The translations under genes and the position numbers were made by a program. Source: Bursaphelenchus xylophilus (lineage: Eukaryota > Nematoda > Chromadorea > Rhabditida > Aphelenchoididae). Taken from it: a DNA stretch of 64,000 bases. The DNA is taken from assembly GCA_904066235.2 (NCBI GenBank), contig CAJFCV020000001.1, forward strand, positions 1,116,001 to 1,180,000. The letters are read 5' to 3'. Under the pieces are notes generated by a model. It ran no database searches. It saw only the letters and a list, made by a program, of their open reading frames with translations, and was not told where the DNA came from. Positions 1 to 64,000 of the stretch are shown here, in pieces (positions within the stretch are counted from its first letter, which is position 1; the number at the start of each line of letters is the position of its first letter).

Positions 1-23
1 TAAATTCGTATTTTTTGTTTTAG

Positions 24-668
24 GTATCAGAGGCTGTCATCGGAGAGAAGGAAAACATTCCGCCCGAAATTGTTGTTCAGCTGCCCGCTACTCAGACTCC
101 TCAACAAGGTCAAGGGATGATATCACAGCAAAGTAAAGCAATGAATCAGACTCCTCAACAAGGGCAGGGAATGAATCCACAAACCCAAAAGGTAGCTCCT
201 CAGAATGCCCAAGGAACTCAGGATGTGTTGAAGAGAAAGTTGCCGTCCCGTGCCAATGAAGCCAAACCCGCTAAATCAATGGACCAGTAGGTTTTAAAAT
301 TTTTCTGACTTTGTTCACTCTAGGTGGGTGGTCAAGCGCTGCAAGCTCAATGTTGAGGCCAATAAAGTCGAATCCGTGACCCTGTTCCTGCGGTCAGCCA
401 TGGTCCCCTTCCTACAGCAATCAATTACGTTCCGCAACGAAGCCCTGTTCCAGCGCCTCGCGGCGTTGGTGGTCGGAGAGGTAGGTAGAAAATGTGCATA
501 TGTTTGGAAAATGAAAAAAAAAATACGCACATTTTTTACTTATAGGTCATCGAGGTGAAGGACTACAAGGCCTACAATACATATGTCACAATTTTTGGAG
601 AAGGTGATGTGAACACAACCGTCCAGTTCCAAAACTCCGCTGACGAAGAGGAAGATATGCTTATTTAA
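24..668 (+). CDS. Unknown Maverick-associated protein, 5' truncated by the window
   Basis: I read three exons, 24-286, 324-480 and 546-668, joined by introns of 37 and 65 nt with GT-AG ends. The exon lengths keep one open frame of 180 codons to a TAA at 666-668. The visible N-terminal part is low-complexity and glutamine/proline-rich, with a repeated TPQQGQGM motif. The C-terminal ~95 residues look globular and end in an acidic tail (ADEEEDMLI). I do not recognise the family. Its position before the packaging ATPase and its short introns suggest it belongs to the Maverick. A single-strand DNA-binding role is only a guess. The stop codon overlaps the TATTTAAG motif that precedes the next gene. 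Confidence 0.6.
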
Positions 669-669
669 G
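662..669 (+). promoter_or_regulatory. TATTTAAG TATA-like motif before the packaging ATPase
   Basis: TATTTAAG overlaps the stop codon of the preceding gene and lies 63 nt before the ATPase ATG. It is one of seven copies found at gene starts in the Maverick. Confidence 0.6.
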
Positions 670-732
670 CACGTCAAAAAATAATGTCACAGAAATAATC
701 CCAACCTTTTAAAATAAAAATCGTGCTGTCCG

Positions 733-1365
733 ATGGAGGTTATTGATTCGGCAGAGATAAAATTTCGTTCCCCATTCGGAATGGTGGTTTCGGGGAGTAG
801 TAGCAGTGGAAAAACAGTATTCACCATGAAGCTCATCGACCAGGCAGCATCTCTGATTTCCCCGCCTCCGCCAGACGTTTTGTATTCATATGGACAGTAC
901 GGCGACCACATTAGAGCCCTCGAACAAAAAGGAATAAAAACAATGCAAGGGGTGCCGGGCGAAGAAACGCTGCGCAATTTGAGGCCCCACTCTCTCCTTG
1001 TTCTGGATGATCAGATGAGTGCAGTGGACGAAAAGTGGTTGGTTGATGTTTTTGCGAAAAAGTCACACCACATGCTGTTCAACGTCATCTTTTTGACACA
1101 AGATGCGTTTGAGAAATCGTTGAAAACCGTGAGGATGAATGCACAGTATCTTGTCCTGCTAAAAGCTCCAAATTCCCAACTCCATGTCCGAGTTTTGGGC
1201 TCGCACTTGTTTCCTCGCAAGCGTGGATTTGTTGAGGCATACAATGACGCAACAGAGAAGCCCTACTCCTACCTGTTGATCGATCTGCATCCGCGAACCA
1301 AAGACACGCTGCGTCTTCGTGCAAACATTTTCCACGGCGAAATGACCACGATTTATCAGTTATAG
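733..1365 (+). CDS. FtsK/HerA-type DNA-packaging ATPase
   Basis: A 210-residue P-loop ATPase. Walker A is GSSSSGKT at residues 21-28. Walker B is the hydrophobic strand SLLVLDD at 87-93. The size and motif spacing fit the A32/FtsK-HerA-like packaging ATPase of Polintons and related large DNA viruses, which is expected to pump the genome into a preformed capsid. The gene has no intron. The ATG at 733 is the first usable one after the TATTTAAG motif. Its stop overlaps the stop of the opposite-strand TBP gene by 6 nt, a compact virus-like arrangement. Family assignment is secure; activity is inferred from intact motifs. Confidence 0.88.
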   Translation: MEVIDSAEIKFRSPFGMVVSGSSSSGKTVFTMKLIDQAASLISPPPPDVLYSYGQYGDHIRALEQKGIKTMQGVPGEETLRNLRPHSLLVLDDQMSAVDEKWLVDVFAKKSHHMLFNVIFLTQDAFEKSLKTVRMNAQYLVLLKAPNSQLHVRVLGSHLFPRKRGFVEAYNDATEKPYSYLLIDLHPRTKDTLRLRANIFHGEMTTIYQL

Positions 1366-1928
1366 GGTGTGACAAAATTTCTGAACTTGAGAATAAATTG
1401 GAGAAAATGATTCAAGTATTTGTTGCATTGATTTTCCTCCATTAATTACAATCTTTCCAGTCGTGAAAACCAAACAGGTAATTCCATTTTTTCTGTAGAA
1501 AAGGCCGGGAAAAATTTCGGGTTCGTAGAAAAAGTCGTGCGGACAAATATTCCTGAGGCCGTTCAAATCAATTTCACTGCCCATGTTCGAGGTTGCGACA
1601 AGGTTGACGATTTTGAATCCGTGTGGTCGCGACTCCATGTCATAATGTTGAAGTAAATCGCATAACGAGACAACGGTTTTGCGAGCCAATTTTTCCGTCT
1701 TCACTCCGGTAATAACACACTTTCCCGTCCGGAACAAGAGAACCGTAGCACCATTTAAGCGCACAATTGCTCCGTTGAACTTCGTCTTGTTGAATTTGAC
1801 TTGTTCACAGCGATTCGACAGCTCCAAAAGGTCGAGTTCGCGGCCTGCAACTTTCATAGAAAAGACAAAAAGAACCCACCGACACTTGCTACCGAAACAA
1901 TATTTCTGAGGACAATTTCGAAATCCAT
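1360..1928 (-). CDS. TATA-binding protein (TBP) homologue encoded by the Maverick
   Basis: Two exons: 1880-1928 and 1360-1844, joined by a 35-nt GT-AG intron, giving 177 residues. The protein is essentially only the TBP core, two direct repeats forming the DNA saddle, with almost no N-terminal extension. The first exon supplies the strand containing RNIVS, equivalent to the LQNIVATV strand of cellular TBP; without it the first repeat would be incomplete. The segments FNGAIVRL, VLLFRTGKCVITG, FYEPEIFPGLFYR and CLVFTTGKIVINGGK align with the TBP core. All four phenylalanines that kink TATA DNA (yeast F99, F116, F190, F207) have equivalents. It is far diverged from animal TBP, with shorter loops, so a recent capture of the host gene is unlikely. 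It has its own TATTTAAG motif 53 nt upstream. Confidence 0.88.
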
Positions 1929-1945
1929 TCGTAGATCAAAAAAAG

Positions 1946-1953
1946 TATTTAAG
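1946..1953 (+). promoter_or_regulatory. TATTTAAG motif before the gene at 1990
   Basis: TATTTAAG followed 36 nt later by the ATG at 1990. It lies inside the short divergent spacer shared with the TBP gene, so the two promoters overlap. Confidence 0.6.
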
Positions 1954-1981
1954 CAAAACACGCGCGCACAACACTACTCGA

Positions 1982-1989
1982 CTTAAATA
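1982..1989 (-). promoter_or_regulatory. TATTTAAG motif, minus strand, before the TBP gene
   Basis: The plus strand reads CTTAAATA directly before the ATG of the gene at 1990. On the minus strand this is TATTTAAG, 53 nt upstream of the TBP ATG at 1928. If TBP uses this motif, its own gene would be autoregulated. Confidence 0.55.
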
Positions 1990-2415
1990 ATGGTGCATGT
2001 AAATTTTGATCCACTAAAGCCGTTCAATTTTGATCAATTTGGAGCTGGCGCCTTTGAAGGCCGACTCTACCAGCGAGGATTTGGCAGGCAAACAGGCCGC
2101 GGACTCGGAAATGTACTCTCATCATTTTGGCGTTTTCTGTCACCCGTTCTGCGCGACATTGGAAAAGATGTGGGAAAGGAAGCTCTGCATACCAGCAGTA
2201 AAATGCTAAACAACCTGGCAGAATCCAATAGCACAAATGAAGTGAAGGGCGTCTTGAGGGAAGGACTTTCGTCTGGTGCTCGCAACATTCTTCGCAAGAC
2301 CTCGACAAGACTTGCCCAACAAAGTGGTAGTGGGGTGAAACGCCGAGGACGCCCTCCGAAACTTGGACAGCCACAAATGAAACGACAGAGAAAAGATATT
2401 TTTGGAAGTTTTTAA
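1990..2415 (+). CDS. Small basic virion-type protein (Polinton minor capsid/core candidate)
   Basis: 141 residues. The N-terminal third contains FGAGAFEGRLYQRGFGRQTGRG-like glycine- and arginine-rich sequence followed by an amphipathic segment. The C-terminus is strongly basic (KRRGRPPK with an AT-hook-like GRP core, then MKRQRK). Short proteins with a QRGxGxG motif and a basic tail recur near the capsid genes of Polintons and have been compared with adenoviral internal DNA-associated or membrane-lytic proteins. I infer a packaged minor structural or DNA-condensing role from this and from its place directly before the capsid candidate. No enzymatic motif is seen. Confidence 0.6.
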   Translation: MVHVNFDPLKPFNFDQFGAGAFEGRLYQRGFGRQTGRGLGNVLSSFWRFLSPVLRDIGKDVGKEALHTSSKMLNNLAESNSTNEVKGVLREGLSSGARNILRKTSTRLAQQSGSGVKRRGRPPKLGQPQMKRQRKDIFGSF

Positions 2416-2418
2416 ATC

Positions 2419-2426
2419 TATTTAAG
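2419..2426 (+). promoter_or_regulatory. TATTTAAG motif before the major capsid gene
   Basis: TATTTAAG placed just after the previous stop codon and 48 nt before the ATG at 2475 that appears to open the capsid gene. Confidence 0.6.
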
Positions 2427-2474
2427 GAATAAACTTTCGTGTTTTTGACTCCGTCTATAGTCACTGTTGAAAAG

Positions 2475-3819
2475 ATGAAAAAATCGACGCCCGTAGTGTG
2501 GACACGGTCAGCTCGGCCCTCGACACCTTCTCCCTTCCGCCAACAAATATTTCCGTGGGAACGTCAAGAATCAATGAAATTCTCACCCTCAACCCCATCG
2601 AAACGCCGCCATACCGTTTTCGAATCGAGTCGGGGCAGAGTTTTGTTGATCTGAGCAAGGTGGGGGAAGTTGTTTTTTTCTAAAACTGTTGATTCTGTAG
2701 GTGTATTTGGTGACTACGATGCGTCTCACGAAAATGAATGCCGAGGGAGAGGTGGAAAATATCACGGCGGCGGATCCTGTGGCACCGATTAACGCAATCG
2801 GAGCCACCTTCATCTCCAACATGAAGGTCATTCTGAATGGGCAAGAGATCTACAACTCCAACGGTCTGAACAGCTACAAGACCTATCTCGACCTCTTGTT
2901 GACCTACCCAAAAACCTCGGTTGACAGCTACTTGTCTGCGGTTGGGTGGTATCACACAAAGGCGCAGGACGACGTGAATGACCCCGGCTTCCAGGCGCGT
3001 CGGGCCCTCTTTGTGGACGGAGATGCGCAGTTTGTGACAAAAATATTCAGCCCCTTGTTCACACAATCGCGCTACCTCTGCAATCACTCCACACTAGAGT
3101 TGGAGATTGAGCCCGCAAAGGAGCAGTATTGTATTGTCGCACCGAACGCTAACGACCAAAATGCGTACAGTTTGGCAATTATCAGCTGCAAACTCTACAC
3201 AAAAACCCTGGATCTGACGGACGGCGTAGGAGTGGGCTGGAACGCCGCCCTTCTCAAGCAGCCGGCCTTATACCCGATTCGTCAGGCAGAAATGAAGCAT
3301 TTCTTTGTCTCTCCTACACAGACTGAATACGTTGCCACACTGTTCACGGAGCAAATTCCGCGGCGTATAACCATGGGACTCATCCGGAACGCCTCGTTCA
3401 GCCCAGCATCCCGGAATTCTCCATTTAAATTTGTGCATGGAAATGTTAGAAGTATTACAGTGTCCGCAAATGGCCAAAACTACCCTAGCGCAGGGTATCA
3501 GATGAATTTTGCGGAAAATCAATATATTCGCGCCTTCCACGACCTTCACGAGAATGTTGGATACGCATTTGCGAACGAAAGCATGTCCATCGACAGAAAC
3601 ATGTTCAAGAATGGCAACGCCTTGTACGTCTTCAATTTGACCACAGACCAAGAGGATGGAAATTCGTTTGATTTGATTCGTCGTGGTGTAGTGACTGTAA
3701 AGATCCAATTCACCGAAGCCGTGCCGGCCGGAGGATATGTCCTGATCGTTGCGGCCGACCACGACCGTGTTCTGATGGTTGATTCTTCACGTTCGGTGAA
3801 TACCGACCTTACCCCTTGA
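2475..3819 (+). CDS. Major capsid protein candidate (double jelly-roll type), start out of frame
   Basis: Two exons: coding to 2659, a 41-nt intron 2660-2700, then 2701-3819 ending TGA. Length is about 435 residues. Position in the gene order, size and a beta-rich sequence fit the Polinton major capsid protein, which builds hexon-like capsomers. Oddity: the capsid frame in exon 1 is open only from 2471, after a TGA at 2468-2470, and contains no ATG. The only nearby ATG (2475) is in another frame and is followed by a run of six A. Possible explanations are a one-base homopolymer change (real or sequencing error), minus-one slippage on the A run, or non-AUG initiation. The first in-frame ATG is at 2719. 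The identification rests on context more than motifs. Confidence 0.75.
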
Positions 3820-3875
3820 ACCCTTGTATTGAAAGTTCAAATAAATTTTTTTTCAACCCCTAAAAATTCAAAAGT

Positions 3876-3883
3876 TATTTAAG
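3876..3883 (+). promoter_or_regulatory. TATTTAAG motif before the four-ORF block
   Basis: TATTTAAG 27 nt before the ATG at 3911. It is the only copy of the octamer serving the following four closely packed ORFs. Confidence 0.6.
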
Positions 3884-3910
3884 CCCTAAGCCTTGGAGCT
3901 GTGAAAAAAT

Positions 3911-4243
3911 ATGGAAAACTTGGAAAATAATTTGGAATTTTTGCGCCGATTGTCAAGAGTAAAGTCCGGCGACCGCAGACGTAAACTTGTTGCACAACTG
4001 GATCGTGCCGAATTGGAGTTCCTGGTGGAGATTTGCTACAATCTGGTAAAGGGTGAAATCCCTCTGACCAAACGGCAAAAATCCAATCTGCTGCCTTTGG
4101 TGGGATTGGTCAGAGAGGTGGCGAGGAAGCGTAGCGTTGCGTCGGCACGTCGGGTGCTGCAGGAAGGAGCGGGCTTGCCACTGTCTCCCGTTTTGATCCC
4201 TGCAATTTCGTTTCTTGCCGAGCTCCTGCTTCGCCGCTCATAA
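3911..4243 (+). CDS. Conserved-type Polinton small protein, unknown function
   Basis: 110 residues, first ORF of a compact block. It begins with an acidic-amphipathic helix (residues 1-20), has a basic central region (RVKSGDRRRKLVAQ and KRQKSN), and ends with a hydrophobic, proline-containing segment (LPLSPVLIPAISFLAELLLRRS). Short proteins with this layout, basic helices then a hydrophobic C-terminus, are common in Polintons. Their role is not established; a minor virion component is plausible. The stop TAA at 4241-4243 overlaps the next ATG by one base, suggesting coupled translation. Confidence 0.6.
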   Translation: MENLENNLEFLRRLSRVKSGDRRRKLVAQLDRAELEFLVEICYNLVKGEIPLTKRQKSNLLPLVGLVREVARKRSVASARRVLQEGAGLPLSPVLIPAISFLAELLLRRS

Positions 4244-5271
4244 TGGCAATGAAGAAAATGGTCGTTGTGCCCCGGGAAATGTACGACGGACTTTTGCGCG
4301 CATCAAACCCCCAAACAGTGGATGGATTTGCCGACTATCTGATCGATGACGCCCTGGCACCAACGCGCCGGTCCTTTGAGAAGAATGCTCTGTTGAACCG
4401 CCGACTTCCGGGCTACCTCAGACATAAACGCAAATTGGAAGAGAAACCCCTTATTGTCACACTGAAAAATGGAGACGAACCCATGTGGTTGCCCAACGAC
4501 GACTTGCACACAGCGCGAGAGCGCTCTCCCCCTAGGGAAGCCGCGGAGCGGCTTGGGTTTGCGCCCCTAGGGGAGGCCGCGGAGCGGCCAGGGTTTGCGC
4601 CCCAGGGGGAGGCCGCGGAGCGGCCCGGGTTTGCGCCCTTGCGAGGGTCCGCTTCGCGGCCCGAGCTTGAGCCCCGGCGAGGGTCCGCTTCGCGGCCCGA
4701 GCTTGAGCCCCGGCGAGGGTCCGCTCCGCGGCCCGAGCTTGAGCCACGGCGAGGGTCCGCTCCGCGGCCCGAGCTTGAGTCCCCCCGCATGGTTGGCCCC
4801 ACTGTGAGGGGCCAACCATCGCCCGCCAACGACGACGCCGGAGCCACACCACGAGGCAGGCCAATGATGCGAACACCCCCAATGCCAAGGATGTCGATAC
4901 ATCGTCGTTTTCAACAGCGCCGAGACGCGTTCAACACCTTGAATCGATTAATCTCCGCCGATCCGTCAAAATTTGGTGTCGACGAAAATGGAGGCATTCT
5001 GCTTCAAGGCGGAAATTCGGTGCGGGACAGTAATTATCAGCGAATCCTCAATCGCTGGTTGGAAGAGGACCTGTCCAACAAGAGGGGAGAGAAGGCCTTC
5101 CGCGAAAAGCTTCTGGCCGATCCCGCCACCAGGCGGTTTGCCGAGACCCTGCTTCGACTCGACAGTCCTCCCACCGCACTCAAGGCCGGTCAGCGCCGAC
5201 GTGAACAAGGCGGAAGTGGATTGTTCAAGATTCGCAAATGGTCATTCCGCAAAATGCCAAAAGTCTATTAA
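4243..5271 (+). CDS. Maverick protein with N-terminal VP-type motif and 12-residue repeats
   Basis: 342 residues, start overlapping the upstream stop by one base. The N-terminus KKMVVVPREMYDGLLR resembles the opening of an uncharacterised Polinton protein family. Residues about 99-182 are seven tandem 12-residue repeats, charged and proline-containing (for example GSASRPELEPRR), encoded by a GC-rich 36-bp minisatellite. The C-terminal ~120 residues (from about 220) are folded-looking, rich in charged helices, and finish with a basic FKIRKWSFRKM tail. Function unknown; a virion or scaffold role is inferred from its neighbours. Long open frames on the opposite strand here are by-products of the repeat. 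Confidence 0.65.
   Translation: MAMKKMVVVPREMYDGLLRASNPQTVDGFADYLIDDALAPTRRSFEKNALLNRRLPGYLRHKRKLEEKPLIVTLKNGDEPMWLPNDDLHTARERSPPREAAERLGFAPLGEAAERPGFAPQGEAAERPGFAPLRGSASRPELEPRRGSASRPELEPRRGSAPRPELEPRRGSAPRPELESPRMVGPTVRGQPSPANDDAGATPRGRPMMRTPPMPRMSIHRRFQQRRDAFNTLNRLISADPSKFGVDENGGILLQGGNSVRDSNYQRILNRWLEEDLSNKRGEKAFREKLLADPATRRFAETLLRLDSPPTALKAGQRRREQGGSGLFKIRKWSFRKMPKVY
4537..4788 (+). repeat. 36-bp GC-rich coding minisatellite, seven units
   Basis: Seven in-frame 36-bp units within the 342-residue protein. The first three read EAAER-type and the last four GSAxR-type, so two sub-families were amplified in succession. GC content is clearly above the surrounding coding DNA. Confidence 0.85.
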
Positions 5272-5313
5272 AGGCCTTGATTGATTAGGGTTTTTTTGTT
5301 GGATTGATTTATT

Positions 5314-5511
5314 ATGACAGATATCGACCCAACCTCGATAATAAACAGTTTGCCCAAGTCCTGCGACAAGTACACAGACATTGTTTTTTGTGTTGTATTT
5401 GTGGGATTTTTGCTCATGTTTTTTGGACTTGTGCTCTTCAAAGAGTGGAGACGCCATGAACACAAACCAGCTGGACAACCACCTACGCAGTCTGCTGCCT
5501 CACGTTTCTAG
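5314..5511 (+). CDS. Small single-pass membrane protein
   Basis: 65 residues with one strongly hydrophobic segment at about 24-43 (IVFCVVFVGFLLMFFGLVLF), preceded by an acidic N-terminus and followed by a basic KEWRRHEHK stretch, so the C-terminus is probably cytosolic. It begins 42 nt after the previous stop and overlaps the protease start by 56 nt in another frame. No homologue is recognised. In a virus-like element it could be a minor membrane or release protein, but that is speculation. Coding status rests on its tight fit in the block. Confidence 0.5.
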   Translation: MTDIDPTSIINSLPKSCDKYTDIVFCVVFVGFLLMFFGLVLFKEWRRHEHKPAGQPPTQSAASRF

Positions 5512-5881
5512 TGGAGTGTACAGCATTGACACAATTCCCTCAATTCTCCCCAAACCGCATGCCTGCATTATCAATCTGGACCCGAGCCACGAACAAGGAA
5601 GTCATTGGGTCGCCGTTTTTTCGCACTTTTCCAAAAGCCTGTATTTTGACAGTTTTGGCTGTGACCCTCCACCGGAGATTGGGCAACGATTTGCGCCCCT
5701 TCACGCATGGTCCACTCCCGTCCAAGGGCTTTTCTCCGACTGTTGTGGCCACATGTGCCTGATATTTCTGTTTATGGCTTCCAGAAATGCCTCTCTGCCT
5801 TCGATTCGACGAACCCTCGCATTGATCAGTGACACGGACGCCAAGAAAATTATAAACAAAAAAATTTTATTCACCGTCTAA
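5456..5881 (+). CDS. Adenain/Ulp1-type maturation cysteine protease
   Basis: 141 residues from the ATG at 5456; the frame is open further upstream, but this ATG gives the usual length. The catalytic set of the adenovirus-protease clan is visible: His50 in GSHWVAVF, Asp65 in YFDSFG, Gln90 in PVQGLF and Cys97 in DCCGHMC. In Polintons this enzyme is thought to cleave capsid precursors during maturation. It overlaps the membrane ORF upstream and shares its last 15 nt with the end of the convergent polymerase gene. It appears intact. Confidence 0.88.
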   Translation: MNTNQLDNHLRSLLPHVSSGVYSIDTIPSILPKPHACIINLDPSHEQGSHWVAVFSHFSKSLYFDSFGCDPPPEIGQRFAPLHAWSTPVQGLFSDCCGHMCLIFLFMASRNASLPSIRRTLALISDTDAKKIINKKILFTV

Positions 5882-8800
5882 ATCATAACCAAAGGGATAA
5901 ACTCGTAAATCATGAACATAGCCTTTTGTGTTGCATGCCTTGTAGACCTTGGTCGAATGTACAGTACGCACTTTTTGCTCCCGCATTGAAGGCCGGAACT
6001 GCACGGTTGGAATCGGCTGTTGATGATGTCGTTGGTTGTCGAGAACCATTTCCTTGAATCGATCGAATGCCAGACATTGTTTGGCCTGGCGGGTCATCGT
6101 AAAACCTCTGATGCAGCTTTTGTAGCTGATTTCTTCGGGGTTGGTCTTGCTGCGAAGCTTGAGGAAGTATTGTTTCGGGCCTCCGGCGACAAACTCCAAA
6201 ATTTCATGGTCGGGGAACTCGTTCTTCCATTCGCCCAAGAAGGACCCTGTTTGAATTGGGGGCTGGCCTCGGTGGTGTCGAATTAATAGAGAATCCAAAA
6301 AGTAAAGATTTTTTCACATTCTTGGACTTACCCGTGTCGTGGTACAAGACGACGGCCCCTGCCTTTTCACATTGCCTCATCCCCTCGTAGAGGTAGAGGC
6401 GTGCCGCTGCTGTCGTCCATAATGGGACAAAGATATTATTAAAGTCCAAGTCCTGCACATATTCCTCCTTGGGTTTGAGGAAGAACATCATCGTTGTTTC
6501 GTTGATGATCGTTGTCCGCAATACCTGATGACTATCATCCATCATCAGACGAACATAGTCCTCTGGGCTCTTGCATATCTCGATCTGAAAAAAACGAGAA
6601 ACAAAAGAAAAAATTAGGACTTACGCGAGTCAATCGACTCCTCATCGAAAACTTCCCCCAGAAACTATTGAGGATAATCTTGGAGTTGAAACGCATTGCT
6701 GCGTTCAACGCCAAGTCCTCCTTCCTCATCAGGAAGCCATAGCGGCGCTGGGCTTCCGCGATGAACTCCTCAATCTGTTCATCGTTTCGGCCTTCCGGGC
6801 CGCTTGCCTCCATCTTCTTCTTGTAGTATCGGAGCACGGGGGCTCTGAACAGTTCCGAGTCCATTTTCTCGAACTCGATCTTCTCCATGATGTGAGTGAC
6901 TCTGTAGCCCGCGTCGTCCAGGGCCACAGCCAACTCCAAACTGGTGACGGTGGTGATGAAGCCTCGCTCCTCATCCGAGTGCTCACAACGAGCCTCATGC
7001 TTTCCCACGAACGAACGGCCAGCAAACTTGTTCGCACACTTGTAGCACAACGGGTAGATTAAAGTCTTCTGAATTCGGGTGGGAATCACGGGGTAGTAGC
7101 ATTTTCGGGGAGGGATGACAAAGACCTTGTAGATTCCATGCATTTGGCCGCAGTCGGCGAACATTTGGGCTGCGCTTCGCCAGTCGACGGCTCTGTTCAA
7201 GGGGATCACTTTAACTCTTCCGGTGGGCATTGCCTTGTTCACAAGGGTCGAGGGATAAAGCGAGTTGCTGTCGTAGTAGCCGATCTCGTATCGATCATTG
7301 GAGTCGGCCCACAATGACAGTGCGGCTGTTCTTCCTCCGGCAAAGGCTTCACGGGGATGAGCCGGTGCGGCATTCTGAATTTCGTCTTCAAAAAATTCCT
7401 GCATTTCTTCATTCTCCAACAACTCAGCCTTGATCTCGCATTCCCAGTATTCCACCACATCATATCCGGCGTTACGGAGCAGTTGGACTCTCTTTTCATT
7501 TTGTTTTCGTGTATCTTGGCGAGTCTTTCCATTCGGCAAAACCGTATCCGCGTTTGGGACACATTTCTCGCATCCGTGCCAAACGCAACCATTGTATTCG
7601 ATGATCAAGTTTTTGCCGCCGTCAATTCCTTCAACATATCCGTCTACCGAAAATCGACGTTGTTTCCTCTTCTCAGGATCCCATACCCGGACCGTTTTCT
7701 CTCCATTCGGGCAGTCTCTGAACTGTAGGTTGGAAAAGTATTTTTTGCGAATCCATCGCAAAAATTTCAAGCCCGTCCTACTTTGGTTGATTTTTGAGCC
7801 AAATGCGGATTCGTTTTGAATAATAAGTGTGTTCTCCGGCAAATCAGACATTCGGAAATCTCTCATCACGCTGCCCGCCAAAGTGCAGCTGTAATACCAC
7901 ACATCGTCGGTGGGATGACCACGGATTATCCGGCATTCACGCCTGTGACTAGCAATCGCGTTGGCCAAAACTTTCACGTCAATGATACAGTATTTTTTGA
8001 GTTCCTCTTTAAAATTGAAGAGTTTGCCACTGTTCTCTTGATACCATTGATCGAATTTTTGTTTTTTGGCGTCTTCCATGTCGTCATATCTAAACGACAG
8101 AATAAACCACTTTCTCAAAAACTCACTGATATGCCGACTTTGGAGGCAAAGGTCCTTCATATTCGTAATTGCATTCCTTGTTCCAGCAGTGGGGGAAGTC
8201 GCCCTTTCCTTCCACACCCAACTCTTCAGGCAGTGGATAGACTTGCGGGAGTTTGGCCAACTTCATTGGAAGATGGTTTAAAGAGTCGACCAGTATAATC
8301 TTTCCAAATTTTCTACCCCCATTTACGGTAATTTTGTACATTTTTTCGCCGTTGGCAATAATACTCGGCCGACGATGCGCTATAACAAACAAGATGCATT
8401 TTTTATAGAAATTACTTACAATTATCCTTGAAAATGGCTCTCAACAATAGGGTGAAATCAAAACGCCCTCCATTATGGGCGACCGCTAGTGTTGTCTCCC
8501 CTTTGGCTGTTATCTCCTTCAGATATTTCCACATTTCCATTACAGGATCAACGGTTGCTAAAACGACTTGTCAACCCGTGGAGAAACTTACAGTCTTCTG
8601 GCGTTGAATACCATTGAATGCTATTGGGACAGGCACGACAGGATCCATCCGATTTCATCCACTCTCCGGAATTCATGCGCTCATTGCACATAGTCATTAA
8701 GGCGGCAAAATTGACACAATGGTCAAAGACTCCATCACCAATTTCATCTTCTTGGCGTGTTTCAAAATCAAACGCGACAACTTTGTAGACGGGCTCCTCT

Positions 8801-10466
8801 TCAGGGGGCTCAAGCGGTTTAATGAAACAATCACCGTCTTCTTTGTGGTATGAGTAGCACTTGAAGCAGTAGACGTAGCCACATTGATGTTCCTCATGTC
8901 TCTGGGCGTAGCGTTTCTTACACTTTTGGCAGGTTGCGTATTGACGACACATTCGCCTCTGGTGAACCACATAACAATCATTGTTCGGGAAGAATCCATT
9001 ACATTGGTCACAATATTTAGCTCTTCCAACATGAACACAAGGACCTTGTCCAACTCTTCCGCAAAAACAACACTTATCCACACATGAAGCTCGGTGCTCT
9101 TGTTGATGTGAGTATGTGCTCAAACATTTATAACACACATTTCTGGCTCCAAAGAATTTTGTCGGCTTTATGATCGGATCAAAATGCTCACGTTCCTCAT
9201 CAAAGAAAATTGGAATTATAGTCTTGGCTTGAATTCCAACTCTTCGGCTAACGCTTGGATACAGGGGAAGGTCGTGAAAGTTCTCGGTTGCGTGAACAAC
9301 CACTTGAAATGGCGCCAAATCTCGGTATTGATTGTTCAGGTAGGCCTCAATTCGCATGATCACCAATTGAAACGCATCTCTCTCAGGATTTTTGATTTTG
9401 GTGGCCTCCATCATTGCTTGGTAGTAGTTTTTGTATGTGTCGCTGGCTTTGTTTTGGTCGGCAATTCTTTGCATCATTCGGGCGGGTCGAGGCATGTTTG
9501 GAAGTTTATAAAGCAATCCACAAATGATGGAAAGTGGCAGACATTCTCCTTTCGTGTTTACCAAATGATAAAGCCCATTTGCAAAGCCACCGACACCTTG
9601 CCTGTCGGCTCCTCCGCTAATCGTTGAACAGACTGTGCATTTGATGGTAATGGGCTTTTCGAACAAATTTGCGGTTTTTGACGACTGTTGCACTTTTTCG
9701 AAACGGGTGAAAATTCTGCGTACATCAAAATCGTTTTCTGGCACAAACCCTGAATAAATTCCGCTCTCGAGGGCCTCCGACTCAATGCCCAAATTGACAT
9801 GTGTTATTCTACGGTTGGGTCGTGCTTCAAGAGCTAAAAGCAACAATAAAAAATTTTTTTTTTTTTTTTTAGGAACTTACTTTTTTCAATTGTGTCGTCA
9901 ACCACGCTTTGCAAGAGACGGACAAGTTCTTCTTCATAGTCGGCGGCGTCTGCATTTGCTTCCACAGTGACAACCCCTTGATAGCGGCTTTCAGGGAAGT
10001 AGTTACTCGAATGTAGGCTTGATTGCAATCGTCGAAATATTCCTTGGCCCTGTTGTGCTCGTCCTTCCAACGACGGTGAAGCCTGCTCGGGGTCGTGGTC
10101 TCGGTGGCCCTCTGGAGTGATGACTCGTCGCCTGACACGAGCTCCTTGCCTCTCTTGAGAACGACTCGCCCGAACTGGTATTTCTGGTTGACTTAAAAAA
10201 TCCCACTCCTCGAGACATTCTTGTAATTCTCTCAGTGTTGGGTTTAATCGCGTTTCCGCATCATCAAAGTCTTCAGGGGTGGGGCTATAGATTTCCATTT
10301 CTTCTTCAACTTGTAGCTCATACATTGGTTCCTCATGACTATAAAGAAAAGATGTTTCACCATTCGCATAGTAATTTGGCCTTGTAAAATGCGATTGCCG
10401 GATCACGTGGGGCTGGAGGTCAAGTCGCGCTTGTTTAGGAGGTGCAGGTAAAAAAGCGCTCGACAT
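5867..10466 (-). CDS. Protein-primed family B DNA polymerase (pPolB)
   Basis: I resolve seven exons: 9881-10466, 8592-9833, 8420-8557, 8127-8379, 6625-8089, 6332-6584 and 5867-6294, separated by introns of 34-47 nt. Together they keep one frame of 1454 residues. Visible motifs: Exo I FDFET (near 8775), Exo II AHNGGRFDF (near 8475), Exo III YCIIDV (near 7990), Pol A YDSNSLYP (near 7265) and Pol B ILNSFWGK (near 6660). Motif C, YxDTDS, is split by the last intron. A cysteine-rich, zinc-binding-like region precedes the exonuclease. Oddity: the last intron (6295-6331) starts GTAAGT but ends TTTTTGG instead of TTTTTAG, so motif C is joined only if a GG acceptor is used. No TATTTAAG motif lies upstream. 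Confidence 0.92.
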
Positions 10467-10488
10467 GTTGTTTTATTCCTAAAAATGT

Positions 10489-10496
10489 TATTTAAG
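10489..10496 (+). promoter_or_regulatory. TATTTAAG motif before the minor capsid gene
   Basis: TATTTAAG 26 nt before the ATG at 10523, within the spacer divergent from the polymerase. It faces the capsid gene only. Confidence 0.6.
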
Positions 10497-10522
10497 AAAA
10501 GCAATTGTTTACGTTTTCAAAA

Positions 10523-11509
10523 ATGTCGGCGTCAACGTTTCACGTAATTTGTCCGAGTTCGGATAAATCATTTGACGATAATCTGGCATGTGATTACAAA
10601 ATCCTGCTTCCTAAACCTTTGAGTTTTGACGACGATTATGTATGTGGACTACAAAGCATAACGTTTCCCTACACTTGGCCTTCACTTGGTGCTCTCGAAA
10701 ATCAATTTATTCGACTCTATACCCACGACAACAAAGTATTAAAACTTATCATCCCCAAAGGCACCTACTCGGACGTTGAAACCCTAATCGATGCCCTCAA
10801 CCAGTACATAAAAACCGCCCTGCCTGACTATAGAGGAAACTTTCGGAAGAGAAGAAACGTGGAGGAAAAAAGTGATGCCATGGCAAAATCAGGCGCTTTA
10901 AATGCTGTTGCCACAACGGACGCGGCGTCGCCAATGCCTCAGGCACCTACAGCGGAGAAGGACGCACCACCGCCACCCGTGGAGGTAAACGTTCCCGTTG
11001 TGCCAGACACTCCGCCACCACCACCTCCTCCGCCATCAGGATTCGGCCGCGGGATAATCGAAGACGACTTGATAATAAAATTCAATCAATCTACAAAGCG
11101 TGTCGAAGTTGGAATTAATCATGAATCAATTCAAAGAATCTCATTTTCTCCTCAACTAGGCTATACACTCGGGTTTGATCCGAGGGCAGTAATCATGAAC
11201 GGAGCCAATGCAATTTACACACCCGACCTGAGTGGAGGAATTTCGCAACTTTACGTCTACGCCGAAGGTCTTACAGAAAACATAATTGTTGGTCGGCATC
11301 TCACACCTCTTCTTCGAATTGTTACTGTAAAAGGAAAGCCGGGACAAATGTGCGAGATGATTTATGACTCTCCCCTCTTCCTAAACGTACCCCGAAGATC
11401 GGTCAGCATGTTGCATATACAAATCAGAACAATGGATGGAAAACTTGTGCCTTTTGAGTACGGAAACGTCACGTGTACCTTGTTATTTAAGCGAAAAATC
11501 CCTTTTTAA
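10523..11509 (+). CDS. Minor capsid (penton-type) protein candidate
   Basis: 328 residues from the ATG at 10523, chosen because it follows the TATTTAAG motif closely and starts MSASTF before a conserved-looking block. The N-terminal part (FHVICPSS then a KILLPKPLSFDDDYVCGLQSITFPYTW stretch) has the pattern of Polinton minor capsid proteins, where a beta-strand domain begins soon after the start. A proline-rich linker occupies roughly residues 145-172. The C-terminal half is beta-rich and ends ALLFKRK-like (CTLLFKRKIPF). Expected role: pentamer at capsid vertices. No intron. Its 3' end contains the TATTTAAG motif of the integrase. Confidence 0.7.
   Translation: MSASTFHVICPSSDKSFDDNLACDYKILLPKPLSFDDDYVCGLQSITFPYTWPSLGALENQFIRLYTHDNKVLKLIIPKGTYSDVETLIDALNQYIKTALPDYRGNFRKRRNVEEKSDAMAKSGALNAVATTDAASPMPQAPTAEKDAPPPPVEVNVPVVPDTPPPPPPPPSGFGRGIIEDDLIIKFNQSTKRVEVGINHESIQRISFSPQLGYTLGFDPRAVIMNGANAIYTPDLSGGISQLYVYAEGLTENIIVGRHLTPLLRIVTVKGKPGQMCEMIYDSPLFLNVPRRSVSMLHIQIRTMDGKLVPFEYGNVTCTLLFKRKIPF
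11484..11491 (+). promoter_or_regulatory. TATTTAAG motif before the integrase
   Basis: The octamer lies inside the last codons of the minor capsid gene (LLFK region), 28 nt before the integrase ATG at 11520. Confidence 0.55.
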
Positions 11510-11519
11510 ACAAATAAAC

Positions 11520-12434
11520 ATGGCTTTGAAAATTTATCATGATTTAAACAATCCATCATGCTATACGGGACCCTCCACTATTACGCGAATTACCGGTGGT
11601 AGATATGAAGATGTCTATAAGCAGTTGGCCAGTGATGAATCCTACAATCTACATAAACCCTTGATTCGAAGATTCAAACGCCTGAAGACAATTCCTCGTG
11701 GCCTTTTCACCGATCTTCAGGCTGACGTTGCCGATTTTCGACGCCTTTCGCGCTTCAACAAAGGTTACAAATATTGCCTGTTATGTGTGGATGTGATGTC
11801 TCGCAAATTCTTTGCATGCCCACTAAAACAAAAAGGTGCAATGGATATCAAAGAAGCGTTCGTAAAAATATTTGAGGAAATGCCCCATCCACCCGAAGTT
11901 GTGTTCACCGACAACGGAAAGGAATTCAAGAATTCTACGCTCAAATCTTATTTCACAAAAGAGGGAACTGAAATTTATCACAGTGGCAATATCGAAACAA
12001 AGGCCAGTATTGCTGAACGAGGAATACGAACCGTTAAACAAAGACTGTATAAATACATGACTGCACATAATTCAAAACGTTGGATTGATGCTCTTCCCCT
12101 CATCATCAAAGCAATCAATCAATCCCTCAATCGAACCCTTGGCATGCGACCAATTGACGTGACAAATGAAAACTGGTATGACCTTTGGAAAAGACTATAT
12201 AGTCGACTGCCGAAAAAAGAAATGCCCCCTCTTATTGTGCCCGGAGATCACGTCCGCATCTCACTTCCTCCTCAGGCCTTCAAAAAGGGATACACTGTCA
12301 ATTTCACGAAAGAGATTTTCCAAGTTCATCAAGTCCTGAATTCGACTCCGCGCACATTCGTGCTCAAGGATCAAGAAGGAGAGATTTTGGAGGGGCGTTT
12401 CTACCTTAACGAACTCTCGCTTGTTACACAATAA
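11520..12434 (+). CDS. Retroviral-type DD35E integrase (Maverick integrase)
   Basis: 304 residues. The catalytic triad is visible as Asp69 (LQADVADF), Asp131 (VVFTDNGKEF) and Glu166 (ASIAERGIRTVK), with exactly 35 residues between the second Asp and the Glu. The C-terminal ~75 residues (from VPGDHVRIS) form a small beta-rich domain that in this family contacts DNA or chromatin. It catalyses insertion of the element's ends. The start was set at 11520 because it follows the promoter-like octamer by 28 nt and the frame upstream overlaps the capsid gene. The frame is intact. As usual in Polintons the gene sits next to an element end. Confidence 0.92.
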   Translation: MALKIYHDLNNPSCYTGPSTITRITGGRYEDVYKQLASDESYNLHKPLIRRFKRLKTIPRGLFTDLQADVADFRRLSRFNKGYKYCLLCVDVMSRKFFACPLKQKGAMDIKEAFVKIFEEMPHPPEVVFTDNGKEFKNSTLKSYFTKEGTEIYHSGNIETKASIAERGIRTVKQRLYKYMTAHNSKRWIDALPLIIKAINQSLNRTLGMRPIDVTNENWYDLWKRLYSRLPKKEMPPLIVPGDHVRISLPPQAFKKGYTVNFTKEIFQVHQVLNSTPRTFVLKDQEGEILEGRFYLNELSLVTQ

Positions 12435-13714
12435 TTTTTTTAATCAGAATGAAGAGAATAACAGTTCAAATAAAGCATTGACAGTTTTCCTTTTTTTTTA
12501 ATATTTAATTACCGTATAGTCGAAGGCGGAACCTGATTTTTTTTCGCTTTGGTCACTCATTTTTTCTAGAATTTTCTCCATTGGATAAACGCGATCAAAG
12601 TACTCTTACAAGAAGAGAGATGGGTACCCCACACAACCGCGCGCGAGACGGCCTCAAAAGACGACTGACCGCACGAAGAGGGAGAGACCCCACGTTGAAG
12701 TCATCAATCAACATCATAGAGTCATCAGCTCAAAATAGCCTAAAGTCATTTAGCTTCAGTTGCACTGTTCTGTGCGGTTGACTGCTAAGGATTACGGTAT
12801 TTTCGTCTTTTCTTACTGTACATTCCTTTCGTTCGTAAAACCACATTACGTCGGTCATAAATCGTAAAACTTTTGCAAGTGTCTGCAAATTATTTTAAAC
12901 TTTTTGCAAGTTTTTTGAAACTTTGCAAAACATTTTTACAACAATATTTATATTGCGCATTTTGTTTTTTTGAAATACTTGGCGTCCCTTTAATGTTTAA
13001 TATTTCCGGAAACAAAATATTTTCCGCATAACTGCAAAAAGTTGCACATCTTCTTGTTGAAAACTCGGAATTGCTGGAAAAATAATTTTATTTCAACTAT
13101 TAATGATTTTATCACAAGCTCCGCCCACTCTCCTTCCTCTACACACTCTCTCACCGTCTGACTCTCTCCCTCCACATTCTCTTGCCTCTCTCGCTGTCTG
13201 ACTCTCCTCCTCTCAACACTCTCTCGCCTCTCTCACTGTCTGACTCTCCTCCTTTCCCCTACTCTATCACTTCCGGTTCCCCCCTGGCTCATTTTTGTAG
13301 CCTATAACTACTCATCGAAACATAATCACATTACTTTTTGAAGAAGGCAAAAGTCATGTTACTTATAGTTCCAGTTTGTTTGTTATGTATTGTGCCCAAG
13401 GACGATTGTTTCGAAAATTGCGGCTCGGCCCTCTAAGTCTATTCTACTAATAAATCGCTGGTATTAGCTAACTAAGAGCCCTAAAAAATTTAAAAATCGA
13501 AGAAACGGCTGTCAATTGGGCCCACCTTTACCATTACTTTTTACTACAAAAAATGTCCCTTTTGTTTCCTTAGGTTTAATACACACTACAACCTATCCTT
13601 TTTTGCTAGTGAGTTCAGTTTGCCGGCCGTTACAAATTTGCTTGTGGTTGGTCACAAGCGGCTTTAAACCATGTCTACTCGGGGGTTGGGTCCGCTGAGG
13701 GCACATAGGCGTGA
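12435..13714. other. Gene-free stretch after the Maverick integrase
   Basis: No convincing gene. AT-rich sequence that should contain the right Maverick terminal repeat, but without the left copy I cannot delimit it. A purine-rich stretch at 12600-12690 and the pyrimidine repeat at 13115-13270 are the only obvious structures. Confidence 0.5.
13115..13270. repeat. Pyrimidine-rich imperfect tandem repeat
   Basis: Repeated CTCTCGCCTCTCTC and CTGTCTGACTCTCCTCC blocks with a period of roughly 50 bp, about three units. It could be part of a Maverick terminal repeat, which often contain tandem repeats, but this is untested. Confidence 0.6.
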
Positions 13715-14150
13715 AGATTCAGAAAAAAGGTACTCTAATGGAGACCAAGGGGTTTTTCCAGCCAAAGATTTTTTTTCCTTTGCCAAAAATCATATGGTGA
13801 GAGGGGATCAAGACGAATTTTTTTTTGGGTTTTGCCAAAAAATGATATGGTAAGAGGAGATCAAAGCGGATTTTTATGAATGACTTTTGTTCGGTTGCCA
13901 AAAAATTATATGGTAAAAGAGGGTAGCAAAGCGAACTTTTTATTATGACTTTTTCGCAAAGCGGAATTTTTATTTGCCAAGAAATTTTCCGGAAAAATCC
14001 GCCTTGGTCCCCCCTAACCATATTAACTTTTTCTCAAGATGCCCTCTTCGCCAAGGTGGCTTCTTTGAACAGGTGCCTTCTTAGCCAAGATGACCTCTTT
14101 GCAATGGTGCACCTTTCATTAAGTGCCCTCTTTGGAGAAAATCCTATACG
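13715..14150. repeat. Dispersed repeat with TTGCCAAAAAATGATATGGTA units
   Basis: Three degenerate ~70-bp tandem units (TTTTGCCAAAAAtxATATGG then AAAGCGGA) followed by a GATGCCCTCTTCGCCAAGGTG-type tail. A second copy of the same family lies at 28585-28875, inside a chemoreceptor intron. Confidence 0.65.
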
Positions 14151-14319
14151 GGCTCTAAACATGCTAAACATCTCCCACGGAAACCCCGCCCCTTTTCTTT
14201 GCTTTTTGGTTCCACTTTTCTTTTTTGTTTCCCCAACTACTGTCCTGCGGCCGCCGAGTTGGCGGGCAGGTGTGAAGTAATGGGCCTCACGTCTAAACTT
14301 GCAATTTTTGGATTTGGAA

Positions 14320-16986
14320 ATGCTAATATCTGCGGAAGAGCTGCCCTCCCCCCAACTTCTCAGCCTGTATCATTGCTTTTGCAGCGGAATTTTTGTGCTG
14401 ACAACAGGTGTGGTGATGTTCACGCTGGCAGTTATGGCAATGTGTAAGTTTGAAGGCAACTGACGAAGCAAACTTTTGCTCACGCTTTGCGCGCGGAGCT
14501 GAGATATTGGACAATAGTTGCGGCCGAGATTGCACGCAAAACGCGGTAAGCGTCTCACAGGAAAAAACACTTTTTGGCCATATCTGGTTCCTGCGGAAAA
14601 AACTGATTTTTTATACAGCCCCTTTGGTAGGAAGAAGTATAAAACTTTTCGTGCAAAAACTCTCAAAAAGAGTAAAATTTTTGCCAAGTTTCGACCTAGT
14701 ATATAGCCTAACAAAGATGTGGCCAAAAAATTCTTTCTTCGCCTTTCGCGTACTCTCTCGGCTGCAAAAAAAAATCTGCGCATTGCATTTTGAGCATGTT
14801 TCCTTTGATAATGAAAAGGTTCCAAAAATCCTAATCAACCTTTATTTTTAGCGTCCACAAATTCCATGAAGGTCTATCATTACTACTTGGTCTCCACAAT
14901 TATTTGGTAAGCCCAAGGGGCCAGTACTGCCATCAGTCTGTCGGGAAAATAATGAGTTGAATGTTGCTGCGCCCAGCGCGTCTCGGAAATGAAAAGCAAC
15001 TTGATTTTTCCACGACACATTTCATTTTCTCGGCGGCGATGCGTTTTCAATGCGACAGAGTGGTCATTATTTTCCCGACACATTGATCCTTCCCACTGAC
15101 AGCACTGCAAACTTTTTCAGGTCCTACCTCTGCGACGTGACGTTTAGCGCGATGGGAATGCTATCGCTTCAACCCCTGCCATGCCTTGCGTTTCAAGGAG
15201 TACTAGGGCAATTTATCCACTCACGACCTTTGATTTTCTCCTCCGCCGCAATGTTGATTGGCTGTGGGCGGTGTGCGGCGTTGATTCTGCAATGCTGCTA
15301 TCGAATCTTCCAACCATCCCCGCCGCAGATGATGTTCTACCAGTTCTTCTCCAAGATTCTGAACGATCACTTCGTCTACACCTCGTACATATTGATGTTC
15401 GTGCTGTACGCGGTTATTTGGGTGAGTTATGGGGTCGATTACATTTTTTGTATCATCAAGCGAAGGATACGGGGGAGGCTGTTTATGTCTGAGTGGATTG
15501 TATTTTAACTGTAAGGTTTTCTGAATGGTATTACTAAATCTTGAACCTTTTTTGCTGTACATATTACTGAGATTGCCTACAAGTGGAGGCCTCCAAGAAC
15601 AACGCTCGGGGCTTGTTGAGATTTTGCACACATTTTGCGGATGGGTCACGCATCAATTCTTGAAAATTTTAGCTCGCACTTTGCAGGTAAGGGCCAGATA
15701 TCAACAATCTTTGCGGCCGAGAGGTAGACAAAACGTGGAGAGTGGTCAGAGAGAAAAAACACTTTTTTGGCCAGTTTTTTTGCCAATTTTGTGCGGAGAA
15801 AGTTTTTTTTTGGGAAACATAACCTTCTGCAGTTGACATAGGGACTCCAAAAAATCTTTTTTTGGCCGATTTCTTGGCCAGTTTGGCATTATTTTCGATC
15901 AAAGTCCGAATTTTCTGAGACGAGTTTTGATCACTAGAAACTAGAAGTAAAACTTCAAAATAATTTTTCCGGTAAATCTTGTGACGAAAAGGCAACATGA
16001 AGAGCTCGAAGAGCGCTCTCTCAGTTCCACATGTCCTCTACCTTGACGACAAAATGACGTCCAAAAAGGTGCGCTAATTTAGCAGTCGGAAAACCACGTT
16101 TTTACCAGCTGTTTCTTCTTGTCTATTCTATGACACCATCCTAAAAATTTCCTAAATAATCAATGCTATTCTCTGTTCTCGTTTTTTGCCTGATCCCGTG
16201 ACAAAAAACGTACCATTTTGCATCCGGGAAGCATCAAAAATGTGGCAAAATGCTTCCCTCTCCAAGTGAAAAAAAAACATTGTTTTGAAGGGCGTTTTCC
16301 CTCACAAAAAGAACAGGCTTTTGAAATCGGAGTTTTTCCACTTTTAGATGAAGGTATTTTGCCACATTTTTTGATACCTCCCGGATGCAAGGTGGTACGT
16401 TTTTTGCCACTTGATCATGTCCCCCACTGTATAACAACCTTTTCAGGGTCCAATGTGGCTGTGGTTTCCCGACCAAAAACTCCAAAAGCAACTCCTTCTG
16501 GAAGCCGACCCAAATATTGTGCAAATCTACGACCGTCTCCCCAACATTGTTTGCATTTCGTACGGGACCAGTTTCGGGACCGCTATCTGGACACCGCTCG
16601 GGTTTGTGATCGCCGTACCGACCATCGTGTTGTGGCTGGTCTACAAGGTGTACAAGCAAATCCAAAGCGGGAATGCGCCCGAACGCACGGTCCATCTGCA
16701 CATGATGCTCCTGAAATCGCTTGTAGCGCAACTTGTTGTTCTTGGCGTCTTTCTTTGTCTTCCTGCCTACATTTTACTGCTGCTCCCTTCGGCTGGCGTT
16801 CGAGGGGCGCCAACCATCTCCATTTGTTGTATTATCGTCTACTTCATGGAGACCAACGTGGAATGTCTGATGTTGGTGTGGTTTGTGAAGCCGTACAGGG
16901 AATGTTGCCTGCAAATATGGAGGTACGGAATGGGTCCAAAGGGACGGTCGGTGATTCAAGTGCAGTCGGGCACGTCGTTGAATTAG
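14320..16986 (+). CDS. Srh/Sri-like serpentine chemoreceptor (gene A)
   Basis: Four exons: 14320-14443, 14852-14906, 15121-15421 and 16447-16986; 339 residues. Exon 1 opens MLISAEELP and carries the first membrane helix. Exon 2 has the SMKVYHYYLV signature. Exon 3 has LQPLPCLAF and the CCYRIF block. The last exon begins GPMWLWFPDQ and contains TVHLHMMLLKSL before the final helices and VKPYR. This two-part pattern fits the Str superfamily (Srh/Sri) of nematode 7TM chemoreceptors, expected in sensory cilia; the ligand is unknown. Exon 1 was found by homology to the neighbouring genes. Intron 2 holds a MITE, intron 1 a palindromic repeat, intron 3 two further repeats. All splice sites are canonical and the frame is intact. 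Confidence 0.8.
14490..14790. repeat. Palindromic repeat with GCGGCCGAGA and ACACTTTTTGGCCA motifs
   Basis: Inverted arms (GCGGCCGAGATTGCACGCAA near 14520, its complement near 14760) around a weak centre, in intron 1 of gene A. Related sequence recurs at 15615-15800, 20735-20850 and 60590-60720. Confidence 0.6.
14932..15087. mobile_element. TCAGTCTG MITE, copy 1
   Basis: Ends TCAGTCTGTCGGGAAAATAA and the inverted counterpart, with a worn right end, filling most of intron 2 of chemoreceptor gene A. Confidence 0.85.
15600..16000. repeat. Repeat of the TTTTAGCTCGCxCTTTGC family
   Basis: Contains TTTTAGCTCGCACTTTGCAG, GCGGCCGAGAGG and ACACTTTTTTGGCCAG blocks also seen at 14490-14790 and 60540-60955. 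It lies in intron 3 of gene A. Confidence 0.6.
16199..16415. repeat. Palindromic element with CATCCGGGA arms
   Basis: Inverted arms: ACGTACCATTTTGCATCCGG at the left and its complement at the right, with internal ATGTGGCAAAAT copies. It resembles a repeat family I associate with Caenorhabditis, from memory only. Located in intron 3 of gene A. Confidence 0.75.
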
Positions 16987-16989
16987 CAT

Positions 16990-17918
16990 CGCTTTTAAAG
17001 TGTTTTTTCATACGCATATTATGTCTTTCATTCTTTATTCATTGCAATCAAATATCCAGGCTATTTGGCCCACCTAGTACAACATGGAGAAAGACTGAAA
17101 AATTAGAATGATCTGCGATAGAAAAGCTTCGTTGTTCAGAGGTTCATCTCTCCTAAAAGCGAGTTTTGTTACAGCTAAAATTGTCGTTATATAGAGTTTT
17201 CGCCTTCTTGTACAATGCGAAAAAAGATCCAGTGGTCCAATGAACTTCGATCGCATCTGGGAAGCATTCAAAACGCCACATAATACCTCCTTCTGTAAAC
17301 GAAAATAGCGGTCTATTGAAGTGCCACTGTACCCAGACCCTCACTGTGCATATATATCAATTATTAAACTTCCTGTCTCAGAAGCACATGTTTACTTCGT
17401 TACGGATTCAATAATGATTTCATAGTCATGGAGGCGCCTGAAAATTTATGTCAAGTATTCTGAAACAGGCTATAACCATCTATATTTTGTATATGTATAG
17501 TTCAAGTGCCAATGTCATTTGACACAAAACTTCTCGGCGCCTTATCAGACTGTGAAGTGAAGTTTTTGCTTATAAACATCCATCGCCGTAATCCATCATT
17601 TTGTATGCCGTCCCATGTCAAAAAAATTTTAACACTACCTCTATGTTGTTGACACTTTCTTTACTTGTTATGCGCATTTTTTATTTTGAAATAAACAAAA
17701 TAAAGAAGAACAGAAGATGGCATAATATTTATTTTGTTTTTTGCATGCTCTATCGTTTCTTGAAATTAAGATATTGTACATGACTTTTGTTCTGGTCGCA
17801 TTATAAGATAATAAATAATTCCTCAATTCACCGAGCACCTGGAGCCGTTGCCCACATTCCCCGGTGAATGATGAGGTATTGTTTGGCGAAAGGCTGGAAA
17901 GGGTGCCATTTTATGTGT
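16990..17918. other. Intergenic stretch between chemoreceptor genes A and B
   Basis: No gene recognised. The part from about 17780 to 17918 matches, in inverted orientation, DNA upstream of gene C near 21680, so it belongs to the duplicated unit of genes B and C. Confidence 0.5.
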
Positions 17919-18080
17919 TATCAGTCTGCCGGGAAAGTAACGTGGATTTGTCGTGTGTTGATATTGCCCATCATCGGTTTTGCGATAGCTAGGAGATCTG
18001 GTGCACGACTGGCAATTGTGAGACGCGAGGCAAAGCATTTTGGCGCGAAAAATCCACATTATTTTCCCGACCGACTGATA
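17919..18080. mobile_element. TCAGTCTG MITE, copy 2 (promoter of gene B)
   Basis: TA-flanked copy with inverted ends, 40 bp before the gene B ATG. The paralogous position upstream of gene C lacks it. Confidence 0.9.
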
Positions 18081-18119
18081 TAGTATGCGTCAAGTCCTGA
18101 AGGCTTATTGAGCCGTTAA

Positions 18120-19343
18120 ATGCTGCTCTCACCCGATGAACTTCCATCGTCCGAAGCCCTCAACTTCTACGTCATTTATTGCCAAGTCATCTTTTGCGTG
18201 ACGACCGTAGTTGTAATCTTCACACTAGTCGTCATGACCATATGTAAGTCATCTATTAGCAATATTTATTGTAAAATCTAGCTTCAACCCAGTCCATGAG
18301 AGTCTATCACTACTATTTGGTCACCGAGATTGTATGGTCGTACCTATGCGACGCGATTTGCAGGGCCTCAACGTTGCTCTCCATGCAGCCTCTACCGTGT
18401 CTGGCGTTTCTCGGCCGGCTGGCCCCGCTGGCCAGCTCACGGCCCCGTTTAATCGCGGCGGTCGCAATTTTCATCCTCAGCGGTCGGTCGGCAGCGATTG
18501 GCCTGCAATGTTTCTATCGGGTCTTCCAATCTGTGCCTCCGCAAATGCCAGCATATCGGTTCTTGCATCGAATGCTGAACGACTACGCTTGGATGACATT
18601 TTTTGCGATGACTTTTATCGCCTTTGCCTGCATTTGGGTGAGTTTATTAGAACGGTTCTATCAGTCTGTCGGGAAAAATATGCATTCTGTTGCATCGAAA
18701 ATTAAATTCTTTTCGCTGCAGCAACGCTATTTTGCTGCGACGACCGTCACTATTTTCCCGACAGAGATACGGACCTTATCGCCCGACTATTAACAGAGAT
18801 TTCTTTCAGGGTCCCATGTCCATGTCCTTTCCCGATCAAGACGCCCAGAAGCAACTCCTCCTCGCCGCCGACCCAACATTGGATTATCTGTACGCCCGTC
18901 TACCGCACATCATCTGCTTTACCACCGGCACTCACATCGACGGGAGCTTGTCTACAGCCGTAGCACTGCTGATCGCGATCCCGTGCCTCGGCAGTGCGTT
19001 GATCTTCGCGGTTCATCGACAGGTGCGGCGCAGCAAACGGCCCGAGCGCACCATCCATCTGCACATGATGCTGCTGCGGTCGTTGATCATCCAGGCCGGC
19101 GTTTTGTACGTCTTCATCGTCTTGCCCGCCTATGTGTTGGTGCTGTCGCCAATGCTCGGCGTGAGGGCCGCACCGCAACTGTCAGTCTACATCGCGGTTG
19201 TCTACTATCTCGAGACGAATGTCGAGTGTCTGATGCTGTTGTGGTGTGTGAAGCCCTACAGAGAGGGTGGGTGGCAGATTTTGCGGATTGCTACAAGAAC
19301 ATCGAAGCCGGTTCAAGTGCGATCCCGGTCGTCAACAAATTGA
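18120..19343 (+). CDS. Srh/Sri-like serpentine chemoreceptor (gene B)
   Basis: Three exons: 18120-18243, 18282-18637 and 18810-19343; 337 residues. The 356-nt second exon equals exons 2 plus 3 (55 + 301) of genes A, D and E, so one intron is absent here. Signatures: MLLSPDELP, SMRVYHYYLV, MQPLPCLAFLG, CFYRVF, GPMSMSFPDQDAQKQLLL, TIHLHMMLLRSL and VKPYREG. Expected to be a 7TM G-protein-coupled chemoreceptor of sensory neurons. It is a near copy of gene C, which faces it tail-to-tail, and also lacks that intron. A MITE sits in the promoter and another in the last intron. The frame is intact. Confidence 0.85.
18659..18769. mobile_element. TCAGTCTG MITE, copy 3
   Basis: Short (111 bp) TA-flanked copy in the last intron of gene B. 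The family interior is shortened to the GTTGCATCGAAAAT and CTGCGACG blocks. Confidence 0.8.
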
Positions 19344-19370
19344 TCGTTATTTCGCTTGCAATATCACTTT

Positions 19371-19515
19371 TATCAGTCTGTCGGGAAAATAATGTGGATA
19401 ATATCGCTGTTCCAATTGCGTCGCTGAAGTGAAAAGCAATTTGATTTTGCCGCAACACAATGCACTTCCTCGGCGGCAGTGTGATTTTCAATACAAAAGG
19501 GTGCGGTAATTCAAC
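19371..19515. mobile_element. TCAGTCTG MITE, copy 4, right end missing
   Basis: Left end and the full GTCGCTGAAGTGAAAAGCAA interior are present. The right inverted end has been lost after about 19515. It follows gene B directly. Confidence 0.75.
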
Positions 19516-19619
19516 GCCACGTGCGATGTCACGGTCCGAGCAGAATTTGGAGGCCGCAAAAAATTCCCATGGCTTCTTGCCGCGAGTATTAGATCCATTT
19601 CCCGGTGCCTATTGTTAAT

Positions 19620-19735
19620 ACTAGTCTGTCGGAAAAATAATGTGGAGTTGTCGCGCGACTTGGGCTTTGGTGCGCGACCGTGGCGAGACGAGAGCTTTTC
19701 CGCGACAAATCCACATTATTTTCCCGACAGACTAA
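19620..19735. mobile_element. TCAGTCTG MITE, copy 5, second interior type
   Basis: Same termini but a different interior built on GGTGCGCGAC and GGCGAGACGAGA. This defines a second sub-family, shared with copies at 17919, 38680, 45163 and 47547. Confidence 0.8.
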
Positions 19736-20086
19736 TATTTCGATTGCATCGTGCAATATGTCAAAAGCACACTGCAGGAAACCCCTGCAACAGAAAAGTC
19801 AACACCTCTTGGAAAAGCGTAATAAGTCCTTGTTCATTCATGCCACGTGTTAACATTACATAAATAATTCCACAGCTCACAAAACCTTTTGCAAGTCTTT
19901 ATTCAGAAACCAGGAGTAGGTTATGCATAGACAAATGTAAATAAATGACGAGTGCATTGCAAAAAATAAAATACCCGTTAAGAATGTGCGCAATAAAAGG
20001 GTGATGACAATGATATGCAACTTAAAAAATAAGATACTGTGGAACATCTGCAATTTGATTTTGCCGCGACACAATTCATTTTCTAA

Positions 20087-20158
20087 CATGTCTTCGCACG
20101 CGGTCGGCGTCACTTGTAGAAAGATGTCTTCGCACGCGGTCGGCGTCACTTGTGTGTA
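20087..20158. repeat. 36-bp direct repeat, two copies
   Basis: ATGTCTTCGCACGCGGTCGG followed by CGTCACTTGT occurs twice in tandem. No function is apparent. Confidence 0.8.
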
Positions 20159-20172
20159 CTATAGGATGGTCT

Positions 20173-21567
20173 TTAATTCGATGAAGACCTGACCAGAAGC
20201 GAAGGGATCTCTGCCTTTCCAATTCGAAAAACCCGCAAACATCCTTCTCTGTACGGCTTCACACACCACAATAACATGAGACATTCCATATTGGTCTCCA
20301 GAAAATAGACAACCGCGCAGCACATGGACAATTTCGGCGCCGACCTCATCCCGAACATCGGCAAGAGGATTAAAATGTACGCTGGCACAACAATGAACAT
20401 GAACAAGACAAAAGCTTGTATGGCCAAGGATCGTAGCAGCATCAAATGCAAATGGATCGTCTTTTCAGGGCGTTTGCTCCGCTTCAATTGTCGATAGAGC
20501 AAATAAACCATAAAAATCCCAATAGCGGGGATGAGGATCAGCAGTGCTATTGCCATGGTCAAACTGCCGCCTATCCGCGTGCCACCGGCAAAACAAATAA
20601 TATGCGGAAGACGAGTGTATATCGTTTGCAATGTTGGGTCGGTGTCGAGGAGCAGTTGCTTTTGCTGGTCTTGGTCGGGAAAGAAAATTGACATCGGTAC
20701 CTGTAAAAATGTATAATATATTTGTCACCAAATCCAACGATTTTCGCGGCCGAGAGGGTACGCAAAACTGGGAGAACGATAAAGGGGATAGTGCTTTTTG
20801 GACATATCTTTTTAGCCGACCTCTCACCCGTAATTTTTGGTCAGCTACAGGCAGGCTTTTTCAAACTTTCCCAACCCGATTGTCACCTCTAATTGTGGAG
20901 TCAGACTCTAAGCACTTCCCCTGTTAGAGACGGCCACACACTAGGCGGGCCAAGCAGACTTCTCATGTGCCTGCATAGTGCACGGCCACGCTAAAACCCT
21001 GTCGAACGGCGACAAGTAAAGCTTATGGTTTGCTTAAGGCTTCACTCACCCAAAGAGTGGCAAAAACGATCATCGTGAACACAAGAAAGGCCAAGACAAC
21101 GTAGTCGTTGAACAGTCTATACAAAACCCGATATGCTGACATTTGCGGTGGAACCGATTGGAAGACCCGATAGAAACATTGCAAACATATCGCTGCCGAC
21201 CGACCACTGATGATGAAAATTGCCACCGCCGCGATTACGCGCGGCTGTGAGCTGGCAAACGGACTCAGTCCGCCAAGAAACGCTAGGCAGGGTAGAGGCT
21301 GCATGGCAATCAACGCCGAGCCGCTGCAAATCGCGTCGCATAGGTAGGACCATACAATCTCGTTGACCAAATAGTAGTGATAGACTCTCATGGACTGGGT
21401 GGAAGCTAGATTTTAAAATAAATATTGCTAATAGATGACTTACATATGGTCATGACGACTAATGTGAAGATTACAACTATTGTCGTCACACAAAAAATAA
21501 CTTGACAATAAACGACGTAGAAGTTGAGGGCTTCTGGCGATGGAAATTCATCCGGTGAGAGCAGCAT
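20173..21567 (-). CDS. Srh/Sri-like serpentine chemoreceptor (gene C)
   Basis: Three exons: 21444-21567, 21050-21405 and 20173-20700; 335 residues. Exon sizes 124 and 356 nt are identical to gene B, and the first intron differs from that of gene B at about one position. The protein opens MLLSPDEFP, then SMRVYHYYLV, MQPLPCLAFLG, CFYRVF, VPMSIFFPDQDQQKQLLL, TIHLHLMLLRSLAIQ and VKPYREG. Role as for the other family members: predicted 7TM sensory receptor, ligand unknown. Genes B and C form a tail-to-tail inverted duplication. The last intron carries a repeat of the GCGGCCGAGAGG family and not the MITE found in gene B. Intact. Confidence 0.85.
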
Positions 21568-22394
21568 TTAGCGGCTCAATGGACGTTCAGAACTTTGAGC
21601 ATTATAAAATATAGCACATTGACCCGCGTATCGAAAAACAATCCCTCATCTTTTTGGTGGAATGTAGCGAACGGATTCAGGCGTTCGATGAATTATGGAA
21701 TTATTTATTATCTTGTAATGCGACGCGAGCAAAAGTCATGTACAATATTGGATTCAAAGCGGAGAGAGACCATGAAACAACCCATATATAAAAACATGTG
21801 GCCTCTAGTGGCCACATATTTGGCAGGGACTAGGGAGCATCGTGGGCGGATTAGAGGGAAATCGAAGTGTATTTGAGGTCTAGACTAGGTTTTTGCAATA
21901 GATTATTGCCACACGGCGATTCATACAGCTCCAAGGCTCAGCCCCCATATGATGGAGGATCAGTCGCAGAGAGGTAAGATAGGGGTGTTTGGACGACCGC
22001 TCTTCTGGGGGTAGACACAAAAAAGGTGTCGGAGAGACTGTTAGAGCTCGAACACAGAACAAGGAATGATATGAGACTTTTGGTGACGATGTGTTCCTTT
22101 TATATGACTTGACTTATGCAAATTTCCCTGAGAATTGTGGAGACTTTTCTCGACAACAATATACGTACTAATTCTCGCTTTCTCGGTTTCTAGCCGAGAA
22201 AGTTAAGTTTCCAGAAAAAAATAATTTTTTACGCGCGTAGCTGGCAAGAACATCGCCAAAAAGTGTTTTTACCGCCGGAGCGTGAAAATAGACCTTACGA
22301 AAAGAAAAACTGTTTTGTTCCTGTTGGTGCACCTGAGAAGTAGACGATACAAAAAGACACAGTGACAATACAATAAAGAGAAAAATATTATATA
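21568..22394. other. Upstream region of gene C to the Tc1-like element
   Basis: Nothing coding is recognised. 21600-21745 matches the gene B upstream region in inverted orientation. A short perfect palindrome (TGTGGCCTCTAGTGGCCACA) lies near 21798-21817. Confidence 0.5.
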
Positions 22395-23900
22395 CTCCCC
22401 GCCAAAAGTTTTGACCCCCCTTCTAACTCGGCCCAAAGTGTACCAATTTGGACCAAATTTGGTACGTAGTCTTCTGACAACCTTGTAGTAAAAAATATCA
22501 TAGTAGGAAAAACCATATAGCTGTATTTCAAAATCCAGGGACAATTTTCAAAAATCACCTCAAAAAAACGGGACAAAAGTTTTGACCCCCCTGCAAAAAA
22601 ATGAAATATCGCCAGCGGAGGCAACCAGAACCTTTTTTAACCGGTATCCCGTACCTGAACATGGGTTAATAAATGCTTTTTTGTTGAATGCTTCGTTGCA
22701 TTTGAGGATGCAACGCGTTAAACTGATTTTGATGTAGAGCTGCCGAAAATGGTAAAAATCTTGTACTGGCGCTTTCCAAAAATTTCAAATTATATTCACA
22801 TCATGTGGTTTTGACGTTTTATAACTTGCATTAATCTTTTCCTTTCGAAAAAAGTCCATGATGGCCTAGCAGAAACGATTCAGCCGATATCCAGTTGTCA
22901 TGGTCAGCCTTGGTGAGCCAGTTGCTCTTTGACTAAAGGTCTAGATGTCGTCGCTAGGTCCTCAATCTAATCCTGAGACTCCTATTTACTCTCAGCAAGG
23001 TAAAAGGTTTCGATTTGACACGTTTTGGAATGGGTTTCATTCACCTTAATCATAAGTTTGCCGTTACTGTAGATGCCCCCGAGTACGATGCCATCCCCAC
23101 CGCCCATTTGGCGTTCCATACGTCTCAAATTAGTATGGCGGGTGCTGTAGCGTCCTAAATTACCTGGCCCATCAAATGAAAGCCGTTTTTGGCCGCAAAA
23201 GAACCATTTGAAAAACGCGGGTTTTTCTTTAAGGTGCAGATCGGTAAAGTTGCATCTACAAACCATTTGGGATCATGTCAGCGGGGGTTTATTCTTGTTT
23301 TGAGAGTAGACACAAGTCTCAGGATTAGATTGAGGACCTAGCGACCACATCTAGACCTTTAGTCAAAGAGCAACTGGCTCACCAAGGCTGACCATTACAA
23401 CTGGATATCGGCTGAATCGATTCTGCTAGGCCATCATGGACTTTTTTCGAAAGGAAAAGATTAATGCAAGTTATAAAACGTCAAAACCACATGATGTGAA
23501 TATAATTTGAAATTTTTGGAAAGCGCCAGTACAAGATTTTTACCATTTTCGGCAGCTCTACATCAAAATCAGTTTAACGCGTTGCATCCTCAAATGCAAC
23601 GAAGCATTCAACAAAAAAGCATTTATTAACCCATGTTCAGGTACGGGATACCGGTTAAAAAAGGTTCTGGTTGCCTCCGCTGGCGATATTTCATTTTTTT
23701 GCAGGGGGGTCAAAACTTTTGTCCCGTTTTTTTGAGGTGATTTTTGAAAATTGTCCCTGGATTTTGAAATACAGCTATATGGTTTTTCCTACTATGATAT
23801 TTTTTACTACAAGGTTGTCAGAAGACTACGTACCAAATTTGGTCCAAATTGGTACACTTTGGGCCGAGTTAGAAGGGGGGTCAAAACTTTTGGCGGGGAG
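22395..23900. mobile_element. Tc1/mariner-type element with ~587-bp inverted repeats
   Basis: 1506 bp starting CTCCCCGCCAAAAGTTTTGA and ending with its complement, flanked by TATA on both sides, consistent with the TA target duplication of Tc1/mariner elements. Arms 22395-22981 and 23312-23900 are nearly identical inverted copies. The ~330-bp centre carries a transposase fragment. The arms are far longer than usual for Tc1, recalling Tc4-like foldback elements in form. Confidence 0.85.
22982..23266 (-). pseudogene. Tc1-type transposase fragment
   Basis: About 95 codons, open frame, matching the central DDE region of Tc1-like transposases: a FFCGQKRLSFDGPGN block like the canonical FSDEKxFxLDGPDG, an RRMERQMGGGDGIVLGGIYS block like the RxxQxGGGSVMVWGxFS motif, then NGKLMIKV. 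The N-terminal DNA-binding domain and the C-terminal catalytic residues are absent, and the Asp of the SDE motif reads as CGQ, so the enzyme cannot be active. Its ends coincide with the inner boundary of the long inverted repeats, suggesting an internal deletion. Confidence 0.75.
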
Positions 23901-23984
23901 TATACTTACATTGTTTTCTTCATATGCGACAATATTTTGTCTTGACTGACAGAGGATAAGATGATTGGGAAATGCTACGACGCC

Positions 23985-24170
23985 GTTTTGAAAGTGCGTA
24001 GACTTTTTCGCAAGCTTTCCGAAATATGCAATTGACCTTTATCATCGTGCAATTGAAAAATCACACTGTCGGGAAAATAATGTGGATTTTCATAGTGTGC
24101 CGCAAAAAAATCTACGCACTTTTGAACAGGCGCAATATTAATTGCACGAAGAACGGGACACATTTTTCAG
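23985..24170. repeat. Repeat of the GTGCGTAGACTTTTT family
   Basis: GTGCGTAGACTTTTTCGCAA, GCTTTCCG and CGTGCAATTGAAAA blocks shared with 38940-39035. A lone TCAGTCTG-type end (ACTGTCGGGAAAATAATGTGG) is embedded at about 24064. Confidence 0.6.
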
Positions 24171-24387
24171 CGTGCACCATCTTTGCCTGCAGCCTGCGCG
24201 TTTGATATTACCACTACAAACACGCATTTATTGCAGCCATGGTTATCGAAAAATCAGGGAACTGTTTAAAAAGGCAGCTGAATTAAAAGAATATTGCTAA
24301 TAATAGGAGAGCACGTGCATTAACTGTACAGACAACGTGTGAATTGCAACTTTTAAAATAGCAACAAAGACTTTAAAGCTAGTGTTT

Positions 24388-24539
24388 TATCAGTCTGTCG
24401 GGAAAATAATGAAAACTCTGTCGCATCGAAAATAGCATCGTCGCCGAGAAAATGAATTATGCCCCGAAGATCAAAATGCTTTTGACTTCGCGACCGGCGC
24501 AGCGACATTGTGCTCATTATTCTCCCGACAGACTGATTT
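24388..24539. mobile_element. TCAGTCTG MITE, copy 6
   Basis: Complete inverted ends, interior in the orientation GCCGAGAAAATGAATT. It lies just 3' of gene D. Confidence 0.85.
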
Positions 24540-24558
24540 AACAGAAAATATCTCTAGC

Positions 24559-26636
24559 CTATGAATACGCCGAAGTTATTACTGTCGTTAGCGACACGCC
24601 CTTCCTACGCCAGCCAAATCGCAGGATATGCCGACATTGCTCTCTGTACGGCCTCACAAACCACAACAACATCAGACATTCCACATTGGTCTCCATGAAA
24701 TAGAAGGTGACGCAGTAGACCGAGAGTCTCGGAGCGCCATGCACCCCGAAGGACGGAAGCAACAGCAAGGTGTAGGCGGGAAGGCAGATGAACAGGGTGA
24801 GGACGAGAATCTGCACAATCAACGACCGCAACAACATCCGATGCAGATGGTTGGTCTTCTGGAGGTGTTTGTTTTTCCTCACCTGCTTGTACACTCCGTA
24901 CACCATGCCCGCTACGAAAATTGGGACGATAATGGCGAGTATGAGTGGGATCCAGAGGCTGGTGCCCACGTCCGTGCCATATGTGACGCATTGAATGTGG
25001 GGGAAACGTTCGTAGACGTCGGCCATGATAGGGACCGACTCCAAGAGGAGTTGTTTTTGAACGTCTTGGTCCGGAAATGTCAGCAGCATGGGACCCTGTA
25101 AATGAGTGGATTGGAAAAGCCCATACTCGGGTGTCTGTCGGGAAAATAATGAGCACAATATCGCTGCGCCGAGTCCGGTGAACAGGTTGGCAATCCGCAA
25201 AAAAAACCGAAAAAACTTTTAGTCGGGGAAGAAATGGGGATTTTTTACGGCGAGAGAGTACGTTTTTTCGCGTCTTTTATTCTGACTTCTTTGTGAAATC
25301 AAGACGAAGTGTAAAAAACCGATAGCGAAGAGTCTATTCCGGTCACCGGACTCCTCAGTGTGACGTGCATCGCTGAAGTAAAAAAAATTGATTTTCCCCG
25401 CGACACAATTCATTCTCTCATCGGCGGGCGACTTTAAATGCAACATTATGCTCATTATTTTCCCGACAGACTGATATTACGAGGTTTGTAAAAGAAGCAA
25501 GGTATCTGTTGGGTTCTCACCCAAGTTCCCAGGAAATTTGAATAAGCTAGAAAGTATAAATACAACAGACAATCCCAATATCTTTTAATTCTGCCTCCGG
25601 ATTCCGGTTGCGTGTGTGCGCTTCATTTCGTCCCAATAAACCCTATACTCTTTCTCCTTTGGATTAGTGACCACCTCCCCCTCCTCCAAGCGCTTCACGA
25701 CCTTATATGGGGCTGAAAGATCGCTCGACTCGTCACAGCCGCGCACCAAATAAAATCTTCTCTAGCCGCGGCAAGTCACCGTAAAGCGATGATGGGCGAT
25801 TCCAATCCACATTATTTTCCCGACAGACCGTACAGTCGGCATTTTCGATAGGCGGTCATAGCCTGTTTTTTCAGAGTTTCGAGAATCATCTATCAGTCTA
25901 TTAGTCATCTATTAGGGGTATCTATCAGTTTGTCGGGAAAATAATGAGCACAATGTCGCTGCGCCGATCGTGTCGCTGAAGTGAAAAGCAATTTGATTTT
26001 CACGCGACACAAGGCCGATGCGACATTATGCTCATTATTTTCATGAGAGAGTGATATATTTTGAGCACATACCCAGATGCAAGCGTAGACCATGAGTAAT
26101 ATCAAAAAGTACGTGATCACGAAGTGATCATGGAAGAACCTATAGAAAAGTGGATAAGACATCATCTGTGGTCGGACGGCTTGCAAGATCCGATAAATGC
26201 ATTGTATGATGATAGCGGCACACCGACTGGAGACGATCAACACTGCCGTTGATGCCGCCGTCAATGGATGCGAACTAATTGAAGGGCCCATAACACCAAG
26301 AAATGCTAAACATGGCAGTGGTTGCAGCGAAATGAATGCAATGGCACTGAACATGGCGTCACAGAGGTAGGAGCTGCAAATTGGTACTGACATCTCACCC
26401 TGAAGGATGTAGATCACTTACAGCGCTACGCTTGAGACCAAGTAGTAATGGTAGACCTTCATCGACTGTGTGGAGGCTAAAATACTGTTGCAAAGTTAAC
26501 ACGGCCACTTACACATCAACATCACCGCTAATGTAAATATTACTATCGTGGTTGTGAACACAAAGAAGATGCGGCAACAACTAGTATAGATGACTGTCAT
26601 CTCTTGCGGCGGCAGCTCTTCCGCCGAAAGTGACAT
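24559..26636 (-). CDS. Srh/Sri-like serpentine chemoreceptor (gene D)
   Basis: Four exons: 26513-26636, 26422-26476, 26073-26373 and 24559-25095; 338 residues. Exon lengths 124, 55 and 301 nt are identical to gene A. Exon 1 opens MSLSAEELPPQ. Later signatures are SMKVYHYYLV, LQPLPCLAFLGV, CIYRIL, GPMLLTFPDQDVQKQLLL, TNHLHRMLLRSLIVQ and VRPYREQC. A predicted 7TM chemoreceptor; ligand unknown. The last intron of 977 nt contains two MITE insertions and a retrotransposon remnant, yet the coding frame is intact and all splice sites are GT-AG. Confidence 0.83.
25131..25476. mobile_element. TCAGTCTG MITE, copy 7, interrupted
   Basis: Left end at 25131 and right end at 25476 are matched, but the interior is interrupted after ATATCGCTGCGCCG (about 25170) by foreign DNA until about 25370, where the GTxGCTGAAGT-type interior resumes. 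Confidence 0.7.
25585..25740 (-). pseudogene. Retrotransposon polyprotein C-terminal remnant
   Basis: About 50 codons ending in TAA. The peptide SAPYKVVKRLEEGEVVTNP followed by YRVYWDEMKR resembles the small domain after the integrase core in LTR-retrotransposon Pol proteins (GPYxVVK pattern). No upstream integrase core or LTR is found, so this is a fragment inside the intron of gene D. The assignment is from pattern only. Confidence 0.4.
25923..26057. mobile_element. TCAGTCTG MITE, copy 8
   Basis: Left end intact, right end degraded (TTTTCATGAGAGAGTGATA). In the last intron of gene D. Confidence 0.8.
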
Positions 26637-26857
26637 TTCGTATGTCGAATAAACAGAGAAGGGCCAACATACAATACTCGCTCCACCTGTTTTGCAGCGA
26701 TATTTTTGGCTCTTTCAAAAGAGCGGGTGGGGTTCTAGGTAGATTCGGAAATGTATTGTGAATTAGCATACATACAAAGTTTTCAATAGTGACGTAAACC
26801 CAGTTTTTATTCTAGTAAAGATGATGTTATGTTTGTTTTTAATTTTGTATTTTTAAC

Positions 26858-27016
26858 ATCATTGTGTCTGGAAAATAGTGAAGTCTCTGTCACTGCGCCA
26901 ATCGCGTCGCTGAAGTGAAAACCAATTTTATGTTGCCGCAACGGAGTTCATTTCCTCGGCGGCGGTGCGACTTTCGATGTGACAGAGTGTTCATTATTTT
27001 CCCGACAGACTGATAG
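26858..27016. mobile_element. TCAGTCTG MITE, copy 9
   Basis: Worn left end (GTGTCTGGAAAATAGTG) and intact right end, interior GTCGCTGAAGTGAAAACCAA. Intergenic between genes D and E. Confidence 0.8.
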
Positions 27017-27290
27017 TACTTTCGTAAAGTGCATGGACATTTGGTACGGGCCGCACCATGCACAAAAACACCCCGTTTTGCATTGCTTTTTTTTGATCTT
27101 TGAGCATTGAAATATCCCTGCGACATAAGCATGTTTCACTACGTGGCTGCAGAAGTACCAGAAATTCGCATAGTGCAAGGAAAGAGGGAAAAAAGAAATG
27201 CACTGTGCGTTGGCGATAACCGCAGGAAAAAGTTCGCGATGCCTTGTGCAAAAGAGAAGAAATGTCCATGCATTTTATAAAAATACTAAT
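27016..27290. repeat. AAAGTGCATGGACATTT repeat element
   Basis: Begins TAGTACTTTCGTAAAGTGCA and ends with the complement ATGTCCATGCATTTTATAAA, so it is a terminal-inverted-repeat element with TA ends. Related copies are at 35222-35300, 61587-61690 and 62125-62215. Confidence 0.7.
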
Positions 27291-27369
27291 GGGGTCTTCA
27301 ACTAATTTGTTGAGCTACCATCTTCATCAAAGCACTTTTTAAAAGTAAAGAAAACCGCCTACGTTCATG

Positions 27370-29140
27370 TCACTGCTCAGTGGAACTGCGTGATCGCACC
27401 GTTAAGAAGAATTGATTCTTTCGGCAGAGTAGATCTCTAAACAGCCTGGCGCAGCACACTCTGTACGGCTTCACAAAATACAGAGTCATCACACATTCAA
27501 TATTTGTCTCCAAAAAACAAACCGCCGCACAACACATTGACAATTTCGGAGCTGCTCTCATCCCAATGGCCGGAAAGAAGAGTAGAGCGTATGCGGGAAG
27601 GCATAGAAATACGAGCAACACCGTTATTTGGACAAGCAGTGAGCGTAGCAGCATTGTGTGCAGCTTTATCGTCTTTTCCGGCTGGCTACTGCGCTTCGTT
27701 AGCCAGGACACCCACACGAGGATGGAGATTCCGCTGGCCGGTACGGCGATGACAAAAAGCGTCACAAACCACAATGAGTTGCCGGTGGCGGGGCCGTACG
27801 CGAAGCACACTGTATGCGGGAAGCGTTGAAGGATGGCGCTAAACGAAGGATCGATGCTGAGCAGGATGCTCCGTTGACGCTGTTGGTCGGGGAATGACAG
27901 CCACATTGGTCCCTACAAGCAAGGGTTTGAGATGAGGCTATGGATTTTTCTTATTCCAAATTAGCCAAGTCTTTCTCACTGGGATGGTCAACTCTTCCTC
28001 TCAATTTTTTGGCAGGACTTATATATGTAAATAAACTGCTTGCTTGACGATTCTTCGTGTGTCAACAGGACGCTTTGCCTTCTACTTTTCGAGTTATTGT
28101 AACGTCGATATATGGAATCACACAAGCAGTCCATCATATTACCATTGATAAAAAAACTGAGGGGAACAGTTGACCACCCAGGGAGGAAGACTTGGCTCCC
28201 CCAGGTACAATGCCTCACCCAGACCCCAGCATATCCAACCATGGTCAGGAGCAGGAAATTTAACACAGCGTAGTCATGCAACAGGTTGTGCGTAATCTGA
28301 TAGAAGATGGTGTAGGGCGGAACCGACTGGCCGATACGGTAAACGCCTTGAAGCCAAACCGCCACACATCGCATACTGACTATGAACATCGCCAATGAAG
28401 CAACTGATTTAGGGTACACATCGGCGTAGGGACCCAAAACCCCTATAAACGAAACACAGGGCAGCGGCTGGAGTGTGATCAGCGCGGCAGCAGTTAAGAT
28501 CAAATCGCAAATGTATGAGCTGCAAACAGTGTCCCATTTATGGATTGATTTGCAAGATTTGGTCCGGAAGAGACCTAACAAAAAGGGCGCGTGGGCAAAG
28601 GGGGCAACTCAAAGAGGGTACCACAAGGAAAAATATTGTATGGTAAGGTTGCGGCGAGCAACCATACCATTTTTGATGACTTTTTGGCTTACCCAATTGC
28701 CAAAAAATGATACGGTAAAAGGGGGCCAAGGCGAAATGTTCAAGCTTGATCACAATCCGCCTTGATTCCCGCCTCACCATACCATTTCTTCCTCAAAGCA
28801 GTCTCTTCAAAAAGGTTAGATGCCCTCATCGCCAAGGTGCTTTCTTCGCCCAGGTGTCCACTTTGGAGACCAACCATTATCAAAAATTTGCACCCACAAC
28901 AGTCTGTCTTACCAGTTTACTTACCATATAACCTCTGTGAGCATGTAGTAATGATATGTTTTGATTGATCTCACGGAAGCTAAAAATAAAGGTTTTTTGG
29001 AGCAAACAGAGCTAACCTTGAGTCATTACGACCAACGTGACCGCCACAACGGCTGAAGTAAAAACAAAGACGAGCCTGCAAGCCAGTCGGTATAGAGCTT
29101 CAATTTCCGGCGGCGGCAGTTCGTCCGGATAAAGTAACAT
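27370..29140 (-). CDS. Srh/Sri-like serpentine chemoreceptor (gene E)
   Basis: Four exons: 29017-29140, 28925-28979, 28219-28519 and 27370-27912; 340 residues. Lengths 124, 55 and 301 nt again match genes A and D. Exon 1 opens MLLYPDELPPPE. Others: KTYHYYMLTEV, LQPLPCVSFIGVLG, VYRIGQSVPPYT, GPMWLSFPDQQRQRSILL, TIKLHTMLLRSLLVQ and VKPYRVCC. Predicted 7TM chemoreceptor. The exon 1 donor is GTTAGC, weaker than the GTAAGT used in the other members, while phase and length are conserved. The second intron contains the 28585-28875 repeat. Intact. Confidence 0.83.
28585..28875. repeat. Second copy of the CCAAAAAATGATAxGGTA dispersed repeat
   Basis: Shares TTGCCAAAAAATGATACGGT, the CGCCTTGxTxCCC block and GATGCCCTCATCGCCAAGGT with 13715-14150. 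Arms around 28640 and 28670 are locally palindromic (TATGGTAAGGTTGC and GCAACCATACCA). Confidence 0.65.
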
Positions 29141-29928
29141 GGCCTAAAAAGGCAATGCTACTAAAACCTGGAGATGTATGGTTAGTGCACCTGTCCGGCA
29201 GTGTGTTACAGATGATTTATTTATTAAATCACATTTATTTATTCCGTCAAAAAGCATACGTATTGGCAAGGTTTTACACAGAGTACAACTGACTACTTCT
29301 CCAATCGGCAAGAATCCCAAGATTTCTTGACACCGTTTCCCATAATACTGTTGCCTAGCCAATTAACGGAGCAGCATTACGTGCATTTGAATCGTCTCCT
29401 CCAAACGTCTGCTCCGCTTCATTTACCGGCCAATAATGAAGATCATGGCGGCGAAGCCGGTCGGAAACAACTGTCACGACAAGCTGAATGTCGTGTTGGT
29501 GCAGTAGGCAATGGAGACAATTTTAGGGAGCTTGGGGCCAAAAATCATATCCAATTATAATAGGTATCCACTGCCAGAACAATTTCTCATTGTTGCAGTT
29601 TTGACCGGGAACCAGTGCCCATATGAAGCCCTAAATTTGATGACATTGTAAAAACTACTAATGCAAGATCTCACCGAAAAAAAGAAATAAGATGGTGGAC
29701 TGAAAAAACCGAGGAGTTCAATAAATTGTATGTCCGTGCGCCTGAGGTTATGTAGATTGAAAGTTTGTAACATCTCCGCGAATAGTCGTACAAGGTCAGA
29801 AAATAGCAAACAGCTTGACGTGATGGCAGTTCCCTCGGTGATATCAGAATTGGGATTTTAAAACATGAAAAGCATAATATTAAGAGCACGTGTTCCATTA
29901 CACCTGTTTCAGCAATGCCCAGCCACTC
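29141..29928. other. Intergenic stretch between chemoreceptor genes E and F
   Basis: No gene, RNA or repeat recognised. AT-rich with scattered short ORFs lacking family resemblance. Confidence 0.5.
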
Positions 29929-32496
29929 TTAAGCAGTTAGACTATGCGAATATGTGGACACAGTCGTCAGCGACTTTCCAGACTTGAGAATTCTCAGCAT
30001 TCTTTGCAAGGTCGTGCGGTACGGTCGGACAAACCACAGAAGCATAAAGCATTCGATGTTCGCGTCAACGAACACGATTTGTATGCAAACCATGCCCACT
30101 TTGGGAAGCGGAGTGGGCAGGAAATACGGCAATACGAACATGATCTGCAACGGCAAGCACAGAACAGTAATTAACACAAGGACTTGCGCCGCAAATGACT
30201 TGAGCAGCATGAGATGCAAGAGTTTCGTCTTTTCCGGCCGTTTGCTGCATTTGATTTGATGATGTGTAAAGAAGAGCATGTAAATCGTAAAGGAGGCGGT
30301 GAATACCAATAAAATAGCAATAGAGAGCAATGCCGGGCCAGTCTCTGTTCCCGGAGCGAAGCAGAGAATATGAGGCATTCGTTGGAGTAGAGGCTCGATT
30401 TCAGGATCAGTCATGATTAACAGTTGGCGTTGAGCCGCTTGCTCAGGGAAGTTGATCAGCATGGGCACCTGGAATGCTTAATTTTTGTGGACTGCAGAAA
30501 ATGATGATTTTATTGTTCTGTCGGGAAAATAATGAGACCAATATCGCATCGTATCTCCGCCGAGAAAATGAATTGTGCCGAGACAAAATCAAATTGCTTT
30601 TCACTTCAGCGAGACGATCGGCACAGCGACATTGTGCTCATTATTTTCCCGACAGACTGATACTAAATCTTAGAGCCGGCTTTTCGGGTCAGCACAGAAT
30701 CGATCGATACAAGGCGTAGGGCAGGTGGAGACAAAAAAAGGTTTTAAGAGGCGCCTACAAGGCCTGGAAAAGCCGTTGGGTGCTCGGCGAAGGCCAGGCG
30801 AAAGCCTGTGGAGACTTGGCGAAGACATGCAATATGTCCACTTTGTCTAATTTTAGCCATTGCTAACCCTAGGCTGTTTTTTTTTCATTATCTTCCCCAC
30901 AAGGAAAATCGTATTATAGTTCTAATTGGAAAGTTTCGGTTGCCCATGTGGTTGCCCGCAACAGTCGTGGCGCCACCGGACAGCACTTTTCTGGATCAAT
31001 GGGTCATTTAATCACATTGGCTAGAAATTACAGCGCTTGAATCAATCAATTGCTTCAAGCAGCTGGGTACCAAAGGGTCCGCAATCTATTTTTTTATACT
31101 TTTTAATTGTTTGCCTTAATTTGTGTTGTAAATTCGTAATGTTTTGACCTTTTTAGGACAGAAGTGCTTCCATAGTTGAAAATTACTATATACCTCCGCA
31201 TTTCGCGTTCTCTCCAAAGATCGCGGAATATCTCGGCTACGCTGTAAAGAGCAAGCTACAACGTTCGAGATTTAATATAAGGTAGTATAGCCAACGTATA
31301 CGCGAAGCTTACAAAAAGTCTGAGCATTGCATTTGGGGTACTTGACTTGTAAATAAAAAGGAACCTTCACGCTGTCTGAATAGCCTTTTTGCAACCATAA
31401 TTTGAGCCCCATCCCACAACAATCCGAACTCAAACTTCAGCCTTACCCATATCATCGCATAGATCACCGCCAACGAACCGCAGAAGCCTATGACAGGATG
31501 GTCGGTTGTCATCAGCTTCATCGGCTTGTACAGCCTCGATTGTGGATGCAGCGATTGGGAGATGCGATAAAATAACTCGAATCCAACAATCACCATCCGG
31601 CCGGTGGTGAAGAATGCGACGATACCGAAAAACGCCTTTTCGTTTTGTGTGATTGCGGCGCCAAACGCGTAGAAGGTGAGACATGGCAGAGGGAGGATCT
31701 CAATAACTCCAACTGCACTCCAGAGCGAGTCGGAGATGGTTGACCTATGGAGAGAGAGGGCTCAAAGAGGTCGTATAGCTTACCATGTGATTGCGGAGAG
31801 CAGATAGTAGTGGTAGAGTTTCACGTTGATTGTTTGGGCTGAAAAGGTGCCAAATTCAATATGTATTAAATCTAAGCGAAGAGTCCTGTTTTTTGGATCT
31901 TCAGAATGAAAGGTGACATGTTATACGATGATTTTTTTTGTTTGAATTTTCAAAATGAATGGTGACATGTTATACGATGATTTTTTTTGACTTATTAGAA
32001 CGAAAGGTGACACGTTATACGATGAAATTTTTTTTGATTTTTCACGATAAAAGATGACATTTTATACGATGGAAAATTCTCTTCAAATTTTGAAAATCTA
32101 AGGTGACATGTTATACGATGAAGAGCCAAAAAAAGCGAAGAGTCAATAAAAATTTTCCAGGCTCGTTTTCCGAGCTGCGCCCGACCATTTCCAATGAAAT
32201 TCCGGAAAGGAAACCGGCCCAAGTTTTTGAATTTTCAAAATGAAAGGAAACATGTTATGCGATGGACAATTTTTTTTCGTTTTCAATATGAGAAGTGACA
32301 TGCTATACGATGAAAGTTTTTACAGCTTTGAATGCCCAATTTTAGCAATAAAAATTTCCCACAACCACTTACATTTCATCATGACAGTCAACGTAAACGC
32401 CACCACCACAATCTTCACAACAAATGCGATATTGCATGCTGTCGCGAAGAGCTCAAGCTGTACGTCGGACGGGAAATTCTCGGCCGAAAGCAGCAT
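29929..32496 (-). CDS. Srh/Sri-like serpentine chemoreceptor (gene F)
   Basis: Four exons: 32373-32496, 31784-31838, 31447-31744 and 29929-30468; 338 residues. Exon 3 is 298 nt, one codon shorter than in genes A, D and E, the same as gene G. The protein opens MLLSAENFPSD and continues with TINVKLYHYYLL, ILPLPCLTFYAFG, LFYRISQSLHPQSRLYKP, VPMLINFPEQAAQRQLL, TKLLHLMLLKSFAAQ and VRPYRTT. F and G form a second sub-family, sharing LxPCxxFxxFG and HPQSxLYKP. Predicted 7TM chemoreceptor. The first intron contains a tandem array of ACATGTTATACGATGA units and the last intron a MITE. Intact. Confidence 0.8.
30511..30662. mobile_element. TCAGTCTG MITE, copy 10
   Basis: In the last intron of gene F. Interior in the orientation CGCCGAGAAAATGAATTGTG to CACTTCAGCGAGACGATCGG. 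Confidence 0.85.
30945..31180. repeat. Dispersed repeat, copy 1 of the CAGCTGGGTACCAAAGGGTC family
   Basis: About 235 bp nearly repeated at 36200-36410, including CGCTTGAATCAATCAATT and GTAATGTTTTGACCTTT. No terminal structure was detected. In the last intron of gene F. Confidence 0.7.
31900..32325. repeat. Tandem array of ACATGTTATACGATGA units (array 1)
   Basis: Seven degenerate units of 40-60 bp, each with a GGTGACATGTTATACGATGA core preceded by a TTTTCAAAATGAAA stretch. Interrupted at about 32130-32225 by unrelated sequence. Located in intron 1 of gene F. Confidence 0.85.
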
Positions 32497-32684
32497 GAAT
32501 TGCGTTTTTTGAAAGCGAATGGCATTTCACAAACACCTGTCCGCATTCCTAATATTAAATAAGGTTTTTCGGCGTTAAAGTGACATAATTCGTAGGCAAT
32601 TTTGGCTCAAAGAACGTCGTAATTAAATTTATAATTTATTTGTAAATAGCGCAAATATTCGTACACTTCGTATATAGGGGATAT

Positions 32685-35600
32685 TTACTCGTCTTTCTTT
32701 CCAGCGTACACCTTGGACACCCGGTATCGCAACACGCCAGTCCCTTTGCCCAGCAGATAGTCCAGACGCACGTTCAGCCGCAGGAACTCGTAGAGCGAGA
32801 GGAAGTTGTTCTGGCGCTTGTAGACGCCCGGATAGCGCTCAAAGACCCGCTGGATGGCCTTGGTCGCTTCGGGGAGATGATAGTGGGGGATCTTGGTGAA
32901 GAAGAGATGGTGAACCACGTGACCTGAAAAGGATGTTGCAAGCGTTTGATTCAAATTTTTTTTGGCTAATAAGGCTGTCGGGAAAATAATGAGAAAATTT
33001 TCGTTGCGCTGATCATGTCGCTGAAGTGAATAGAAACTTGGTTTTGCCGCGACATAATTCATTTTTCTCGGTGGTGATGCGATCTTCGGTGCGACGGAGT
33101 GCTCATTATTTTCCCAACAGACTGATAAGCCCTGAAAATTTCTCGCGGCCACGAATGGTGTCGCAGAAAATTTCTAGAGCTTTTTGCCCACTCAATGAAA
33201 ACATAAAAAATAGTTTTTCTTTTCTTGGCGGCGATGCAATTTTCGATATAACGTTGTGTTCATTATTTTCCCGACTGACATTTGGTGCAAGTAGTCTAAA
33301 TTGTTTCTTGCCGGAAATAAATCACTAATAGGGATTTTTTTCAAACCAATGTTTACCTCATGTACAAGGTCGGAGATGGGGCCACTGCGTCGATAAAGTA
33401 CGGTAGATCCGAACGTAACACCCTTTCTAATACTGCATAGAACACGAGAAATGGCATTAAGCGCAGGTTGGTTCAAAACCGGAAGAAAAACTCGCAAATT
33501 TCCAAGTGGAACCAAAAACCTGGGACACCCAAAAATTTTTTAAAAATTGCCATAACGTCAGAGAACTGGCGTCAAATGGGATCAAACTTTGCATAGCTTA
33601 CTCTTGAAGGTTGATTAACGCTTGTGTAAAATTTCATGACATTTGAGAAGAAACCCTCCGAGATATGATCAAAAAATGGGGTGGAACCAAAAACCTCTGA
33701 CGCACTGTAAAGGAGCGGTCACTTTGCACTTTTTTGGTTTCCGCACTGGGCATCGAAAATATCGCTGCGACATAAGCGAGTTTCAACCGCGTCGCACGGC
33801 AACCCAGGAAGTCTCCCGCCTTGTTTCGACACTTCGCACACCTAGTATCCATCGAATTTACACGAAATGTCACAAAAGAATTTTTCGTTGGATTTTCCGG
33901 CCAAAAAATATTTTTCTCGTAATTATTTTATTTCTTTTGCGAATTTTGACACTTCGTTTGGACGGAACTCAAAAGTGGGTGGGAGACATTTTTCTTCTAC
34001 AGGGTGTTCCTAGAATTATGGAAAAAACTATTCATTAATAACTTTGTGCTCGGTGGTCCAATCCAAAAAATTTTTTTTGCATTTTACAGGAAAACCTTTG
34101 AGTTTTTAGAATCAAGAAAAAATTTTTTCATTGATCGGCGGAGACTCCGGTAATCCTCCTTGAATTCGGCGGAGTGCTTTTTTCACAAACGAGGCTGCAA
34201 ATTGTTGTATGTGTGAAGTAAATGGGCGGGAGAGGATTCAATAGATACAATATGACATTTGTTTCAAATTTTTTTCATTCGGCGGAGACATTTTTTAACC
34301 TCGGCGGACAATTTTTCTTCGACTTTTGAGAGTCAAAATTGGCTAAAATCAAAACGTAGGTATTCCTGGTGGCATGGCGCCTAAATACGACTTATTACGT
34401 CTTCGGCCTACTGAGAGAAGAAAAAAAGGCAATTCGGCGGAGAAATCGGCGGAGAAAAAAATGAACCCATTTTACAGCCTCGTTTGTGAAAAAAGCACTC
34501 CGCCGAATTCAAGGCGGATTACGGAAGTCTCCGCCGATAAAACGAAAAAATCTTTTTTGATTCTAAAAACTCCAAGGGTTTTCTGCAAAATGCAAAAAAA
34601 AATTTTCGGATTGGACCACCGAGCATAAAGTTATTAACGAATAGTTTTTTCCACAATTCTTGGAACACCCTGTATTTCGGGTTGCCGTGCACCGCCTTTT
34701 GCCAGCTTAATCCTCAAACACTCACCATCCGTAATATGATGCATCAATGTGTCTATATACATTCCGTACGTCCTGTCGATGGTCTGTGTCTGACCTCTGA
34801 CAAAACTCCACTCCGAATCCTCATAAACCTCAATCTCTTCGTCCTGATGTTGCAGATATGTCACCATGATCAGCCAAAGGCCTTGGAAAAGGAGTGGGAC
34901 CACGTAGTACTTTGTGTATCTGTACACATTGTAGTCGCAGACGACAAATGCCCCGTAGGCGCATGCAAAACACGCCGCAACACTGATGGCGCACTTGATT
35001 TGATCGGCGTGCGTTTTGAAGAGCCTGGAGAAGGGGTAGTAGTGGGAGCCATCCGGGATTCCCATCACAAGGTAGAGAGCGTTCCATCTGAAGATTTATT
35101 TATATATATTTTTTTTTTTTTTTTTAATTTTGAGCTCGAGCTCTGCAGAAACAATCGAGGTTTTTAGAAAAAAAGTCGTCGCAGCGACGCTTCCGACGCA
35201 CTGTGCGAAAACCAAAAAGTAAAAATGCACGATGCAAAAATGGGATTTTTTGTGCACAGTGGGGGCCGCGGCAAAATGTCCATGCACTTTATGAAAATCG
35301 GGAAAAATAACGAGCACTCTGTTGCATCAAAAATCTGTCATCGCAGCGGAGAAAATGATCAGTATCGCGGCAAACTATCGTTTTTCACTTTAGCGACGCG
35401 ATCGGCGCGGCGACATCACGCTCATTATTTTCCCGACAGACTGATACCATTCCAGAGTTCCGTCTGTCTTTCCCTCCTCACGCACCTGATGAATCCCGAA
35501 AGTGGGAATTTGTTGAAGTTCTGGAAGACCCAATGTCTGTTGAAGTGGTACTCCTCCGTGACCCACGGATGACTGTGGTCCTTCTCCAAATGCGCCGTAT

Positions 35601-37370
35601 ACTGATGATGTTGGCGATGCGACTTTTGCCATGGCCAATATGGCACCATCAATGGCGCGTGCGCAACATGACCCAAGATATCGTTGAGTATCACCGACTC
35701 GGAGAAGGTCCCATGGCCACAATCGTGGCCAACAACAAACAACGAGAACATGAACATTCCCATGATGTAGTACCTATAATTTGATGGTAAAATGCGAGAC
35801 TTTTAAAAGTTTCGATAACTTGGAAAAGGTTTTAAACTTCTTTATCTTACCATGACAACAGCCCGAACCACCCAAAGTATTGTTCAACGTAGGGGACGAC
35901 AAGATATAGGCCGGCGATGACAGCAAAGTCCCAAAGCAAGAAGAATGTGGATTTTTTCCAATCCTTTTCGAAACATTCCGCCGGAATGGCGTTGCGAAGC
36001 TCCGTCAAGGTCGGTAGATTTGGCTTGGACACCTGAAAAGTCAATGCCAATAGACAAAGTTTAAAAGAGAAGTGCCCCAAGTCACTACGCTCAGATTTTA
36101 TTTAAGTTCAGCGCACACTTTGTACATAGGCCACACATCAATTCTTAAAATTTTTAGCTTGCGCTTTGCAGCAAGAGGGCGTTGCCTGCAAGTGTTTCGA
36201 CACCACCTCACGACCTCTCCCAGCTCTCTTCTGGACCACTGGGTCATTTAATCACTTTGACTAGCGATTACAACGCTTGAATCAATCAATTACTTCAAAC
36301 AGCTGGGTACCAAAGGGTCCGCAATCTATTGTTTATACTTTTTAATTTGTGTTGTAAATTCGTAATGTTTTGACCTTTGTAGGTCAGAAGTTTATAGTTG
36401 AAAATTACTTCCTGACAGAACTGTTTACGAAAAACAAATAACAATCAGAAAAGGTGGGGGGTTCAGAAGATTGGTCACCGCCCAAAGATCAAAACTCTTG
36501 GGAAAATGAACGGGGATTTCATCTGATTGTTTTGACCGGCTGAGGACATTTTATACAATGAAAAGGTGGCTAGAGACAGCTTAGTTTAGGCTTAGTCCAA
36601 GCTTAGATTAGCGCTTAGGCTTATTGTTAGGCTTCTAGTTTTTTCCTGGGCACAGCTCGCATTGATTTCTAATTTTTGAAATTTTTAAGGCCTGCTCCGG
36701 GCCGTTTAATTTTGCGGCCCGGCCCAACTTGCGCCCGTGCCAGCAAGTTGATAAATGCGTGCGGCTTTGAGGGGGAATATTTCGGCCATGATTAGCGATT
36801 AGAGGGCCTCGAGATTAGATGACACACGGTGTACTGCCCGATTTTCAGGCCTGGCCAGGGTCGGGCCGGCCCGGTTTGAAAAAGCTAGGATTTTCCGAGA
36901 GTTCTCAAAAAAGTGGCGAAATTCGAAAAAAAAAATATCGAAAAAATTTTCAAAGTTACATCAAAAAGTCTAAAACAATGACCGGTCTGCTCCAAATGTA
37001 ATATGGCAAGAATTTCTGGCATCCAAAAAACATCCGGCTAGCACGTTTTCCACAGAATGAAAGTTTGCAGACTCAATAAATTACACAAAAAATTTTCACC
37101 GGGCCGACCGGGCCAGGCCTTCGTAATTTTCGTGGCCCGGATTGCAGTCATGCTTACTCTAGATCCCACTAGGATAAGGAGAAAACCAATTTTTCCGGAA
37201 CTTTTTGCCCAACGGACTTCTTCGGCATTTACGCTTCAAACATTTGTCCACAATCGCCTTCATAGCCACCAAAAACATTCGCCTACCTTCTCCTCCACAT
37301 TATTGTTCTGTTCCAGCGCACGGGGTACCGTAATCTCTTCGTCGATTTGATTCGGATACGCCGCCACCAT
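32685..37370 (-). CDS. fat-2: Membrane fatty acid desaturase, delta-12/omega-3 type (fat-2-like)
   Basis: Five exons: 37287-37370, 35851-36032, 35486-35773, 34726-35087 and 32685-32923; 384 residues. The three histidine boxes are intact: HDCGH in exon 3, HRQHH in exon 3, and HVVHH at the start of exon 5. Other blocks include WPWQKSHRQHHQYT, HPWVTEE, VRGQTQTIDR and HHITDG. In worms, FAT-2 (delta-12) and FAT-1 (omega-3) desaturate oleate and C18-C20 polyunsaturates in the ER membrane. The sequence around the second box resembles FAT-2 more, so I favour that, but cannot exclude another paralogue. Exon 1 (MVAAYPNQIDEE) was chosen because it gives an ATG, a GT donor and phase 0. Introns of 1254 and 1802 nt are packed with transposons; the frame is intact. 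Confidence 0.88.
32969..33127. mobile_element. TCAGTCTG MITE, copy 11
   Basis: Left end slightly decayed (AAGGCTGTCGGGAAAATAA), right end CCCAACAGACTGATA. In the last intron of the desaturase. Confidence 0.8.
33150..33290. mobile_element. TCAGTCTG MITE fragment
   Basis: Only the right half is recognisable: CTTGGCGGCGATGCAATTTT, then TTCATTATTTTCCCGACTGA. In the last desaturase intron. Confidence 0.65.
34000..34672. mobile_element. Mariner-like palindromic element, CAGGGTGTTCC ends
   Basis: 673 bp flanked by TA. Inverted arms begin CAGGGTGTTCCTAGAATTAT and extend inward through the GGTGGTCCAATCC and AAAACTCCAAGGG regions to an arm with GGCGGAGA blocks. No transposase; a non-autonomous Tc1/mariner-type foldback. 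It lies in the 1.8-kb intron of the desaturase. Confidence 0.85.
35222..35447. mobile_element. AAAGTGCATGG element joined to TCAGTCTG MITE copy 12
   Basis: 35222-35300 is a half copy of the TCCATGCACTTTATGAAAAT repeat. It runs directly into a MITE whose left end is truncated (TCGGGAAAAATAACGAG) and whose right end (CCCGACAGACTGATA) is intact. In the third desaturase intron. Confidence 0.7.
36200..36410. repeat. Dispersed repeat, copy 2 of the CAGCTGGGTACCAAAGGGTC family
   Basis: Second copy of 30945-31180, with a small deletion in the T-rich middle. Inside desaturase intron 1. Confidence 0.7.
36680..37140. repeat. GGCCCGGCC-rich repeat
   Basis: Recurrent GGGCCGGCCCGGTTTGAAAA-type blocks around 36710, 36850 and 37100. 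The same words appear near 38240-38310 and 48100-48160. A repeat family of unknown structure. Confidence 0.5.
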
Positions 37371-38322
37371 AATTCAACGCCTCGCGGTGTATACGACTAA
37401 TTGTCGACCCGCTTCGAGCGTCTTTTTAAAGTGCGGTGATCGCCGGGGCGGTAATCGTACTTTGATCGTTTCGCCACACATGTACGTTTTAACTCGATGA
37501 TTAAGTGCGTGAAACTGAAAGTGGGAGCCGCAGAAAAGGGGGTTGTGCTCTTCAACTGATAGTGAGGGGGTTTTTTTAGACGTTGAAAAAATTTACAGTG
37601 CTCCAGCCTTGTTTGGAAAAATGCGGTCAATCCTATGCGGAACACAGTGCAAGGGCCTGGAAATTGATTTTTATAGCGAGGTTTTACCTTTACAAACTCT
37701 ATTTTGGCTTAAAGTAGCGTTTGAGGCACTGCGACTTTGTTACCGAAAGATTTCGTTGTACCGGGATTTGTAGACAGAACTCTGGCTATTTTAAATTTAG
37801 TAAGCCACAATTATGATGTTTATGGGTCGTTATGGAGACGTTCCGTTTTAGCGAGCTCCATTTCGGCCTAGAATAGGCTTTTGAGGCACTATGACTTTGT
37901 TATAGAAAGGGTTTGTTGTACATAGGCCTGTAAGCAGAACTCTAAATATTTCAAATTTAATAACCCTCAATTATGATGTTCATGGTACAATTCGTTGAAA
38001 AAAGAAGATTTTCTTACAATTTGGATCTTCTTTTTTTTAATAAGTAGAACGCGAACTGATAAGCCTCCATTTTTTGTGGAATTTATACCTTCCACTACGG
38101 TAACTTCCGTAACGCACGAGTTAGACACTCTCATATGTCTTGGAAATTAAGCAGTGGAATTTTTGTACAGCTAACTCCCTTAGAACAAAACTTGTCTGTA
38201 AATTTATGAAACAAGTTGATAAATCCCAAGAGCCAACTTTGAGACGAGCCGGGCCGGCCACTTTCGGCCTAGTGAAAAAGCCTGGGTTTTGGCCTAGAGC
38301 CGGCCCGGCAAATTGAACTTAC

Positions 38323-38439
38323 CATCAGTCTGTCGGAAAAATAATGAGCACTGCGTTGAAGTGAAAGGCAATTTAATTTTTCCGCGACACAATTCATGTT
38401 CTCGGCCGCGATACGACTTTCGTGCTCGACAGACTGATA
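38323..38439. mobile_element. TCAGTCTG MITE, copy 13
   Basis: 117-bp internally shortened copy with both ends present. Confidence 0.8.
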
Positions 38440-38679
38440 GCAAAAAGAATACAAATTGTAGTATTTTATTCAAGAAATGAAGGGAACTTTTTTTATAAAT
38501 TTGCCTAATTACAGTCAAAGGAAAGGTGGGTTGTATTAGCAGCCGTTTTTTGTTTTGTGTTTATTACGGCTTTTTTCCAGTAAATAGCAATACTAGTCCT
38601 CCCTGAAAACCGCCGGGCTGATTTTTGGCGTTCGAACTGTACGAAAAAAGTCAGGGTGCGTGCAGCAGCTCAAAAAATC

Positions 38680-38839
38680 CTATCGGTCCGTCGGGAAAAA
38701 AACGGCGGATCGTCGCGCCTCCGAATCGCCCATCATCGCTTTGCGACTGCAAGCCGCGGCTTGGGATTTGGTGCGCGACAGCGGCGAGGCGAGACATTTT
38801 GATGCGACGATCCGCCGTTATTTTTCCGACAGACGGATA
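38680..38839. mobile_element. TCAGTCTG MITE relative with altered ends, copy 14
   Basis: Ends read TCGGTCCGTCGGGAAAAAAA and the matching complement. The interior is of the GGTGCGCGACAGCGGCGAGG type, with ACGGCGGATCGTCGCG next to each end in place of ATGTGGATT. A diverged sub-family. Confidence 0.75.
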
Positions 38840-38939
38840 TTGCACGGTGCAAAAAAGAAGAAATTACACAGTGCAAAGAAAGCTGTTTGCGCACTGTGCA
38901 TGTCGCCAATTTCAGTCCGGCGACTTTCCGGAACGCCTG

Positions 38940-39035
38940 CTACGTCTTTTCAAAAGTGCGTAGACTTTTTATCGCAAGCTTTCCGCATTGTGCAGTTAAC
39001 CTTGTGCACCGTGCAATTGAAAACTCTCAGCGACT
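38940..39035. repeat. GTGCGTAGACTTTTT repeat, copy 2
   Basis: Matches 23985-24065 through GTGCGTAGACTTTTTATCGC and CCGTGCAATTGAAAA. Confidence 0.6.
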
Positions 39036-39957
39036 TATATACCGATAGTGGTATCGGTATATCAAAATGCACTAGCGGGCATGGGAAACCGATTTTCCAG
39101 CAAGGTCGAGCGCCAATTTTTGGCCGGACCACGAGCCATCTCTAAGAATCTTTTCATAAAAAAAACTCTCTCTTAAAAAACATTTTTTTATTTTTAGAGA
39201 TATGCCTTACACCGTCTTCTTAACTGTAGTCCACATTTTCTTTAAGCCGCATCAAAATTCATGCCGTATAACAAAGCCTTCACTATAACAAACAAGTTTT
39301 TTTTGGGCAGCATTCTTCCTGTGACATATCACTTTGCACTTTTCCCAATTGTTTATTTTTCTTTACTTATTTGTCACAAATCATACACTTCGCCAGACGT
39401 GGAATCGCGGAGCCATGTGTGGTCCGCGGCGCTGTGGTCTCATTCTGGCCTGCTACAAAGACAGGACCAGTGATAGGGGCGAGCCAGGTGGTCTCGCCGA
39501 CAACTTTATCAAAAATGATTTATCGCCCGCTTCCCGTTGCGAAGAGGACACCGTTATCATGGAATTGTAATAATTTGGCGAAAAGGGCAAACAGATTTGG
39601 GAGTGTTGTAGGTTGATCATGATGCAGAAATGGAGAAAAGTGCAACCGTTCCTTTTTCTTCGTTTTTTTAATGGCCTTGAAATTGCAAGAAAATTATCGG
39701 TTTGTAGTTTTTTTATTTTTTTAAGTTATGCTTTCTGCAAAAATAAAAAACGATCTCTGTCTGGGAAATGATATAGGATGTAACGAAGAAGTGCAAAAAA
39801 GAGGGTACACTGCAATTGAAGGACGATACGACGATTGGGGAATACGCAATGTGATTGCCCATCCTCGAGTTTTCAAATCAATTTTAACCTCTTGGATAGC
39901 TGCAAAGAGCACAAAAATATTCGCAAAAACTTTCTGCAATATTTCTTGAAACACACT

Positions 39958-40098
39958 GTATGAGTTTGTCGGGAAAATAATGTGCAGTGTCGCATCGGCA
40001 ATCGCATCGCCGCCAAGAAAATTAATTGTGTCGCGGAGAAAATGGAATTGCAATCGGCAAAGCGTGACTGTGCTCAGTATTTTTCCCGATGAACTCCT
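39958..40098. mobile_element. TCAGTCTG MITE, copy 15
   Basis: Left end GAGTTTGTCGGGAAAATAAT, right end TTTTTCCCGATGAACTC; both slightly decayed. Confidence 0.75.
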
Positions 40099-40569
40099 CT
40101 AGTAACAGAGGAGTTCAGGAACGAAGGTTCCTTGCAATTCAGAGATGATAAGACGGTCAAAGAGTAAAATAGAATGTAGCTTGTGTCTCGATGTGAGTTC
40201 TTGACCTCTCAGAAATTCGCAGAAAAAAAGTTGCCTTGAAACGAAGAATTTGAATGGAATGGAAATGAAATTAAAAAAATTAGGATTTCATAATGTTACA
40301 CCTTGTGCTGTGATTGTCATCCTCATTTGATGTCCTACCGGAGACAAAAAGTCGATGCGGAACCAATCGCTTATCAAGAATTTGTAAGAAACATAAAAGT
40401 GCAGAACTGATTTTTTGAACCATCAACAATTTTCAAAAAAAAGTTGCCTTGAAACGAAGAATTTGAGCGAAAAAATAAAAAAAAGGGAGAAAACGGCGCA
40501 GAGGCGAATGGGGATTTTGCTAATCATGGGCCTGGCTTTAGGATTGAGGCCGAAGAGGCTGGCTTTTTG

Positions 40570-40880
40570 GATTTTCAAAATGACAGGTGACATGTTATAC
40601 GATGAAAAAATTTCTTCAAGTCTTCAAAAAAGGAGGGTGACATGTTATACGATGATTTTTTTCAAATTTTCAAGAAATTTTTAAAATGACAGGTGACAGG
40701 TTATACGATGAAAAAATTTCTTCAAGTCTTCAAAAGGGAGGGTGACATGTTATACGATGGAAATTTTTTCTCAAGTTTTCATCACAAAAAGGTGGCATGT
40801 TATATGAAGAAATCTCCTCAAATTTTCAAAATGAAAGCTGACATTTTACACGATAAAAAACTTTCTTCAAATTTTCAAAA
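40570..40880. repeat. Tandem array of ACATGTTATACGATGA units (array 2)
   Basis: Six degenerate units, about 40-60 bp each, same strand as array 1. The fourth and sixth units have mutated cores (TGTTATATGAAG, ATTTTACACGAT). Confidence 0.85.
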
Positions 40881-41440
40881 ATTTTCGAGATGAAAGGCGA
40901 GAATTTCAAAAAAAATCAGTAAAATTTTTTCTTCGTATAAAATTTCATTGAAATTAAAAAAAAATGGCCGACCTTAAAAAAAGTAAAAAAGTGTCCAAAT
41001 TAACCTTGGACTCAATTTAAAACCAAAGGTACCAAAAGCTTCCTACAGTAATTGCAATTTGCGCCTTCCGAAACGTTTAATCGATTAATCAGAATGTTTG
41101 ATTAATGGAATGTTGCTGCGTTGTAATACATTGTGTTTCTAATGCGAAACAGTCTGTTCCGGCCTGATCCAATTGAACTTCGCCTTCTTCTGCGCGGTTT
41201 TTTGCCTTACGATTTGTCGTGTGCATTACAATTTGTCGATTCTTTGAGCTCGAGGGCAGGTTGTAGAGAACGGTTTGGTGTAACAAAGTCGACAAATTCG
41301 ATGGTGATTTTAATTTAATTTGGACTAAAAATACGTTTCTGAGCGAAACCTTTGATGCTTGGTGTTTGGCATTTATTTATTCAACCAAAGTTAAATTTCC
41401 ACTTTCAGAGAAAATTTTACAGTGTGATTTATAGGCATAT

Positions 41441-41832
41441 ATCAGTCTGTCGGGAAAGTAATGTGGGTTTCTCCCCAAATTGAAGCAAATTTTTCATCGT
41501 ATAACATGTCACCTTTCATTAGGAAATTTTTTTTAAATCATCTAGAAAATTTAAAAAAATCATCGTATAACATGTCACCTTTTTTTGAAAACTTGAAGGA
41601 ATTTTTTCATCGTATAACATGTCACCTTTCATTACGAAATTTTTTCTATATAAAATCATCGTATAATATGACACCTTTAATTCGAAAATATTTAAAAATC
41701 ATCGTATAACATGTCACCTTTTTTTGAAAACTTGAAGGGTTTTTTCATCGTATAACATGTCACTTTTCATTATGAAATTTTTTTTTAAACAGTTTGCTAC
41801 GAGAAGCCCACATTATTTTCCCGGCAGAATAA
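41441..41832. mobile_element. TCAGTCTG MITE enclosing satellite units (copy 16)
   Basis: The ends are standard, TCAGTCTGTCGGGAAAGTAA and CCACATTATTTTCCCGGCAG, and the inverted match continues into GTGGGTTTCTC/GAGAAGCCCAC. Where other copies have their ~110-bp interior, this one has about six tandem units with the core CATCGTATAACATGTCACCT, the same sequence as arrays 1 and 2 on the other strand. Confidence 0.85.
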
Positions 41833-42029
41833 TACCACGAATGCTCCAAGCTCAGATTTTGATGAAACGTGTCGATTTGGGCGGGGAAATGTGGTCAATT
41901 CAATGTTTCAAGCGTGATTGAACTTGTTAGGAACAAAAAGTCATAAGATATGTGTGGAGTCAGTGCGATTTTTCGATTTATTCCGGAACATCGCGCTGTG
42001 TAAATTGTACTTCATAAGAAATATAATAT

Positions 42030-42198
42030 TATCAGCATGTCGGGAAAATAGTATGCATTTTTTCGCATAGAAAATTGCATCGCTGTCAAGAAAATGAATT
42101 GTGTCGCGGAGAAAATCAAATTTCTTTTCGCTTGCGAAAAGAAAATATCATGATTTTCGATGCGACATAGTGCTCATTATTTCCCCGGCAGGCTGATA
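42030..42198. mobile_element. TCAGTCTG MITE, copy 17
   Basis: Ends TCAGCATGTCGGGAAAATAG and CCCCGGCAGGCTGATAA, interior diverged. Just downstream of the MSP-domain gene. Confidence 0.8.
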
Positions 42199-42287
42199 AA
42201 TCTCCAAATCCCAAAAAAAAGAAAAGAAATTTTTTTATTTTCCACTAATTTTACAAGTTCAATCTCCTTCAAAAACCCTAAAAAATC

Positions 42288-43114
42288 TCATTCTTTATTG
42301 ACTTTTTCTTCAGGCTCATGGGCAGTGCCGTCTTCCTTGAGGAAATGGCAGCGGAATCGGCGGACACCCTCCGGCTTCGCGTCCGCGCTCCAAATCTCGC
42401 GCACCGGCTTCGCGGTCTCGTCGCTGGGCATGTGGTAGATGGCGATGAAGTGGACGCCTTTGGGGATGGTCTTGGACTGGAAGAAAATTCTCAGCGTGAC
42501 GGTTTCGTTGGGACTGATGAAGCCGAGGGGCGGATTCAGACGGAAGAAATCGGTCGACGTGCATTTGCACTGAAAAGAAGAGAGAAAATGAGGAGGAGAA
42601 TTGGGAGGTAACAAAACTTTGGTGACAAAAAAAACGCAAAAAATTGCTTTTTCTGCTCAAAAAAAATATTTTTTTACAAAAAATCCCATTTTTAACTCAT
42701 TTTTAACACCACAAAGACCCGCTCCAGCCGCTACCTTGAAAGTCTGACGCTTGGCAGTTGGATTACTGAGCTTCATTTCGTACACGACGGGTCCCTCGGT
42801 GATCTTGTTGCTCTTGAATTCGATGGGCCCATCGGGCTCGGCCTTGATCTTGAATTCCGGCTCGCCCGGCCTGTTCGGAAGCACTCCTGGTGGTCGAGCT
42901 GGAAATAAAAATTAAAATCAATGCATACCCTGTCGTTTTTGACCAAAAATTTCAAAATTTTCCCAGAAAAAAATTGAAATTTCATTCAAAAAAATAACTA
43001 ATCTCAAGGATAATATCAGAAAAAATATGATGACAAAAAAATTTTTTAAGCTCCAAAAAAATCGTGAATTTCAAACATGCAGGGCAACATAGTATGTTGT
43101 CGAAACTTACACAT
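42288..43114 (-). CDS. MSP-domain protein
   Basis: Three exons: coding starts with only 4 nt (43111-43114, ATG plus T), then 42735-42898 and 42288-42569; 149 residues opening MSRPPGVLPNRPGEP. The MSP immunoglobulin-like fold is recognisable: FKIKAEPDGPIEFKSNKITE, YEMKLSNPTAKRQTFKV-type strand, then CTSTDFFRLNPPLGFISPNE, VTLRIFF and GVHFIAIYHM. MSP-domain proteins act in nematode sperm motility or, as VAP relatives, at membrane contact sites. The tail (EDGTAHEPEEKVNKE) is unstructured. The tiny first exon was chosen because it supplies the only in-phase ATG with a consensus GTAAGT donor; the upstream UTR is not defined. Confidence 0.82.
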
Positions 43115-43309
43115 GATTCAATGAAACAGCAGCTCAACAACGGACCGCTCAATCAGATCCACAGCCAAAAAGTGAGAAGAGAAATTTTTGATTTCTCATT
43201 TTTGAAAACGTGACCACGCGTGGTAAAATCGTCCGAAAATTTGAATAATCGAAATTTAGTCCATTCTTTTTGATTTTATTTTTTGATTTAAAAATGCACG
43301 TACAGAAAT

Positions 43310-43417
43310 GTCAGTCTGTCGGGAAAATAATGTGGATTCGTCGCGCCTCACCCATCAGCATGACACCGCGATCAGCGCAGCGACATTGTGTTCATTATTT
43401 TCCCGACGGACTGATAA
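43310..43417. mobile_element. TCAGTCTG MITE, copy 18
   Basis: 108-bp short copy with both ends intact, in the intergenic space between the MSP-domain and protease genes. Confidence 0.85.
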
Positions 43418-43499
43418 ATACGTTTTTTTGTCGCATGATCCTCGGGGCTGTTGAAAGAACCGGCTATGACCGAATACATATTGAAAATGCCGGAGCTTC

Positions 43500-43510
43500 T
43501 GATAAGATAA
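43500..43510 (+). promoter_or_regulatory. Paired GATA sites upstream of the cysteine protease
   Basis: TGATAAGATAA contains two overlapping WGATAR-type sites, about 240 bp before the protease ATG. In worms, digestive proteases are commonly driven by intestinal GATA factors binding TGATAA; here this is an inference from the motif. Confidence 0.4.
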
Positions 43511-43711
43511 ACGCAATTTCATTATTTTTTATAAATAAATTATTTTATGGGCTTTCAAGGCGATTTCAAATACAATTCGAGCCCTTGAAATTATACAAAA
43601 ATACGGATGTTTTTTGAATTTCGCAAACAACTCCATGATAAAGCGTAAAATCCGGACGCAAAAATTGAATTATTGTGAAAAAAGATCCGGTCAACATTAA
43701 AGACCGCGGTG

Positions 43712-43719
43712 TATATAAG
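43712..43719 (+). promoter_or_regulatory. TATA box of the cysteine protease gene
   Basis: TATATAAG, 30 bp before the ATG at 43750. A good TATA consensus, with another GATA word just after it at 43735. Confidence 0.5.
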
Positions 43720-43749
43720 ATCTGTCGCTCTGCTGATACAATAAGCAGG

Positions 43750-45594
43750 ATGAAAACGGCTTTAATTACCTCTGTATTTGTGTTGGTCAACGCCTACGGG
43801 CTGTTCATTGACCAGAAGTTTGAATGGAAAAAAGTGAAGTCATTGGACGGTAAGAAAGCTGATGAATGGATCGATGGTTTAACCGTGACTGAAGCGACAA
43901 AGACCGCGTTGAAGTTGGCGACAAAACTTGGAGAAAAATTCAACGAAGACGAGGATTTCGGAAAGTTCTACGACCATATTCTGAAGTACGTTTGATCAAA
44001 AATTCTTTGGGGAAAGCCGTTTTTGCCCCAATTCCTTTGGGCGGTGGAAATTTGGAAAGCGACCGGTCTAGCCGACTTGTTTTTGGGTTGAAAAAGCCCG
44101 TCAAGCCACAAGACCGATCCCAAAAAATCGGCCTGGACCGATCACTTTCCAGATTTCCCCTCCTAGGCCAGCAGAGCCCTAAAGGGTCATGTCTAGGTGG
44201 CCAAAGTTCGGCTTTGTGGACATCTGGAAAGCGTTTGGTCCAGGCCGATTTGGTTTGGGACCGACATGAAAAAACGTCTAGCCACATGTCAGGCCCCAAA
44301 AAAATCGGCCTGAACTGTCATTGACCGTCACAGGTTTAATGAACAATTATCCCATTCTTTTTTCAGATTCAACAAAAACTATGGATCCGAAGCTGAAGTC
44401 GCACACCGTTTCGAAGTCATCAAGAGTTCATTGAGAGACATTGAAAAGTATCAACATGCCAATCCTGAAGCCAAGTATGGGCTGACAGCACTCTCTGATC
44501 TGACTAAAGAGGAGTTCCATAAACACTACGCAAATCTTCAAAAGAAGGATTTGGAGGCGTTGTTCCCAAAGAACAAGAATAATAGTGGGTCCTTATCAGC
44601 TTGTCGGGAAAGTAATGAGCACGACGCAGCATTGACGAAGAAGGCACAGCGAAAATGCGCTCATCATTTCCCCAACAGACTGATAGTAAATATTTTTATA
44701 CGCAAATTGTTTTAGGACCAACAAATAGCTCGAAAAAACTTCTTGCGCCTGACAGCCACGACTGGAGAGCGGAGGGCAAAGTTTCGGGCGTCAAGGACCA
44801 AAAACAATGCGGCTCCTGCTACGCGTTCGCCTCTGTGGGTGCGATCGAAAGCATGCATGCCATCCGCAGAGGAGATTTATTCGATTTGAGTGTTCAACAG
44901 GCGATCTCTTGTAGCGACAATAGCGGATGCGGTGGAGGGAACCCTGGGACTGTGCTTCAATATTTCGTAGACAACGGAATCACGACTTGGGACAGTTTTC
45001 CGTACACGTCCGGTGATGATCAGCAAGTGCCGCCATGTGAGCCAGGCGACTCTGTGACGCAGTTAGACGGAATGAATCAACTGAACGGCAATGATGAGGA
45101 CGGATTAAAGGAGTCTATATTCAACAACGGACCAATTGTGTCCAGCAAGTTTAAGTGCCAGGCTATCAGTCTGTCGGGAAAATAATGAGGATTTGTCGCA
45201 GTAAAATGTCTCGCCTCGTCGCAGTCGCGCACCAAATCCCCAGACGCGGCTATCCGTCGCAAACCGATGATCGGCGATTCTAAAGCGCGACAAATCGACA
45301 TTCTTTTCCCAACAGACTGCTAAGCTAACAAAAAGAAATACAATCAAAATTTCAGCAGTTGACGCAAGCCCTCTACAGCATTATGAAGGCGGAATAATCC
45401 ATTACCAGGTTGGCAGCAACAACATAAATCACGCTGTTCTCACCGTTGGCTACGATAATGAAAATGGAGACGACTATTATTTGATCAAGAATTCGTGGGG
45501 CGATGGATTTGGCGAAGGTGGCTATTTCCGATGCGGAAGGAATCAGAATGACATGAACATTGCGCTGTACAATTGCGCCGCATACATTAACTAA
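43750..45594 (+). CDS. Secreted papain-family (C1A) cathepsin-like cysteine protease
   Basis: Four exons: 43750-43985, 44367-44584, 44716-45144 and 45356-45594; 373 residues. An N-terminal hydrophobic segment (MKTALITSVFVLVNAYG) is a signal peptide. An I29-type inhibitory propeptide follows (FNKNYGSEAEVAHRFEVIK, then YGLTALSDLT). The mature enzyme has the oxyanion Gln and catalytic Cys in DQKQCGSCYAFA, the His in NHAVLTVGY and the Asn in IKNSWGDGF. Expected in the gut lumen or lysosome. The last intron uses a GC donor (GCAAGT), the only choice that keeps the VDASPLQHYEGG frame. Introns 2 and 3 are largely made of one MITE each. Active site complete. Confidence 0.9.
44595..44687. mobile_element. 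TCAGTCTG MITE, copy 19
   Basis: 93-bp deleted copy making up most of the 131-nt intron 2 of the cysteine protease. Confidence 0.8.
45163..45325. mobile_element. TCAGTCTG MITE, copy 20
   Basis: Copy of the GGTGCGCGAC interior type, starting 18 nt after the GC donor of protease intron 3 and occupying most of that intron. Confidence 0.85.
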
Positions 45595-45699
45595 TAGTCA
45601 AATACATACGTATGCATTTCTGTAAAGCTTCATTCTGTTTTAAGAATAAACGAATATTGTTGTATAATCGTAAGTACAAAGAGTTATATATGACCTGGC

Positions 45700-45934
45700 A
45701 CAACATTCCAGTCTGGTGTCCAAATTGAAACCTGTGCTGTGGATGAGGTCGTCGTTGATGAACCCCGGTTCGGGAAAACGACGTTTCATCGGAAAGTATA
45801 ACATCACCCCCGACTAACATCATCCTTCCGAGGAAGGCGTTGTTTCCTGTGTGGGTTTTTCTACAGTTCATGTTTAGACTATAATAAAATGTGCACCAAT
45901 CTCTGAGGGTTCCTGAATCGTGGTTCCCAAGCAA
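45700..45934 (-). pseudogene. Possible Merlin/ISXO2-type transposase remnant
   Basis: A short frame reads LRDWCTFYYSLNMNC and later LVGGDVILSDETSFSRTG, which resembles the DWCxFYRE and IGGxGxxVxIDExxFxRRK signatures of IS1016/ISXO2-like (Merlin) transposases. The match drifts out of frame after this point, so the gene is broken. The adjoining open stretch at 45992-46345 may be more of the same ruin. Low confidence. Confidence 0.35.
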
Positions 45935-46467
45935 AGAAAATACAATTACAATATCCTGAAAGTGGTGTTAGGCTCGTTTCTACATTATTACTTACTGATG
46001 GAATGTGACTCCCGAAAGAACAGTGCGGCGATATTTCAGGGCTTCTCGTAAAGTCGGAAAAAATGAAGACGCGGCATCTGATTTAGTACCTTCGACGAGG
46101 AGATTTGGATGAGCTTGCTGGACATCGGTAAACGGAGTTGTTTCGAATGGCGTAGCAAACTGTAGCATAATCCAGTCATAGCTGGCGATGAACACCACCG
46201 TGCTCCAAGGATGTCCCAACTCGTGATTGTTGGTAATGGTGTTCGTCCGGGATTGAAATTGTTCCTTGATTCTGGAACTTTTCTTCGGAAACTCTCCATA
46301 GAATATTCTCGAACCCCGGGAAAAAACTGTGGAAACAGTTGACACCTGGCAACATCTCTCTCTCTCTCTTACTTTTTGAATTCAAAAATTACATCGAGTT
46401 GAAATGTAAGATTCGATGGAATCTACACGTGACGCCAAAAACAAGACTGTCATTTATTCAAAATTTC

Positions 46468-47937
46468 TCAAAGCTTTTGAATTTTTGTCTTTGTGTCAAA
46501 AATGGAATAAAATACTTTCTGGCAGTAGCTTCGATACGGTCGGACAAACCATAACAACAGCAGGCATTCCAAATCCCCTTCAAGAATCGCGGTGGGCATT
46601 AAATACACCGTTAATCTGGGTACAGAACGGAGCCCAACGAACGGGGAGAACATCATAATTAGCAACGGAAAGCACAGAAACACGTACAGCAGAGCAATTT
46701 GGGCGATAAACGCCTTCAGTAACATCTGATGCATGGCCAGCGTCTTTTCCGGCGCTCGGCTTTGCATCGCGCGGCGATGAATAAAGTAAATCGTGCAGGG
46801 AGTGACGGTGGCCAGAAAGATTATAATAACGCTGATAACAAGCAGGCCGTTGCCATTGCCATTCACTTTCGCAAAGCATAACATACGAGGAGAGCGCTTA
46901 AGAAAGCGATCAAGTCGAAGGCTTAGCAGCGCGATCAATTGCCGTTGGTGCGGCTGGTCGGGGAAGGTAACGAGAATTGGGACCTGAAAGCACATTGATG
47001 CAATCAAAAAGCTGCTCATTATTTTCCCGACACTGATAATACAAAAACATCAAAAAAACGCCAAAGCGCTTACCCAAACAATCCCGTATATTGCTGCTAA
47101 CGTTGCAAAAAACGACAACACCGGATGCTCGGTAGTAATAAACTGTGAAGGCTTGTAGAGCTTCGATTGTGGATGCAGAAACTGCGATATTCTGAAAAGC
47201 AGTTGAAACGCGATTGCGACAAGTCTTCCGGTCGTTAGAAAAGCTGCAGTGCCGAAAAATAAGGCCTCGTTTTCGGTTAAGGATGAGCCAAATCCGAAGA
47301 AGGCGAAGCAAGGGGTTGGCAACAGGTCGATCGTGCCTACAGATGTCCAGACGACGCTTGAGGCGAATGACCTAAAAGGTAATCGAATAAAGGGGTGGCG
47401 CTTACCAGAGAACAGTCGAGACGATATATTTGTGGTACAACTTCATCGACTTTGTAGAGGCTGAAAAAATGCTTGTTTTCAGCTCATTATGCAAGCAGTT
47501 GTACAGGGGGACTGCTGCAAAGATTGCAAGAGCAAAACTTTTCTAAATCAGCCTGTCGGGAAAATAATGTGGATTTGACGCATCAAAATATCTTGCCCCG
47601 TCGCAGTCAACCAAATCTCAAGCCACGGCTATCCCGCGCAAAGCGATGATGGGGATTCCAAGGCGCGACAAATCCACATTATTTTCCCGACAGGCTGATA
47701 CTACATCATTTTTTGCTCAAAACATTACTTTTAGGACGGTTGAAATTATTTGTTGTAAGAAAAAGTGTCGTTAGACATATAATTTCGTTATACAGAGGTT
47801 GTACTCCACTTACCGTTCGTCATCACGAGCAGCGTCGGAATTATGAGACATGTCTTGAACGGCAACATAATCTTCCCCGATAAATTATAGTAGAACAGCA
47901 TGTTCTCCGTTGGGAATTCATCCGGTGAATTAAGCAT
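46468..47937 (-). CDS. Srh/Sri-like serpentine chemoreceptor (gene G)
   Basis: Four exons: 47814-47937, 47406-47460, 47074-47371 and 46468-46983; 330 residues. Opens MLNSPDEFPTENMLFYY; then SMKLYHKYIVSTV, LLPTPCFAFFGFG, LLFRISQFLHPQSKLYKP, VPILVTFPDQPHQRQLI, TLAMHQMLLKAFIAQ and VRPYRSYC. Exon 3 is 298 nt as in gene F, its closest relative here although they are 14 kb apart. Predicted 7TM chemoreceptor, ligand unknown. The first intron holds a MITE. Intact, with GT-AG splice sites. Confidence 0.82.
47018..47040. mobile_element. TCAGTCTG MITE terminal fragment
   Basis: Isolated right end (CTCATTATTTTCCCGACACTGATAA) inside an intron of gene G, without a left partner. Confidence 0.6.
47547..47702. 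mobile_element. TCAGTCTG MITE, copy 21
   Basis: Complete copy with the second interior type (CAAAATATCTTGCCCCGTCG onward), in intron 1 of gene G. Confidence 0.85.
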
Positions 47938-48267
47938 TCGGAAAGCGCACAAAATTTTAAAATTTATTGTATGTTACGCATTTCCAATGTTTCGTCGACA
48001 TCGCCGCCTCCCACGAAAAATTGGTTTTGTAGGGGTGCCCACAATTTTTGAATTTTTCTTGTTTCTTTTGGAAATAGGGGACAAAAACATGTTTTGTTGT
48101 GCACAGACATGGCTCTCGGGCCGGCCGGAGGCAGAATTGAAACGGGCCGGGACCGGTTGCCTTGTAAATGGAGCTTAGTAGAGAAAAAGCAAATTGTAGT
48201 GAAATTAAAGAAATGAAGGGAAATTTTTCTGTACATGTAAAAGATGATGGTCGAAGTAAAGAAGAGT

Positions 48268-48420
48268 ATCAGTCCGTCGGAAAAATAATGTGCACTTCGT
48301 CAGCTGAAAAATCGCATCGCCGCCGAGGAAATGAATTGTGTCGCGGAGAAGAAAATCAAATTGATTTTCAGTTCAGCGACGCAGCGACATTGTACTCATT
48401 ATGTTCCCGACAGACTGTAT
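48268..48420. mobile_element. TCAGTCTG MITE, copy 22
   Basis: Ends TCAGTCCGTCGGAAAAATAA and TTCCCGACAGACTGTA; interior of the GCCGAGGAAATGAATTGTGT type. Confidence 0.8.
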
Positions 48421-48683
48421 GCAACCGTGTTGTCTAGTTCGCGTATTTTTTGGAGGTTTAGTCAGCTAATACCAATTTTTGTTGTTCTAAATAAAATTCG
48501 CTAACAGGTCTAGACGGCCAGTTTCAAATTTTTTTTGCCAGCGGTTTTCGTTCCGGCGTGGGAGTCATGTCTCTCATTGGAGTCCGCAATTTAGTTTTTC
48601 ACTGTTAGTACCTCCTTTCAGAGGCTGGGGTTGAGAAAAAGGGTAGGCAAGGTAATTTTTACAGGTATCTGTGGCCCAAAAAT

Positions 48684-48842
48684 ATCAGTCGGTCGGGAAA
48701 ATAATGAGCGGAATGTCAATGCACCGATCGGGTTGCTGAAGTGAAAAGCGATTTGCTTTTACCACGACACAATTCATTTTCTCATCAGCGATGCGATTTT
48801 CGATGTCACAGAGTGGTCATTATTTTCCCGACCGACTGATAA
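48684..48842. mobile_element. TCAGTCTG MITE, copy 23
   Basis: Complete 159-bp copy, both ends carrying CGGTCGGG in place of CTGTCGGG, a compensating change typical of inverted-repeat homogenisation. Confidence 0.85.
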
Positions 48843-48982
48843 ATGATAAATTAAAATTAACACAACACTAAAAGCAATATTTTGGCATAGGACGGGAGTT
48901 TTATTCGACCGCAACTCTTACACTGTATCTGTACAAGTAATATTACAGTAATATTACAAATAATACAAACTTAAATTATCGC

Positions 48983-49237
48983 TTATGTCTGCTGAAGGGC
49001 GGCCTCGTTGTCTTTCTCCTTCTTTTTCGCCAACAACGCCTTCAGCTTGGCCTCGGATTCGCCGAGTTCCGTGATCGCCGCGTTCTCATCCACCCGTCGC
49101 TGCATAAGCTTCTGCACATTGTTCACCGCCTCCGCCAGATCGATTAGCATTTCGCTGGCGGGGTCGAGGGCTTCCGCTTTCCGGGCCATCAACTTCTTTT
49201 GCAGACGTTCCTTGGCAGTCGACTTGTTGAAAGGCAT
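48983..49237 (-). CDS. Small charged coiled-coil-type protein, unknown
   Basis: 84 residues: MPFNKSTAKERLQKKLMARK, then a helical region with heptad-like leucines (LIDLAEAVNNVQKLM and LGESEAKLKALLAKKKEKD). Single exon. A good splice acceptor (TTGTTAATTTAG near 49275-49285 on the minus strand) precedes the ATG and could receive a spliced leader. Codon use is GC-richer at third positions than the surroundings, supporting coding. I do not recognise the family; a soluble helical hairpin protein is all that can be said. Confidence 0.65.
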   Translation of the reverse strand: MPFNKSTAKERLQKKLMARKAEALDPASEMLIDLAEAVNNVQKLMQRRVDENAAITELGESEAKLKALLAKKKEKDNEAALQQT

Positions 49238-49289
49238 CGGAGATGCTGACTTTATTGGCTATAAGGCACCTAAATTAACAAAAAAAGTT

Positions 49290-50689
49290 CAAAAATTCCA
49301 AAAACAGCCGGAAAACTCGAACGCAAAATTGAAAACCAAAAACTCCTCGAGACGAAAAAGAAAGCCCCCGGGGGGTTTTCGACATTTTATGTTCGCTTTG
49401 GCCCAATCGATCCGGACTTTTTTTTGGGTTTTAAAGCCACGGGATTAGAAAAGGTGACCTCTTGTTTTTAGGCGCAAAAGTTCAGTCGGAAAAAGTGAAA
49501 ACTCCCCATCTAGAACAAGCTTGTCATTTGACGGATTAATAAATGATGCAAGGGATATTTGTCGAACAAAAGACATACGTGAAAACGTCATTTATGCGGA
49601 GAATCCGCATTTTTCGATTGTTTTCGTGTAATGAGGGATGAATCATAATCGGATATTGGTTGAGAAGAACGCTCATAACAGCTGGACCGTCGTAATGTAA
49701 CTTTTGAAGCGTAACGAGTACAAAAAGATTGCAAAAAACATGTTTAATCTCCAGTACAATATTCAAATCGTTGAAAATGAAAATATTGATGTATGTGCTA
49801 TATAGAAAATGCGCCTAAATGAGCTTTATATGTTTAGAACACGTAGTAAAACATATTCCTTTCTGTTTTTCGCGATTTCAACGATCAATTCCCTAATTTA
49901 CTTGCTTTCGTATAAAATGTCCCCCGCAGGCTGCAGAATCTTTGATCTTTAAAAATCCGCGAGCTGCGTCCGATATGACGAAAGAATTTTTTGGAAGGCA
50001 GCGTTTTCCGCACGTCAGACGGCTTTCTCGGTTCGAAAAGTTCCGCATGCAACGTATTCGCATTCAGAGTCAAACTCACCTGCTTGTACATACACTTTTT
50101 TCGCTTTACCTCATGTTAATTATGTTATGTTAGACCTGACTCCAATAATTATTATGTGAAACGTGGAGATTTTGAGAATTGATGGTGTATTATTAGTTAT
50201 ATTTGTTTGGAGAACGTCTGGGAGGGTGGGGGATCAATGGGGAGTGGAGGTTTGCGGGTGGTTTTGTCGATATTGCTCTATATTGTTTTAGATGAATAGA
50301 CGGTGGGGATTGTCTGCGTTGAATGTTTTGGGTATTGTTCTAGATATCGGTAGGTGTATTGCGACAGAAAATAGCAGAATTTTGCGGTTAGATATTGTTT
50401 TCGCTTCATGCGGACGAGAATTTTATATTATCCATCAAACACATAGGTGCTCAGGAAATTTTGATTTTTGGTGGCTGAAACTGTATCGCTTTTTGTGAAA
50501 CTGTTGTAACTTGTTTATTACAACACACCCTTGCTTTTTATTCCCATTTTCGCTTATTATCTCCTCGTGGTTTTGTCGGTTCTATCGATTTTTTCTCTCC
50601 AACGTTATTCATTGCAAATTTCAGCCGGCTTTTTTTCGAGTTGACTCAAAAAGCGCCCTCCAAACGTTTTGATGGTTCCCTAGACAGCT
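49290..50689. other. Intergenic stretch before the RBBP6 homologue
   Basis: No gene or repeat recognised with confidence. It should include the promoter of the gene at 50690. A splice acceptor-like TTGCAAATTTCAG at about 50612-50624 could be a trans-splice site. Confidence 0.5.
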
Positions 50690-53600
50690 ATGTCAACTAT
50701 CCATTATAAATTCCACTCATGTGTCACTTATACAACAATTACCTTCGATGATCTTCATGTTCGAGTCAATGAGCTGAAGAAAGCCATCTATGAGAAGGAG
50801 AATCTATCTCCAGAGCAGTTTGATTTGCTCGTCGAGAATGCGCATACCAAGCGAGTCTACAGCGATGATCAGATTGTGCCAAGGAACTCGTCGGTGATTG
50901 TCAGGCGATGCCCGAGAGAAAACACCAAAGCACCTAAAGTGCAGTAAGTTTTTTTGATTATTTCTTTGTGTTTTTCTAAGTTTAGGTGTAAAGAATGAGT
51001 TGGAATTGCAAGATAAAGGAATTTTCTTGCTTCTAATAACCTTTTTTTGAGTTATTGGGCGATGAATTGAGTAGTTATACTCATCACGAACATCAGCTGT
51101 TTTGATGCCTAAACTAATATTTTCAGTGATCAAAGCACCTCGGGAATCGTTGGAAAAGCCCCCCAACAGACTGCTCCTGACCTCAGCTTTATTGACTCGG
51201 TAAGTTCCCTCATTTGAACTCCACGAATATTGAATTATATTGTTTTAGATCGACTTCTCCAAAATGACCGAGCAAGAGCGCCTAGCACACATCAAGAAGG
51301 TCTCATCGGAAAAATATGCTCAGCAAAAGTATGTTGCATATTCATTTGTGATTTCTTTTGCGTTTAGGGTCGAATAGAAAGGCGTTTTGAGGAAGTTTTA
51401 TATTACTTTATGTAGTAATATCAAAGTTTTGGGCAAAAATTGTTGATGGCTTGTCTAACCCGCTTCATCTTTCAGCTTCCGTCGAACCACGAACGCGTCT
51501 GCCTTCTCGGAGCCTCCACCGCCCAACTACACATGCAATCGCTGCAGCCGGACCGGCCATTGGTACAGGGACTGCCCATTGGTAACAAAACTTTCTCTGA
51601 TATTGGACTTGATTCCCGCCCGTTTATGCTCTCACTTCCCCATATAGCGCGGGTTTTTTCATTTTGGCTGGAATCCCGATGATTGTCGGATTGATATTCG
51701 ACTTTATTGGCCTGATGGAAAAACCCGCGGCCCGGACGAATGAGAGGCGAAAAGAGTGAGATACGCTGTGAAATGAATGCATCTCGAGTTAATAAATGTT
51801 ATTAAGCTTTGCAATCCGCAACAATAAGTTCACTTTTTTTGAATTTTCAGCCGTTTTAACCGTGATTTTCAGCTGATTTGGGGGCGATTTTGGGTGTTTT
51901 TTGGGAAATGTGTAGTGATTGGTGTGGGTTTTGGGTTAAATTGGAGGTTTTGTGGGGTGTAATAGGTTTCCTGGATATTTTTATGCAATTTTTAAAGGAT
52001 TGGGGATCCGAAAAAAATTGTGATTGACATTATTTTAGATGACCTTGATAAAAATTTTTTTGATTTTTATGAAAATTTTACTTTTGTTTAAAAAGTATTT
52101 GACGGTAATGTAGAGTTTATTGGGTGTGTTGAGACTACTGGTGCAGATTTTTTGTTTATTTTGAGGTTTAATTTTGAGCTTGTTTTAGGGTGTTTATTTA
52201 TTATTTTTTTTTTGGAATTTTCCACAAATATTATTAGGAATATGAATTTAAAACGGTATGCATGGGGCTTAAAAGGGTTTTTTTGGTATGTCTTGCCTTT
52301 GACCGGCTTCAAAATTTTTAAAAAATTTAATGAGAAGTAAAAATTTTGACTTGCCATCGATTGCGGCATGCATCAACAGCGATCCAGAAAAGGATAAAAC
52401 CACTACAGGCTACGCAAACTTGTCGAGCAATTTCAAATTTTATAAAGTCTGCCCTAGTCATACCGAATATGGCCAAGTCTTTTCGGACTTGACCATATTT
52501 GGTATGCCCGGGACAGATTTTGTAAAATTTGAAATTATTCGACAAGTTTGGATAGCCCGTAGTCGTTTTATCCTCTTCTGGATCGCTGTCGATGCGATGC
52601 CGCAATCCAAAGAAACGAAAGTTTGACTTGAAAAATGGGTTAAAGAAGTCACGGTTTTCTTGGTCTCGGATGTGTTTGACAGGCATAAAGATCATTCTGG
52701 TAAACGGTAACAGGGTCATTGAGTATTATGTAGCAAATAGTTCGCAGGGAGAAGTCTGGACCAAGGAGGAATGAGTATTTCTGGTTGATTTTTCAAAATT
52801 TTGGATGACTGTCTAAAATAAGGTCGAAAAAGTTGGGTAACAGAAAACATTCAAGGTCTAACTACAAAAATTAAAGAGTAATGGTCATGAAATTCTGGAT
52901 GCTACAGAAAAGTACCAACTCCTTGGTCCGTCCCGCCAGATTTTTCCGAGACTCCATCCTAAACCTCGTTTCAGGTGAATATCCGGCGAACCACCGGAAT
53001 TCCCATGGAAGAACTGGTGGAAACGACGGCCGACGACCCTCACGCCATGCTCCATCCGTCCGGCAAGTTCATGGTGCAACGCATGCACATGGCCGCGAGA
53101 ATTACATCAAAAGCGAAGCATCCCCAACTCGGACTCACTTCCTCACCAAATATCGATGAAACGGGACAATCGCCGCGGCCGCAGGAAGAACCAATACCCG
53201 AGGAATTGCAGTGCCCTTTGTGCAAGGAGTTGTTGAAGGTAAGAGAGCGGGTTTTGGGCGGGGTGAGGGGGGATTTTTGATGACTTTTTTGGTGAGCTAT
53301 AGTGATGTAAAACAATGTGAAAAAAGTGGAAAGTGAGGTCATTTTTTTTGATTAAAATGGAAATTAGAAAGAAAGAAGAGAGCATTTACGGTAATAATAT
53401 GAAGTTTTGAGTTGATTGAAGGGCTAGTTTTGACGTGGCAAGCATTTTAATGAGATATACTTTCTGTGGTTTTATGACAAGTTGATGGTTCCAATGCAAA
53501 AAAATAATCTTGGTAATGAGCCAGAAATTAGTTGGAAGGCATTTACGTTCTTTTTCAATTTCATTTTTACCATTTGAAGGTAAAAATCAGACATTAATTA

Positions 53601-56600
53601 TATTATCCATGACAAAAAAAATCAAAAAATTTGCTCAGAAAACTGTGTTTTTTGGTTTTTCATTGAAAATGAATGCAACAATGTCTTGCAACGTATTTTA
53701 CTCGAATATTTATTTTGCCAACCATTTTTTAAAATTTTATCATCCGTTTTCAGGAAGCCGTCCTAACCGTGTGCTGCGGCCAAAGTTTCTGCATGTCCTG
53801 CATGATGCAGGTGATAATGTCGGACGACACGCGCTGCCCAGGCCAAGACTGCTCCTCGGAAATCACGAACAACTCGATTGTCGAAAACAAACAACTTCGC
53901 CGCGCCGTGGAAAAGTATCGCTTGGCCAAGTCCCAACCCACGCAGAAACCAGTGAATATGGACGCGATTGCGAGCACCTTGCCCGTGCCTTTGATCCCAC
54001 ATGGTGATAGTAGTCTTGTGGATGACGCTCAGGACAAGGTAGGCTAAAATACGAGGGATTTTTGGGGGTTTTTGGAGAATTTTTGGGATTTTTTGGGGTT
54101 AAAATGATAATTTAGGGAAATTTTTTTTATTTTGTCGTATTTTAGCACTCATCGCAATTCCCGAGGACTCATATGGGCTTGAATAACCGCTCCGGAGCAA
54201 CTCCCACCTCACAAACGAATGGAAATTCCATTATGAACATTAGTCCCGCATTGAATACTGTTGGTAAGTTGATGATTTTAAAGGTGATTTATACTATTCT
54301 AAGTGGTCATATAGAAGTGTTAGGTGGAAAAAAAAAGATTGTTCTGTTTTATTCAAGCCATAGTTTTTGAGAAAACATTGAAAATTTTGAAAATTTGTCC
54401 ATTTTTTGTCATGGATAATATAATTGGTGCCAAAATTTTACGATTTGGTAGGCAAATTTTGTTATAAGATGAGCGTTGAGGTCTGTAATGTATAACGGTA
54501 GCATCAATTTTAATTTCAGCATCAACTAACTCCCAGCCATTGAAATTGCCAACGGTCGATCTCACCAAAATGCTCCCCACCCCGAAACCAGTCATCCCAC
54601 CGGCTCAACCGTAAGTTTGCTGACGATTTAGAGCTCGATTTTGTGGCCTAAAATTGGATTTTTTTGTATCTTACCCATAAATGCTTTTGATTTTGAGATT
54701 TTTGGATATCAAGTTATTTTTTTAGTCTCGTTAACAATGTCGCCCCAATTTCCACACCAACCATTGACCACATAGCTCCAAAAGCACGCCCAAAACTCGA
54801 TGATACTGCTCCGCCAGGAACGTTGGAGGAGAGCACGGAGAATGACGTGGAAAACGACGGAGACGCCCGAGAAAGAGAGGAAAAGAAGAAAAGCAACGAT
54901 ATCAACAAATTGTGGGAGAGTTTACTGCAAAGGGATGAGGTAAGTGGTGTGAAATTGAAGGCAGAGGGATATGAAGCGGGTTGGGAGGGGTATTTTTGGC
55001 GGGCGGGGTAAGGGGAGACCAAAATTTGAGGGTCAGTTTGATGACTAAAGTAAGGTTTTTTTGAACTGGTGAAGGATTTTAGTGAGGACAAAAATATCCA
55101 GGACGATTTTGTAGGGCATAAAAAGAGGTTTGGAGAGTATGGCGAGACGGGATTTTAGTAAAATTGTATATTTTTTTTTTTTTTTTTTTGATTTTTTTTT
55201 ATTTTTAGCCATCAAATGTCAAGTCAAAGTCGAATAAATTGGACCCAAAACTCCCGTTGGTTGATAAAAAGCCAAGGGAACGCCAAGACACGGCCTCATC
55301 GACGTCCTCGGACAAGAAACCGACGAAGAAACGAACCCCTTCACCAGAATCAGAGGCCAAAAACGCCGCCTTATCAGCGCTACTGGGCGTCTCGGATAAA
55401 ATTACGGAGAAGATTGCGCCACTTGGAGGCGGTTCAGTCATCGATCCGATCACTGGTAGGGGTTTTGAATAGTTTTTTGGGATTTTTTTATGTTGTTGTA
55501 GGTATTGATGAATTTTTAAAAGGAAATTACTTCTATGGGGTATGGAGTTATAGGTCGAGACATGTAGCAAAAAAAATCGCAAATTTTTTTGATTCAGAAT
55601 ATGTAAAAATTGGCTGCCCAATTTTGGTTTGTAAAAATGAAAAAATCCTCAGAACTTTTCTCGCAACACCACGCAAATGCCTTTTTGACCAAGTTTTTAC
55701 CAATCAAAATGCTTTGTTTTGAGCTAAAGTAAGCCCTGGCATCTTGACAAGCCTTAAAAATATCAAGTTTGATTAATACTACAATGCCCTTTTTTTACCT
55801 TGGAACTACTAATTAAGGTGTAGTATTAATCAAATTTGATATTTTTAAGGCTTGTCAGGATGCCAGGGATTACTTTAGCTCCAAACAAAGCGTTTGAATT
55901 GGTAAAAATTTGGTTAAAAAGACGTTTGCGTGGTGTTGCGAGAAAGGTTCTGAGGGGTTTTTCGACCTTACAAACCAAAATTGGGCAGCTAATTTTTACG
56001 TTTTCTGAATCAGAAAAATTTTGCGATTTTTTTGATATACGTCTCGACCTGTAACCCCATACCCCATAGAAGTATTTTACTTGTTAAATTAGGTATATAT
56101 GTGTGTGTTTTTGGCAAAAGATTTGTATTTTTAGGCCGTCCAACGCTCGGAGGAGCCTCGAAGCTGAGTAGCCGAACAAGGAAACGCTCGAAAAGCCCTC
56201 TGGCGACGAGAAGGTCCAATCGCTCCAGGTCTCCCCGAGTCTCGAAACGAAAACCGGAACGCCAACGAGAGGAATCGAAAAAGGACAGAGATTCCAGAAG
56301 GCGAAGATCGAGATCCCCAGAACGAAGGCGAAGCAACAAGGAGAAGTCCAAATCGCCGAGGAAACGATCTCACCGACGAAAACGTTCGAGAACCCCGGAG
56401 GATGACGAACGAAAAGAGACGCCAGAGAAAAAGAGACGCCAACGGAAGGAATCGCAACCTCAAATTGAGAAGGAGGAGGAAGCTGGCAAATGTAAGAAGT
56501 GGTTTTGAGATTTTTTGGAGCGTCTGAGAGCTGTTTTGAAATGATTTTTGGTGATATATAGGTCATGGAGAATATAATTTTTGATTTTTTTTTTTTAATT

Positions 56601-57905
56601 TTGCGATTCCAGCCGACACTCCGACCAAATTGACCGCCGAGGAAAACGAAATCGACAATGTGATCCAAGAAACGAAAGAGAAACTCAGAACTTTTTCGGC
56701 GACAACTTCGGAGACGGATAAGTCGTCTCCAAGCGAAAAAATGGAAATCCCCTCGGAAAAAGTGGAAGAAGTCTTTGAAAAGGATGAGGAAATGGAAAAA
56801 GAAAAGCCTGAAGAAGAAGAGAAAGAATTAGAAAAGCCTCCGCAAAAAGTGTCGAGTCCGAAATTCATCGATGAAACGAAATTGATCGACTCTTTCCGGC
56901 CGGTGGAGGAAATTGAAAAAGAAAATGGAAAAGAGAAGCCAAAGGTAAAAGAATTGTTGATGAAATGTATGAGTGGGGCATTATAGAGGATTTGAAGGGT
57001 ATTTTTGGAGGAATTGAAGGGTTATAGAAGCTGAAATTGAGCTTTGAATATGAATAGATGTCATGGATAATATAAGGTGAAAAAATAATGATTTTGGGAT
57101 GAAATAGGATTGATTTAGTAAGAACTAGATGTAGAAGGGCTTGATTGAGTATTTGAATGGTTTAGTTTGAGGGATTTGGATTTGTAGTAGGCATAGAAAT
57201 GCAAAAATTCTGACCTCATAGATAATATAATTTGATGTTGGGTATGGACTGAAAATTGCTGGAATTGGAAAAGTAAAGACAAAAAAGACATGTGATTGGC
57301 TTTTTTTGAGAGATCTGGAAATTTTTGGGGCTTGCAACAGAATGCCAAGAAATTTTTTTTGATTTTGGAAATTTTCGGATTTTTTAAAATTTTTGGACTT
57401 GAGAGTAAAAGTGATGATTGAAAATTGATTTTTATAGGTTTTTAGGAAATTTTGAGATTTTTTTAAACAGTTGACAGTTGATTTTTAGAGATTTTTTACT
57501 AAAATTTTAATTTTTTAGGAAGAACCCAAACATCACGAATATGAGAATGAAATCGCCCTAGAAGAGGAGGAGGACGAAGAAAATGGCCACTCGCCCCGGT
57601 CGGATCATGAAAATAATAATGAGAAAAGGGAATCCGACTCCTCGGATTCTTCGGACGACGAAAAATCAGAGCGAAGGAAGAAAAAAGCGGACCGAAAGTT
57701 GTCGAGAGAAGAGCGCAAATCCGAAAAGAAGAAGAAAAAGAAGCACAAGAAGCACCACAAAGACGACAGAGAACACAAAAAGAAGAAGAAACGAGAGCGG
57801 GAGGAGAAATCGACCGAATCCCGCAAAAGACGGCGCTCCAGCTCCGATTCCGACGACGAATCCACGAAAAAGAAGAAGAAAAAGCACAAGAAACGCGATA
57901 AATAA
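50690..57905 (+). CDS. rbpl-1: RBBP6/DWNN-domain E3 ubiquitin ligase homologue
   Basis: I resolve 13 exons: 50690-50943, 51127-51199, 51249-51328, 51476-51581, 52975-53238, 53754-54038, 54146-54263, 54520-54610, 54726-54939, 55209-55455, 56135-56491, 56613-56944 and 57519-57905, giving 935 residues. Domain order: ubiquitin-like DWNN domain (1-80, opening MSTIHYKFHS), CCHC zinc knuckle (CNRCSRTGHWYRDC, in exon 4), then a RING/U-box-like domain (CPLCKELLKEAV, CCGQSFCMSCM and CPGQDC, exons 5-6), a low-complexity middle, an RS-type region (exon 11) and a lysine-rich tail. RBBP6 proteins take part in mRNA 3'-end processing and ubiquitin ligation. All exon phases agree and the gene appears intact. 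Confidence 0.93.
51648..51800 (+). other. Exon-like segment inside the large RBBP6 intron
   Basis: After an acceptor-like CCCATATAG there is an open stretch to TGA, followed by AATAAA near 51790. Joined in phase to exon 4 it would add about 31 residues after the zinc knuckle. In the neighbouring frame it reads FFILAGIPMIVGLIFDFIG, a membrane helix with good codon usage. It may be an alternative terminal exon giving a short DWNN isoform, or part of a small nested gene. Confidence 0.35.
52358..52612. repeat. Palindromic element in an RBBP6 intron
   Basis: 255-bp near-perfect inverted repeat centred at about 52485; the arms begin GATTGCGGCATGCATCAACA and its counterpart. No coding content. Confidence 0.85.
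55515..56090. repeat. Palindromic element in an RBBP6 intron
   Basis: About 575 bp. Two arms meet near 55793 and include ACTTCTATGGGGTATGGxGT, GTGGTGTTGCGAGAAA and TTAAAAATATCAA(G/A)TTTGAT. A foldback element filling most of the intron between exons 10 and 11. Confidence 0.85.
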
Positions 57906-58400
57906 TCCGAATATTTAATTTATTTAGTCCTAGAAACGATAAATGTTTATTTTTTTGTCCGATTTTGCCCAATTTTTGTAGAAAATGAGTAGAAATCCAC
58001 TCTTTTTTTATTGTTATCGCTGTTTTTTGATGTTTTTTGGATAGTTTTGGATGATTTGACGTCAAGTCTAATGTTTTTGATATGGCATTTGAATGAGAGT
58101 TAGAGATCCTAACTAATTATTATATGTTTTATTGAATTTGTTGTCTGAATTCGCTTCTTTGGTAGTTTTCAAGCTGTTTTAGCAGGAAATTTGACGGTTT
58201 TTCGTAGTTTTTGTTGATTTTCAACCGAATTGTTCGACTTTTTATTGGTAGAAAAATAAAGCGGGTAAAATATAAGTCAAGTGGAATGTTTTGAAAGAAA
58301 ATTTGAACGAATTTAAAGCTAGGATAAGCAAGACATGAGAGAAATAACGTGAAGAAGCGAATTGCGCGGAATGCAATCGAAAGTGGAAAGGGAAAGCAAT

Positions 58401-58518
58401 GTGTACGCCCATAGCCCGTTGAAAGCACGCCATCCCGTCCGATCTGGCAAGTTAAGCAACGGTGCGCTTGATTAGTACTTGGATCGGAGACGTCCTTGGA
58501 ATCTCAAGTGGCGTACGC
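58401..58518 (+). rRNA. 5S ribosomal RNA, copy 1
   Basis: 118 nt. The conserved eukaryotic 5S core (CATCCCGTCCGATCTGGCAA, AGTTAAGCAAC, TAGTACTTGGATCGGAGAC) is present. The first nine bases GTGTACGCC pair with the last nine GGCGTACGC to close helix I, and a T5 run follows at 58520-58524 as an RNA polymerase III terminator. Confidence 0.95.
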
Positions 58519-58604
58519 ATTTTTGACTTTTTTGATTGGAATAAAGAAATCAGAACCGTATTTCAGATGGTATATCATGAATTAAAATACATTTGAATTG
58601 ATAT

Positions 58605-58704
58605 TTGTTCGACTTTTTAGTCAAACTTTCCAAAATTTTCTTTTTCAGCCACACTTTTCAGGAGCTGGAATCTCAAGCTAACCTTTAACTTGGGAAATTA
58701 AACC
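58605..58704 (-). ncRNA. Spliced-leader-like RNA, copy 1
   Basis: Starts GGTTTAATTTCCCAAG; the 22-nt leader (58683-58704) is followed at once by a GT donor. It differs from canonical nematode SL1 at leader positions 10, 19 and 20. CAAGTTAA in the leader can pair with TTAGCTTG across the donor. An Sm-type site AATTTTGG lies near the 3' end, followed by the hairpin GTTTGAC-TAAAA-GTCGAAC. Tail-to-tail with the 5S gene. Confidence 0.8.
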
Positions 58705-58931
58705 GAAGATAGAATGAAAGAGCCAGCTTACCTCTGATCCACCCTTTCCTTTTTGGCTGGGGAATTTGCGCTATTTCTGTGTGGTCTCTCCAAAAACATG
58801 ATCTCTAATTTTTCTGTGTTAGTGACGTCATTATTGACTGAAATTTTCAAGAAAATCTCGAAAAGATAGCCACGGCCGTGGACTGGGTGGAATTGCAGGG
58901 AAAGGAATCAAAAGTGGAAAGGAAAGGGAGT

Positions 58932-59049
58932 GTGTACGCCCATAGCCCGTTGAAAGCACGCCATCCCGTCCGATCTGGCAAGTTAAGCAACGGTGCGCTT
59001 GATTAGTACTTGGATCGGAGACGTCCTTGGAATCTCACGTGGCGTACGC
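58932..59049 (+). rRNA. 5S ribosomal RNA, copy 2
   Basis: Identical to copy 1 over the core and differing only by an A-to-C change near the 3' end (TCTCACGTGG). It starts 531 bp after copy 1, setting the tandem unit length. A T4 run follows. Confidence 0.95.
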
Positions 59050-59166
59050 GTTTTCGACTTTTATGATTTGCATAAACAACTCAAAATCGTATTTTAGCTG
59101 AAATATCAGCAAGAAGCTGACCCGAAAACAAGATTTTTGAACAAATCTTTCAATTTGAAATCATAT

Positions 59167-59266
59167 TTGTTCGACTTTTTAGTCAAACTTTCCAAAATTT
59201 TCTTGTTCAGCCACACTTTTCAGGAGCTGGAATCTCAAGCTAACCTTTAACTTGGGAAATTAATCC
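59167..59266 (-). ncRNA. Spliced-leader-like RNA, copy 2
   Basis: Leader at 59245-59266 reads GGATTAATTTCCCAAG, one base different from copy 1 at position 3. GT donor, Sm-type AATTTTGG and 3' hairpin are conserved. Confidence 0.75.
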
Positions 59267-59361
59267 GAAGATAGAATGAAAGAGCCAGCTTACCTCTGAT
59301 CCACCCTTTCCTTTTTGGCTGGGGAATTTACGCTAATTCTGTGTGGTCTCTCAATATCGGA

Positions 59362-60190
59362 TGCTCTCGTTTTCTGCCTTTATTGCGTCATCTATTTCAT
59401 AATTGAAGATGCAAATGTCATGAATTGAATTTTGATTCATGCGTATAATATTAACGGTGTGTAATTACCGTTAGTCACAGTCTGAATAATCAGAATTCTT
59501 GCGAATTTTTTTGTTCGGGTCTTCCGTTTTGAGATGACTCAAAGATCCTGCAATCGTCATCATGATGACCTGACACGCTTCTTGGGCTCTTTTCTTCATT
59601 TTGCTTTGCCGTTTTGAATTTACGGACAAGGCGCTCGAAGTGCGAAGCCCAATTTTTTTGCAATTTAAGCACTCCTCTTCTGTTTATGCCAGATATTAAT
59701 TTTTGAAGATTTTAGTTCATGCTTTGAAGAAGCAGCCGGGATATTCAGCGCTAGTTTTCGGGAGTAACTACTGGAAATTTCACATAGTCTCTCCCTAATA
59801 AACAGCGTTGAATATCTCGGCTCGTCCAGCAAAGCACGAGCTAAAGTCTTCAAAAATTAATATCTGGCATAGATGGAAGATAAGTGACTAAATTACAAAA
59901 AATTTGAGCGCCGCATTTTGAGCATCTTCCCCGTAAATTCAAATGGCAAGGTAAAATGAGGAAAAGAGCCCAGGAAGCGTGTCAGGCCGTCATGATGACG
60001 CTTGCAGGATCTTTGAATCATCCAAAACGGATGCCCCGAACTAAAAAATCCGCAAGAATTCTGATTATTCAGACTGTGACTAACGGTAATTACGTACCGT
60101 TAATATTTTACGCATGAATCAAAATTCAATTCATGACATTTGCATCTTCAATTATGAAATCGATGACGTAATAAGGACAAAAAACGAGAG
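59362..60190. repeat. Large palindromic element
   Basis: About 830 bp with arms diverging from a centre near 59778. Outer words CTCTCGTTTTxTG, TTTCATAATTGAAG and GTAATTACCGTTAGTCACAG appear at the left and as complements at the right. No coding capacity. Confidence 0.8.
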
Positions 60191-60399
60191 TAATACTAGC
60201 GGTAATTACACACCAACACTATTTTCGGTAAAAACGTACAGGTTTTTTATGCAATTTGCAAAAATTTTTTTTTATGAAATTTGCAAAAAATTTGTCGCAT
60301 TTGCTAAGTTTCGATCCAAAAAATCTACGCCGTTTCTGCAAAGAGTGGGCTAGGAGTCTCGCATATTTTATATTTTTTTAGAAAAAAATCAATGTAAAT

Positions 60400-60960
60400 T
60401 TGAGCCAAGTTACATTAAAATCTGAGCACTTGGGGTACTTCCCTTGTTAGAAAAAATTAACCCATATTTACCAAAGGAATTTTCCTTGGGTAAATTTACA
60501 AGGGAAGTACTCCAAGTGGGACGCTCAGATTTTCTTTAAATTTTGCACACACGTCGGGTATGGACTAAATATCAATTCCTGAAAGTTTTAGCTCGCGCTT
60601 TGCGGGCGCCGCCGAGATATCGAACGATTTTGCCGCCGAGAGAGCACGCTAAACGTGGAGAGCGGTCAGAGAGAAAGCACCTTATTGGCCATAACTTTGG
60701 CGGTTTCGAGCGGAAAAATTTGATTTTTTGTAGAAACATTATCCTTTACGTTTGAAATGGGCATGAAACTTTTCGAGCCGAAATTCGGCAAAAAGTCCTA
60801 AATTTTGGCCGACCTTTGATCTAAAAATCTCGGTTGTTTATGCTAAGCGCGAGCTAGAGTTCTCGCATATATCTTAGAAAAAATTGTTCTAAATTGGTGC
60901 CAAGTTTCATCAAAATCTGAGCGTCGCACTTGGAGTACTTCCCCTGTTAGTCCCCTTTAT
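60400..60960. repeat. Composite repeat with CTTGGxGTACTTCCC ends
   Basis: An inner palindrome at 60410-60540 (GGTACTTCCCTTGTTAG and complement) adjoins a copy of the TTTTAGCTCGCGCTTTGCGG family. The right end repeats GGAGTACTTCCCCTGTTAG. Confidence 0.65.
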
Positions 60961-61139
60961 GATGAGAGGAATGTCGAGTGCTTTTAAGATGAGCAAATTT
61001 TTCGAGGCTATCCAGCTAGAATCAAGCGCATTCATAATTCCATTACATGTATTTCTGGTACTTTTCCGTGTCCTTCGCCTCTTCCACGACCAAACAACTT
61101 GCATGTATTATATTATAATACATGCAATTTCCCTCCCTG

Positions 61140-61580
61140 CGAGCTAAATTCTACTCGCGCGCTGGTTGCTCTGACCACCGGCCTGCGGGCGGTTCGCTAA
61201 TCTCGAATGGGGCTATTTGAATATTTGCCTCCGAAAGCCGCGCACACACCTTTCCGCCCCTCCCCCCGCCCTTGCCTCACCGCACACGTGACTCACGAAA
61301 ATTCGTGGGACAAAAGAGAAAAAAGACGGAATAGTCCGCTTTCCGCTGCGATTTTAACTATTCCCCCCTGAGGCAATCGTTTGTTTGTTTTTGTTTATTT
61401 CTGAGCCAAATTTAATCCCAGCGTTTTTTGGGCGAAAAAATTAAATTTTTTGGGGGATTGGAATTTTTATTGGAATTTTTTTTGGGGATTAGAGAAAAAT
61501 GAGGTAGAATAAATAAGATTTTTCGAGTTTTTGCGCAATTTTTTTGTATTTTTTACCCGGAAATAAGGCTTTTTTCGATT
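61140..61580. other. Gene-free, locally GC-rich stretch
   Basis: A GC-rich patch at 61140-61340 (cytosine runs, CACACGTGACTCACG) could be a promoter-type region for the gene beginning at 63894, but nothing specific is identified. Confidence 0.35.
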
Positions 61581-61586
61581 TTTTTA

Positions 61587-61690
61587 GTATTTTCATAAAG
61601 TGCATGGACATTTTTTCTCTTTCGCACAGTGCATTTTGAACTTTTTCTCACGCTTTTCGCCAATGCACAGTGCATTTTTTCGAGACGATC
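61587..61690. repeat. AAAGTGCATGGACATTT repeat fragment
   Basis: TAGTATTTTCATAAAGTGCA with CACAGTGCATTTT blocks; the family of 27016-27290. A second fragment with TAAAGTGAATGGACATTT lies at 62130. Confidence 0.65.
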
Positions 61691-62321
61691 AAAGAAAAAA
61701 AAAACGAAATTTTTTTGACCATCTCTTTGTGAAGTTCGCTGGGAAAAATTGAGTCTTTGACACAGCCTTTTTGCTCCACACTTGAAAAAGGGTATTGATT
61801 TTTCAGGCAAAACTTAAAAATCTCGATGTTTTATGCAATAAATCTTTTAAAAAATTTGATCTCAATTCGCGAAAATTTCATCAAATTCCAAGCACTTTTA
61901 TTTTATCCATTTTTTTGGAAACACAAATATTACTTTTCAAAAGAGAAAACAAAACTTTTCCCGAGCTGAAGGTAAGCAAAGAAACTTTCCGAGAGCCCTG
62001 AAGGTGTTTGGAAAGTTCATGGGAAAGAGCCAAACATAAGATTCTTTGCGTTTTCCTTTCTATTCAAAGATTTTTTATTCTTTTTCAAAAAGTAATGCGA
62101 AAGTCTGGCACATGCAACTATCTCTCTATTAGTATTTTCATAAAGTGAATGGACATTTATTCTCTTTTTCATAGTGAAAATCTCAAAGGAGCCGTTTGCA
62201 CTGTGCAAATATCATCCAAAGATTTTTTTCCTTTTTCCAAGAAACTGGATTTGATTTCTGCAAAGCGCGGGCTAAAAAAATCTCAAATACCTGTTAGGAA
62301 ACTCTGGTTTCCGTAGATATA

Positions 62322-62862
62322 CAGGGTGGTTCAGCTAAGTTCGCGGATGTAAAATGCTTATAACTTTTTATAGGATCGTTCAATTTTTATGAGCAATAGC
62401 TCACTTTATTCCTTAGTAGTTACCATTTTGTTTAAAAAAAAGATCATTAAAAATGATCAGTCATACGTCGAGTTATGACCCTTCAAAGTCAAACATGCTT
62501 TTTCACGTAAATTTTAAAAAAATTTACGGATTTTTTCGGATTTTCGGATTTTTTTGATTCCATCGTATTCTACGCAAAATTCTATGACTTCTGAAGCCCA
62601 CTTACAATTTACAATTCTCGACCGGTCGAAAGTTATAAGCGATTTTCGAGATTTTTCGGAAATTTTCAGATTGAAGCGTGAAAAGGCAAGTTTGACTTTG
62701 AAGGGTCATAACTAGACGTAGGATTGATCATTTTTAATGATCTTTTTTTTCAACAAAATAGTAACTACTAAGGAATAAAATGAGCTATTGCTCATAAAAA
62801 TTGAACAATCCTATAAAAAGTTATAAGCATTTTACATCCGCGAACTTAACTGAACCACCCTG
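62322..62862. mobile_element. Mariner-like palindromic element, CAGGGTGGTTCAG ends
   Basis: 541 bp flanked by TA. Arms start CAGGGTGGTTCAGCTAAGTT and its near complement and include a TTTTTATAGGATxGTTCAAT block. No transposase. Distinct from the CAGGGTGTTCC element at 34000. Confidence 0.88.
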
Positions 62863-63429
62863 TATTCTTTTTGTGACGCTCTTTTCGCCTAAACCCTCAA
62901 AAATTTGGTCTTTGAAACCAGCTCATGCTTCAAGAATTTTGTTCTCGAATAAACACAAAAAAATCGCATCAGTTTATTTTATTTGTCCTTATCACTTCTT
63001 TCCCCTCGTTTTCTTCCCCCCTCTCTTATTCATCCCGAAGAAATGGAAATTCCCTGCGCCTTTTTTTGACGACAAACCATTTTTGTTTGCGTATTTCCTA
63101 CGTTTTTCCGTCACGGATCGTCGTAAACCAGGGTTGTTCTTGGCTGTAACTTTAGTGGAATTTTTGGATATCGAGGAATGGGGTTGATTTTGAGGGGTAT
63201 TTTGGGAGTTCTTAACGTAATATTTTGAGTTTTGATATTGTTGAAATAGTCTCAAGGCCTTTAGAGAGAGTTATGTAATTTTTCTGAAAAAATCGGTTAA
63301 TGGTGACGTCACTAATATAGAAAAATTAGAGAGTATGCTTTTTGAGAGGCCACACAGAGCTAGCGTAAATTCCCCAGCCAAAAAGGAAAGGGTGGATCAG
63401 AGGTAAGCTGGCTCTTTCATTCTATCTTC

Positions 63430-63529
63430 GGATTAATTTCCCAAGTTAAAGGTTAGCTTGAGATTCCAGCTCCTGAAAAGCGTGGCTGAACAAGAAAATT
63501 TTGGAAAGTTTGACTAAAAAGTCGAACAA
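63430..63529 (+). ncRNA. Spliced-leader-like RNA, copy 3
   Basis: Leader at 63430-63451 has the copy 2 form (GGATTAATTTCCC). GT donor at 63452, Sm-type AATTTTGG and the 3' hairpin are present. Opposite orientation to copies 1 and 2. Confidence 0.78.
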
Positions 63530-63614
63530 ATATCAATTCAAATGTATTTAATTCATGATATACCATCTAAAATACGGTTCTGATTTCTCTATTCAAATCA
63601 AAAAAGTCAAAAAT

Positions 63615-63732
63615 GCGTACGCCACTTGAGATTCCAAGGACGTCTCCGATCCAAGTACTAATCAAGCGCACCGTTGCTTAACTTGCCAGATCGGACGGGA
63701 TGGCGTGCTTTCAACGGGCTATGGGCGTACAC
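63615..63732 (-). rRNA. 5S ribosomal RNA, copy 3
   Basis: Minus-strand 118-nt copy, core as in copies 1 and 2. Helix I reads GTGTACGCC against GGCGTACGC. A TTTTT run follows the 3' end. Confidence 0.95.
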
Positions 63733-63893
63733 ACTGCCCTCTCTTTCCATTTTTGATTTCATTCCGCGCAATTCATTTCTGGACATTATTTCTCTTATAT
63801 TTTGCTTATCCTAGGTTTAAATTCGTTCCAATCTGTTTCAAAACATTCCACTTGACTTTTTCATATTCCTATTTTTGATTTCTTCCAGACTTT

Positions 63894-64000
63894 ATGTCCA
63901 ATTACACTGCCAAAAATGCGCCTATGATGAAAGTTTCCTTCAAATTCGATGTCACCACCAACGGTTCGCACAACGGACTCCTCATCACGACGGGTATTCA
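63894..64000 (+). CDS. Start of an unidentified gene, cut by the window end
   Basis: A strong acceptor TTTCTTCCAG ends at 63888, then ACTTT and ATG at 63894. 35 codons are open (MSNYTAKNAPMMKVSFKFDV onward) with coding-like composition. The acceptor could be a trans-splice or intron site. I do not recognise the protein from this fragment. Confidence 0.5.
   Translation, partial: MSNYTAKNAPMMKVSFKFDVTTNGSHNGLLITTGI

What the first reader, a model, noticed from the sequence alone, without database searches (positions are those of the whole stretch)
1360..1928. A virus-like Maverick transposon that encodes its own TATA-binding protein
Seen: a two-exon, 177-residue gene inside the Maverick, sharing 6 bp with the ATPase gene, with both TBP repeats, RNIVS and FKIVNLVAT strands, and phenylalanines at the four positions that kink TATA DNA. 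Known: TBP-like proteins occur in some large eukaryotic DNA viruses; I do not know of a TBP described in a Maverick/Polinton. Inference: the element directs its own promoter recognition. The strong divergence argues against a recent host-gene capture.
Basis: partly seen in the sequence, partly recalled or inferred. Interest (0 to 1): 0.92.

Follow-up and report, generated by a model that had tools for sequence, protein, structure and literature searches.

The report
Transposon with its own TATA-binding protein
A virus-like Maverick transposon in a nematode genome carries a gene for a divergent TATA-binding-protein homologue, and the same eight-letter TATA-like box stands just upstream of most of its genes, so the element likely points the host's RNA polymerase at its own genes.

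Summary
The gene at 1928-1360 (-) is real: two exons, 177 aa, two Pfam TBP repeats (129 bits), confident TBP fold, four DNA-kinking Phe kept. It lies between the 615-bp inverted repeats of a Maverick with a 6-bp target duplication; a near-identical copy sits on another contig. A second Maverick family in this genome (ATPase 53% identical) also encodes a TBP, in both copies that have an ATPase. The two Maverick TBPs share an intron position that neither host TBP has, and the second family keeps an intron that both host TBPs have, pointing to an old capture from an animal TBP gene. New here: the box TATTTAAG stands 34-71 bp upstream of 7 of 11 tested gene starts, the TBP gene included, and none of the 11 has TATAWA, while the other families mostly use TATAWA boxes. 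The protein keeps both TFIIB-contact glutamates, has lost basic residues contacted by host regulators, and carries two of the three TBPm3 altered-specificity substitutions. A third family lacks TBP but encodes a TFIIB-like protein. Likely mechanism: an element-encoded TBP that recognises the element's own boxes and recruits host TFIIB and Pol II. Expression and DNA binding are untested.

The parts
1360..1844 (-). TBP gene, exon 2 (both TBP repeats except the first 17 residues)
   Evidence: AlphaFold of 1842-1363: pLDDT 91.0
1845..1879 (-). predicted TBP intron, 35 bp, GT-AG, phase 1 after codon 16
   Evidence: same position and phase as intron 1 of the second-family TBP
1880..1928 (-). TBP gene, exon 1 with ATG at 1928
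1982..1989 (-). TATTTAAG box of the TBP gene itself, 61 bp upstream of its ATG
1946..1953 (+). TATTTAAG box of the basic virion-protein gene, 44 bp upstream of ATG 1990; faces the TBP box
662..669 (+). TATTTAAG box, 71 bp upstream of the ATPase ATG
2419..2426 (+). TATTTAAG box upstream of the capsid gene, whose start is not resolved in this copy
3876..3883 (+). TATTTAAG box, 35 bp upstream of ATG 3911
10489..10496 (+). TATTTAAG box, 34 bp upstream of ATG 10523; in reverse orientation also close upstream of the polymerase ATG 10466
11484..11491 (+). TATTTAAG box, 36 bp upstream of the integrase ATG 11520
733..1365 (+). A32-like packaging ATPase
   Evidence: Pox_A32 18.1 bits, under cut-off 22.8; conserved in four families
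1990..2415 (+). basic virion protein (minor capsid candidate, label inferred)
   Evidence: conserved in four families
2701..3819 (+). main exon of the double-jelly-roll major capsid protein
   Evidence: DJR-like 13.9 bits, under cut-off 27; conserved in four families
5456..5881 (+). adenain-like protease
   Evidence: Peptidase_C5 17.3 bits, under cut-off 21.3
5867..10466 (-). DNA polymerase B region, several ORFs or exons, limits inferred
   Evidence: DNA_pol_B_2 82.1 bits in the ORF 6538-8262; the other two ORFs scanned there had no Pfam match
11520..12434 (+). rve integrase
   Evidence: 34.9 bits, cut-off 32.6
12698..13312 (.). right terminal inverted repeat (left one at L050:7050-7664, outside the window)
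13313..13318 (.). right target-site duplication CATCGA

Best explanation
The gene encodes a TATA-binding-protein homologue of a Maverick transposon that likely binds the TATTTAAG boxes in front of the element's own genes and would recruit host TFIIB and RNA polymerase II to them. Shown by sequence: a two-repeat TBP with four Phe, both TFIIB-contact Glu kept, basic residues of the host-regulator patch lost, two TBPm3-type substitutions, and one private box type before most tested genes of the element, the TBP gene included. Inferred: the protein is made, binds this box, prefers it to TATAWA, and escapes TFIIA/Mot1/TAF1-type control. Its own box makes self-regulation likely, and the facing boxes at 1946 and 1982 could make capsid and TBP transcription exclude each other. 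Inferred origin: one old capture of an animal TBP gene with an intron, before the two TBP-bearing families split.
For: TBP profile 129.1 bits. Model with pLDDT 91.0; the 44 Foldseek PDB hits at E<=0.001 are, by title, TBP or complexes that contain it. Inside TIR/TSD bounds; open frame in both copies, with one silent difference between them. A second family has a TBP in both copies that have an ATPase. Box: 7 in the window's element against 1 in the other 50,688 bases, 0.3 expected in the element. 7 of 11 tested starts carry TATTTAAG and 0 of 11 TATAWA; the other families, one copy each, show 0/10, 1/8, 0/7 TATTTAAG and 6/10, 4/8, 5/7 TATAWA (M2, F3, F4). E284/E286 kept, R235/K236/R239/K243 replaced, I194F, V203T and T215N present. 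TBPm3 substitutions from PMC4466886; roles of E284/E286/R235/R239 from PMC7221094.
Against: No binding, expression or splicing data. TATTTAAG departs from TATAWA only at position 4, A/T and T/A look nearly alike to TBP (PMC10005294), and wild-type Arabidopsis TBP has been crystallised on a T(-27) variant box (1qn7), so host TBP may serve these boxes. The no-TBP family F3 has one TATTTAAG box too. M2 has a TBP but ordinary boxes, and its TBP gene has neither box within 85 bp. TBPm3 also needs the Leu to Val change, which W lacks, and is known for TGTA boxes, not TATTTAAG. The human mutants R235E and R239S abolish basal transcription, so losing that patch could mean loss of function. The box was noticed by eye before it was counted. 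The tree does not place W, and the two M2 copies show no purifying selection on TBP.
Confidence: 0.62

Rival explanations
1. Cargo: the TBP is a host gene carried along, as nematode Mavericks carry proteases and kinases, without a role in the element's transcription.
For: Nematode Mavericks do transfer cargo genes (PMC10680173, passage); the second-family TBP shares an intron with both host TBPs.
Against: Open frame in two diverged families, about 33% identical to host TBP, embedded among virion genes; in the window's family its gene uses the same box as the virion genes.
Confidence: 0.15
2. Decoy: a TBP that binds TFIIB but not host regulators, or that occupies host TATA boxes, and so damps host transcription.
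For: TFIIB glutamates kept while regulator-contact residues are lost.
Against: Does not explain the uniform private box of the element.
Confidence: 0.12
3. The boxes are ordinary TATA variants served by host TBP, and the element TBP works only at particular times or tissues, as TRF-type TBP paralogues do.
For: Families F3 and F4 use TATAWA boxes and no TBP was found in them, so host TBP evidently can serve Mavericks; F3 has one TATTTAAG box.
Against: 0 of 11 tested W starts have TATAWA; base-contact positions of W TBP are changed.
Confidence: 0.3
4. A decaying host TBP pseudogene caught in the element.
For: Long branch in the tree; between the two M2 copies 2 of the 3 coding differences in TBP are amino-acid changes.
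Against: Open frames with splice sites in the two W and two M2 copies, fold and key residues kept.
Confidence: 0.03

Closest known systems
Cellular TBP (TFIID TATA-binding subunit, Pfam PF00352)
   Same: two repeats, saddle fold, four Phe, E284/E286
   Different: no N-terminal domain, about a third identical, basic helix residues lost, I194F/V203T/T215N, a 2-residue deletion in the first repeat shared with the second Maverick TBP
TBP-like proteins of large DNA viruses (PMC7221094, PMC10132985, PMC12917281, passages and one section read) and of endogenous viral elements of a green alga without DJR capsid genes (PMC10675990, passage)
   Same: virus-like element with its own TBP; regulator-contact residues not conserved
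   Different: PMC7221094 reports that viruses with a TBP-like protein mostly also encode TFIIB and that the TFIIB glutamates are variable; here the glutamates are kept and no TFIIB match lies in the element. I made no separate search for RNA polymerase genes
Maverick/Polinton transposons of nematodes
   Same: TIR, 6-bp duplication, DNA polymerase B, integrase, ATPase, protease, capsid genes
   Different: a general transcription factor gene; none turned up in the listings or in the passages opened
TBPm3 laboratory mutant (PMC4466886, passages read)
   Same: Ile to Phe and Val to Thr at the same two positions
   Different: Leu to Val is absent; TBPm3 reads TGTA boxes, whereas here the box is TATTTAAG; an extra Thr to Asn
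TRF/TLF paralogues of animals
   Same: specialised TBP used for a gene set
   Different: the host TLF-like gene is separate (L040); TRF2 has lost the intercalating Phe (PMC10005294, passage), W keeps all four

Membership tests
TBP (PF00352) | profile match over the curated cut-off in both repeats | tested here: met
   129.1 bits, 2 stretches, cut-off 22.9
TBP (PF00352) | saddle fold | tested here: met
   pLDDT 91.0, pTM 0.76 without the first 17 residues; the 44 PDB hits at E<=0.001 are by title TBP or complexes that contain it
TBP (PF00352) | four intercalating Phe and two central Asn | tested here: met
   (list of contact positions recalled from the TBP-DNA structures)
TBP (PF00352) | TFIIB-contact glutamates E284/E286 | tested here: met
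   role from PMC7221094
TBP (PF00352) | binds and bends a TATA box | not testable with these tools
   needs a binding assay
Maverick/Polinton | long TIRs and 6-bp target duplication | tested here: met
   TIR 615 bp at 100%; TSD CATCGA (C1 copy) and TATACT (C5 copy)
Maverick/Polinton | DNA polymerase B and rve integrase | tested here: met
   82.1 and 34.9 bits, both over cut-off
Maverick/Polinton | A32-type ATPase, adenain-like protease, DJR capsid | tested here: inconclusive
   all three matched below Pfam cut-offs, although conserved between the families
Viral TBP-TFIIB orthogonal pair | TFIIB homologue in the same element | tested here: not met
   PF00382 search of the whole genome: 11 matches of 14 candidates, none in the W or M2 elements
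TLF/TRF2 | loss of an intercalating Phe | tested here: not met
   W keeps all four

The most novel reading that the evidence does not exclude
Nematode Mavericks have captured the core of Pol II initiation piece by piece: two families carry a TBP and a third carries a TFIIB, and in the window's family the captured TBP has been retuned, by natural versions of altered-specificity substitutions, to a private TATTTAAG promoter box that replaced TATAWA throughout the element, giving a transposon its own promoter code run on the host polymerase.
Probability: 0.4. Interest if true: 0.92.

Novelty: new variant of a known kind. Interest (0 to 1): 0.82.

Why it matters
Virus-encoded TBPs are described mostly in large DNA viruses that also bring a TFIIB (PMC7221094). 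A transposon of about 14 kb with a TBP that looks fitted for host TFIIB would be a minimal, testable case of a mobile element steering promoter choice of Pol II, with a natural experiment beside it: related elements in the same genome with another TBP, with a TFIIB, or with neither. It would also show how TBP base-contact residues and promoter boxes change together in nature.

Tried and rejected
Viral contigs (IMG/VR): scans with a TBP alignment, with protein P0005 and with an ATPase alignment gave 0 confirmed loci, so no outside Maverick with TBP could be shown. Protein database: 5 hits of 32 candidates for W and 14 of 37 for M2, none recognisable as a Maverick protein; sensitivity is limited to shared 5-residue words.

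A weak hit (7.4 bits) of the TBP profile in family F3 falls on an ORF that appears to be the C-terminal part of its DNA polymerase and was dropped.

Phylogeny: W and M2 are long branches; a W+M2 clade is neither shown nor rejected (p-AU 0.285 and 0.313). The first tree wrongly took in three TFIIB rows; it was rebuilt without them and without the host TLF, with P0009 and P0019 left out as near-duplicates, and three times more with one row dropped. The four-family test from five proteins favours W+M2 (RELL 0.79), but the AU test rejects none of the three trees (0.83, 0.233, 0.058); the F3 protease in it was read in a wrong frame and only part of the M2 capsid was used. dN/dS of W against M2 failed: no silent rate could be computed.

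No paper holds both 'TATA-binding protein' and TATTTAAG.

Full report
What is there. The window is a stretch of contig 1 of a 78.25-Mb, 8-contig genome. It looks like a nematode: of five neighbouring ORFs scanned, three match chemoreceptor families (Srh, Sri, Srd, Str) over their cut-offs; that these families are nematode ones is recalled. Bases 1-13312 belong to one Maverick element (family W) whose left end lies outside the window at L050:7050. Its inverted repeats are 615 bp and identical and it is flanked by the 6-bp duplication CATCGA. A second copy, on contig 5, has its own duplication TATACT and is 99.8% identical over the first 4.8 kb of the window.

The gene. On the minus strand, ATG at 1928, a 35-bp GT-AG intron, stop ending at 1360: 177 aa. 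Other GT-AG pairs also keep the frame open; the chosen one gives the best continuity of the first TBP repeat. Pfam TBP 129.1 bits, E 5.8e-38, two stretches. Among solved structures the best match is a human TBP chain, 90.8 bits. AlphaFold of the exon-2 part has pLDDT 91.0, and the 44 Foldseek PDB hits with E<=0.001 are by title TBP or complexes that contain it. The gene shares 6 bp with the ATPase ORF, tail to tail.

More copies. A PF00352 search of the whole genome scored 15 candidates and found 14 matches. They resolve into two host TBPs (L038, L039), a TLF-like gene (L040), two copies of the window gene, and two copies of a different TBP gene on contigs 2 and 6. The last two lie in a second Maverick family, here M2. 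Its C6 copy has TIRs of about 680 bp and the duplication TGTCTC, and its ATPase is 53% identical to the window's. The M2 TBP is 174 aa in three exons, 150.6 bits. Two further families, F3 (7 copies by ATPase) and F4 (1 copy), have no TBP by the genome search or by hmmsearch without filters of the loci L041-L048. Polymerase or capsid pieces elsewhere, one of them M2-like (C6:434351), coincide with no TBP match.

Origin. W and M2 share the position and phase of their first intron (phase 1, after codon 16), which neither host TBP core has. M2's second intron has the same position and phase as an intron of both host TBPs, inside the Arg (Lys in host TBP2) codon after the first repeat. W and M2 also share a two-residue deletion and Asp at position 239. 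This favours one capture of an animal TBP gene, old enough for about 34% identity between them. The protein tree is too poor to test it. No other animal genome was available to check how widespread the introns are.

Promoter boxes. TATTTAAG occurs 7 times in the window's part of the element and once in the remaining 50,688 bases; 0.3 (largest 3 of 300 runs) are expected in the element from a first-order Markov model. In the window as a whole 8 are seen, 2.56 expected, and 1 of 100 shuffles reached 8. All 7 lie within 90 bp upstream of a gene start on the same strand if the capsid start is put at 2475, which is not resolved; 3.7% of positions would qualify. Without that start it is 6 of 7. An eighth box lies in the left part outside the window. 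Of 11 starts tested (the one outside the window included, the capsid not) 7 have TATTTAAG and 0 have TATAWA within 85 bp; in one copy of each other family the counts are 0 and 6 of 10 (M2), 1 and 4 of 8 (F3), 0 and 5 of 7 (F4). So the four families share a TATA-type architecture, and the window's family has changed its letters. The starts 4243, 5314 and 5456 have no box, the polymerase start has one only in reverse orientation, and the M2 TBP gene has neither kind of box.

Residues. Against human and host TBP: Phe at yeast positions 99, 116, 190 and 207 and Asn at 69 and 159 are kept. E284 and E286, which contact TFIIB (PMC7221094, passages and section 12 read), are kept in both Maverick TBPs. 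R235, K236, R239 and K243 are V, S, D, H in W and Q, S, D, Y in M2. That paper counts R235 and R239 among the N-lobe signature residues, a basic cluster contacted by TFIIA, TAF1, BTAF1/Mot1 and Brf factors (K236 and K243 are my addition), and reports that human R235E and R239S abolish basal transcription, which counts against a simple gain for the element. W has Ile to Phe and Val to Thr at the two positions that, with a third, make the TBPm3 mutant work on TGTA boxes (PMC4466886, passages); M2 has the Val to Thr and an Asn at the Ile position. W alone has Thr to Asn at yeast 215. I recall, without a call, that this Thr contacts the central base pairs; position 4, a central one, is where TATTTAAG differs from TATAWA.

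Mechanism. The best reading is an element TBP that marks the element's own promoters and hands over to host TFIIB and Pol II. Steps shown: gene, predicted fold, conserved interface residues, private boxes. Steps inferred: expression, binding, preference, escape from host regulators, feedback. PMC7221094 concludes that viral TBPs are unlikely to use host TFIIB and mostly come with a viral TFIIB; W and M2 differ on both counts, since the glutamates are kept and no TFIIB match lies in either element.

An unexpected neighbour. The TFIIB search found, besides matches taken to be host genes on C2 and C5, one match beside the ATPase of each of the 7 F3 copies (25.9-28.0 bits, cut-off 23.6). The gene model was made for the C1 copy only: the spliced product is 238 aa with a zinc ribbon (32.2 bits) and TFIIB repeats (70.6 bits); best solved relative human TFIIB, E 2.1e-30; 3 protein-database hits of 252 candidates, 25-28% identical. 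That copy's TIRs and duplication TATGTG enclose it. So three of the four families examined carry a general transcription factor gene, and F3 has TFIIB without TBP.

Known or new. In the held library I found no paper tying a TBP to a Maverick or Polinton. TATA-binding protein with Maverick and Polinton: 1 paper, a review of vertebrate TE-derived sequences, listing only. TBP with Polinton: 3 papers, of which I opened passages of one, about a giant-virus TBP; the other two were not opened. TFIIB with Polinton: 8 papers, passages of three opened. PMC11071308, on eukaryotic DJR-capsid viruses, holds neither TATA nor TBP in its main text. TATA-binding proteins are reported sporadically in endogenous viral elements of a green alga in which no DJR capsid genes were found (PMC10675990, passage), and often in mirusviruses (PMC10132985, passages). 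A nematode Polinton paper, PMC10748475, is not held and supplementary files could not be read, so an earlier mention cannot be excluded. Nematode Mavericks with cargo genes are known (PMC10680173, passage).

Noticed in passing
L049:2317 onward (+), G000 C1 about 214816; matches beside 6 more F3 copies: A Maverick family without TBP encodes a 238-aa TFIIB-like protein (zinc ribbon plus TFIIB repeats), divergent in orientation from a conserved element gene.
   Followed up: partly
L037:3709-4056 (-): The M2 Maverick encodes a small protein resembling a PAZ domain (27.1 bits, just under the cut-off 28.8), next to its TBP gene; a small-RNA-binding role is only a guess.
   Followed up: partly
L039, G000 C5:5872039-5872568: The host has a second TBP paralogue besides the TBP on C3 and a TLF-like gene on C1.
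   Followed up: partly
window 4535-4784: A tandem repeat inside the gene starting at 4243 seems to differ in length between the two copies of the element.
   Followed up: no
window 2419-2700: The start of the capsid gene is not resolved in the window copy; described only.
   Followed up: no
window 16435-21412: A cluster of ORFs matching Srh-type chemoreceptors beside the element.
   Followed up: no
window 58401-58519, 58932-59050 (+), 63614-63732 (-): Three 5S rRNA genes.
   Followed up: no
G000 C4:106919-108364, C5:7793058-7794503, C6:434351-435890, C2:9047171-9048039: Further Maverick polymerase or capsid pieces, some with stops; the C6 piece resembles M2, the rest were not assigned.
   Followed up: no
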